Assembly: GCA_031279825.1 (NCBI GenBank)
Contig: JAITHT010000021.1
Coordinates: 1-38,294, forward strand
From: Desulfovibrio sp.
GTDB lineage: Bacteria; Desulfobacterota; Desulfovibrionia; Desulfovibrionales; Desulfovibrionaceae
DNA: 38,294 nucleotides
Reading direction: 5' to 3'
Shown piece after piece: positions 1 to 38,294 of the stretch; positions within the stretch are counted from its first letter, which is position 1, and every line of letters begins with the position of its first letter. A program made the translations under genes and the position numbers. The notes beneath the pieces were generated by a model that was not told the origin of the DNA, ran no database searches, and saw nothing but the letters and a program-made list of their open reading frames with translations.

Positions 1-60
1 CATGCTCACGGCTTGTTGCTTCAATTCCTGCGTATAACGGCCTCGTGGTGCTTTTGCCAT
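1..60 (-). CDS. IS3-family transposase OrfA, N-terminal 20 codons (runs off the window)
   Basis: The reverse strand starts at the ATG at 60-58 and reads MAKAPRGRYTQELKQQAVSM up to the window edge. The pattern RYTxELKxQAV is typical of the N-terminal helix-turn-helix protein (OrfA) of IS3-family elements, which binds the element ends and is completed by a frameshifted OrfB. A strong ribosome binding site (GAGGAGGG) lies just upstream. The left end of the element probably falls in the roughly 60 bases above it, up to about 117, but I cannot fix the inverted repeat without the other end. Only the start is present, so integrity of the element cannot be judged. Confidence 0.7.
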   Translation of the reverse strand, partial: MAKAPRGRYTQELKQQAVSM

Positions 61-115
61 AATCCCTCCTCAATAAGTATGAACTATGGCGTCCATTTTT
101 TCCAGCCTACCTCAG

Positions 116-148
116 AAAAAAGAAGGGCGCTCCGGAAGGAACCCCCTT
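116..148 (-). terminator. Intrinsic terminator behind the two small membrane-protein genes
   Basis: On the minus strand AAGGGGGTTCC and GGAGCGCCCTT form an 11-base stem (one mismatch, one GT pair) around a TTCC loop, followed by TCTTTTTTC. It lies 22 bases after the stop of the 29-residue gene, which supports transcription of that small gene pair and separates it from the IS3 element. Confidence 0.7.
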
Positions 149-170
149 GGGGTGAAATGTGCTGATGCGC

Positions 171-260
171 CTACGAGCGATGTTCTTTACGGGAAAGGTA
201 TATCCCGAAAGCGCCCAGGCCAAGCACGATAAAGGCTATCCACAGTTCCGCAAACGTCAT
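171..260 (-). CDS. 29-residue predicted single-pass membrane peptide
   Basis: The frame starts at ATG 260 and stops at TAG 171. It encodes a 29-residue peptide beginning MTFAELWIAFIVLGLG and ending in a basic tail (SRKEHRS). The middle is one hydrophobic helix, so a single membrane pass with a positive C-terminus is expected. Its ATG overlaps the TGA of the preceding 53-residue gene (ATGA), the signature of translational coupling, and a good terminator follows. I do not recognise the family. Very small hydrophobic peptides of this kind often act as accessory subunits of transporters, but there is no partner left next to it. Confidence 0.5.
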   Translation of the reverse strand: MTFAELWIAFIVLGLGAFGIYLSRKEHRS

Positions 261-418
261 TTTACACCTCTCTTTGCAAGGCCAAGCGCCACGGCAAGGG
301 CAAGCGTCCCCAACACACAAGCAATCGTCGCGTTTTGGTTCGTTCCGCTTTGGTATATTCCGACAAGAAAGCTGCCCACGCTAAATTTTTCCATCCAATC
401 CCGAATCAGTTTTGCCAT
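257..418 (-). CDS. 53-residue predicted membrane protein
   Basis: It starts at ATG 418 and ends at TGA 257. The product starts MAKLIRDWMEKFSVGSF, continues with a hydrophobic segment around residues 29-46 (IACVLGTLALAVALGLA) and ends KRGVK. This suggests an amphipathic N-terminal helix and one membrane helix. An AGAGGA ribosome binding site sits about 6 bases upstream. A longer in-frame extension up to 610 exists, but it runs into the insertion-element remnant at 525-626 and has no good initiation signal. It overlaps the 29-residue gene by four bases. Family unknown. The pair may be what remains of an operon cut by the insertion at 525-626. Confidence 0.5.
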   Translation of the reverse strand: MAKLIRDWMEKFSVGSFLVGIYQSGTNQNATIACVLGTLALAVALGLAKRGVK

Positions 419-524
419 CCTCCATCCTCTCGCCTCCATCACACTCAATACCGATTTTTTCTTTTCTGTCCATTGGCGGCCCGGTCGCTCGTCACCCCTT
501 TGCTCTCGCCCGGCATCCTCAACC

Positions 525-626
525 GAAAATAGAAGGAACTTCAGCTCAAATACAGCAACTTTGACGGTTTTTTGCTGCCCCGCTGAATAATAAAGCCTGC
601 TTGACTTCATTATTCAGCGTTTCCTT
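525..626 (+). repeat. Truncated right end of a short inverted-repeat insertion element
   Basis: This stretch (gaaaatagaagg ... cagcgtttcctta) is almost identical to 38191-38293 at the other end of the window, with two visible differences. There it forms the right part of a complete 313-bp element. It contains the inner inverted repeat GCTGAATAAT ... ATTATTCAGC. The left part is missing here, so this is a remnant. The ends (AGGAAACGCTGAATAAT) resemble terminal repeats of an IS element, but no transposase is present and the family is not assigned. Confidence 0.7.
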
Positions 627-723
627 AAAAAAGAGACGACTGTATATGCCCGCCGTCCACCGTTGCCGTGCGGCGCGGGAGCGCGCCATTCTCCGGCGGC
701 TCGGACGTCGTTTCGCCCCCCCG

Positions 724-3105
724 TCACAGTCCCTGCAGCAGTTGCTCCGCTTCGGCGCGTTGCGGAAAAGATGCGCTGCCGGAAAGGATTTCCCGCAGCA
801 GCGTTTTCGCCTCCTCTTTTTTCTCCGGTCCGGCCTGGGCACTCAGGACGGCGGCCAGATGGTAGGCGAGGACGGGATTTTCCCTGTTCTCCTCACGGGC
901 CTTGCGCAGCGCGCGCTCGGCCTCGGCTGTTTTGCCCAGCATATGCTGAATCCAGCCGAGGGTGTCCAGGGTGATCGGATTCCCGGTGGCGGCGGCCAGG
1001 GAGGCGTAACCCTCCGCTTCCCTGAGGCGTCCAGGGGTGGGATTCGAACGGCTGAGCAGATAGGCCAGATTGTTGGCGGCCAGAACGTTGTCGGGCTGTT
1101 TGGCCAATATGCCGCGGTAGCTCTGTTCCGCCGCGATCCAGTCCTGCTTTTCCTCCTGTAAATTGGCCAGCAGCACTTGCGGGGCGACGGCGTCGGGCTT
1201 TTTTGCCGCAAGGGCTTTGACGGCCGCTATGCCTTCGTCGAGGCGTTTTCCGGCCGTATAGATCTGCGCGAGGCGCGTGGCGGGCTGTTCCCACTGCGGC
1301 GCCAGTTCCAGCGCCCGGTAAAAGGCATGTTCGGCCTTCCGGGCGTCTTTGTTCACCAGGGAAAGTTCGCCCGTCATGAAGGCGGCCATGGGATCCGCCG
1401 GATTGCTCTTTTCGCGTCTTTCGGCAAAGGCGAGCGCCTTGTCCGGCTCCCCCGCCGCCAGATGCGCGCGGATGCGGCCCTCGACGGCGGGCATGGCGGC
1501 GGGGGCCTTCTCCAGAACCTTGTCATAGGCTTTTACGGCCTTGTCGTAGTCCTGTCTGGCGGCGTGCACGGCCGCGAGGCGCAGGAAGGCCGGAACCCGG
1601 TTTTTGTCTTTCGCGGTCATGGGGGTCAAGAGGTCTTCGGCTTCGGTGTAGCGTTGTTCCCGGATCAGGACGTCCGCTTCGGCGAGGAGCAGTTCCGGGC
1701 TGTCCGCAACCGCCTTTTGTCCTTCATGGATGGCGTCCAGGGCGGCGTAGGGATCGGTGCGCGCCATGAAGTGGTTGGCAAGGGCGATATAGGCATGGGG
1801 CGCGTTCGGCGAAAGGGCGATAAGATCCCTGATGGTTTTTTCCGCCTGTTCGACTTTTCCGGCGGCATTCAGGGCCTCGGCCAGGGCCAGGGCGGGGGCG
1901 GGATCGCTCGGGGACTTCTGGGCGACGATGGAGAAATCCGCCGCCGCCTCGGCATGGCGTTGCAGGAGAGAATAGACGCGTCCGCGCAGGGCGTAGGCTT
2001 CAAGGATGTTGTCGCCCCGGGCGATGCGCTCCGTCAGTATCTTGGCGGCCTCGTCCCGCTTGCCCTGTTGCAGGTACGCGTTCGCCAGGGTCATCAGGGC
2101 GGAGTTGCCGTGCTCCCCGGCTCCGGGATCCCTGCCGAGGGCGAGCAGGGCTATCGCGCCCTCTTCCGCGCGGCCGCTCCGCAGAAGAAGGGCGCCTTTG
2201 GCCAGGCGCACCGCGGGCACGGGGACAGGCGCCCCCTCCAGCGTCTCGAGAGCCTTGCCGGTATTGCCTTCGGCAAGATACAGCTCCGCCAGACGCACGC
2301 GCGCGGCGTCCGCCCGGGGGTGCGTCTCCAGATAGGAGGCGAGGTAGGCCGGGCCTTCCTTCTCTTTGCCCAGCAGAGAGAAAAAGTCGGCCATCTGGAT
2401 GACGAGATGCTCGTCTTCGGGATGCAGGGCGAGAAGCTTGCCCAGGTACGCTTCCGCAGCGGCGTATTTTTCCTCGCGGAAGGTGAGGTTGAGCAGCAGA
2501 GCCAACATCGCGGAAGAATCGGGCTTCCTCTCCAGGGAATACTCGAGCAGGGATCTGGAATGTTCCGCGTTGCCGCCGTTAAGGTAGGCCGTGGCAAGGG
2601 CGACGACGGCCTCTTCGTTGGTTGGATCGTTCTTCACGGCCTCTTCCAGCACCTGTTGGGCCTGCGCGATATCGTTCTTGCGCAGAAGCAGGGAACCCCG
2701 CATGGCCTTGACGGCGACGGAATCCGGCCGCAGGGCCAGGGCTTTGGCGATGTATCCCTCGGCGTCGGGCAGATCGTCGGCCAGCAGGGCGAGGCGGCCC
2801 AGGTTGTTCAGGGCTTCGAATCCGGCGGGATCGAGCTCGTGGGCGCGGGTGAAATGGCGCAGGGCGTCCGCCGGCTTTTTTTCTTTAAGGGCGCAGCGGC
2901 CCAGGAGCAGATAGCCCCCCGCATGGTCGGGATCGATCTCAAGGGCGCTGCGCGCTTCTTCCCCGGCTTTGGCGCAGTCTCCCCTTTCTTCGAGTTTTCC
3001 GGCGTTTTCCATGAAGGCGTCGCGCTTGTCCTCCTTGGACATGCAGCCGGCGAAGGGGACAGACAGCAGAAGGACCACTACGGACACGAAAAGCGTTTTT
3101 TTCAC
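724..3105 (-). CDS. Large TPR-repeat lipoprotein
   Basis: This is a 793-residue protein. The start is GTG at 3105, placed 5 bases after GGGAG. Residues 1-21 are a signal peptide with a lipobox-like VPFAGC, so a lipid-anchored, exported protein is likely. The rest is a chain of about 34-residue tetratricopeptide helices; units read A-x-x-L..G..A.A...Y..AL.LDP throughout (for example DPDHAGGYLLLGRCAL near residue 58 and PDNVLAANNLAYLL near 690). Length and layout resemble the PrsT-type TPR lipoproteins known from exopolysaccharide and protein-sorting (PEP-CTERM) loci, but no such locus is adjacent, so that role is not supported here. TPR arrays bind peptides or proteins. It lies downstream of flgE but is separated from it by a strong terminator, so it is probably its own unit. 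Confidence 0.85.
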   Translation of the reverse strand: MKKTLFVSVVVLLLSVPFAGCMSKEDKRDAFMENAGKLEERGDCAKAGEEARSALEIDPDHAGGYLLLGRCALKEKKPADALRHFTRAHELDPAGFEALNNLGRLALLADDLPDAEGYIAKALALRPDSVAVKAMRGSLLLRKNDIAQAQQVLEEAVKNDPTNEEAVVALATAYLNGGNAEHSRSLLEYSLERKPDSSAMLALLLNLTFREEKYAAAEAYLGKLLALHPEDEHLVIQMADFFSLLGKEKEGPAYLASYLETHPRADAARVRLAELYLAEGNTGKALETLEGAPVPVPAVRLAKGALLLRSGRAEEGAIALLALGRDPGAGEHGNSALMTLANAYLQQGKRDEAAKILTERIARGDNILEAYALRGRVYSLLQRHAEAAADFSIVAQKSPSDPAPALALAEALNAAGKVEQAEKTIRDLIALSPNAPHAYIALANHFMARTDPYAALDAIHEGQKAVADSPELLLAEADVLIREQRYTEAEDLLTPMTAKDKNRVPAFLRLAAVHAARQDYDKAVKAYDKVLEKAPAAMPAVEGRIRAHLAAGEPDKALAFAERREKSNPADPMAAFMTGELSLVNKDARKAEHAFYRALELAPQWEQPATRLAQIYTAGKRLDEGIAAVKALAAKKPDAVAPQVLLANLQEEKQDWIAAEQSYRGILAKQPDNVLAANNLAYLLSRSNPTPGRLREAEGYASLAAATGNPITLDTLGWIQHMLGKTAEAERALRKAREENRENPVLAYHLAAVLSAQAGPEKKEEAKTLLREILSGSASFPQRAEAEQLLQGL

Positions 3106-3187
3106 GGCGGCTCCCTGATTTCCCCCGGCGGGGGATTGCGATATGGTCTTGTATCCGCGGCTTTATAGCCCGGAATCAGGGAAAAGA

Positions 3188-3225
3188 CAAGCCCCGGCGC
3201 GGGGAGGGAAGCGCGCCGGGGCTTG
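3188..3225 (-). terminator. Intrinsic terminator after flgE
   Basis: CAAGCCCCGGCGCG (3188-3201) pairs perfectly with 3212-3225 across a 10-base loop, giving a 14-bp GC-rich stem. On the minus strand it is followed by TCTTTTCC. It ends the fliK-flgD-flgE transcript about 57 bases after the flgE stop and insulates the TPR gene. Confidence 0.75.
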
Positions 3226-3282
3226 CGGCGGAGGGGGGCGGCTCTTCGCCGCCGGAGTCCTCCCGCCGCGGTGTTTCCGGAA

Positions 3283-5340
3283 TCAGCGCTTCATCTGGAT
3301 GACCGTATCCAGCATGGTGTCCACGGTGGTGATGGATTTGGAGTTGGCCTGGAAGCCGCGCTGGGTGGTGATCATGTTCACGAATTCACGGGCCAGATCC
3401 GCGTTGCTCTGCTCCAGGGAGCGTCCCTGGGTGGTGCCGAAGACCCCGGTGCCCGCCGCGCCGGAACTGGGAATGCCGGATTCGCGGGTTTCGGTGAACA
3501 GGTTGCCGCCTTCGCGGCGCAGGTTCTGCTTGCTCGGGAACTCGTAGAGCGTGAGTTGGAAGAGTTGCAGGGTGACGCCGTTGGAGTAGGAGGCGGAGAG
3601 GATGCCCTCGGTGTTCACGTTCACGTAGCGCAAATCGCCGTAGGTGTAGCCGTCCTGCCGCTTGCCTGGGTGCTCGAAATAGGCCCCGTCCAGGCAGGTC
3701 ATGGCCGTGGGCAGCAGTTCGGACTTGCCGTCCAGGCCGAAGGTCCACTGCTTGTTGGCGGCGGGCACTATTACCGTTGTCGTGTTTGCCGTGGGTGCCG
3801 CGCCTTGAAGGATGGGAGTCCACGAGCCGTCGCCGTTATCCGTCCAATACGCGGGATCCAGCGAGCCTACCGGCGCGAGCCAGCTATCTGTAAGTCCTGA
3901 TGCCGCGTTGTAGGTCACGCCCGCCGGCGGATTGGCCGTATCCGGCTCCCACTGGGGGGTCGAGGGGCCGGTGTTTATCCAGTTGTCCCAGCCCGGTATG
4001 TTCACTGTCTGGGTGACCGTCGTCCGGATGTCCTGGGCCGTGCGCGTGGCCATGCTGGCCGCGCCGGGATGGCCGGTGGCGGGCATGCCGGCGGGAAAAC
4101 TCCATGTGTTGGTCTTGTTCCGCAGGCCGAAGTCGAGGGCGATGAGGCGGCCGCCGGCATACTGGTTGGGCTGGTCGTAGATGACGGGAGCGCCGGAGGC
4201 GGTGTTGTTGCCGTAACCGTAGGCCGCGGCCTGGCCGGGCGCGCCGGAGAAGTTGGGGGCGATAAGGGGGTAGCCGTTCTCATTGACGGGCGCGGAGACG
4301 AATTTGCTCAAATCGACGGACGGGGGAGTGGTGCCGGAATCCCAAAAGCCGCCCGCGTCCGGGACGAACAGGGACATGTCCTTCATCATGCCGGTGGAGT
4401 CGAAGGTAATGGTTCCGGCGCCCAAAAGACCCCGGAGATTCACGGGCACGTTGGGGGTTGTGGAGATGGCGTTGGGATCCAGGGTGCTGAAATCGCGCAG
4501 ATCGTCCTCCGGGTCCATGGTGATGATGTATTCCCAGTAACTCTCGTTGGGGGAGTTGTTGTCGACGACCTGGCCGCCCACCTCGTTCACCACCCGGTCG
4601 AAGTAGACCGTCAGCTTGTGGGAGCGGCCGCCCTCGTCGTACACCTCTATAGTGGTCTGGTAGGCGTAGGTGGCGTCGCCCAGGGGCTTGGTGGTGTCGG
4701 GATTGGTGGCGTCCCAGCGCTTGAGCAGGGAGAAGAAGGGGTCGTCCACGTTCACGCTCTTGTCCTGGGAGATGGCGTTGTCCATCTTGAGGTTGATGGG
4801 CAGGGTCAGGGAGGTGGTGTGGCGCGGCGGACAGGTGAAGGTGTCCAGCCGCACATCCGTGACCAGGCCCGTGCCCACGATGCCGCCGGTGTCCCGGTTG
4901 ATGAGGGCGGAGGAGGTGGAGTTCTGCATTTCCCTGTCTATTTTCCAGCCTTGCAGCACGTAGCCGTGCGGATCGACCAGAAAGCCGTCCGCGTCGAAGG
5001 TGAAGTTGCCGGCGCGGGTGTAGTACATGGTCTTGTTGGTCTTGGGCATGACGCCGAAGAAGCCGCTGCCGGCGATGGCGACGTCCGTGTCGCTGGTGGT
5101 GGTTTCCAGGCTGCCCTGGTCGAAGTCGTTCATGATGATGCCGATGGACGTGCCCCGGCCTACCTGGCCCATGCCCGAGGCCGTGCCCATGTACTGGTAT
5201 ACGAAATCCTGAAAGTCCATGCGCTGGGATTTAAAACCCACGGTGTTGACGTTGGAGATGTTGTTGCCGATGACGTTCATTTTCTCGCCGTGCGCGAGAA
5301 GGCCGGACACGCTGGTCCACATGCTTGCGGTAAGACTCAT
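3283..5340 (-). CDS. flgE: Flagellar hook protein FlgE
   Basis: FlgE polymerises into the curved hook joining the flagellar rod to the filament. The 685-residue product has the conserved N-terminal rod/hook segment (MSLTASMWTSVSGL, then IGNNISNVNTVGFKSQRMDF near residues 25-44) and the C-terminal helix (NADLAREFVNMITTQRGFQA) shared by FlgE, FlgF and FlgG, both of which build the coiled-coil core. The middle, roughly residues 120-600, is longer than in enteric FlgE (about 400 residues in total there) and forms the variable surface domains. AGGAGG stands 8 bases before the ATG. It is the last gene of fliK-flgD-flgE, 162 bases after flgD, with a hairpin just before its ribosome binding site and a terminator behind. 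Confidence 0.97.
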   Translation of the reverse strand: MSLTASMWTSVSGLLAHGEKMNVIGNNISNVNTVGFKSQRMDFQDFVYQYMGTASGMGQVGRGTSIGIIMNDFDQGSLETTTSDTDVAIAGSGFFGVMPKTNKTMYYTRAGNFTFDADGFLVDPHGYVLQGWKIDREMQNSTSSALINRDTGGIVGTGLVTDVRLDTFTCPPRHTTSLTLPINLKMDNAISQDKSVNVDDPFFSLLKRWDATNPDTTKPLGDATYAYQTTIEVYDEGGRSHKLTVYFDRVVNEVGGQVVDNNSPNESYWEYIITMDPEDDLRDFSTLDPNAISTTPNVPVNLRGLLGAGTITFDSTGMMKDMSLFVPDAGGFWDSGTTPPSVDLSKFVSAPVNENGYPLIAPNFSGAPGQAAAYGYGNNTASGAPVIYDQPNQYAGGRLIALDFGLRNKTNTWSFPAGMPATGHPGAASMATRTAQDIRTTVTQTVNIPGWDNWINTGPSTPQWEPDTANPPAGVTYNAASGLTDSWLAPVGSLDPAYWTDNGDGSWTPILQGAAPTANTTTVIVPAANKQWTFGLDGKSELLPTAMTCLDGAYFEHPGKRQDGYTYGDLRYVNVNTEGILSASYSNGVTLQLFQLTLYEFPSKQNLRREGGNLFTETRESGIPSSGAAGTGVFGTTQGRSLEQSNADLAREFVNMITTQRGFQANSKSITTVDTMLDTVIQMKR

Positions 5341-5358
5341 TTACTCTCCCTCCTGTAA

Positions 5359-5379
5359 TCCCGCCGCAAGGCGGCGGGA
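5359..5379 (-). other. Short hairpin just upstream of the flgE ribosome binding site
   Basis: TCCCGCCGC and GCGGCGGGA form a perfect 9-bp stem with a 3-base loop. On the minus strand it lies in the flgD-flgE gap and ends 4 bases before CAGGAGG. There is no T-run, so it is not a standard terminator. A 5-prime stabiliser of a processed flgE message or a translation modulator are both possible; neither is shown. Confidence 0.45.
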
Positions 5380-5502
5380 AGTTGTACGTATGTTCGCGGT
5401 GTGGCCTCTGCCGACGCGTCGGGTCGCGGCGTAAATCCGCCGGGCGTTGCAGCCTCCGTGCCGCGCGCTTTACGTTCGTAAAATTTTCGCGTCCCGGCGC
5501 GC

Positions 5503-6321
5503 TTATGCCGACGGGCCGTCGCCCGCGGTCGTACCGTCGCCGGCCGCGCCGCCTTCTTCCGCCGCGCCGCCTTCTTCAGTCGCGCCGCCGCTGTCCGTAT
5601 TGGCCATTTCGTGCAGGGACGGATCGTCGACGATCGTGACGTCGTTGAACCTGACGCTGCGCAGATCCTGCAGGACCAAGGTGTGGTTGCCGTCCTGGGA
5701 CATTTCCACCCGGATGACCTTGCCGGTGGAGGTGGTGCTGACGAGCATGCCCTTGCCGTCGATATCACTGGCGGAAAAACTGATTACGTACACGCCGTCG
5801 CCCATGGCGTTGCCGTTGTCGTCCCTGCCGTCCCACTGCACGGAAGCGTCTCCGGCCGCGGCGGAGCCGAGGTTGCGCGAGGCCACCAGTCTGCCGGGAT
5901 TGCCGCTGTTGTCCATGGAGTAGACGTTCATGGTCAGGCTCGGCGTATCGCGCGGTATGTTGAGATTGATGTAAGAACTGTACGCTTTGTCCGTGCCTAT
6001 GCCGGCGATGGTGACCATGTCTCCGGGGGCCTCGACGTACTGGCCGATGAGGCCGACGGCGCTCACGCTCTGCTGTCGCAGATAGGCGCTGTTGAGGCTT
6101 TCCATGCTCTTGTTCATGTTCTGCAGTTCTTCCACGGTGGTGAACTGGGCGAGCTGGGCGATGAATTCCTTGTCTTCCACCGGGTTCAGGGGGTCCTGAT
6201 GCGTGAGCTGGGCCACGAGCAGTTTAAGAAAGGTGTCCTTGTCCGTGGCCACGCGATCGGCGGCGGAGGTGGTGTTGACGTTCGCTTCGTATTGGCCGAG
6301 TATGGAGTCTATGCCAGCCAT
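5503..6321 (-). CDS. flgD: Flagellar hook assembly (cap) protein FlgD
   Basis: FlgD forms the temporary scaffold at the hook tip that lets FlgE subunits assemble. The 272-residue product has the family N-terminus (DKDTFLKLLVAQLTHQDPLN, residues 28-47, then EFIAQLAQFTTVEELQNMN) and a middle with Ig/tudor-like FlgD repeats, including WDGRDDNGNAMGDGVYVISF near residue 165. The C-terminal 30 residues are an acidic Gly/Ala/Glu tail with a repeated EEGGAA unit, not a normal part of FlgD and probably disordered. It starts 14 bases after the fliK stop with only a weak GGGGAAG ribosome binding site, so translation may depend on upstream reading. It precedes flgE. Confidence 0.95.
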   Translation of the reverse strand: MAGIDSILGQYEANVNTTSAADRVATDKDTFLKLLVAQLTHQDPLNPVEDKEFIAQLAQFTTVEELQNMNKSMESLNSAYLRQQSVSAVGLIGQYVEAPGDMVTIAGIGTDKAYSSYINLNIPRDTPSLTMNVYSMDNSGNPGRLVASRNLGSAAAGDASVQWDGRDDNGNAMGDGVYVISFSASDIDGKGMLVSTTSTGKVIRVEMSQDGNHTLVLQDLRSVRFNDVTIVDDPSLHEMANTDSGGATEEGGAAEEGGAAGDGTTAGDGPSA

Positions 6322-6335
6322 GGTGCTTCCCCGGT

Positions 6336-8021
6336 TCAGGCCACGATGTGCAGCCCGGTTGATTCGATTGTGTATTCACGGGCATGAAGCGCGTCTTCCC
6401 TGCCCTCTTCCCCTTCCGCGTCCCGCTGTATCCGGCTGAGCCGCATCAGGCGGTCACGCTCGGCGGAATCCCGCATGCGGTTATGTTCCTGATGCCCGTC
6501 CCACTGGCCGGCAAAGGCGTTGTCGTTCAGGCTCGTCCGCACGTCCAGTTCTTTCACCTTAAGCCCCTGGGCCTCCAGGGAGGCTTTAAGTTCCGCGAGC
6601 TGTTCGCGGATGACGGAGGCGGCGTCCAGGTTGTCCGTCCTGATGGTGGCGTTAAGCTCGCCCTGGCGGACGCTCAGCAGCACCGTCAGTTCGCCGAGTT
6701 CGCCGGGGTTGAGTTGCAGCGTCAGACGGCGTCCGCCGTCCTGCGCGTTCTGGAGGATGCCGTTCTCCACCTGGGCAAAAATTTCCTGGCGAAACTTTCC
6801 GGCAAGGCTATTCAAATTGTGTGCCTGAACGGCGCCCGCTTCCGTCCTGTCGTGGTGGGATCCGGCCAGATCGATGCGGTGCAGCAGGCGGGAAACGGCG
6901 TCTCCGGCGTTTTCCCCGCTTTTGGCCCGCCGGGTTTCGGGGTCTGTTTCCGCCTTCCATCCGGAAAGATCGTGCATGTCGCGGCGGGTGTGGGCGGCGG
7001 TTTCTTCCGCCCTGTCGCGAAGGGTCCGCTCGGAATGTTCGTGCGCGTTTCGGGCGGCAAGGGCCTTGCCGCTACGGCGGCCGGAGGCGTCTTCCCGCGC
7101 GTCCGCCGCATCGCCCGTGATATCGGCCGCGCCGCTCTTCCTGAGCGCGCTTGCCCGCATGAAGGCTTCCGCCTGTTCGCTGTGGCGGCTGCCGCGCATG
7201 TCGTCCACGGGCGCGTTCCGTTCTTTGATTTTGGCCGACTTCAGGGCTTCGTCAACGGCGTCGCGCATCCGGCGTCGCGTGTATTCCGTATTCTTTTCCC
7301 GTTTGGCCTGTTCGTTGCGGGCGAGGGCGAGCAGGGCGTCGAGTCCGGCGCCGTCGAGGCTTCGTTCGTCGGCCTGTCCGAAGAGCTTGCGCAGGAGCTT
7401 CGCGGTTTCGTCGGAAACGTCGAGCCCTTTGAGCAGGGCGGAAAATTCCTTTCCGGTGATGTCGGCCGTCCCGTCCATCCCGGCGAGCTTTTTCGAGAGC
7501 GATTTCCACATGGCCGCGTTGTCGCCGGCATCGCACAGGGCCAGCATCTCTTCCGTCTCGTTCTTATCCAGACCGAGTTTGCCGAGCAACATGGCGAAGT
7601 CGTCCCGCTCCCCTTCTTCCAGGGCGGGATTCCGCCGGACGTCGCCGGAAAGAAGGGCGAAGAGCCTGCCCATTGTCATGGGCGCGCCGCTTGCCGTCAT
7701 CCGCTCAAGGTTCCGGAGCGTCTCCTCATCCACGTCGCGTTTGCGTAAGGAGGCGATAATTTCGTTGCCGCGCAATTCGCCGAGCGTGCCCGTCGCGTGA
7801 TCCGTACCGGAAAATCCCGCCGGCCTGCCGGTATAGTCAGTGCGCCCTTCTTCAATAAAAGAATGCAGCACCGACTCAAAGCTTGCATACCGGTTGTCCG
7901 GCGAGAGGGCGGAAGCGGCGGGGGCGACAACGGCGGCAAGGCCGGCGGCTGCGTCCTGCGTGTAAGACGCGGCTGCGTCCTGTGTGAATGACGAGGCGAG
8001 GGCGGCGGGAAAAAATTGCAT
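6336..8021 (-). CDS. fliK: Flagellar hook-length control protein FliK
   Basis: FliK measures hook length and switches the export apparatus from hook to filament substrates. The product is 561 residues from the ATG at 8021 (MQFFPAALASSF), which follows AAGGAGA by 6 bases. An ATG 24 bases upstream was not chosen because it would lie upstream of the start site expected from the sigma-54-like promoter. The first 400 residues are charged, alanine-rich and poorly conserved, as expected for the ruler part. The C-terminal hook-length domain is clear around residues 430-530: LTLQLNPGELGELTVLLSV, then ATIRTDNLDAASVIREQLAE. It heads the fliK-flgD-flgE operon. Confidence 0.92.
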   Translation of the reverse strand: MQFFPAALASSFTQDAAASYTQDAAAGLAAVVAPAASALSPDNRYASFESVLHSFIEEGRTDYTGRPAGFSGTDHATGTLGELRGNEIIASLRKRDVDEETLRNLERMTASGAPMTMGRLFALLSGDVRRNPALEEGERDDFAMLLGKLGLDKNETEEMLALCDAGDNAAMWKSLSKKLAGMDGTADITGKEFSALLKGLDVSDETAKLLRKLFGQADERSLDGAGLDALLALARNEQAKREKNTEYTRRRMRDAVDEALKSAKIKERNAPVDDMRGSRHSEQAEAFMRASALRKSGAADITGDAADAREDASGRRSGKALAARNAHEHSERTLRDRAEETAAHTRRDMHDLSGWKAETDPETRRAKSGENAGDAVSRLLHRIDLAGSHHDRTEAGAVQAHNLNSLAGKFRQEIFAQVENGILQNAQDGGRRLTLQLNPGELGELTVLLSVRQGELNATIRTDNLDAASVIREQLAELKASLEAQGLKVKELDVRTSLNDNAFAGQWDGHQEHNRMRDSAERDRLMRLSRIQRDAEGEEGREDALHAREYTIESTGLHIVA

Positions 8022-8045
8022 GGCGACTCTCCTTGGCGCAATCAA

Positions 8046-8061
8046 TACAAAGGTCGTGCCA
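8046..8061 (-). promoter_or_regulatory. Sigma-54-type promoter for fliK-flgD-flgE
   Basis: On the minus strand TGGCACG-N4-TTGTA matches the -24/-12 consensus TGGCACG-N4-TTGCA at all but one position (TTGT for TTGC), with correct spacing. The predicted start is near 8035, immediately before the fliK ribosome binding site at 8028-8034. Hook genes are commonly RpoN-dependent in flagellated proteobacteria, so the location fits. No activator-binding site was identified. Confidence 0.6.
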
Positions 8062-8191
8062 AAACATCACGTAAGGAGACGGCCGAAGAAAAAAGGGAGT
8101 GTACTCCGGCACGATTCTTACGTAGTATACGCCATGCAGGCAGGCGCCGCGCAAGGCTTTACCGCGCGTACGCCCTATTTTGGGAGGGAGT

Positions 8192-8214
8192 CCGGGGAAA
8201 ATCATTTCTCCCGG
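8192..8214 (+). repeat. CCGGGGAAAATCATTTCTCCCGG dyad-like motif upstream of rluA/coaE (first of two)
   Basis: An imperfect palindrome, GGGGAAAATCATTTCTCCC, lies in the 213-base gap between fliK and the pseudouridine synthase/CoaE gene. A near twin (GGGGGAAATCATTTCCCCC, perfect dyad) occurs at 11282-11300 upstream of the yedE-like gene. The shared core AAATCATTT suggests either a common repeat or an operator; the data do not decide. Confidence 0.4.
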
Positions 8215-8234
8215 CATTACGAAGGAAGGCGACG

Positions 8235-10355
8235 ATGGATCCAAATGCGGTAGCGAAACCCTTCAGGGCTTCGCGTCTCGCGCTTGGGAGGGGTCCCAAC
8301 CCCTCCCAAGCTTCCGCCCCGGAAAGAAACCCCGCCCTTCAGGGCGGGGTCGGGGCTATATCCGGCCTTGCGGCCGGGGTTTCAGACCACAAAGGAAGTT
8401 CTGATGACGGGAAGCCCCTGATCGCGCGCGGGGAGAGCGCGCCGGAGGAGATCCACGTTTTTTCGGCCGGCCGGGAGGACTCCGGTTCACGTCTGGACGC
8501 CTTTCTCGCCGGGCGCTTACGGGCGCGCGGCCTGTCGAGGGAGCGGATCAAGGACTGCATCCTTGCGGGCGGGGTCACGGTGGACGGCCTGCCGGAAACT
8601 TCTCCCAAGCGGCGGCTCGCCGCCGGCAGCGAGGTGCGGGCGGTCGCGCCGGCGATCCGCGCCGGTCCGACTCCGGAAGAGGGCGCTCTCGCCATTGTCT
8701 ACCGCGATGCGGAACTGGCCGTCATCAACAAGCCCGCCGGCATGGTGACGCATCCCGCGTCCGGTCTTGCGTCGGGCACCCTGGTCCACAGGCTTATGGC
8801 GCATTTTCCCGAACTTTCCGCCCAGGGGGGATTCCGTCCCGGTATCGTCCACCGCCTGGACAAGGATACGAGCGGCCTCATGCTGGCGGCCCTGACGGAA
8901 AGGAGCCGTCTGGCCCTTGCCGCCATGTTCGCCCGCCACGAGATCTATAAGGAATATCTGGCGCTGGTGCGCGGCGTTCCCGCCCGCGCGGGCGGCGTTA
9001 TCAATGCGCCCGTGGGCAGGCATCCCGCGCGCAGGACGAAAATGGCCGTGAGCGCGCGCGGCAGGGCGGCAAAAAGTTCCTGGCGCACGCTCTACGCAGA
9101 TCCGCGCGGGCGTTTCGCCCTGTTGGCGGTCCGTATCCATAGCGGGCGCACGCATCAGGTGCGCGTGCATATGCAGCATCTGGGGCATCCTTTGTGGGGA
9201 GATGCCCTGTACGGCGGCGGGGAAACTCTTTCGGATGCCCTTTTCGGCGGAAAATCCTCCCCGGCGGAAACGGCGTCGGACAGGGAGCCCGCGGGCGGCG
9301 CGCCGGCGCGCCAGATGCTGCACGCCTGGAAGCTCGGCTTTGTCCATCCTTTTCCCGGAGCGATCGCGGGAGCGGACGACGCGCCAGGAGAGCGGCCCGG
9401 CGCCTGCCGGGGGGACGCGGCAACCGTCCTCACCGGCGGGGCGGGGGACGAAACCCCGCTGTGCCGCGCCTTCCGGCGGCGCGCGCAAGAAGGATACCTG
9501 TTCTTCCGTTGTCCGCCGCCGGAGGATTTCGGCGCGGCCCTTCGTTTTTTGAGCCGGGAATGTCTGCGCGTGGCTGTTACCGGCCTGCCGGGCTGCGGCA
9601 AGTCGTCTTTGCTGGAAGCGTGGCGGCGCATGGGCGTGGCCGTTTTCAGCGCGGATGCCGAGGTGCGCAGACTGTACGAGCGCGGGGGCGACGGGCGGCG
9701 CTTGCTGCGCGCCTGGTTCGGAGATCGTTTCGTGCCCGGCCCGGACGATCCGGTGGACAAGGCGGCGCTCGGGCTTGCCATGCGGGACGATCCGGCCCTG
9801 CGCCGCGAGATAGAGGGGCTGATTCATCCTCTGGTGCGCCATGCGCTGAGGATGTTCTGGCGGGAACAGGACGCGCGCGGCGCGTCTCTGGCCGCGGCCG
9901 AGATTCCCCTGTATCTGGAGGCGGATTTCGCCGGGACGGCGCGTCGCCCCTTCTCGCCGTCAGGAGCGGGAGCGCGGGGCCGTTTTTCGGAGGAGGCTGT
10001 CCGGCGGGATACCCCCCCTGCCGTGCCCGATGCCGCGCACGTGCTGGTGGGGGTGTACTGCCCCGCCTCCGCGCGTTGGGAGCGGCTTGAGCGAAACAGG
10101 GGATGGAGCGGGGAGACGGCGGCCTGTATGGACGCCTGGCAATGGCCCGAGGAAAAAAAAATGGCCGCGTGCGATAGTATTGTCGATAACAGCGGCCCGG
10201 AGGGGGACATGCCGGGGCGGGCGGAGGAGGCGGCCGCCGCCCTGCTCGCTTTGCGGGCCGCACGCGAGGAAGGGCTGATGGCCCGTTTCGGGGAGTTGTG
10301 GGGCGCGGAGGGCGCGGCGGAACCGGCCGCCGAGGGGGCGACGCCGGACTTGTGA
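8235..10355 (+). CDS. RluA-family 23S rRNA pseudouridine synthase fused to dephospho-CoA kinase
   Basis: This is a 706-residue two-enzyme protein. Residues ~84-145 are an S4 RNA-binding domain (SGSRLDAFLAGRL). Residues ~160-380 are an RluA/RluD-type pseudouridine synthase with the catalytic motif HRLDKDTSG near 206. Residues ~445-640 match dephospho-CoA kinase, the last step of coenzyme A synthesis: P-loop GLPGCGKSS, SADAEV, HPLVRHAL, EIPLYLEADF and a late VDNSG. About 35 low-complexity residues interrupt the kinase after EADF, and an acidic Ala-rich tail follows. The ATG at 8235 has GAAGGAAGG 5 bases upstream, and the next ~57 codons are encoded by the dispersed repeat at 8239, read in frame, so the native N-terminus has been extended. 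The repeat's own ATG (8404) is out of frame. I read it as active on motif grounds. Confidence 0.85.
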   Translation: MDPNAVAKPFRASRLALGRGPNPSQASAPERNPALQGGVGAISGLAAGVSDHKGSSDDGKPLIARGESAPEEIHVFSAGREDSGSRLDAFLAGRLRARGLSRERIKDCILAGGVTVDGLPETSPKRRLAAGSEVRAVAPAIRAGPTPEEGALAIVYRDAELAVINKPAGMVTHPASGLASGTLVHRLMAHFPELSAQGGFRPGIVHRLDKDTSGLMLAALTERSRLALAAMFARHEIYKEYLALVRGVPARAGGVINAPVGRHPARRTKMAVSARGRAAKSSWRTLYADPRGRFALLAVRIHSGRTHQVRVHMQHLGHPLWGDALYGGGETLSDALFGGKSSPAETASDREPAGGAPARQMLHAWKLGFVHPFPGAIAGADDAPGERPGACRGDAATVLTGGAGDETPLCRAFRRRAQEGYLFFRCPPPEDFGAALRFLSRECLRVAVTGLPGCGKSSLLEAWRRMGVAVFSADAEVRRLYERGGDGRRLLRAWFGDRFVPGPDDPVDKAALGLAMRDDPALRREIEGLIHPLVRHALRMFWREQDARGASLAAAEIPLYLEADFAGTARRPFSPSGAGARGRFSEEAVRRDTPPAVPDAAHVLVGVYCPASARWERLERNRGWSGETAACMDAWQWPEEKKMAACDSIVDNSGPEGDMPGRAEEAAAALLALRAAREEGLMARFGELWGAEGAAEPAAEGATPDL
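8239..8407 (+). repeat. Dispersed 165-bp hairpin repeat, copy A (translated in frame)
   Basis: The unit starts ATCCAAATGCGGTAGCG and ends AAAGGAAGTTCTG before ATGA. It is 165 bp long up to the ATG, the same as copies B and D. Predicted hairpins in order are GAA(A/G)CCC-TTCA-GGGCTTC, GCTTGGGAGGGG/CCCCTCCCAAGC, ACCCCGCCC-TTCA-GGGCGGGGT, and CCGGCC-TTGC-GGCCGG, with GAAACCCC and GGGGTTTC able to close the last two. The second loop differs from the other copies while the stem stays paired. One frame is open through the unit and forms the N-terminus of the pseudouridine synthase/CoaE protein. Confidence 0.85.
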
Positions 10356-10411
10356 GATCGGAAAGATTCATGTATGCAGGGCACATCCGGATTGTCCTGA
10401 AAGGAGTCGTT

Positions 10412-11110
10412 ATGTCTATGCCATACATTTTTCGCGCCGGGAGCGCGGCGCGGCGTTTTACCGCTATCTTCGCCATCTGTCTGTTGTTGTTTTCTCTGGG
10501 CGCTTGCGGCGGCAGGGGCGGCCCGGCGGATCCGGCGGGCGGCGGTGAGCCGGGCAACCCCAATGACAGGAAACTTGCTTACGGTGTGACGGTTGCCGTG
10601 CCCGCCGACTGGTCGGTGGTTTCCAGCCTTTCCGCCGACGCGGCTCCCAAAGCGGCCCTTGACGCGCGCAGGCAAAAGGGAGAGCAGGTGCAACTGCTTG
10701 AAGCGAGCGGCGCCCCCGGCGCCAGGGGCTTACAGCCTTCCATCTCTCTTTTCCTTGTCAATCAGGCGGACGCCTTTATTCCCCGCAACTTCGCCGAAAA
10801 GCTGAATGAGGAGGAGTTCGCGGCCATGGCCCGGAAGATAGTGGAAAGGGAAAAGACCTTTGTCAAAAAAAATAAAAATCACAATACCCTGCTTGAGGTC
10901 CAGTTCACGCGTGACAGTATCGGCGGCAACCTTGCGCTGATGCAGCGCATGCTGGTGGTCGGGCCGGACGGAAAGCCCGTCCGTTTCCTGGGTTGGGACG
11001 TGTATCTGCAAAACGGCGCGGGTCTTACCGTCCGTTGCGCGTATGATCAGGAGTCCCCGGGCGTTGAAAGCGCGGTGACCAATATCGTCAAGTCGTTGCG
11101 CGTGCGCTAG
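10412..11110 (+). CDS. Putative lipoprotein (unknown function)
   Basis: The 232-residue product starts at ATG 10412, 5 bases after AAAGGAG; an upstream in-frame ATG at 10370 lacks such a site. Residues 1-31 form a signal peptide (AIFAICLLLFSLGAC) with lipobox SLGAC. A Gly/Pro linker follows, then a compact domain beginning YGVTVAVPADWSVV and ending NIVKSLRVR. The opening VxxPxDW and closing xIxxSL pattern resembles small exported proteins of the DcrB/PsbP-like fold, but I could not confirm this. No enzyme motif is seen. It lies 56 bases after the CoaE fusion and could share its transcript. Confidence 0.8.
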   Translation: MSMPYIFRAGSAARRFTAIFAICLLLFSLGACGGRGGPADPAGGGEPGNPNDRKLAYGVTVAVPADWSVVSSLSADAAPKAALDARRQKGEQVQLLEASGAPGARGLQPSISLFLVNQADAFIPRNFAEKLNEEEFAAMARKIVEREKTFVKKNKNHNTLLEVQFTRDSIGGNLALMQRMLVVGPDGKPVRFLGWDVYLQNGAGLTVRCAYDQESPGVESAVTNIVKSLRVR

Positions 11111-11371
11111 TGTCCTGAGTCATAAATTCGCATTACAAATCAGGACAGCAGCCGCCGGGCCGTATTGCCCGGCGCGCCGCCGCAGGCGGCGAGCGCTAAC
11201 GTTAATCTGCTGCCGTGTGACGGTTACGCGTACCCCTCCGGCGGCCGGGGACGGAAGCCCTTGATGGGGGGCCGGCCGATTGGGGGAAATCATTTCCCCC
11301 GGCCCTCCAAATACATTTGTAGATACCTTTTACCCGGCATGAAGGTCTCAGACCGCATAAGGAGTCGGCGG
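11111..11371 (+). other. Gap with stacked inverted repeats upstream of the yedE-like gene
   Basis: TGTCCTGA (11111-11118) and TCAGGACA (11140-11147) form an inverted repeat around an AT-rich core. A GC-rich block at 11154-11194 (GCCGGGC...GGCGCGCCGCCGCAGGCGGCG) has a relative at 31283-31323 inside another inverted-repeat element. The perfect dyad GGGGGAAATCATTTCCCCC is at 11282-11300, and AAGGAG before the yedE ATG is at about 11359. The frame of yedE is open upstream but has no initiation signal there. The first part may be a small mobile-repeat relic. Confidence 0.5.
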
Positions 11372-12460
11372 ATGCAACACAGACGTTTTACCGGAACTTT
11401 CGGCATTGCGGCAAGCGGCGCGCTCATGGCCGCTCTTGCCGTCGGGTTGCAGCATCTCGGCAATCCGGCCAATATGGGATTGTGCGTCGCCTGTTTTGAG
11501 CGGGATATCGCCGGCGCCCTCGGTTTGCACAGAACGGAAATCGTGCAGTACCTGCGCCCGGAGATACCGGCGCTGTTATTGGGGTCTTTTATCGCGTCCC
11601 TGAGTTTCGGCGAATTCAAACCCAGAGCGGGCTCATCTCCTCTGACGCGTTTTATTCTGGGTATGTGCGCCATGATCGGAGCTTTGGTCTTTCTCGGCTG
11701 TCCATGGCGCGCCCTGCTCCGGCTCGCGGGCGGAGATCTGAACGCCGTTACCGGCCTTGCGGGGCTCGTCACCGGCATAGGCGTGGGAACGCTCTTCTTT
11801 CGGAAGGGCTATTCGCTGGGCAGAAATACTCCCCAACGCGCGGGCGCCGGACTTGTTATGCCCGTGCTGATGCTGGGGACGCTCGCGCTTCTGCTTATTT
11901 TTCCACAAATAGCCGGCGAAGGCAAAAGCGGCGTTCTTTTTTATTCCGTGAAAGGTCCGGGCTCAATGCACGCGCCGCTGCTCTATTCCCTCGGCGGAGG
12001 GCTGGCCGTCGGCTTTCTCGCCCAACGCAGCCGGTTCTGCACCATGGGCGCATTCCGCGATTTGCTCATGTTCCGCCACGCGCACCTGCTGATCGGCGTG
12101 GCGAGCTTTGTGGCGGCGGCCTTCGCTCTCAACCTCATGCTCGGAAAAGTCAATGTCGGCTTTGCGGGGCAACCCGTGGCCCATTCCGCCCACCTCTGGA
12201 ATTTTCTCGGCATGATGACCGCCGGATGGGCGTTCGCTCTGGCCGGGGGATGCCCCGGACGGCAGATTTTCATGGCCGGCGAAGGCGATGCGGACGCCGG
12301 TCTGTTTATGATCGGCATGATTGTCGCCGCCGCTTTTGCCCACAACTTCGGCCTGGCAAGTTCCCCGGCGGGTATCGGAGCGTATGGCGACGCGGCCGTG
12401 TACGTCTGTCTGATCGTTCTTCTGGGGCTGTCTCTGGCTCACGTTCGCAAAGCATCGTAA
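11372..12460 (+). CDS. yedE: YedE/YeeE-family transporter, selenium-metabolism type
   Basis: This polytopic inner-membrane protein has 362 residues and about ten hydrophobic segments. YeeE/YedE proteins move sulfur or selenium compounds: TsuA carries thiosulfate, and the selenium-linked branch is a putative selenium importer. Cysteines sit in the family pattern: GLCVACFERD near residue 38, LGCPWR near 108, SRFCTMGAFRD near 222 and GGCPGRQIF near 300. The start is ATG 11372 with AAGGAG about 7 bases upstream. TusA-like, DUF3343 and kinase genes follow at once, the arrangement known for selenium metabolism genes in anaerobes, which favours selenium over thiosulfate. Copy B of the dispersed repeat has landed 10 bases after its stop. 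Confidence 0.8.
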   Translation: MQHRRFTGTFGIAASGALMAALAVGLQHLGNPANMGLCVACFERDIAGALGLHRTEIVQYLRPEIPALLLGSFIASLSFGEFKPRAGSSPLTRFILGMCAMIGALVFLGCPWRALLRLAGGDLNAVTGLAGLVTGIGVGTLFFRKGYSLGRNTPQRAGAGLVMPVLMLGTLALLLIFPQIAGEGKSGVLFYSVKGPGSMHAPLLYSLGGGLAVGFLAQRSRFCTMGAFRDLLMFRHAHLLIGVASFVAAAFALNLMLGKVNVGFAGQPVAHSAHLWNFLGMMTAGWAFALAGGCPGRQIFMAGEGDADAGLFMIGMIVAAAFAHNFGLASSPAGIGAYGDAAVYVCLIVLLGLSLAHVRKAS

Positions 12461-12470
12461 GGAGAGCGCC

Positions 12471-12638
12471 ATCCAAATGAGGTAGCGAAGCCCTTCAGGG
12501 CTTCACGTCTCGCGCTTGGGAGGGGTTTGGCCCCCTCCCAAGCTTCTGCCCCGGAAAGAAACCCCGCCCTTCATGGCGGGGTCGGGGCTATATCCGGCCT
12601 GAAGGCCGGGGTTTCAGACCACAAAGGAAGTTCTGATG
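12471..12638 (+). repeat. Dispersed hairpin repeat, copy B (supplies RBS and ATG to the tusA-like gene)
   Basis: It is 165 bp from ATCCAAATGAGG to TTCTG, then ATG. All four hairpins are preserved: the second has the loop TTTGG instead of the copy A loop, and the fourth has CCGGCC-TGAA-GGCCGG, so loops vary while stems hold. It lies between TAAGGAGAGCGCC, which looks like the original ribosome binding site, and the tusA-like ATG. The AAAGGAAG at its end is now 5 bases before that ATG. Confidence 0.85.
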
Positions 12639-12860
12639 AGCAAAAAAATCATCGACGTTTGCGGACTTGCCTGCCCGGAACCGCTTATAGCCTTTACAAA
12701 GGCGGCGAAAACGGCGGATGTCACTGAAATGGAAATCAGTTTTGACTGCGCTGCCGCCAAAGACTCTATCACCCGTTCGGCGGCCCCCATGGGATGGAAA
12801 ATCGCTTCGATTGTTGAGGAACATAATCAAACGGTCATGAACCTGGTAAAGGTTCCGTGA
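12636..12860 (+). CDS. TusA/YedF-family sulfur or selenium carrier protein
   Basis: The 74-residue product (MSKKIIDVCGLACPEPL...) has the TusA fold pattern with the CPxP motif at residues 13-16; Cys13 is the persulfide/selenide-carrying residue. In TusA this cysteine passes sulfur for tRNA thiolation. The stand-alone relatives beside YedE and DUF3343, often called YedF, are linked to selenium use. The ATG is the one at the end of repeat copy B, with AAAGGAAG 5 bases before it, so initiation now depends on repeat sequence. Its TGA overlaps the GTG of the DUF3343 gene. It lacks the C-terminal DsrE-like domain found in longer YedF proteins. Confidence 0.85.
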   Translation: MSKKIIDVCGLACPEPLIAFTKAAKTADVTEMEISFDCAAAKDSITRSAAPMGWKIASIVEEHNQTVMNLVKVP

Positions 12861-13447
12861 GTGTATTGTCACGCCTGCGTTCCGCCTTTTTCCGGCTGCG
12901 GCGCGGAAAGGCGGAAGCCCCGCGCGTTCCCGACGGCGAAGTCTTTCTCGTCTTCGCCGATACGGGTGAAGTTATCCGGGCGGAACGCATTCTCAAGGCC
13001 GGAGGAATGGACGTCAAAGTCATGGCCCCGCCGCCGGCTTTGCGCACGGGCTGCGATATGGTGCTCGTTATTTCTCTCGTACATGCCTTGAGGGCTGTCG
13101 CCACGCTGGAGGAGCGCCAGCTCGCTCCCTTGCGGACGGCGCAGGCGAAAGACGCGCTTCTTGAACCGGTTTCCCTGTTCCAGACAAAGGATTACGGAGA
13201 ATGGCTCATGGTCAGGGCGGCGAATATGAAGCTCACGGTGGAAAAGTCGTCCGGGCGCATCGTCAATGTTTCGGGAGGCGGTTGCCCTGACGTGCCTTAT
13301 CTGGCCGCCGAACTGGTGGGGAAAAGCATTCTGGAGGCTGACCCGGCCAGGGAAGGCGGTCAAACCTTGTGCGGTTACGCGCTTTTTTTGGCCGCGCGGG
13401 AACTGCGGAAACTGCATGCGTCGGCAAAGAGCGGGGCAGATGCGTAA
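12857..13447 (+). CDS. DUF3343 (putative Se/S carrier-like) protein
   Basis: The 196-residue product starts at GTG 12857, overlapping the previous stop. Residues ~27-90 (GEVFLVFADTGEVIRAERIL, then DVKVMAPPPALRTGCDMVL) match the DUF3343 family, annotated as Se/S carrier-like, with the family cysteine in RTGCDM. Residues 110-190 form a second part (DYGEWLMVRAANMK, GGGCPDVPYLAAELVG) with another conserved-looking cysteine. Known biology goes little beyond co-occurrence with YedE and TusA-like proteins. Its last codons overlap the start of the kinase gene by 8 bases, so the three small genes look translationally linked. Confidence 0.75.
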   Translation: MSVLSRLRSAFFRLRRGKAEAPRVPDGEVFLVFADTGEVIRAERILKAGGMDVKVMAPPPALRTGCDMVLVISLVHALRAVATLEERQLAPLRTAQAKDALLEPVSLFQTKDYGEWLMVRAANMKLTVEKSSGRIVNVSGGGCPDVPYLAAELVGKSILEADPAREGGQTLCGYALFLAARELRKLHASAKSGADA

Positions 13448-14330
13448 AGAGACCGCGTCTTCCTCGCGTCCCTGGCTTTTTGTGGGGACAATTCCTGATG
13501 AGGACTTTCCTCTGGTGTTGTCGCGGTTCACGGCAAGCGGGAGAGATCTTTTTCTTGGTTCCCGTCTTTGCCCCGTGAACCGCGGGACTCCGGCCATGTT
13601 GGCGGCCGCCTCCATTGCCCATGCCCACGCATATCCGGAATCGCGCAAAGCGCCTCTGCACGTGCTGGCGGCCGGAGACGTCGGCGGAGGCCGGGGGTCT
13701 CGGGAGGTATACCGGAGACTGGTCGCACTTTTGCCGTCACTGCGCCCTCGGGGCATCACCTTCCATTATCTGTTGCCTGATGTCGATTGGCACAACCGAA
13801 TCCTGATAGCGATTGAGGAACTGCCTGAAAAGCCGGTGCTGATAGCGGACGCGGGATACATGTATGCGGCCAAAATGAGCGGCTATGCGGAGAGTTACGA
13901 TCTTTTCACCCCGGACATCGGCGAACTGGCCTTTCTGGCGGACGAGTCGGCCCCGCACCCGTTCTACACGCGCAATTTTTTGCTCGCGGACGAGGAACAG
14001 GCGGAGGAGCTTATTATCAGGGCCTACGCGGGCAACAATGCCGCACGGCATATGTTGGTGAAAGGCAGAGTTGACCGCTACACGCATAACGGCGCGATAT
14101 CGGAAAAAGTGGACGCTCCGGACGTGCCCATGCTGGAGCCGGTCGGCGGGACGGGCGACACGCTGACCGGCATCGTCAGCGCCCTGGCGGCATCAGGCCT
14201 TGCGTTGCGCGCCGCCTGCACGGCGGCGTTTATGATAAACCGGCGCATGGGATTTTTGGCGCGGCCGACCCCTGCGTCGTCCATTGCGGATATACTGACC
14301 TTCCTGCCGTCCGCATGCCGCTCCGCATAG
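13440..14330 (+). CDS. Ribokinase-fold kinase related to NAD(P)H-hydrate dehydratase (YjeF C-terminal type)
   Basis: This 296-residue product carries the family ATP-site motif GGTGDTLTGIVSALAASG near residues 235-252, where the Asp is the catalytic base, and VLIADAGYMYAAKM near 130. The overall plan fits the ADP/ATP-dependent NAD(P)H-hydrate dehydratase/sugar-kinase fold. It lacks the N-terminal epimerase domain of full YjeF. Its place at the end of yedE-tusA-DUF3343, overlapping the last by 8 bases, suggests a job in that pathway rather than general metabolite repair, but the substrate is unknown. The start is ATG 13440. Repeat copy C begins 13 bases after the stop. Confidence 0.75.
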   Translation: MRKETASSSRPWLFVGTIPDEDFPLVLSRFTASGRDLFLGSRLCPVNRGTPAMLAAASIAHAHAYPESRKAPLHVLAAGDVGGGRGSREVYRRLVALLPSLRPRGITFHYLLPDVDWHNRILIAIEELPEKPVLIADAGYMYAAKMSGYAESYDLFTPDIGELAFLADESAPHPFYTRNFLLADEEQAEELIIRAYAGNNAARHMLVKGRVDRYTHNGAISEKVDAPDVPMLEPVGGTGDTLTGIVSALAASGLALRAACTAAFMINRRMGFLARPTPASSIADILTFLPSACRSA

Positions 14331-14342
14331 AGCGGTTTCACA

Positions 14343-14433
14343 ATCCCAATGCGGTAGCGAAGCCCTTCATGGCGGTGTCGGGGCTATATGGCCTTGCGGC
14401 CGGGGTTTCAGAGCACAAAGGAAGTTCTGATGA
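14343..14433 (+). repeat. Dispersed hairpin repeat, copy C (internally deleted)
   Basis: It begins ATCCCAATGCGGTAGCGAAGCCCTT and ends CACAAAGGAAGTTCTGATGA like the others but is about 78 bases shorter. The junction lies at the short direct repeat CCCTTCA present in hairpins 1 and 3, so slippage or recombination there would explain the loss. The terminal ATG opens only MKNVL before a stop. It sits between the convergent kinase and dnaB genes, 9 bases from the dnaB stop. Confidence 0.8.
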
Positions 14434-14441
14434 AAAACGTT

Positions 14442-15914
14442 CTATAATTCCGAAGGGGCGCGGGCGGATTCCGGATTTTCAAAGGCGGTATAAGCGGGCG
14501 CGTACATGAGCTCAAAGGAGCCGACGGGGCCGTTGCGCTGTTTGCCGATGCTGATTTCAGCCTTGTCCACGGGCGGGCGTTCAGCCACCTTCATGTAGGC
14601 GGCTTCGCGGTAAATGAACATGATGACGTCCGCGTCCTGCTCAATGGCGCCGGACTCGCGCAGGTCTGAGAGCATGGGCCGCTTGTCGGAGCGTTCTTCC
14701 ACCTTGCGGTTGAGCTGCGACAGGGCCAGAACGGGCACGTTGAGTTCCTTGGCCATGGCCTTGAGGTTGCGGGAGATGTCGGATATTTCCAACTCGCGTG
14801 AATCGGTGCGCCTGTTGGAACGCATAAGCTGCAGATAATCAATGATCACCAGCCCTATGTTTTTTTCCAGCCGCAGCCGCCGGGTGCGGGCGCGCAGTTC
14901 CAGGGGGGAAAGAGAGGGCGTGTCGTCGATATAGATGGGGGCTTTGCTGAAGGCCTCGCCGGCGTCGTGCAGACCCTGCCAGTCGTCATCGGTGAGATAG
15001 CCCTGGCGCAGGTGGGACAGATTGACCTTGCCCCAAGCGCAGAGCATGCGCATGATGAGCTGTTGCATGGACATTTCCAGCGAATACACGGCCACGCCCA
15101 CTTCGGCGCGGATGGCGGCGCGCATGGCGATATTCAGGGCAAAGGCCGTTTTTCCCATGGAAGGGCGGGCGGCCAGAATAATCAGATCCGACGGCTGGAA
15201 CCCGGAGGTCATGTGATCCAGCCTGCCGTATCCGGTGGGCACGCCGGTAACCAGATCGTGCCGGGCGGCCCGGGATGTCAGGTCGTCGAACACCTGCCGG
15301 GTAAGTTCGGCGGCGTCCTTGTAAGAACGGCCCGTATTACGCTGGGAGACGGAGAGAACGGCCTGCTCCGCGTCGTTGAGCAGGGCGCGCACGTCTTGGC
15401 CCGGTTCAAAGCTGTTGGCGATGATGTCGGTACATGAGGTAATGAGATGGCGGGCCAGAGCCTTGTCGCGCACGAGTTCGGCGTAGTATTCGGCGTTGGC
15501 GGCGCTGGCGATGCTCCTTGCCAGTTCGGCAAGATATACGGCTCCGCCGACTTCTTCAAGCCGGGCGCCGCTTTTGAGCTGTTCGGCCACGGAGATGAGA
15601 TCGATGGGAAGACCGCGCTGGAAAAGATCCCGGTAGGCCGAGAAAATCAGGCGATGGGCGGGAAGATAGAAGTCATCCTCATGCAGGATGTCTATCATGA
15701 GGTACAGCGATTCCGGCTTTAAAAAGACCCCGCCGAGTACGGCCTGCTCGGCCTCGAGACTGTGGGGGGGAACATTGCGCAACAGATCGGCCGTCGCGCT
15801 GTCCGGTCCCGGGGAGGGGCGGTGTCCGACATCCCTTGTGTTGCAAGAGATGCCGGACGCGCCGGAATTATTCCCCGCCGGGTTCTTCCGCCGGGGAGGG
15901 TTGATTGCTGGCAT
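14442..15914 (-). CDS. dnaB: Replicative DNA helicase DnaB
   Basis: DnaB is the hexameric helicase that opens the replication fork and contacts primase. The N-terminal domain starts near residue 52 (VPPHSLEAEQAVLGGVFL). The RecA-like motor has Walker A ARPSMGKTAF near residue 240, Walker B IGLVIIDYLQLM near 345, LSQLNRKVEER, and the end motif SIGKQRNGPVGSFEL. Length from ATG 15914 is 490, near the usual 450-480. This start overlaps rplI by 47 bases and has AGGAAG 16 bases upstream. A closer ATG inside the gap (15823) is in another frame, so either the overlap is real or a small frameshift sits near a C-rich run around 15800-15815. Last gene of rpsF-rpsR-rplI-dnaB. Confidence 0.93.
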   Translation of the reverse strand: MPAINPPRRKNPAGNNSGASGISCNTRDVGHRPSPGPDSATADLLRNVPPHSLEAEQAVLGGVFLKPESLYLMIDILHEDDFYLPAHRLIFSAYRDLFQRGLPIDLISVAEQLKSGARLEEVGGAVYLAELARSIASAANAEYYAELVRDKALARHLITSCTDIIANSFEPGQDVRALLNDAEQAVLSVSQRNTGRSYKDAAELTRQVFDDLTSRAARHDLVTGVPTGYGRLDHMTSGFQPSDLIILAARPSMGKTAFALNIAMRAAIRAEVGVAVYSLEMSMQQLIMRMLCAWGKVNLSHLRQGYLTDDDWQGLHDAGEAFSKAPIYIDDTPSLSPLELRARTRRLRLEKNIGLVIIDYLQLMRSNRRTDSRELEISDISRNLKAMAKELNVPVLALSQLNRKVEERSDKRPMLSDLRESGAIEQDADVIMFIYREAAYMKVAERPPVDKAEISIGKQRNGPVGSFELMYAPAYTAFENPESARAPSEL

Positions 15915-16386
15915 CGGCGGCAGGCTCTTCTTCCTGATGTATTTTTTCCGCCACAACGGTGAGGGCAAGCTCCGCCAGAACATCGGCATGCAGACGCACG
16001 CGGACGGTATACTCGCCAAGGGCCCGAATGGGGGAATCAAGCAGAATGCGGCGGCGATCCACCTCAACGCCCCTGGCGGCAAGGGCTTCGGCAATAAGCG
16101 CCGAGGTCACGGAGCCGTAAAGTTTGTCATTGTCGCCCACGCGCATGGCGATGGTGACGGGCGTTGCCGCAACTCTGGCGGCCAAGGATGACGCCGTGTT
16201 GCGCAGAGCCTCGGTTTTTATCTGGAGTTTTTTGCGCTCAAGCTCAAAAACTTTTATATTCGCCGGGGTCGCCCGCATGGCATAGCCTTGGGGCAACAGG
16301 AAGTTGCGCCCGTAGCCGGGCTTTACCTCCACCATGTCCCCCAGTTTGCCGAGGTTTTCCACGTCTGTTCGTAAAATCACTTTCAT
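15868..16386 (-). CDS. rplI: 50S ribosomal protein L9
   Basis: L9 is an elongated two-domain protein that binds 23S rRNA near the L1 stalk. The 172-residue product starts MKVILRTDVENLGKLGDMVEVKPGYGRNFLLPQG, the L9 signature region, has the long connecting helix (FELERKKLQIKTEAL), then the C-terminal domain (YGSVTSALIAEAL, then LGEYTVRVRLHADV). The last 20 residues are an acidic tail (EEEPAADAS...EEPGGE) beyond the normal 150. It starts 11 bases after rpsR with GGAGG upstream and overlaps dnaB. Confidence 0.97.
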   Translation of the reverse strand: MKVILRTDVENLGKLGDMVEVKPGYGRNFLLPQGYAMRATPANIKVFELERKKLQIKTEALRNTASSLAARVAATPVTIAMRVGDNDKLYGSVTSALIAEALAARGVEVDRRRILLDSPIRALGEYTVRVRLHADVLAELALTVVAEKIHQEEEPAADASNQPSPAEEPGGE

Positions 16387-16397
16387 GGCAGGCCCTC

Positions 16398-16661
16398 CTA
16401 CAGCACGCTCTTTTTCTTGACGTCGCAGGCGTGCGTCGCGGTGTAAATCATAAGGGCCATCTGGCGGGAACGTTTGATTTCCACAGTCAGTTTGCGCTGG
16501 TGATGCGCGCAGGTGCCGGTGATGCGGCGGGCGATGATTTTTCCCCGTTCGTTAACGAAATCCCGCAGGATATCCGCTCGTTTGTAATCAAGGGGAAGAG
16601 CCTTGTCGGCGCAGAAGCGGCAGAATTTTTTTCGGGGAGTGAATTTTTTCTTGAAAGCCAT
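16398..16661 (-). CDS. rpsR: 30S ribosomal protein S18
   Basis: S18 sits on the platform of the small subunit in contact with S6. The 87-residue product has the standard core [27 protein letters not shown] followed by [21 protein letters not shown]. An N-terminal CRFC pair is kept, as in the zinc-binding (C+) form of S18 with two further Cys (GTC, HACD). Its ATG overlaps the rpsF TGA (TGATG), so it is coupled to rpsF. The next gene is rplI. Confidence 0.97.
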
Positions 16662-16966
16662 CAGGCGACCTCCTCAACGGCGTCAGCCAGCTTTACGGTC
16701 ACGAATTTGAATACGCCCTCGGCGATGCGGATATTGCGCTCCAGTTCGGCAATAAGAGCGCCGGGGCCCGTATACTCAAGACGAACGTAAAAACCGCGCA
16801 TTTGCTTTTTGACAGGATAGGCAAGATCGCGTATGCCCCATGCGTCTTCCACTATTACCTTACCCCCTTCGCGCTCAACGACTCCCTTTAATCCCGCCAG
16901 CAGGGAGGCGCGCGTTTCGGACGAAAGTTCGGGGGAAAGGAGCAGCAGGGTTTCGAATTTTCTCAT
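16661..16966 (-). CDS. rpsF: 30S ribosomal protein S6
   Basis: The 101-residue product starts at ATG 16966 ([15 protein letters not shown]), 6 bases after AAGGAGA. A longer frame upstream crosses the promoter and was rejected. The fold pattern YETLLLL...V..GGKV...[25 protein letters not shown]...[17 protein letters not shown] is that of S6, which pairs with S18 on the small-subunit platform. It heads the rpsF-rpsR-rplI-dnaB operon. Confidence 0.97.
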
Positions 16967-17027
16967 GCTTTTCTCCTTGTGGACAAAATGGCCCGCCCGG
17001 TACTCGCGGACGAGCAAGGAATCTATA

Positions 17028-17056
17028 AGATTAGACAATCGGGCGGGTTTTGTCAA
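17028..17056 (-). promoter_or_regulatory. Sigma-70 promoter of the rpsF operon
   Basis: Minus-strand TTGACA (17056-17051), a 17-base spacer and TAATCT (17033-17028) are a near-consensus housekeeping promoter 62 bases upstream of the rpsF ATG. A very AT-rich stretch lies further upstream at 17110-17170, possibly an UP-type element. Confidence 0.75.
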
Positions 17057-17195
17057 GGTAATTTTCGGAAGCAGGGGCGCCCGTGCCGGCTTTCCCATTC
17101 TAAAGACCATTGCAGGTTATTTTTTATAATATATTGATATTATTGTTAAATTACGATATATTGTCTTATCGGAACCTGATGAGGTGCTTTGGGTA

Positions 17196-17364
17196 ATCCA
17201 AATGAGGTAGCGAAGCCCTTCAGGGCTTCGCGTCTCGCGCTTGGGAGGGGTTTGGCCCCCTCCCAAGCTTCCGCCCCGGAAAGAAACCCCGCCCTTCATG
17301 TCGGAGTCGGGGCTATATCCGGCCTTGCGGCCGGGGTTTCAGACCACAAAGAAAGTTCTGATGA
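17196..17364 (+). repeat. Dispersed hairpin repeat, copy D
   Basis: It is again 165 bp from ATCCAAATGAGG to TTCTG, then ATG. Hairpin 3 is damaged here (TTCATGTCGGAGT), and the end reads AAAGAAAG instead of AAAGGAAG, so this copy looks older or less constrained. Its ATG opens only MRF. It lies between the AT-rich upstream region of the rpsF promoter and the end of the kinase gene, marking the edge of the AT-richer island. Confidence 0.85.
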
Positions 17365-17387
17365 GATTTTGAACTCCATTTTGGATA

Positions 17388-18353
17388 TCAGCCGAATATT
17401 CGGTGGAAAAAAAACCTATCATCAAAAAAGGAACAAAAATCTTGCGATGCAGGGCGCGTCTTAGGATCCATTGATAGCCCGCGCCTCAAAAGGCGTTGCA
17501 ATTTTTTAGGCAAATATTTTAAATCAATACCCACCGCCCCATTTTTTTTTGCCTCAAGGGAACTTTTCTTGTTGAATGGATGCCACCCTTCAGCGAGTTC
17601 AACCAAAGTACAGCATGCGGAAAATATGTCATCTGCTGTAGAAGGCATCGCCCCTTCAATTCGATCTGGTGATGCGTAAAGAGGACTATACGATGGAATG
17701 CATAGTTCCGCGCAGATACTTCTGGTAACAGCCGATGAGGGCACCCCCATAGAGGCTTCAGCGTCTGCTGTATTAAAATCAAACAACACTAAACGCGAAT
17801 TTCGTTCCAGCATTAAATTCCCTGGCTTTATGTCGCCATGGGCAATGCGGTGAGTATGCATGAAATGCAAGGTGTTAAAAAGAGATTGAGCAATCGGCAA
17901 GACGTTATCCTTTAAGCCAAGCCGCAGAGAGGATAAAAGCTCTCCTTCTAACAATTCCATGCTGATAACGGGGCCATAACTGGTATCATGCAAATCGTAA
18001 CATCTAATAATTCCTTCATGATTCAGCATTCGTGTCACTATAAACTCTCGCACTAGAAGCTGTTGCGCCTTACAATCTTTTGCATATTGAAACAGAAGTC
18101 TTTTTATTGCCACCTGGGGGAATTTGTCCCCGCAAGCAACCCGAAAAAGGTCCGTAGCCATAAATACTTCACAGAGTCCGCCAATACCTAAGACTTTATC
18201 GAGAATAAATCGATCTTTGCTTTTCCTTTCAGCTACACATCTCGAATCATCAAAAACATCATATGCATTCACCAATGGACGACTTGTGATAGCCTTTTGG
18301 GTAGAGATGCGACTCGTAAGCTTCTTGTATTTCTTTTCTTTTTTTCTTCCCAT
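17388..18353 (-). CDS. Serine/threonine protein kinase
   Basis: The 321-residue Hanks-type kinase has glycine loop LGIGGLCEVF (residues 55-64), VAIK lysine 84, catalytic HGDIKPGN (172-179, HGD instead of HRD), magnesium-binding DFN (192-194, DFG to DFN) and ASPD in place of APE near 228. A basic N-terminus of about 45 residues precedes it, and there is no membrane segment, so it is cytosolic. The start lies only 2 bases after the PP2C stop. Kinase/PP2C pairs of this build (PpkA/PppA) control type VI secretion posttranslationally, but no secretion gene is left in the window. The DNA is clearly AT-richer than its neighbours, suggesting transfer. Confidence 0.88.
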   Translation of the reverse strand: MGRKKEKKYKKLTSRISTQKAITSRPLVNAYDVFDDSRCVAERKSKDRFILDKVLGIGGLCEVFMATDLFRVACGDKFPQVAIKRLLFQYAKDCKAQQLLVREFIVTRMLNHEGIIRCYDLHDTSYGPVISMELLEGELLSSLRLGLKDNVLPIAQSLFNTLHFMHTHRIAHGDIKPGNLMLERNSRLVLFDFNTADAEASMGVPSSAVTRSICAELCIPSYSPLYASPDRIEGAMPSTADDIFSACCTLVELAEGWHPFNKKSSLEAKKNGAVGIDLKYLPKKLQRLLRRGLSMDPKTRPASQDFCSFFDDRFFFHRIFG

Positions 18354-18355
18354 AT

Positions 18356-19096
18356 CTAAACCCGAGACAAAAAAATAACAATAAACGTTACATTATCATC
18401 CACTCGCCTATCTTCAAGGGAGGTTGACAGGGCTTCACAGCTTGTTTGTGGACTGCCCCGAAGCATATACTGCCTCAACGCTGAGGGACTTAACAAATTA
18501 CTGAGTCCATCAGAGCAAAGGAGAAATCTGTCTTCAGCCTGAAGAGCGAATCGCACCTCATCAAGTTGGAGATCAGCCCGGGCACCTACAGCATTTGTAA
18601 TAACATTGCCTTTGACCATGTGATAAGCTTCCGAAACGGTAAGTTCTCTACGGTCAATTTTATGCTGGCGCAGAGTATGGTCGTGCGTACATTGGTAAAG
18701 GATTTCATTTCGTAATAAGTAGCAGCGGCTATCGCCAGCCCATAAACATGCCGCTTGGCCACCATGAATGAGCAAAGTTACGACCGTACTAACTGCACTC
18801 CCATCTACCATTGTTCGGCTGTAAAGAATATTGTTGCTTTCCAAAATCCTTTCCTTAGTCGCGGAAACAAAGGAATCAAATGACTCTGGCTCCTTGAGGG
18901 ATAAAAATGATCGGATTATGAACTTACTGGCTTTCGCTCCGTGCTGTGTCCCTCCAACGCCATCAGCAACACTCCAGAATTTTCTATCGGGCCAGTTTAA
19001 AAATGCATCCTGATTTTCTTTGTAAACATCTCCCTGCTGAGATACCCCCCAGGAAGTGATCATTACGGTATGTTGAGAATCTTCAGGCAGATCCAT
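18356..19096 (-). CDS. PP2C-family serine/threonine phosphatase
   Basis: The 246-residue product starts at ATG 19096 with AGAGGA about 8 bases upstream; a further in-frame TTG at 19126 has no such site. Metal-binding motifs are ENQDAF (27-32), VADGVGG (43-49), a late LLCSDGL near 188 and DDNVTFIVI near the C-terminus, so the catalytic centre looks intact. It is a stand-alone soluble phosphatase that would oppose the adjacent kinase, as in the PppA/PpkA pair of type VI secretion loci. The two genes form one minus-strand unit. Upstream lie a 25-codon frame and a gene fragment, so the operon head seems lost. Confidence 0.9.
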   Translation of the reverse strand: MDLPEDSQHTVMITSWGVSQQGDVYKENQDAFLNWPDRKFWSVADGVGGTQHGAKASKFIIRSFLSLKEPESFDSFVSATKERILESNNILYSRTMVDGSAVSTVVTLLIHGGQAACLWAGDSRCYLLRNEILYQCTHDHTLRQHKIDRRELTVSEAYHMVKGNVITNAVGARADLQLDEVRFALQAEDRFLLCSDGLSNLLSPSALRQYMLRGSPQTSCEALSTSLEDRRVDDNVTFIVIFLSRV

Positions 19097-19122
19097 TTTG
19101 ATGTCCTCTGTTCTTTTAGTCT

Positions 19123-19200
19123 TCAATGCGCTTCATCAAACGAGGAAGGCTCGTATTGCCCGGAGTCATCTCTTGTGTAAAAAAATCCCGTATCGCTCAT
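19123..19200 (-). CDS. Possible 25-residue peptide upstream of the phosphatase
   Basis: ATG 19200 to TGA 19123 encodes MSDTGFFYTRDDSGQYEPSS and then FDEAH. It has ordinary, non-repetitive composition and lies 26 bases before the phosphatase ATG on the same strand. No convincing ribosome binding site is seen. It may be a short leader or coupling frame, or the head of a broken gene. I do not recognise it. Confidence 0.25.
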   Translation of the reverse strand: MSDTGFFYTRDDSGQYEPSSFDEAH

Positions 19201-19308
19201 TATGATCGATGCATTCTTAGTAGTCACTAGTGTCTAATTGCAAAAATTTCTAATAGACTTTGTCAACTGCGCGCCTTTAATTTTTCGTTTTTTCCAGACA
19301 ATCCGGCA

Positions 19309-19473
19309 TTACAAGCCCCTATAATTAGCTTTCTTTGTGCGATGACTTCTATCAACTCGATACTCAATGCTTTTGAAGCTGACTCCTTTCGTTTCGGCCC
19401 AGAGCGATTCGTAGCAAAGAACCTCCTGCTGGGGGATCAGCGGAGGCTGTGAAAAATAAAATTCCGATACGAC
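19309..19473 (-). pseudogene. C-terminal fragment of an unrecognised protein
   Basis: A minus-strand frame without a start codon reads VVSEFYFSQPPLIPQQEV and continues CYESLWAETKGVSFKSIEYR to a TAA at 19309. The composition looks like real protein and no initiator is present, so this may be the tail of a gene that once preceded the phosphatase and was cut off near the IS110 remnant. The rest of 19201-19549 holds nothing else I can support. Confidence 0.25.
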
Positions 19474-19549
19474 TTAAATCATTGTATTTATTATTTTTTT
19501 CTAATTTTGGAAATTTTACCCCAAGCCATTACCGAAAGCAAACGAATCA

Positions 19550-20131
19550 ATGGAAGCATGCGCATCATCCGAATACTGGGCCAGAATAATTGAAAGGCTC
19601 GGGCATGAAGTGAGGCGCATTCATCCTCGATACGTGAAAGCGTATCTGCTCGGGGCTAAAAATGACGCCAACGACGCGGCAGCCATCTGCGAGGCGGTTC
19701 AACGGCCCAATATGCGTTTTGTGCCGCATAAGTCTCCCGAGCAGATCGATATCCAGTACATTCACAGTATTCGACAGGGATACGTCAAATCTCGCACGGC
19801 GTTGATCAATCAGGCCAGGGGACAGCTCGCCGAGTATGGTATAGTTATTCGCCAAGGCATTTGCGCCGCCCGCAACCAATTGCCCGCGCTTATCACCGAT
19901 GAGGAAAACGGTCTCTCCGGGCTTATGCGCCGGAACCTGGCTTCGCTTTATGAATCCTTGTGTTTTCTTGATGAGCGAATACTCGAACAGGACAAACCGC
20001 TCAAGTCTATGGTCAAAGAGAACGAAACCTGTCAACGCCTGATGCATGCGCCTGGCATCGGTATTATGATCGCCACGCTCCTGTTGACTATCGGCGGTGT
20101 GGCCTCGAACTTTAAGGAACCGCTGATTTAA
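19550..20131 (+). pseudogene. IS110-family transposase, truncated at both ends
   Basis: The 193-residue frame begins MEACASSEYWARIIERLGHE and keeps RRIHPRYVKAY, KNDANDAAAICEAV and, at the end, APGIGIMIATLLLTIGGVASNF. These are the second part of the DEDD (RuvC-like) domain and the start of the Transposase_20 domain of IS110 enzymes. Missing are the N-terminal third with the first catalytic Asp and everything after the GxG motif. Normal reading would continue after SNFK; instead the short element at 20114 interrupts it and gives EPLI and a stop. So it is not active. Confidence 0.85.
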
Positions 20132-20182
20132 TCCCCAGTATATGATCGCCAACACGTCGCATTTTCATTCAGCGTTTCCCTA
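20114..20182 (+). repeat. 69-bp inverted-repeat mini-element inserted in the IS110 remnant
   Basis: Left end AAGGAACCGCTGATTTAA and right end TTCATTCAGCGTTTCCCTA are near-inverted copies of each other and match the ends of the elements at 37981-38293 and 525-626. It is too short to code. It interrupts the transposase between codons and ends 11 bases before the putative leu -35 box. Flanks TTTAA and CCTAG would fit a short T(T/C)TA-type target, not proved. Confidence 0.6.
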
Positions 20183-20192
20183 GGATTGCTTA

Positions 20193-20221
20193 TTGACTGT
20201 TGCCTCAAGTTGCGCTACGCT
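20193..20221 (+). promoter_or_regulatory. Putative promoter of the leu operon
   Basis: TTGACT (20193-20198), 17 bases, TACGCT (20216-20221). It lies 68 bases before the leader-peptide ATG. The -35 is good and the -10 weak. It is the best match upstream of the leader. Confidence 0.4.
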
Positions 20222-20288
20222 TTCAGCATGTAACGGTATCCTTGCTTTACCTCCTGTTCTGTCAGCTTACCGGAAGGACTCGTTTATT

Positions 20289-20432
20289 ATGAAGAAAGTT
20301 TTGCGTATCCCCTTCTCCGACAGGCGGGTTGCATCAATTGCCATCGCAAAAAGCGCATGCGGTATGCCCGCTGTCTTTGCCGCCGGCGTTAGCGTGCTGT
20401 TTGCCGGTCTTCTCCTACGCGGTTTTCTATAA
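20289..20432 (+). CDS. leuL: Leucine-operon leader peptide
   Basis: The 47-codon frame ends VLFAGLLLRGFL before TAA, five Leu codons in the last eleven (CTG, CTT, CTC, CTA, CTA). It has AAGGA 10 bases before ATG 20289; a shorter in-frame start at 20364 would give a 22-residue peptide, closer to classic leader length. It stands directly before a terminator and leuA. The Leu codons overlap a 9-bp hairpin (20418-20439), so a ribosome stalled for leucyl-tRNA would change folding. This is the layout of transcription attenuation. Confidence 0.65.
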   Translation: MKKVLRIPFSDRRVASIAIAKSACGMPAVFAAGVSVLFAGLLLRGFL

Positions 20433-20439
20433 AACCGCG
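20418..20439 (+). promoter_or_regulatory. Attenuator hairpin overlapping the leader's leucine codons
   Basis: CGCGGTTTT pairs with AAAACCGCG across CTAT. It covers the last Leu and the stop codon of the leader peptide. GCGCG just after it (20437-20441) could alternatively pair with CGCGC at 20478-20482 at the foot of the terminator, giving mutually exclusive folds. The exact antiterminator needs folding calculation. Confidence 0.55.
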
Positions 20440-20480
20440 CGTTGGAAACCATAGGTTTTTTCGTTTATACGGCCATGCGC

Positions 20481-20511
20481 GCCACCTCGCAAGAGGTGGC
20501 CTTTTTGTTTT
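20481..20511 (+). terminator. Intrinsic (attenuator) terminator before leuA
   Basis: GCCACCTC-GCAA-GAGGTGGC is a perfect 8-bp stem followed by CTTTTTGTTTT. It lies between the leader peptide and leuA, 69 bases before the leuA ATG, so it must be bypassed for leu expression. Confidence 0.85.
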
Positions 20512-20579
20512 AGATTTTTTACTCGGCAGGCAGTGTCTGCCGTCATCCTTGTATGTATACAACCTCGTAAGGAGCCCGT

Positions 20580-22106
20580 ATGCCACTCGCCGATCCCGAT
20601 ACCATTGTCATTTTTGACACTACCTTGCGCGACGGAGAACAATCACCCGGAGCCACTATGAGTCTTGCGGAGAAAATTCGCATGGCGCAGCAGCTTGAGC
20701 AACTCGGCGTGGATGTTCTCGAAGCCGGCTTTGCCGCTTCCAGTCTCGGAGACTTTGAAGCCATTGCCGCTATTGCCGAAGAGATCGAGCATACCAGAGT
20801 CTGCAGTCTGGCCCGCGCCAATATCGCGGATATTGACCGTGCCGCCGAGTCCTTGCTCCGGGCCAAAAAATCGCGCATTCACGTCTTTATTGCCACATCT
20901 CCTCTGCATATGGCCTATAAATTGGGTAAAAAGCCGGATGAGGTACTCAGAATGATCGAGAGCAGCATCACGCATGCGGCCGCCTGCTCCGGGGATGTGG
21001 AGTTTTCCTGTGAAGACGCCTCTCGTTCCGATCCCGACTTTATGCTCCAGGCGTGCAAGACGGCGGTGGCGTGCGGCGCCCGTACCCTGAATATTCCCGA
21101 TACCGTGGGGTACGCCCAGCCTGAGGAGTTTGCGGCCCGCATCGCCTATGTACGAGAGCGCATTGATCCGAATGTGGTTATCAGTGTACATTGCCACAAC
21201 GATCTCGGCCTGGCGGTAGCGAATACCCTGGCCGCTTTCCGGGCCGGAGCCCGCCAGGCGGAGGTAACCATATGCGGCATAGGAGAACGCGCGGGCAACG
21301 CCGCTCTCGAAGAGGTGATCATGGCGCTGACCGTACGTCGGCCCTATTACCGGCTCTCCCACGCCATTAAAACCGAGCAGATTTACCCCACGGCCCGCCG
21401 TCTGTCGCGTATCATCGGCCAGCCTCTTGCCCGCAACAAGCCCGTTGTCGGGGCGAACGCCTTTGCGCATGAATCCGGCATCCATCAGGCCGGCGTGCTC
21501 AAGAATCCGGAAACCTACGAAATAATGACCCCGGCTTCCATCGGGCTGCCCAATAACGCCATTGTCATGGGCAAACATTCGGGCAAAAATGCCGTCAAGG
21601 CCAAGCTTGAATCCATGGGCTATCACCTTGACGGCGCGCAGATCGATATGGTGCTCGCATCGGTAAAACGCCTTGCTGACAAAAAGAAAGAAATTTATGA
21701 TGAGGATCTTGAGGCCTTGGTGCTGGAAGAGATCTACCGCATCCCCGACAAATACGCGCTTATCCATCTGGGAGTGCAGAGCGGCGATACCGGCCTGCCG
21801 CCTACGGCCGTGCTTGTTCTGGACGTTGACGGCAAACGCGTGCAGCACGCCTGTTTCGGCGTCGGGCCGGTGGACGCCGTTTTCCAGGCTATTGCCTGCG
21901 TGACGAAGCACAAGCCGAAGCTTGAACAGTATTCCGTCAACTCGATCACGGGCGGTACCGACGCCCTCGGCGAAGTTACCGTGCGTATCTCTGAAAACGG
22001 GAACAGCGCCATAGGCAGAGGATCGGACCCGGATATCATCAACGCCAGCGCCAGGGCCTACGTAAACGCTCTCAACCGCTTGTCCAAGAAACAGGAGGAA
22101 GTCTAG
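20580..22106 (+). CDS. leuA: 2-isopropylmalate synthase
   Basis: LeuA joins acetyl-CoA and 2-oxoisovalerate in the first committed step of leucine synthesis. The 508-residue product has IFDTTLRDGEQSPGATM at residues 10-26 (catalytic/metal Asp in TTLRDGE), HCHNDLGLAVANTLAAFRAGA near 205, CGIGERAGNAALEEV near 230 and the C-terminal LeuA dimer/allosteric domain from about 370 (VLVLDVDGKRVQHA, GGTDALGEV). This is the usual length for type LeuA-1. AAGGAG lies 5 bases before the ATG. It is first in leuA-leuC-leuD-leuB and expressed behind the attenuator. Leucine feedback inhibition is a family trait of the C-terminal domain. Confidence 0.96.
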   Translation: MPLADPDTIVIFDTTLRDGEQSPGATMSLAEKIRMAQQLEQLGVDVLEAGFAASSLGDFEAIAAIAEEIEHTRVCSLARANIADIDRAAESLLRAKKSRIHVFIATSPLHMAYKLGKKPDEVLRMIESSITHAAACSGDVEFSCEDASRSDPDFMLQACKTAVACGARTLNIPDTVGYAQPEEFAARIAYVRERIDPNVVISVHCHNDLGLAVANTLAAFRAGARQAEVTICGIGERAGNAALEEVIMALTVRRPYYRLSHAIKTEQIYPTARRLSRIIGQPLARNKPVVGANAFAHESGIHQAGVLKNPETYEIMTPASIGLPNNAIVMGKHSGKNAVKAKLESMGYHLDGAQIDMVLASVKRLADKKKEIYDEDLEALVLEEIYRIPDKYALIHLGVQSGDTGLPPTAVLVLDVDGKRVQHACFGVGPVDAVFQAIACVTKHKPKLEQYSVNSITGGTDALGEVTVRISENGNSAIGRGSDPDIINASARAYVNALNRLSKKQEEV

Positions 22107-22107
22107 C

Positions 22108-23379
22108 ATGGCACTCACCCTTGCTCAAAAAATCCTGGCCGCTCATGCCGCCGTTCCGGTGAGCGACGTCGGGCTTGAAGCCGGACGCATCGTTAACTGT
22201 AAGGTGGACTTGGTGCTCGCCAATGACATTACCGCCCCTCTCTCCATTAAGGCCTTCCGGCAGATGGGGGCCAAAGAGGTTTTCGACAAATCCAGAATAG
22301 CCCTGGTCATGGATCATTTCACACCGCAAAAGGATATAGCGTCGGCCGAACAGGTTAAAGGCGTACGTGAATTCGCCGAGGAACAGGCGATAGCCCATTA
22401 CTTCGAGGGAGGCAACGCCGGCGTCGAGCATGCCCTCTTGCCGGAACTCGGCATGGTGGGGCCGGGAGATCTGGTGGTGGGCGCTGACAGCCATACCTGC
22501 ACGTACGGCGGCATCGGCGCTTTTGCCACAGGCATGGGCTCCACGGACATCGCCGCCGCCATGGCTCTCGGCGAGAGCTGGTTCAAGGTGCCAGAAACCA
22601 TACGCGTCAGTTTTTCCGGCACGCTTGCTCCCGACGTCAGCGGCAAAGATTTGATTCTCTGGACCATCAGCCAACTCGGCGTTGACGGGGCCCGTTACAA
22701 GGCTCTGGAATTTGACGGCCCCGTCATTGACGCCATGTCTGTGGAAGGGCGCCTTACCATGGCCAATATGGCCATTGAGGCGGGAGGCAAGGTCGGGCTC
22801 TTTGCCGCGGATACCTCAACGCTTGCCTACTGCAAGGATGCCGGGCGCACAAACGACGCCCCGCTCGCTCCGGATCCGGGGGCGCATTACGAGCGGCGCC
22901 TCAGCAAAGACGTTACCGGCCTTGAACCGCAGATAGCCTGTCCCCACCTGCCGGAAAACGTCCGTCCCGTATCCGAACTTAAGAGTATAGCCGTTAATCA
23001 GGTGATCATCGGTTCGTGTACAAACGGCCGGATTACCGACTTGCGCGCCGCCGCCGCTGTTTTTGCCGGACGCAAAGTGAAAAAAGGCTTGCGCTGCATC
23101 GTGCTGCCCGCGACTCCCGCTGTCTGGATGCAGGCATTGCAGGAAGGGCTCATCGAAACCATGCTCCAGGCCGGCTGCGTCTTGGGGCCCGCCTCTTGCG
23201 GCCCCTGCCTCGGCGGCCATCTCGGCATTCTTGCCGCGGGAGAGCGCGCTCTGGCTACCACCAACCGCAACTTTAAGGGCAGGATGGGCAGTCTGGATTC
23301 CGAAGTCTATCTTGCCAACCCCGCTGTGGCGGCGGCCACGGCCGTTGCCGGAGTGATTACCCACCCGGCGGCTCTGTAA
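22108..23379 (+). CDS. leuC: 3-isopropylmalate dehydratase, large subunit
   Basis: The LeuCD isomerase converts 2- to 3-isopropylmalate through a [4Fe-4S] centre. The 423-residue product is of the short aconitase-like HACN/LeuC type (MALTLAQKILAAHA). Iron-sulfur ligands: IGSCTNG near 301, and CGPC near 364 in ASCGPCLGGHLG. VGADSHTCTYGGIGAFATGMG is near 125. It starts one base after the leuA stop, with AGGAGG inside the leuA end, so the two are coupled. LeuD is encoded 96 bases downstream. Confidence 0.95.
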   Translation: MALTLAQKILAAHAAVPVSDVGLEAGRIVNCKVDLVLANDITAPLSIKAFRQMGAKEVFDKSRIALVMDHFTPQKDIASAEQVKGVREFAEEQAIAHYFEGGNAGVEHALLPELGMVGPGDLVVGADSHTCTYGGIGAFATGMGSTDIAAAMALGESWFKVPETIRVSFSGTLAPDVSGKDLILWTISQLGVDGARYKALEFDGPVIDAMSVEGRLTMANMAIEAGGKVGLFAADTSTLAYCKDAGRTNDAPLAPDPGAHYERRLSKDVTGLEPQIACPHLPENVRPVSELKSIAVNQVIIGSCTNGRITDLRAAAAVFAGRKVKKGLRCIVLPATPAVWMQALQEGLIETMLQAGCVLGPASCGPCLGGHLGILAAGERALATTNRNFKGRMGSLDSEVYLANPAVAAATAVAGVITHPAAL

Positions 23380-23475
23380 AGCGGTTCGTTCCTCCGCGGG
23401 AGCGTCTCAAAGTAGGGCGGGCTTTGTCCGCAGTCTGAAACATTGTTCACGTAAAGCACAGGAGTGGGAAAACGT

Positions 23476-23973
23476 ATGAAATATACCGGCAAGGTTCTTG
23501 CACTCGGGGATCATATAGACACTGACGCGATTATCCCGGCGAGATTTCTGATCAGTACTGATCCGGCGGAACTCGGCAGGCACTGCATGGAAGGCTATGA
23601 TCCCAACTGGTTGGATAAGGTGACCCCCGGCGCCAGCGTGATGGTGGCCGGCCGAAATTTCGGCTGCGGATCGTCGCGGGAGCATGCGCCTGTAGCCATT
23701 GTGGGCGCGGGCATAGCCGTGGTCATCGCGCACAGTTTTGCCAGAATTTTTTACCGGAACGCTTTCAATATGGGATTAGTGCCCATTGAGATCGGCGATG
23801 CCGTCAGTGAATTTCGAGAGGGGCAGGAAATCGAAGTGAATGTGGATGAGGGCAACATTACCAATACAAGCACGGGCAAGGCAATTGTCTTCCCTCCTTT
23901 GCCCGCGGGCATGCGCGCCATACTGGATGCGGGCGGCCTCGCGGAATTCGTGAGAAAGCGTTTGGCGCGATGA
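23476..23973 (+). CDS. leuD: 3-isopropylmalate dehydratase, small subunit
   Basis: The 165-residue product starts at ATG 23476 ([20 protein letters not shown]); GGAG at 23461-23464 lies 11 bases upstream. The family hallmarks are [14 protein letters not shown] and [17 protein letters not shown] near 60. It forms the swivel domain for LeuC. The short 165-residue form is the type that goes with the HACN-type large subunit encoded by the previous gene. leuB follows after 40 bases. Confidence 0.95.
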
Positions 23974-24013
23974 CGTCGGCCTTTGCGGATTTTTCAATGA
24001 ATAAGGAATACCT

Positions 24014-25117
24014 ATGATACAGAAACATCTCGTGTTGCTGCCGGGCGACGGCATCGGCCCTGAAGTCGTGGCGCAGGCGGTAAAGGCACTGCGCGTCGTG
24101 GAAAAACGTTTCGGAGTCTCTTTCAGCATGGAAACGGCCCTAATGGGCGGAGCGGCCATTGACGCTGCCGGAGTCCCCTTGCCGCCTGAAACCGTGGCCG
24201 CCTGCAAAAAGGCCGATGCCGTGCTTCTGGGCGCGGTGGGAGGCCCCAAATGGGACGGCCTTCCGAACAACGTCCGGCCTGAGGCCGGGCTGCTCGGCAT
24301 CCGCAAGGAATTGGGGCTTTTCGCTAATCTGCGTCCCTCCACGGTCTTTCCCGAACTGGCATCCCTGTCCTGCCTGCGTCCGGATCTGGTGGAAAAGGGA
24401 GTGGATATTCTTGTGGTACGCGAACTGACCGGAGACGTGTATTTCGGCAAGCCCGCCGGAGAGGAGGTGCGCGACGGTCTGCGGTATGCCTTCAACAACA
24501 TGATCTATAACGAAAGCGAAATACGCCGCATAGCCCGCGTGGCCTTTGCGGCGGCCCGTAAGCGCGGTAAGCGGGTCTGTTCGGTGGACAAGGCCAACGT
24601 GCTCGTGGTGGGCCGTCTCTGGCGCGCTGTTGTGGAAGAAGCGCACAAAGAATTCCCCGATGTGGATCTTTCGCACATGTACGTGGATAACTGCGCCATG
24701 CAGCTCATTATGAATCCCGGTCAGTTCGACGTGATCGTCACCGGCAATATTTTCGGCGACATTCTGTCTGACGAATCAGCCGCCGTGGCCGGCTCCCTCG
24801 GCATGCTGCCTTCAGCCTCCTTAAGCGGCACGGCCGGCGAGGGCGGCGTGGGTCTTTACGAGCCTGTTCACGGTTCCGCCCCGGACATCGCCGGCCGGGA
24901 CAAAGCCAATCCCCTGGCTACCATCCTGTCCGTAGCCATGATGCTGCGCCTTTCTTTCGGTTTGGTCGAAGCCGCCGACGCTGTGGAAAAAGCGGTGCGC
25001 GAGGTGCTGCGCGAAGGATGGCGCACCGGCGACATCGCCGCCGGACGCGCGGAGAAAGTGGTGGGCTGCATCGCGATGGGAGATCTGGTGGCCGCCGGAA
25101 TAGAGAACGCGCGGTAA
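24014..25117 (+). CDS. leuB: 3-isopropylmalate dehydrogenase
   Basis: LeuB oxidises and decarboxylates 3-isopropylmalate with NAD to the leucine keto acid. The 367-residue product shows [12 protein letters not shown] at residues 8-19, [11 protein letters not shown] near 73, the substrate-binding arginines in [14 protein letters not shown] and [10 protein letters not shown], and the closing signature [20 protein letters not shown] near 250 with [15 protein letters not shown] after it. AAGGAA sits 5 bases before the ATG. It is the last gene of the operon, which ends at a 16-bp inverted repeat shared with the opposing gene. Confidence 0.97.
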
Positions 25118-25129
25118 CCCGTGAAACCA

Positions 25130-25174
25130 CCCTTGCATAGAGCATCGTCAAAGCGCAAATGCTCTATGCAAGGG
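25130..25174. terminator. Bidirectional hairpin between leuB and the convergent gene
   Basis: CCCTTGCATAGAGCAT (25130-25145) and its exact reverse complement (25159-25174) give a 16-bp perfect stem with a 13-base loop. It lies 12 bases after leuB and contains the TAG of the minus-strand gene. No clear T-run follows on either strand, so factor-independent termination is uncertain. Confidence 0.55.
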
Positions 25175-26831
25175 ACTCCGTCAGGGCGGCCAGTTCTTCC
25201 CGAATGACCCTGGCCGCTGTTTCGGCCGCGAGGCTGTCCATATTGGCGAGCAGGTCGGCAACCCGCGTTTCCAGCGCCTGAAGTTGCGCGTCCCGTTCCG
25301 CCAGTTGCTCTTCGAGGAGTTGTATTCTGTTGGCAAGCACTGTTATGCGCGAATCGTCCGCCAGGTTTTTCCCTTCATCCGGCGCGGCGTTTGCGAGAGT
25401 CTTGACACTTTGTTCCAGTACCTGGATGTGATCGCAAGCGCCGGAAAAACGCTGCACCAGTTCCTGAACTTCAGAGCTGCACCCGGCTATGCTCTCCCGA
25501 TGCTCTCCCGCTTCAGCGGACAGCGCGGCAAGGTCTTGTTGCAGCACCCTCACTTTATCCGCCTGCTCCGCAATGATCGACTCCTGTTCGCTTACCTGCG
25601 CCTGTAAGGCTTGTATATCCGGAGAGGAGAGGAGGGACGGCGGGGCCGGTTGCGGCGCGAGAGGCGCTTCGTCGGCAACGCCGCTGTCGTTTGTCGCGCC
25701 GGCGGCCGTCGGGACGGGCCCTGACACCGGAGCCGTGGCAAGCATGTTGTCCAGCAAGGCGTCCAGTTCGTTCAAATCCACTCCGTCAAAACGCGAGCTC
25801 TGCGTCTCCGCGCCATAAGCGGCGTCATGCGGGGGAAAATCGGCCGCGTCCGCCTGTTGCGAGCTGTTTTGCCGTTGCGGCGCGGGCGCGGCGGGGGTTT
25901 GCGGCGGCGGAGCTATCCCCTCCGCGTCCGAGCTATCCGCTTCGGCATATCCGGCATCAGAAAGGGGCGGTATCGCGTCTTCCGGCAAAAAGCGCTCCAT
26001 GTCGCCAAGGGAAACGCGATCGCCGGCGGCGGGAGCGGGCGTTGCCGAACCGGCGGGCGTTCCTCCGGCAAGACGCCCGTCCGGTTTTTTCTTGTCCGCT
26101 GCCGTGTCGCTTCCGGCATGGACACTATCGTCGGGAGGGGAAACATCGTCCTGGTCGTCCCCGGTAAGGATGCTGTCAAGATCGGCGAAAAGATCCCCGT
26201 CGGGAGCCGCGGCGGCTTTTGCGGGAGCGGCTGTTTCTTCCCCAGCCGGAGAAGAGGTGGACTCCGCCAGTAATGCCGCGAAAAGCGCGTCATCGTCCGG
26301 AATGGGAGGACTTTTTTGCGGGGCATCCGCTTTTGCCGCGGACGGCGGCGCGTTCACATTCCCGGACGGTATCGGCGGGGGAGAGTTTTTTTTCGGCGTT
26401 GTCAGCGCGGTCGGCAGGGCGTCGAGATCCGGCATGTCCGGATTGCCGATGGCGAAGTCAGGTTCGTCATCGCTTTCCTGAACGCTGTCTTTTTGCGAAG
26501 CGCCAAAGGAACGCAGCAATTTGTCAACATCATCCATACCGGGGAGTTCAAGGCTTTCGTCATGATCCACCGTATGGTCCACCGGCGTCGGATCCGGAAA
26601 AGGCATCGGCCTGTTCGAAGCGCCGGCCGACGGGGTTTTATCGTCGGAAAGATCGTCAAGCATGGCGTCAAGATCCGCGCTGAAGTCCTCCTCGTCGATT
26701 CCGGCATGTTGCGCCGGGCTGCGGCCGGGTTTGACGATCTCAAGGAGATCGACGACATCGTCATCCGCGTCAGCTACGACACGAGTCGCGTCAAGGGCCT
26801 TGTTCGGTGTGCTGGGTTCATTTTTCGACAT
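25164..26831 (-). CDS. Acidic, low-complexity protein with C-terminal coiled coil
   Basis: This 555-residue protein has a disordered, Asp/Pro/Ala-rich first 400 residues containing spaced hydrophobic motifs of one kind: DFSADLDAMLDDL, GMDDVDKLLRSF, DMPDLDALPTAL, DDDALFAALLAE, GDLFADLDSILTG and DLNELDALLDNML. The last 150 residues (QALQAQVSEQESIIAEQ to RIQLLEEQLAERDAQLQALETR) are heptad-like and predicted to be coiled. No signal peptide or membrane segment is seen. It is not a family I recognise. The motif series resembles multivalent docking peptides joined to an oligomer-forming tail. The ATG at 26831 has only a weak ribosome binding site. It converges on leuB. Confidence 0.75.
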   Translation of the reverse strand: MSKNEPSTPNKALDATRVVADADDDVVDLLEIVKPGRSPAQHAGIDEEDFSADLDAMLDDLSDDKTPSAGASNRPMPFPDPTPVDHTVDHDESLELPGMDDVDKLLRSFGASQKDSVQESDDEPDFAIGNPDMPDLDALPTALTTPKKNSPPPIPSGNVNAPPSAAKADAPQKSPPIPDDDALFAALLAESTSSPAGEETAAPAKAAAAPDGDLFADLDSILTGDDQDDVSPPDDSVHAGSDTAADKKKPDGRLAGGTPAGSATPAPAAGDRVSLGDMERFLPEDAIPPLSDAGYAEADSSDAEGIAPPPQTPAAPAPQRQNSSQQADAADFPPHDAAYGAETQSSRFDGVDLNELDALLDNMLATAPVSGPVPTAAGATNDSGVADEAPLAPQPAPPSLLSSPDIQALQAQVSEQESIIAEQADKVRVLQQDLAALSAEAGEHRESIAGCSSEVQELVQRFSGACDHIQVLEQSVKTLANAAPDEGKNLADDSRITVLANRIQLLEEQLAERDAQLQALETRVADLLANMDSLAAETAARVIREELAALTESLA

Positions 26832-26999
26832 ATGTGCATCCGGAAGGAGGAGGTTACGGCAGACGGCGGGCTCTTGCCAATATCACGGATTTTCATGGCA
26901 AACAGCATAACCATACCTTGATGATTATGGCAAGTAAGGGAGCGCGGCGGCCGGGGGGCGCCCTGAAAAAATGCGCCGCTCCGGACAAAGCGTCGTGGT

Positions 27000-27815
27000 T
27001 CAGCACGTATTGCGGCATCCGCAGGTTTCCGGGCAGTTATCCGCCTGTTTGAAAGCGATAAGGGGACAGTTTTTACAGATATCGGCACCGGGAAAAGGAT
27101 CGCCGGGCCGGGTCAGGGCGCTGGAGCCGAATTTGTCGATACGCTGCAACAGGCGGTTAACGGTAAGTTCCAGATGTTCGCCGGGAATAAAGGCATTGAC
27201 CTCTCCCCGTTCCGTTTTTCCAGCATTGTAGCTGCCGGAGCAGCAGGGGGAAAGATTGAAGGTTTTTTCCATCCAGCAGAAGGCCGCGCCGCCGCAGGCA
27301 GCGGAACTCATGCTGACCAGGGGTCTGAGGGGATGCGTGTCCGTAGCCGCCATATAGTCTACAGCCAGATGATACGATTGCATGTTGTCGCAATAGAAGT
27401 GGATGACGTGCGGCGCGACGGTGGCCTTGCCGAGAGGCCCCACGGCGATTCCCCTGAGCGAATTCATGGGCAGCCGGGGTTTGGAACGCAAAAAACGTTC
27501 CGCCTGAGCGGGATCAACGCAATATCGGTCCAAATGCCTGACGTCCGTCGCGTCAATATCCTTCCAGCCGAAGCTTGCCCTGGCGTTGGCGCATGCCAGA
27601 TCTTCCCTGCCCGCCACAACCGTCAACCCCTGCATGCGGGCGGCAATTTCCCACTGGCAGAAGGTGATGGGTTTCACCGGCGTTACATGCGTCGTTCCGC
27701 TTTTGAAGTTTGCGACATCATCGTCCGTAAAAAGCCAGGTGACGGCAACAGGATGATGATAGAGCCGCAGTTCTTGCATCAAAATGTCTTCCATTTCGCG
27801 GTAATTCTGGGACAT
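27000..27815 (-). CDS. DUF169-family protein with cysteine-rich C-terminus
   Basis: The 271-residue product (MSQNYREMEDILMQELRLYH...) fits DUF169, common in methanogens and sulfate reducers; function unknown. Core segments include ITFCQWEIAARMQGLTVV near residue 50, CANARASFGW near 75, and SSAACGGAAFCWM near 170. The tail ICKNCPLIAFKQADNCPETCGC (positions 247-268) has six cysteines that could bind a metal or iron-sulfur centre. AGGAGA lies 5 bases upstream of ATG 27815. It starts 47 bases after the porin stop, so porin and DUF169 may be cotranscribed. The 168 bases behind it (26832-26999) hold only possible regulatory sequence. Confidence 0.8.
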   Translation of the reverse strand: MSQNYREMEDILMQELRLYHHPVAVTWLFTDDDVANFKSGTTHVTPVKPITFCQWEIAARMQGLTVVAGREDLACANARASFGWKDIDATDVRHLDRYCVDPAQAERFLRSKPRLPMNSLRGIAVGPLGKATVAPHVIHFYCDNMQSYHLAVDYMAATDTHPLRPLVSMSSAACGGAAFCWMEKTFNLSPCCSGSYNAGKTERGEVNAFIPGEHLELTVNRLLQRIDKFGSSALTRPGDPFPGADICKNCPLIAFKQADNCPETCGCRNTC

Positions 27816-27862
27816 GCGTTTCTCCTGGCGGGTAATGAAAGCTCACGCGCGATTCCGTTGTG

Positions 27863-29371
27863 TCAGAGATCGAAGGGAATCCCCATGAACAGCTTGATGT
27901 CGTGCTCGTCCTGAAAGGCGTTTTTGTAAGCGGCCCAACTCGGCTGGGAAGAGCCGTTTTTGTATTCCGTGTAATGTACCTTGACAAATGCTCCCTGGCA
28001 GGGGGCATCCGGTTTGCTGTATCCGATATCGACATTAAAAGCCCATTCCTTTAAATGTTCCGAATAGCCGTAGGCTTTGCCGTCCCACCCCAACGCCGCG
28101 CCCAGGCCGATCGAAAAGCCGGGCAGGGGCAAAAGGTCGTCCAGGCGGCGCTCAACGCCCAGATAAACGGCCTTTTCATCATGTGCGTTCCAATCGGATC
28201 GGGCGTCCCACCATGCCTCGTAGGCGCCTTTGGAACTACCGTTTCTGTCTGTGAGACGGTAGGCGAAATACCCCACCTGGACGGAACTGGTAACGGGAGC
28301 GCGGGTATATGTGCCCTCCAGTTTCACTGTCCAAAGCTTAGTGTCAAAGCGGCTGAACAGGTAATGCTGGCTGGCGGTTCCGGCGAAGTTGTCGTTGGGG
28401 CTCGTACCCGAATCGTCGTTGTCGTCCATGAGGTACAGGTGGTAGCCAAGGCTCAGCTTGTGTGTATCCTTTGTGCCGCTTTGCCCGTATTCGGTTTCAT
28501 AACGGCTTTTAAAATGGGCGTTTTTCAGATGGTTTTTGGATTCTCCGTAAGCGGCCTCCACAGTAAAGCCGTCAGCGAAGCGGTAACTCGTCCCTGCGCT
28601 CCACAGCCATGGCACGCGGCTTTGGCCGTCGTTTTTGAGAAAGGCGTTGGTGCTTGGAAACCATGGAGCCTTGTATTCGTCGGCCCAGGCGGCGGCAACG
28701 GACAAGTTGCCGAAGTCGGCACCCATGTTCAGCCCCCGATAGGTGCCCGGCATGATTGACCAGTTTACCCCAAGCACACCCGGTCCCGAGGGTTGCAGGT
28801 AGCCAGCCCTGCCCCACAGCGGGCCGGCTTTTGCCTTGATTGCGGCCGTATATACCGAAAAACCGTCTTTTGTTTTGTTTTTGCTCCAATCAGGATGCCA
28901 GGGGTTATGCCAGGGGAAGAAACCCATCTCATGATCCACGGCGCCGGCGTTATGAATATCCGTTGATCCGAACAGAGCGAAATCAACGCCGACACTATCC
29001 CCCAGAAAACCGGAGGAAAAATCCGCATTGGCCTGAAGCGTGGCGTGTTCAAGGTTGACGGCATAGGCGTCGGAGGCGGGATCGTAGCGTTTTCGGTCGC
29101 GTTGGAAATAGTAAAGTCCGCCGCTGAGGGCCGCCTTGTCGAAAAAATCCGTTCCTGTGGAAAAACTTCTTTTTTTCGCCTCTTCCGCCCCGGCGGTGGC
29201 CGGCGCGGTGTCGTCCCCGGCGTCGGCGGAACGGGGAGGGAAAAGCGGCGGCAAGCACAGCAGCGCCAATACAACCGGGACAAGAATGCTCCGGCGCGGC
29301 CTCACCGCGGAGGTCGTGCGCGCGTTTGCCGGAAGACATCCTTTCGCGGCAGGCAAGGGGAAGGTTTTCAT
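27863..29371 (-). CDS. OprD-like outer-membrane porin
   Basis: The 502-residue product has a basic leader and a signal segment (RRSILVPVVLALLCLPPLF, residues ~27-45), then a mature start rich in Gly/Tyr/Asp: FFDKAALSGGLYYFQRDRKRYD near residue 74, the OprD-family opening. Alternating residues (SVGVDFALFGSTDIH, GLNMGADFGNLSVAAAW, FAYRLTDRNG) and a C-terminal Leu fit an outer-membrane beta-barrel that would take small substrates across the outer membrane; the substrate is unknown. The start is ATG 29371; an in-frame TTG directly before it is not preferred. AAGGAG is upstream, but a little far. DUF169 follows and ftsY precedes on the same strand. Confidence 0.8.
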   Translation of the reverse strand: MKTFPLPAAKGCLPANARTTSAVRPRRSILVPVVLALLCLPPLFPPRSADAGDDTAPATAGAEEAKKRSFSTGTDFFDKAALSGGLYYFQRDRKRYDPASDAYAVNLEHATLQANADFSSGFLGDSVGVDFALFGSTDIHNAGAVDHEMGFFPWHNPWHPDWSKNKTKDGFSVYTAAIKAKAGPLWGRAGYLQPSGPGVLGVNWSIMPGTYRGLNMGADFGNLSVAAAWADEYKAPWFPSTNAFLKNDGQSRVPWLWSAGTSYRFADGFTVEAAYGESKNHLKNAHFKSRYETEYGQSGTKDTHKLSLGYHLYLMDDNDDSGTSPNDNFAGTASQHYLFSRFDTKLWTVKLEGTYTRAPVTSSVQVGYFAYRLTDRNGSSKGAYEAWWDARSDWNAHDEKAVYLGVERRLDDLLPLPGFSIGLGAALGWDGKAYGYSEHLKEWAFNVDIGYSKPDAPCQGAFVKVHYTEYKNGSSQPSWAAYKNAFQDEHDIKLFMGIPFDL

Positions 29372-29449
29372 CAACTGGCGCCTTTCTCCTTATTGGGAAG
29401 CTGTGTCGGCGACTTGCGTCCGCAAGTATACCCGTACGCGTATCTTTTT

Positions 29450-30859
29450 TCAAATGAAAAACGCGCCGTCGGCGGGCTCGAGTAGCGCGGCGACGTAGCT
29501 TTGAGCGTCAAAGGGCCTCAGATCTTCCATTTTTTCTCCCAGACCGACGAAAGAAATGGGAATGTCGTACCGCATGGCGGCGGCGACGGCTATGCCGCCT
29601 TTGGCGGTGCCGTCGAGCTTGGTGATGATGAGTTCGTCTATGCCACAGGCCTGATGGAAAAGCTTCACCTGCGACAGGCCGTTTTGTCCGACAGTGGCGT
29701 CAAGAACCAGAATAGTGCGGTGAGGGGCGCCGGGATGGCGCTTGCCGAGGACGCGGCCGATTTTCACCAGTTCTTCCATCAGGTTGGTTTTTGTCTGCAA
29801 GCGTCCGGCAGTGTCCACAAACAGCGTGTCATAGCCGCCGGCAAAGGCGGCGTCGAGGGCTTCGTAAGCGACGGCTGCGGGATCCGCTCCGTGTCCTTTG
29901 GCGTAAAAACCCGCTCCCGCCCGTTTGGCCCATATTGCAAGCTGTTCGATAGCCGCGGCTCGAAAGGTGTCTCCGGCCGCGAGCATGACTTTCTTCCCCT
30001 GGAGTACGGCACGGTGGCAGAGTTTGGCGATGGTGGTGGTTTTGCCCGCGCCGTTGACGCCGATGACAAGGACGACTTCAGGGGGATTGAGCGCGCTGAT
30101 GCGCCGCACGGGCCTGAAAAGTTCCAGAAGTTCAAGTCGCATGGCGTCGCGCAGAGAGGCGGCGTCCTGAACTCCCTCCACACGGGAGCGGCGCCGCAGG
30201 CGTTCTGTCAGGCCGTTGGCGGTTTCAAAGCCCACGTCGGCCATAATAAGGATTTCCTCCAGTTCCTCCCAGAAAGAGGCGTCGATAGCCCGGCCCGGCA
30301 GAAATAACGCATTGAGTCTGTGCGCCACATGCTCACGGGTTTTTGCCAATCCTTCCGAGAGCTTGACGATTAGCCTGTTGCGTTCGTCCTCTTCATCCTC
30401 CACATCAAGGGCCAGGGCAAGACGGTATTGGAGTTCCGAACGAAAATCTTCCAGGCGCTCGTATTCCATGTCTTCAAGCCAGAGACGGAAGGTTGTGATA
30501 AAGGCGTCAACTTCTTCCGGCGGCGCTTCCAGAGCGGTAAGCAGAAAGCGGATACGTTCCCAGAGGAGATCTCCGGCTTTTTCGACGCCTTCCAGAACCA
30601 CCGCAAGCCAGGCGGACAGGCGGGGTTCGGCCCGCCTGAGGGCAAGAGTCATGGCATTTTGTTCCGGCGTCTGTTCGGGGGCATGGAAAAGGAAAGCGTT
30701 TTGCGGGCCGTCCGGCACATCCTCCGCTACCGGGAAGGCCGCTGTCGCGTCACACCGCTCTTGTACGGCTTCGGCGCGGCGGCTGCCTTCGTCACCCACC
30801 TTGTGAACGGAGTGCGATGCGGCGCCGAATACCTTGCGGATGGAAGAAAAAAAACCCAT
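29450..30859 (-). CDS. ftsY: Signal recognition particle receptor FtsY
   Basis: FtsY docks ribosome-SRP complexes at the inner membrane. The product is 469 residues from ATG 30859 (MGFFSSIRKVFG), with GAGG 5 bases upstream; a longer in-frame start at 30925 lacks a ribosome binding site. MGFF...IRKVFG is the amphipathic membrane anchor, residues ~30-150 an acidic A region, then N domain (LFLPGRAIDASFWEELEEIL) and G domain: GVNGAGKTTT near 268, DTFRAAAIEQL, DTAGRLQTKTNLMEEL, TKLDGTAKGG and FVGLGEKMEDLRPF. Longer than E. coli only in its A region layout. Neighbours are the porin and, across a 635-base gap, the amphi-Trp gene. Confidence 0.96.
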   Translation of the reverse strand: MGFFSSIRKVFGAASHSVHKVGDEGSRRAEAVQERCDATAAFPVAEDVPDGPQNAFLFHAPEQTPEQNAMTLALRRAEPRLSAWLAVVLEGVEKAGDLLWERIRFLLTALEAPPEEVDAFITTFRLWLEDMEYERLEDFRSELQYRLALALDVEDEEDERNRLIVKLSEGLAKTREHVAHRLNALFLPGRAIDASFWEELEEILIMADVGFETANGLTERLRRRSRVEGVQDAASLRDAMRLELLELFRPVRRISALNPPEVVLVIGVNGAGKTTTIAKLCHRAVLQGKKVMLAAGDTFRAAAIEQLAIWAKRAGAGFYAKGHGADPAAVAYEALDAAFAGGYDTLFVDTAGRLQTKTNLMEELVKIGRVLGKRHPGAPHRTILVLDATVGQNGLSQVKLFHQACGIDELIITKLDGTAKGGIAVAAAMRYDIPISFVGLGEKMEDLRPFDAQSYVAALLEPADGAFFI

Positions 30860-31230
30860 AAGAACCTCGCTGGACGGTTTACGTTGCGGATAGGGCAGTG
30901 GAGCAAATGTGCGGAAAAAAGACAAGATCCGCCGTATACGCCGTGAGCGTATGGCCGGCTCGCTTCCGTCCGCGCATCATATCTTGCCTTAACACAGGAT
31001 GTAGCGTACCGTAAGGGATGATTTCCGTTTATATATTGCAAGCATAGAGTAAGCCAGTGTGCGGCGTATACGTTGCGCGCGGGCGGGGATTCCTGTCATT
31101 GTAATATGTTGCCCGGCCTTGCGGCGAAATCCATGTCACCCGCGGCCGACGCAGCTATCGTTTCAGGCGGTCTTCGCCTGATCCGATGCTTCGCGCGTAT
31201 CGTCGGGCAACGCCGAAGTGAAATCACCCC
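30860..31230. other. Intergenic region between ftsY and the inverted-repeat element
   Basis: No supportable gene. It presumably contains the ftsY promoter, which I could not place confidently. A small hairpin TCAGGCG...CGCCTGA occurs around 31163-31182, and a palindrome-like CCGTATACGC...GCGTATGG around 30932-30955. Confidence 0.4.
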
Positions 31231-31367
31231 GGAGCGTTTTACTTGAAGTCATTTCATAATTCACTATGAAATGACTTCTAACGCCGGGCGAAAGTCCGGC
31301 GCGCCGCCACAAGCGGCGTGAGCAAGCCGAAAACCGCTTTATGAAATCACTTGTTGTGAAACGCTCC
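31231..31367. repeat. 137-bp inverted-repeat (MITE-like) element
   Basis: Ends GGAGCGTTTTACTTGAAGT... and the inverted ...TTGTGAAACGCTCC match for most of about 27 bases (GGAGCGTTTYAC, then TTTCAT). Inside, GAAGTCATTTCATA (31245-31258) is followed 6 bases later by its exact reverse complement (31265-31278), and a GC block at 31283-31323 resembles 11154-11194. It is too short to code. It looks like a non-autonomous mobile repeat; no target duplication is evident. Confidence 0.55.
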
Positions 31368-31494
31368 ACAGCGGGTAACTACGCCTGCGCGCTGTGCGCC
31401 CCGAAAGGCGCGGGCGCGACCTGTTCCGCCGTTGAACGCCGGAGGGAGCGTCTCACGTGCGAAATGCTTTAACTACCGTTATCGGGAGGATGCC

Positions 31495-31908
31495 ATGAAC
31501 GAAAGAGCGCTGGGATTCGCCACCCGCCTCACCCGCGAGGATGTGGCCGGCGTCATTGAAGCCCTGATTGACGGGCTCAAGGATGGCCGTCTGAAAGTAC
31601 ACAAGAGCAACGACGTGCTTGAACTGGAGGTTCCCCGCGTTATCGACCTGGAAGTCGAAGCCGGCGTCCGCGACGAGCGGGCCACATTCTCCATAGAGGT
31701 ATCCTGGCGGACCAACCGGGCGGAAAATCCCGATGCGCCGGAAGGGCCGTACGCTCCCGGCACCGGCGATTACGGGAATACGACGTTTTTTTCCGGAAAA
31801 TCCGCCGCAAAAGGCGGGGCATTGCAAGCCCGTACAAAGGCGCCGGTAAAAAAGCGCGTGCCGAGCGCAACGAAAAGCGGCGGTTCCGGACGCAGCACGA
31901 AAAAATAA
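31495..31908 (+). CDS. Amphi-Trp domain protein
   Basis: The 137-residue product starts at ATG 31495, 5 bases after GGGAGG. Residues ~8-75 (ATRLTREDVAGVIEALIDGL, LKVHKSNDVLELEVPRVIDL, RATFSIEVSWR) match the amphi-Trp domain, a short family with alternating hydrophobic strands and a conserved Trp; no activity is known. A Gly/Ser/Lys-rich basic tail ends in STKK, likely disordered and able to bind acidic partners or nucleic acid. The BcrAD-type gene begins 27 bases later, then mtaB, so the three may be one transcript. Confidence 0.75.
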   Translation: MNERALGFATRLTREDVAGVIEALIDGLKDGRLKVHKSNDVLELEVPRVIDLEVEAGVRDERATFSIEVSWRTNRAENPDAPEGPYAPGTGDYGNTTFFSGKSAAKGGALQARTKAPVKKRVPSATKSGGSGRSTKK

Positions 31909-31935
31909 TTTCTGTATGTTGAGGAAAGTAGAGGG

Positions 31936-34900
31936 ATGCGGACAGGCAGCGTGTTTTTGGGGCTGGATGTAGGTTCGACCACTGTTAAAATCGTTGTTCT
32001 CGACGAACAGGAAAACATTCTTTTCGAGCGTTATCAGCGGCACCTTTCCGAGGTACGGAGCACTGTGGGGCAGTTGTTGCGCGAAGTCGAGTCTTTCCTG
32101 CCCGACGCGATCCGCTATGCGGCCCTGAGCGGTTCGGGCGCCATCGTTCTGGCTGAGGAAATGGGCTTGCCCTTTGTGCAGGAAGTGGTCGCCTCCGGAC
32201 TTTGGATCCGCCGTTGCATTCCGGATGCAGATGTGGCCATTGAATTGGGGGGAGAAGACGCCAAGTTGACTTTTTTTACCGGCGGTCCGGATCAGCGCAT
32301 GAATGAAACCTGCGCCGGAGGCACCGGGGCCTTCATCGATCAAATGGCCGCCTTTCTTAATACGGATCCTGCGGGTCTGGATGCATTGGCCGAAAGCTTT
32401 TCAATCCTCTATCCCATTGCTTCCCGTTGCGGCGTATTCGCAAAAACCGACATCCTCCCTTTGCTGAACGAGGGGTGCTCCCGTAACGACATAGCGGCTT
32501 CGATTATGCAGGCGGTGGTCAACCAGACCATCAGCGGTCTGGCGCGCGGCCGCGCCATTACCGGCAAGGTGGTTTTTCTGGGAGGCCCTCTGGCCTTTTT
32601 GCCTTCCCTGCGTCGGCGTTTTACGGAAACCCTCAATCTGAACGCCGATCACGCGCTTTTTCCCGAACATGCCGAATATTTCGTGGCCCTGGGCGCCGCT
32701 TTGTTCTCCCGGAGCAAGGTCAGGGAACATGCCGATGCTCCTGCCGCCGGTCTGTTGCGCCGCATGATCGCGATACTGGAGCAAACGGCCGGTAGAGAAA
32801 GGCAGTCGCATCTGCCGCCTTTATTTTTCTCTCGGGAGGAACGGGAGGAGTTTTGCGAGCGTCATGCCCGGGAACGTCTGGAAAGGGCGTCTTTTGAGGA
32901 ATACAGCGGCGATGCCTGGCTGGGAATGGACAGCGGCTCCACCACCATCAAGGCGGTGCTGCTTGATGCCCGCAAGCGCCTGCTGTATTCCTCATACGGC
33001 CCTAACCTGGGAGATCCGTTACGAGCGGCGGTGGGCATATTATCGGCGATTTACGCCAAGGCGCGGCCCGGCCTGCGCATCCGCGGCGCCGCGGTGACGG
33101 GATACGGCAGCGGGCTTTTGGCAGCGGGATTGCGGGCCGACGTGGATGAGGTGGAAACAGTGGCCCACTTCACCGGAGCCAGGTTTTTTCTCCCCAAGGT
33201 GACGTATATTCTGGACATCGGCGGCCAGGACATCAAGTGCATGCGCGTCCGTTCCGGAGCCATCGATCGCATCCAACTCAACGAGGCATGCTCGGCCGGT
33301 TGCGGCTCTTTTATCGAATCCTTCGCCAGATCGCTGGATATGCCTTTGGAACGTTTCGTGAACGCCGCTCTGGCGGCGCGCAGTCCCGTGGATCTCGGCA
33401 CGCGCTGCACCGTGTTCATGAATTCCAAGGTCAAACAGGCCCAGAAAGACGGCGTGGACGTGGGAGACATCGCCGCCGGCCTATCCTACTCCGTGGTGCG
33501 CAACGCATGTTATAAAGTGATGAAAATCACCAATATGGACGAGCTTGGCGAACATGTGGTGGTACAGGGAGGTTCCTTCATCAACGACGCTTTGTTGCGC
33601 GCCCTTGAACTGCAATTGGGACGGCCTGTCGTCCGGCCGGACGTGGCCGGGCTCATGGGGGCCTTCGGCGCGGCCTTGCTGGCGCGGGAACGCGGTTCCC
33701 AAGACGAGCCCTCGACAATCATCGGCCCGGAAGAACTCGAAAATTTCAGCGTCCAGGTCAAGACGGCCCGTTGCCGCCATTGCTCCAATCATTGTCTGCT
33801 CACCATATCCGTTTTTGCCGACGGGAGGCGTTTCGCTTCGGGCAATCGTTGCGAACGCGGCGCCGGCGCGGTTCCACAGGAGTTGCCCAATCTCTATCGC
33901 TACAAGTACGCGCGGCTGTTCGAGCAGTATCGCCCCCTGCCCCGCCACAAGGCGCCGCGCGGCACTGTGGGCGTCCCCCGCGTTCTGAACATGTACGAGA
34001 ACTATCCCCTGTGGTTCACCCTGCTCACCTCCTTGGGCTTTCGCGTACAGTTGTCCAGCCCCTCCTCAAAGGAGTTGTTTTTCAAAGGGTACGGCACCAT
34101 CCCTTCGCAGACGGTCTGCTACCCCGCCAAGCTGGCTCACGGGCATATCCTTGATTTAATCGAGCGCAAAGTGGACTGTATCTTTTATCCCTGCCTGCCT
34201 TTCGAACAGAAGCATTTCAGCACTCAGACCGGGAATTTCAACTGTCCCGTGGTTATCGGCTATCCTGAACTCCTGGCGAAAAACATCGGCGAACTGACGG
34301 AGGCCGATATTGCCATCGTGCATCAGTTCCTGCCTTTGGATCGAACCGTTCTGGCCAAACGTCTGCGCCATATCCCCCTGTTCGCTGACATCCCCCCGGC
34401 TGAATTGGAAGAGGCCGTTCAGCGGGGATTTAGCGAAATGGACGCTTACAAGAACGATATTTCCCACGCCGGCGAAGAAGCCCTTAAGGAGTTGCACGAC
34501 AAGGGTATCTTCGGCATCGTTCTCGCCGGACATCCGTATCATGCGGATCCTGAGGTGCATCACGGCATCGCCGAGTTGATCAACTCCTGCGGCATGGGCG
34601 TTTTGACGGAAGATTCCGTGGCGCATCTCATGCCTGATCCCGGACTGTTGCGGGTGGTGGATCAGTGGAGCTACCATGCCCGTTTATACAGAGCGGGGGC
34701 CTATGTCGCGGATACGGACAATCTGGCCGTGCTGCAGCTTGTTTCGTTCGGCTGCGGCCTGGATGCCATCACCTCGGATCAGCTTGAGGAAATCGTCACC
34801 ATGCGCGGCCGCCTCTACGCCCAGATTAAAATAGACGAGGGAGACAACCTGGGGCCGGCCCGCATCCGCATCCGCTCGTTGTTGGCCGCTTTGCGCGAGC

Positions 34901-36165
34901 GTAAGGGCCGCCAGAACGAAAGCCCGCCTGCGAACGCATATAAGGGGTCGCCTCCTTTTACCGAAGCCATGCGCGATACCCATACGATACTGGTCCCGCA
35001 GCTTTCGCCGGTGCATTTTCAGTTCATCGAGGCCATTTTTTCCGCCGAGGGCTACAAGGTCGCGCAGCTGCCGTCGGTGGAACGCCACGCCATTGAACTC
35101 GGCCTCAGGTATGTGAATAATGATGCCTGTTTTCCCGCCATCGTCGTCGTGGGGCAACTGGTGCACGCCGTACGCGGCGGCCGTTACGACGCGGACAGGA
35201 TCGCCGTGATGATCTCCCAGACCGGCGGAGGCTGCCGGGCCACCAATTATATAGCTTTTTTGCGCAAAGCCCTGATGGACTGCGGTATGGAGCATATACC
35301 GATCCTTTCCTTCAATATGCACGGGCTGGAGAAAAATCCCGGTTTCAGGCTCACGGGCAGACTTTTGCGCCGCCTGCTTACCGCCGGATTTTATGGCGAC
35401 GCCCTCATGCGTGTGCTGCGCCGGGTCAATCCGTACGAGTCGGCGCCGGGCAGCGCCAAGGCGCTTGCCGCCGAATGGGCGGAAAAAGGCAAGGCGGCGA
35501 TCCTCAGCGGCAGCCCCATACGTTACGAACGCACCATGTTCGCCATGGTCAGGGCCTTTGACGCGCTGCCCTTGCTTACCGAAGAAAGAAAGCCCCGTGT
35601 GGGGCTCGTGGGGGAGATTCTGCTGAAGTACCACCCGGACGCCAACAACCGAGCCGCCGAAATTGTGGAGCAGGAAGGCGGCGAGGCCGTGGTTCCCGAT
35701 CTTATGGATTTTGTGCTGTATTCCTTTTACGATAGCGTTTTTAATTACCACCACCTTGCCGGCACATGGAAAAACTACGCCAGGGGACTGCTGAGCATAG
35801 CTTTTCTGGAATGCTGCCGCTGGGGTATGCGCATGGCCCTTGAACGCAGCCGGCGCTTCACTCCGCCCGTCCGTTTCAGAGAACTTCGCCACAAGGCGAA
35901 CAGCCTGATCTCCCTGGGGCACCAGACCGGAGAGGGATGGCTTTTGGCCGCGGAAATGCTGGAACTTCTTGACTCCGGGGTAAGCAACATTTTGTGCATG
36001 CAGCCCTTCGGCTGCCTGCCCAACCATATCACCGGCAAAGGCCTGCTCAAGGAGTTGAAGCATCGTTTTCCCGAAGCCAACATCGCGGCTGTGGACTACG
36101 ATCCCGGCGCGAGCGAGGCTAATCAGATCAATCGTATCAAACTCATGATGTCCGTGGCGAAATAA
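31936..36165 (+). CDS. Fused 2-hydroxyacyl-CoA dehydratase activase (two BcrA/BadF-type domains plus HgdB-like region)
   Basis: This 1409-residue protein joins two ASKHA ATPase domains with a dehydratase-like part. Domain 1 (~5-260): GLDVGSTTVK, IELGGEDAK, NETCAGGTGAFIDQ near 123 and ASRCGVF near 160. Domain 2 (~328-585): GMDSGSTTIKAVLL, DIGGQDIKCM, NEACSAGCGSFIES near 448 and GTRCTVF near 487. These cysteines fit the [4Fe-4S] clusters of activators that use ATP to drive an electron to a dehydratase or reductase. From ~613: CRHCSNHC...GNRCERGAG, DUF2229-like RVLNMYENYPLW, and from ~1015 an HgdB-like part (GGGCRATNYIAFLRKAL, PFGCLPNHITGKGL). Substrate unknown. Such large fused proteins are known in anaerobes. 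It may start the amphi-Trp-linked operon. Confidence 0.85.
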   Translation: MRTGSVFLGLDVGSTTVKIVVLDEQENILFERYQRHLSEVRSTVGQLLREVESFLPDAIRYAALSGSGAIVLAEEMGLPFVQEVVASGLWIRRCIPDADVAIELGGEDAKLTFFTGGPDQRMNETCAGGTGAFIDQMAAFLNTDPAGLDALAESFSILYPIASRCGVFAKTDILPLLNEGCSRNDIAASIMQAVVNQTISGLARGRAITGKVVFLGGPLAFLPSLRRRFTETLNLNADHALFPEHAEYFVALGAALFSRSKVREHADAPAAGLLRRMIAILEQTAGRERQSHLPPLFFSREEREEFCERHARERLERASFEEYSGDAWLGMDSGSTTIKAVLLDARKRLLYSSYGPNLGDPLRAAVGILSAIYAKARPGLRIRGAAVTGYGSGLLAAGLRADVDEVETVAHFTGARFFLPKVTYILDIGGQDIKCMRVRSGAIDRIQLNEACSAGCGSFIESFARSLDMPLERFVNAALAARSPVDLGTRCTVFMNSKVKQAQKDGVDVGDIAAGLSYSVVRNACYKVMKITNMDELGEHVVVQGGSFINDALLRALELQLGRPVVRPDVAGLMGAFGAALLARERGSQDEPSTIIGPEELENFSVQVKTARCRHCSNHCLLTISVFADGRRFASGNRCERGAGAVPQELPNLYRYKYARLFEQYRPLPRHKAPRGTVGVPRVLNMYENYPLWFTLLTSLGFRVQLSSPSSKELFFKGYGTIPSQTVCYPAKLAHGHILDLIERKVDCIFYPCLPFEQKHFSTQTGNFNCPVVIGYPELLAKNIGELTEADIAIVHQFLPLDRTVLAKRLRHIPLFADIPPAELEEAVQRGFSEMDAYKNDISHAGEEALKELHDKGIFGIVLAGHPYHADPEVHHGIAELINSCGMGVLTEDSVAHLMPDPGLLRVVDQWSYHARLYRAGAYVADTDNLAVLQLVSFGCGLDAITSDQLEEIVTMRGRLYAQIKIDEGDNLGPARIRIRSLLAALRERKGRQNESPPANAYKGSPPFTEAMRDTHTILVPQLSPVHFQFIEAIFSAEGYKVAQLPSVERHAIELGLRYVNNDACFPAIVVVGQLVHAVRGGRYDADRIAVMISQTGGGCRATNYIAFLRKALMDCGMEHIPILSFNMHGLEKNPGFRLTGRLLRRLLTAGFYGDALMRVLRRVNPYESAPGSAKALAAEWAEKGKAAILSGSPIRYERTMFAMVRAFDALPLLTEERKPRVGLVGEILLKYHPDANNRAAEIVEQEGGEAVVPDLMDFVLYSFYDSVFNYHHLAGTWKNYARGLLSIAFLECCRWGMRMALERSRRFTPPVRFRELRHKANSLISLGHQTGEGWLLAAEMLELLDSGVSNILCMQPFGCLPNHITGKGLLKELKHRFPEANIAAVDYDPGASEANQINRIKLMMSVAK

Positions 36166-36186
36166 CGCCTCCCGACCTCGTGTTTC

Positions 36187-37653
36187 ATGGCGGCGGCTAT
36201 GCGTTTTTATCTCGCCACCCTCGGCTGCAAGGTCAATCAATACGAGTCCCAGGCCCTGCGGGAGGCATGGCTGGCGCAGGATTGGCAGGAAGCCCGCACC
36301 CCGGAACAGGCTGACCTGATAGTGCTGAATTCATGCGCCGTGACGGCCGGCGCCATCGCCGATTTGCGCAATCGTGCGCGCCGGCTGCACCGGGCCGCGC
36401 CGGAGGGCGCCGTGATCATTACCGGCTGTGCGGCGGAAATTTCGGCCGAGGAATTGGCGAATCTGCCGGGTGTATCCGCGGTGATAGGACAAAGCCGCAA
36501 GACGGAATTGCTGCAAGTGGGGTGGGAAAGGCGGATTCTATCTCCGGCGGATTCTCCCGCGCGGGAGCCTGGGGGCGTTCGCGGCGTTTCGGAGTGGGAG
36601 GATACTGCCGGCCCCTTTCCCGATTTCGCCGTTTCCGGCTCGGAGCGTTCGCGGGCGCTGCTCAAGATTCAGGACGGCTGCTCGCATCACTGCACCTACT
36701 GCGTTGTCCCCCTGACGCGGGGCAATGCGCGCTCGCGAAATTTCGCGGAGGCTTTGAGCGAGGCAAAGAGGCTGCTGGCCTCGGGATTTCGGGAGATTGT
36801 GCTCAGCGGAGTGAATTTGCGTCAATACGGGGAAGATCTGACCGAACAGGCATGCCGAAAGCCCGCGGCGTCATCCGGCTGTGACTTTTGGGATTTGCTG
36901 TACCGGCTTGATCGTGAACTGCGTCCCGCATGGGCGGGACGGGCGCGTTTGCGCGTCAGTTCCCTCGATCCGGGCCAACTCGGCCAAAAAGCCATGGACG
37001 TGCTCGGTTCGAGCCGAATGGTCGCCCCTCACCTGCATCTTTCTCTGCAAAGCGGCAGTTCTTCCGTGCTTGGCCGTATGGGGCGCGGGCATTACAGGCC
37101 GGAAAAGATTCCTGAGTTTTTTGCCGGTCTGCGCTCATGCTGGCCGACATTCGGTTTGGGCGCGGATATTTTGACGGGTTTTCCCGGTGAAAGCGAGGCG
37201 GAATTTCAGGAAAGTCTCTCTCTGTGCCGGGCCTTGCCGTTGACTTACGGTCACGTATTTCCGTATTCCCGGCGGCCGGGCACGCTTGCGGCGGCTATGG
37301 GCGGGCAGTTGTCCGAGGCGGTGAAAAAAGAGCGGTCGGCCGCGCTGCGCTCCCTGATCCGGGAAAAAAAACGGGATTTTTTACGGATGCTCCTGGATAT
37401 TCCTTTGATGCGGGTGGTGTTTGAAGACAGAAGCGAGCGGAGCGGCGGGGAAGGCTTTGCCGAAAAGCCGCGCGCTCTTTTTTTTCACGGCTTGAATGAA
37501 TTCTATGCTGACTGCCGCCTGGAAACGACATCCGCCGGACAGGTCGTGCCGAAGTTTCGTGTCTTAAGTCGTGCGCGTCCTTTGCGTGTGGAGGATGACG
37601 CGCTGCTGGTCGCTTTGGCGGAAAATGCCGATACCGGGCAAGGATCCAAATGA
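36187..37653 (+). CDS. mtaB: tRNA methylthiotransferase MtaB-like (radical SAM)
   Basis: MtaB adds a methylthio group to t6A37 in tRNA. The 488-residue product has the UPF0004 domain with its three cluster cysteines (GCKVNQYES near 14, NSCAVT near 50, GCAAE near 80), the radical SAM CSHHCTYC near 165, QSGSSSVLGRMGRGHY near 284, DILTGFPGE near 328 and a short TRAM-like C-terminus. GCKVNQYE favours MtaB over MiaB or RimO. The start is ATG 36187; a second ATG 12 bases on is possible, and no strong RBS decides. A ~25-residue insert near 120-145 is unusual. The stop codon lies in the 50-bp palindrome. Confidence 0.88.
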   Translation: MAAAMRFYLATLGCKVNQYESQALREAWLAQDWQEARTPEQADLIVLNSCAVTAGAIADLRNRARRLHRAAPEGAVIITGCAAEISAEELANLPGVSAVIGQSRKTELLQVGWERRILSPADSPAREPGGVRGVSEWEDTAGPFPDFAVSGSERSRALLKIQDGCSHHCTYCVVPLTRGNARSRNFAEALSEAKRLLASGFREIVLSGVNLRQYGEDLTEQACRKPAASSGCDFWDLLYRLDRELRPAWAGRARLRVSSLDPGQLGQKAMDVLGSSRMVAPHLHLSLQSGSSSVLGRMGRGHYRPEKIPEFFAGLRSCWPTFGLGADILTGFPGESEAEFQESLSLCRALPLTYGHVFPYSRRPGTLAAAMGGQLSEAVKKERSAALRSLIREKKRDFLRMLLDIPLMRVVFEDRSERSGGEGFAEKPRALFFHGLNEFYADCRLETTSAGQVVPKFRVLSRARPLRVEDDALLVALAENADTGQGSK

Positions 37654-37693
37654 GGTAGCGAAGCCCTTCAGGGCTTCGCTACCTCATTTGGAT
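37644..37693 (+). repeat. Perfect 50-bp palindrome made from the start of the dispersed repeat
   Basis: ATCCAAATGAGGTAGCG plus AAGCCC (37644-37666) pairs without mismatch with 37671-37693 across TTCA. Its first 35 bases equal the beginning of the 165-bp repeat (copies B and D); then instead of continuing it mirrors itself. The TGA of mtaB is bases 37651-37653. A stem of 23 bp would be a strong RNA hairpin at the mtaB end but lacks a following T-run. Confidence 0.85.
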
Positions 37694-37774
37694 GCCGTTA
37701 TAGGAAAAATGAGAGTGTTTACCTAAAGATATACATCATTTGAGATTGCCATAGCGAAAATATTTCAGGCTTGG

Positions 37775-37843
37775 TTATGGCGCACCAGAATTTTTTCCGC
37801 TTTTTACGACTTTTGCGGACTTGCAATTTTTGCATTCTGGCAT
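37775..37843 (-). pseudogene. Remnant of a zinc-finger transposase N-terminus (IS1-like)
   Basis: ATG 37843 starts MPECKNCKSAKVVKSGKNSG, followed by AP and TAA. The CxxC...VVKxGKN pattern is that of the InsA-type zinc finger of IS1-family transposases. It stops after 22 codons and the second CxxC is absent, so it is a fragment. GAGG lies upstream. Confidence 0.45.
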
Positions 37844-37881
37844 AGTGGATCCTCGCTTGGTTCCTCTATACCATAACATAT

Positions 37882-37974
37882 CTATAAGTCAACACTATCA
37901 AACTTGCCGCGCTCAAACCCTGTGAAATCACGAATTTCCGGGATGTCAGAAAAGTCTGTATCCTTATCGTTCAT
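37882..37974 (-). pseudogene. Fragment resembling an antitoxin N-terminus
   Basis: ATG 37974 to TAG 37882 encodes a 30-residue frame starting MNDKDTDFSDIPEIRDFTGF, then ERGKF. The DFSDIPEIxDF...RGKF pattern resembles the start of BrnA/DUF4415-type antitoxins, which continue for some 50 more residues. No toxin gene is near. Probably a gene broken by insertion; a real short peptide cannot be excluded. Confidence 0.35.
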
Positions 37975-37980
37975 TTGTTT

Positions 37981-38293
37981 TAGGGAACCGCTGAACAATT
38001 GTCCGGTGGCGGGGCGGCTTTGTTTCAGGCAGTAAAATTTCCGAAAAAAGGGGAAAAATCCGGTAAAAATTGCCTCATTTTACTCTCGTTTTGTACCTTT
38101 TCCCTGAAAAAAGGCGCAATTATGCCTTAGCAGGCCACTGCCGGCATGAGGATACGTGCGCCTTTTTTTGGAAAAGGGGCACAAAATGAAGAAAATAGAA
38201 GGAATTTCAGCTCAAATGCAGCAACTTTGACGGTTTTTTGCTGCCCCGCTGAATAATAAAGCCTGCTTGACTTCATTATTCAGCGTTTCCTTA
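37981..38293 (+). repeat. 313-bp inverted-repeat element without a transposase gene
   Basis: The left end TAGGGAACCGCTGAACAATT and the right end (reverse strand CTAAGGAAACGCTGAATAAT) match at most positions of about 20. It holds no open frame of use, has a hairpin TTGCTGCCCCGCTGAATAAT...ATTATTCAGC at the right, and a pair AAAAAAGGGGAAAA / TTTTCCCTGAAAAAA-like repeats inside. The last 103 bases equal 525-626. It could be a MITE or the deletion product of a larger IS; the right TA lies at the window edge. Confidence 0.6.
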
Positions 38294-38294
38294 G

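Follow-up and report, generated by a model that had tools for sequence, protein, structure and literature searches.

Copies of the repeat in the window

What is a repeat of 165 bp that holds four hairpins and ends in a ribosome-binding site (RBS) and an ATG, and how does it affect the genes beside it? The question is raised by a 38,294-nt stretch of Desulfovibrio DNA, here called the window, for which the original prediction had named three copies, at 8239, 12471 and 17196. We checked their lengths, which are 165 bp apiece up to the base preceding the final ATG, and their common 3' terminus, AAAG(G/A)AAGTTCTG-ATGA; both were as described. Over 170 nt, copies A and C are 92% and 95% identical to copy B. 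As a complete list the prediction fell short, having overlooked a short copy and an inverted repeat. The features are as follows.

8239 to 8403, plus strand: copy A, 165 bp, one base past codon 1 of the RluD-CoaE ORF (8235-10355)
12459 to 12464, plus strand: AAGGAG, native tusA RBS (from sequence and orthologues), stranded 5' of copy B
12471 to 12635, plus strand: copy B, 165 bp, 3' of the native RBS and directly 5' of the ATGA at which a tusA-family gene starts
12623 to 12629, plus strand: AAAGGAA, element-borne RBS in copy B, 6 nt 5' of the ATG
12636 to 12639, plus strand: target ATGA, the tusA start codon
14343 to 14429, plus strand: copy D, 87-bp short form, intergenic, beside dnaB
17196 to 17360, plus strand: copy C, 165 bp, with a minus-strand gene that we take to be rpsF-like on one side and a minus-strand protein-kinase gene on the other
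37644 to 37693, strand not assigned: 50-bp inverted repeat in which the element's 5' end faces its mirror image

The copies meet their neighbors in different ways. Copy A is open in the RluD-CoaE frame and reads as an in-frame insertion of 55 codons, while the ATG that it carries (8404) is out of frame with that ORF; the RBS-like AAGGAAGG upstream suggests that the native start lies at 8235. At copy B, the RBS nearest to the tusA start is the element's own AAAGGAA, and here only does the built-in ATG start a gene (74 codons); at copy A it opens 5 codons, at C 3 and at D 5. Copy D lacks hairpin 2 and portions of hairpins 1 and 3, apparently through a deletion between two CCCTTCA loops (judged by eye). 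A MiaB-like radical-SAM gene, the end of which is at 37653, takes its stop codon (AAATGA) from the inverted repeat, which has 23-bp arms and a 4-nt TTCA loop.

Insertion sites and the ATGA target

Related genomes hold empty sites. The tusA orthologues of G002 (L105) and G009 (L103) lack the element and read TAAGGAGAAAAGC-ATGAGC and TAAGGAGAGCGCTT-ATGAGC; set against them, copy B is a precise insertion that parts the native RBS from the ATGA and duplicates none of the target. Further empty sites were found in G009, at a gene with an ACT domain, and in G014, at a hisC-like gene for a class I/II aminotransferase. In the window's genome (G000), ATGA directly follows 58 of 70 copies, which were located with a search motif that excludes the target, and ATGA is the apparent insertion target. 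Precise empty sites in relatives, together with 67-70 copies in one genome, bear out the proposal of a mobile unit.

For type I, the type found in the window, the target is thus short and one-sided and no duplication is seen at tusA; nor could a terminal inverted repeat be made out by eye. A DDE-type MITE would be expected to show both terminal inverted repeats and a target duplication of fixed length. Type II copies carry an ATG on the 5' side in 35 of 48 cases, often with ATG on both sides. These flanking ATGs could be a 3-bp duplication, which would tell against a single-strand mechanism.

Copy number, length and distribution

G000 contains about 67-70 copies (0 matches in a reversed control), far from the few copies that would have spoken against a dispersed family. 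All four window copies lie on the plus strand, as the prediction stated for its three, but this does not extend to the genome, where 30 copies are forward and 37 reverse on their contigs. Constant length did not hold either. The left end could be located in 49 of 70 copies, the other 21 being left without a length by contig ends, truncation, divergence or longer variants; the measured copies span 162-166 bp (36), 85-89 bp (11), 151 bp (1) and 59 bp (1). These lengths rule out 165 bp as a selected constant length.

A motif built on the AAAGGAA core occurs in 28 of 247 family genomes, spread over 9 of the 44 genera, and its reversed control matched nothing; incomplete MAGs weaken every absence statement across the genomes compared. 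Bearers differ in their element bodies and have the conserved 3' end in common; they include some gut Desulfovibrio-type bacteria with dozens of copies, and G006 carries 93. G010 and G100 are likewise rich in copies, the relatives G001 and G005 are non-bearing, and an isolate, D. piger PG-251-APC-1, is among the matches listed. No close relative of G000 (>80% identity over at least 250 nt) appears among the family loci listed, and phages, plasmids and IMG/VR gave no match to the element.

A putative portable ribosome-binding site

The 3' end of the element consists of AAAGGAA and 6 nt, which is RBS spacing ahead of ATGA. The predicted built-in initiation signal is supported in the sense of a portable RBS, one that would serve a gene where the ATGA it has landed on is by chance a start codon. 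A preference for start codons as targets found no support. Copies at starts in G000 number 15 of 70 by ORF calls and 17 of 70 if any ATG ORF of at least 90 codons is accepted, which is no higher than the chance expectation of 21.3% (80 of the 375 ATGA sites that lie outside genes or begin an ORF; P = 0.54 and 0.32; custom ORF caller, with ORF rules for the null slightly different from those for the observed count). The remaining 53-55 of 70 copies start no ORF of at least 90 codons, a rule that short genes like tusA, with its 74 codons, escape. Likewise, 6 of 14 copies in G006 start ORFs against 37% expected (P = 0.42, not significant).

Across the family loci, 41 of 93 copies among the matches listed stand at gene starts against 24.8% expected (P = 4e-5). 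We read this excess as retention, and in part as ascertainment, because these loci were collected with an ATGA-containing motif. A Shine-Dalgarno sequence (SD) stranded upstream is weakly commoner at the start-site copies of type II (13 of 26 versus 5 of 22 others, P = 0.049); in G000 the difference is not significant (3 of 12 versus 7 of 43, P = 0.38).

Truncated copies and possible domestication

Among the matches listed, all recovered by a 3' end that includes the ATGA, 37 of 40 copies without the 5' end lie at starts, compared with 28 of the 47 copies that are complete (P = 3e-4); in a wider window the figures, again among the matches listed, are 36 of 38 and 27 of 46 (P = 1e-4). The last hairpin is missing too from 19 of the 40, and 17 of these 19 are at starts. 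At ilvC, G013 has the full element, G010 a partial one, and G007 and G008 only a unit of about 23 nt from the 3' end, while 24 of 30 orthologues are without the element. Because 5'-less copies sit on starts more often than full ones, the pattern suggests that the 3' end has been domesticated as a host RBS.

By eye, five G000 copies lack the 5' part and one the 3' part, and L061 lacks its last few bases; contig ends, inverted repeats and two divergent short relics were left aside in this tally. We considered a retro-type 5' truncation bias and set it aside, as retention of the RBS end explains the 5-versus-1 tally more simply. Type II loci also include 5'-only remnants.

Hairpins and the leader RNA alternative

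Folding was carried out on copy B. As RNA (12471-12660) it is predicted to form the four expected hairpins, with a z-score of -5.8; as the opposite DNA strand it reaches -6.2, and in each case 0 of 200 shuffles were as stable. Differences in the loops with intact stems between copies were likewise borne out. In the stems of type I, 71 cells carry changes on both sides, where shuffles gave 29.8 +/- 3.8; type II covariation (0.099) did not exceed all slid controls (0.103).

Could the repeat then be a cis-acting leader RNA, riboswitch-like or an attenuator, that spread by duplication and folds 5' of the RBS to control translation? The strong predicted fold of copy B, the stems retained across species, the enrichment at starts among the family matches listed and a possible short upstream reading frame in type II, starting ATG TTT CAA TCC, would all suit it. 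Yet most G000 copies precede no ORF of at least 90 codons, the genes downstream are of many kinds, Rfam gave no relevant match, and the copies pared past the last hairpin keep their place at starts. The mismatches also speak against it: on a hand-drawn structure, sense-strand G-T and A-C mismatches number 15 and 18 in type I and 57 and 108 in type II, so that wobble is not favored. The suggestion of a structured RNA thus stands as far as stems kept by compensatory changes between species are concerned, but the near-equal G-T and A-C counts in type I do not support a sense-strand RNA. We regard a leader RNA as quite improbable.

Search for a mobilizing enzyme or parent

No mobilizing enzyme was found for the element. 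Descent from an IS200/IS605 (Y1) element as a MITE, with TCAT on the opposite strand as target, is a tentative possibility that we hold at somewhat below even chances, and its mechanism is compatible with the explanation we prefer; the guide and target logic of these elements is set out in PMC6006769. The prediction's appeal to this family keeps its footing in the hairpins near both ends, the one-sided tetranucleotide target and the lack of duplication, but not in a parent sharing the ends. Y1_Tnp gave no match in 12 of the 28 bearing genomes, G006 with its 93 copies among them; the 16 with a match include fragments and broken genes, and many of the genomes are incomplete. At the Y1 loci L078-L101 the element's 3' end is absent at up to 8 mismatches, bar one 7-mismatch hit in L101, and in the 14 of 20 stretches of G237 that were compared, the ends of the two IS200-type families are unlike those of the element. 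A full-length TnpA-bearing parent was therefore not recovered from those loci or stretches. G000 itself has two Y1 genes, of which one is broken; the intact one is flanked by other inverted repeats (by eye), and no element copy lies within its 7-kb locus (C53:12500-19500).

The type I parent search was a by-eye comparison of lists of copies. For type II, an autonomous parent was sought in L118-L263 as 5' and 3' ends lying far apart, and 16 unpaired 5' ends emerged. Three unpaired intervals were checked for ORFs: L178 has none of 80 codons, in L193 there is none that we recognized, and the interval in L236 takes in a separate gene that lies past a copy with an altered 3' end of its own. An IS91 (Y2) derivative was rejected, Y2 matching in 1 of the 33 genomes searched, of which 28 bear the element and 5 do not, and in 0 of 14 control genomes, with sensitivity resting on that one hit.

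Interpretation

Taken together, the repeats are probably, and in our view with good confidence, small non-autonomous MITE-like elements that insert immediately 5' of ATGA. Judged by sequence, the family is MITE-like in being small, seemingly non-autonomous and free of any ORF that we could see. The ATGA preference would be that of the transposition target, with insertions within genes purged. Insertion onto a start codon would be tolerated where the element supplies its own RBS, which selection may then hold while the rest of the element decays. Less firmly, movement might proceed by a single-strand (HUH-type) mechanism that recognizes the hairpins, with a transposase acting in trans. A bolder reading, which we consider rather unlikely, is a novel class of mobile hairpin DNA, mobilized in trans by an enzyme that is neither a Y1 nor a Y2 transposase, whose conserved end of about 24 nt evolved as a portable translation start that is harmless on ATGA starts and was then domesticated as an RBS, rewiring initiation across a bacterial family.

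That mobile elements bring promoters to genes is established. If a repeat has placed its RBS on a host start codon and was then pared to that site, it would be a clear case of mobile DNA supplying and replacing translation signals. Its recurrence in 9 of the 44 sampled genera provides natural before-and-after sets of empty, full and truncated sites for following RBS turnover at genes such as ilvC and tusA.

Comparison with known systems

The prediction knew of no described family with these properties, and we found none in Rfam or in the mostly open-access literature searched. HEARO elements reportedly insert at ATGA/GTGA, and at IscB loci the 3' end resembles an RBS next to an ATG. If our element were an orphaned HEARO/omega-RNA left behind by an IscB or IsrB transposon, with ATGA/NTGA on its 3' side, the two would have a structured nature in common, and the 3' ATGA fits the NTGA motif of DtIsrB (PMC9581776). 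We nevertheless hold this origin to be very unlikely: Rfam RF02033 was unmatched among hits to E 10 in 8100-17500 and to E 5 in 12 other loci, and the RRXRR domain of IscB/IsrB was found in 0 of 15 genus genomes, in a search without a positive control.

GTAG/CGTC REP sequences and REPtrons (PMC3733652, the main text of which contains 'Desulf' 0 times) are likewise dispersed palindromes. In PMC6006769, the GTAG class is defined by GTAG 0-2 nt 5' of a 7-20 bp stem closed by a 2-5 nt loop. In most type I copies hairpin 1 agrees with this: GTAG abuts its stem on the 5' side and CGTC on the 3' side, and the stem itself is swapped between species; at type II hairpins GTAG was not seen (by eye). A composite REP/BIME-type repeat mobilized by a RAYT, for which the Y1 genes of G000 could be candidates and whose mechanism is compatible with our preferred explanation, is nonetheless unlikely. 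REPs measure 20-40 bp, whereas the element has four hairpins in about 165-180 bp (162-166 bp in 36 of 49 measured G000 copies), an end conserved outside the hairpins and ATGA on its 3' side, and the RAYT-like gene of G000 is not flanked by it.

IS200/IS605 ends and their MITEs share with the element hairpins near the ends, a short one-sided target and, for type I at tusA, the lack of a target duplication. The element differs in carrying an RBS, in its four hairpins, in having no end-sharing parent among the loci examined and in occurring where Y1 is unmatched. The last comparison is with Rickettsia palindromic elements (RPE), which PMC3733652 also mentions. Palindromes of this kind are generally noted for in-frame insertion in genes, and copy A, the only such case examined here, likewise reads as an in-frame insertion in a protein gene.

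A MITE-like family with a portable ribosome binding site

The dispersed repeat belongs to a MITE-like element family that carries a portable ribosome binding site (RBS) at one end, which many genes have apparently retained for starting translation. Copies A, B and C are each 165 bp, as the original prediction had it (A and C are 92% and 95% identical to B), and in all three AAAG(G/A)AAGTTCTG stands directly before ATGA, which agrees with the common ending it described. The elements and inverted repeats referred to here are as follows.

Window 8239: copy A
Window 12471: copy B
Window 14343-14429: copy D, a shortened fourth copy
Window 17196: copy C
Window 37644-37693: 50-bp inverted repeat of the element 5' end and its mirror
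Locus L112, 2454-2503: 50-bp inverted repeat of the same make-up
Locus L042, about 161-200: partial inverted repeat, fused to the end of an element copy

No gene starts at copies A, C or D. Copy A interrupts a single ORF (window 8235-10355) directly behind codon 1, stays open in that frame and so can be read as an insertion of 55 codons; the ORF joins a pseudouridine synthase domain of the RluD type to dephospho-CoA kinase (CoaE). A MiaB-like gene takes its stop codon from the inverted repeat in the window. Near both window ends lie two 103-bp stretches (525-627 and 38191-38293), 98% alike and both containing GCTGAATAA...TTATTCAGC, which look like members of a further family of small repeats; in locus L022, too, an element is followed by a stretch resembling them.

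In the window's own genome (G000; 94 contigs, 83% complete), a motif search placed the 3' end at 67 sites and the 5' end at 70, five of the latter within the three inverted-repeat forms, with no match to a reversed control. The true copy number is uncertain because many contigs end inside a copy. The stretches fetched hold 70 separate 3' ends, and 49 of these copies could be measured. The proposed constant length does not hold: 36 are 162-166 bp, while 11 are 85-89 bp, one is 151 bp and one 59 bp. A longer form with extra sequence occurs at L020, L034, L040, L046 and L060.

In the bacterial family to which the host belongs, 28 of the 247 genomes, from 9 of the 44 genera, carry the 3' motif (at most two mismatches); the reversed pattern gave no match. 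The highest counts were in G100 (102), G006 (93), G000 (70) and G010 (67). Bearers among the matches listed include Desulfovibrio MAGs, Candidatus Mailhella excrementigallinarum, D. piger and a goat-rumen MAG; several of these Desulfovibrio MAGs are probably from termite guts, judging from sample codes, not titles. IMG/VR, a phage set and a plasmid set yielded no matches. The 3' end occurs with two kinds of body: type I, the one found in the window, and type II (TTTCAATCCAC..., about 168-187 bp).

Insertion before ATGA

Empty sites in relatives define the insertion point. At tusA, G002 reads TAAGGAGAAAAGC-ATGAGC and G009 TAAGGAGAGCGCTT-ATGAGC, and the filled site in the window reads TAAGGAGAGCGCC-(165 bp)-ATGAGC, placing the element between the native RBS and the start codon without duplication. 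Two further genes give the same picture, one with an ACT domain (empty in G009) and the other a hisC-like class I/II aminotransferase gene (empty in G014; the G000 copy itself truncated). ATGA is the apparent target: with a motif excluding it, the next letters at 70 G000 copies were ATGA in 58, ATGC in 5 and others in 7, and the remaining flank positions showed no strong preference (49 copies with both flanks). In type II, ATG precedes the 5' end in 35 of 48 copies, equally at start sites (19/26) and non-start sites (16/22); this ATG may have arisen by duplication or may belong to the element itself. In type II copies such as L160, L171 and L175, insertion leaves the native RBS and an ATG ahead of a short frame, MFQST..., which may be an upstream ORF.

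The element's last bases, AAAGGAA plus 6 nt, could plausibly serve the target's ATG as an RBS. By ORF calls, 15 of the 70 G000 copies lie at the start of an ORF of 90 codons or more; a plain count gives 17, and 21 if the minimum is set at 70 codons, including tusA. The expected share at 90 codons, taken from those ATGA sites of the same stretches that either lie outside ORFs or begin one, is 21.3% (80/375; P = 0.54 and 0.32 against 15 and 17), and there is therefore no sign of start-codon targeting. In G006, 6 of 14 copies start ORFs against 37% expected. In type II, a stranded upstream SD is weakly more frequent at start sites (13/26) than at non-start sites (5/22, P = 0.049); in G000 the corresponding difference (3/12 versus 7/43) is not significant.

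Probable domestication: truncated copies lie mostly at ORF starts

Among the matches listed, 40 copies have no recognisable 5' end, and 37 of them stand at the start of an ORF, versus 28 of 47 full copies (P = 3e-4); this count omits four copies close to the edge of a locus and two whose ORF was cut. Because a copy of about 270 nt in L214 had been cut off, we widened the search to 300 nt; the recount, which left out seven and two, gave 36/38 versus 27/46 (P = 1e-4). Many of the 40 retain 3' hairpins, and 19 also lack the last hairpin, 17 of these standing at starts.

The ilvC gene (identified by its KARI domain) has a full type II element in G013, a partial one in G010, the conserved 3' unit alone in G007 and G008, and a truncated element in G048, of a different genus; 24 of 30 orthologues lack the element and one was unreadable. 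In L036, a gene that we take to be HU-like is preceded by a newer full copy, and 6 nt upstream of that copy, at about 4171-4200, stands the relic of an old 3' unit (TTTTCAGACAATAAAGGAAATGTTGATGA). A gene resembling this one has its start at a truncated element in G014 (L221).

Hairpins

Stem-preserving changes, another part of the original prediction, exceed both controls in type I and give a weak signal in type II. The counts are rough, with hand-drawn structures and related sequences: in type I (31 sequences, of which 18 come from the 38 of G000 and 13 from the 23 collected elsewhere) 95.9% of cells pair and 71 changed on both sides, versus 29.8 +/- 3.8 after shuffling and no more than 6 after sliding; in type II (32 of 36 sequences) 35 did, versus 19.9 +/- 4.3 after shuffling, and one slid control scored slightly higher than the true alignment. 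Type I covariation is mostly one between-species split, in which hairpin 1 has swapped four out of five adjacent pairs and largely retained its foot (mostly GTAG and CGTC). Copy B's predicted fold is far more stable than its shuffles both as RNA (z -5.8) and as opposite-strand DNA (z -6.2). For the suggested structured RNA, there is no sign that conservation acts on the sense strand, G-T versus A-C mismatches being 15 versus 18 in type I and 57 versus 108 in type II.

Candidate mobilisers and known systems

Among tyrosine (HUH-type) transposases, Y1 matches occur in 16 of the 28 bearing genomes, with none in G006, and a Y2 match in 1 of 33 genomes searched. The RRXRR domain, searched for IscB/IsrB, gave 0 of 15 genomes in a search without a positive control. 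Two IS200-type families of G237 have ends that differ from the element's. We therefore infer the mechanism of movement from anatomy alone.

G000 has an intact Y1 protein of 216 aa (L084, C53:14192-17515), with no element copies in its 7-kb locus, and a second, broken Y1 gene (L090, C80:38531-41725) with a similar upstream region. By eye, GGGGACATAATACT-like inverted repeats flank the intact gene; their start fits 7 of 8 letters of GGGGWSAS, the motif given for TIR-flanked tyrosine transposases in PMC3733652. As far as our searches show, the element family is new, and its broad kind is already known.
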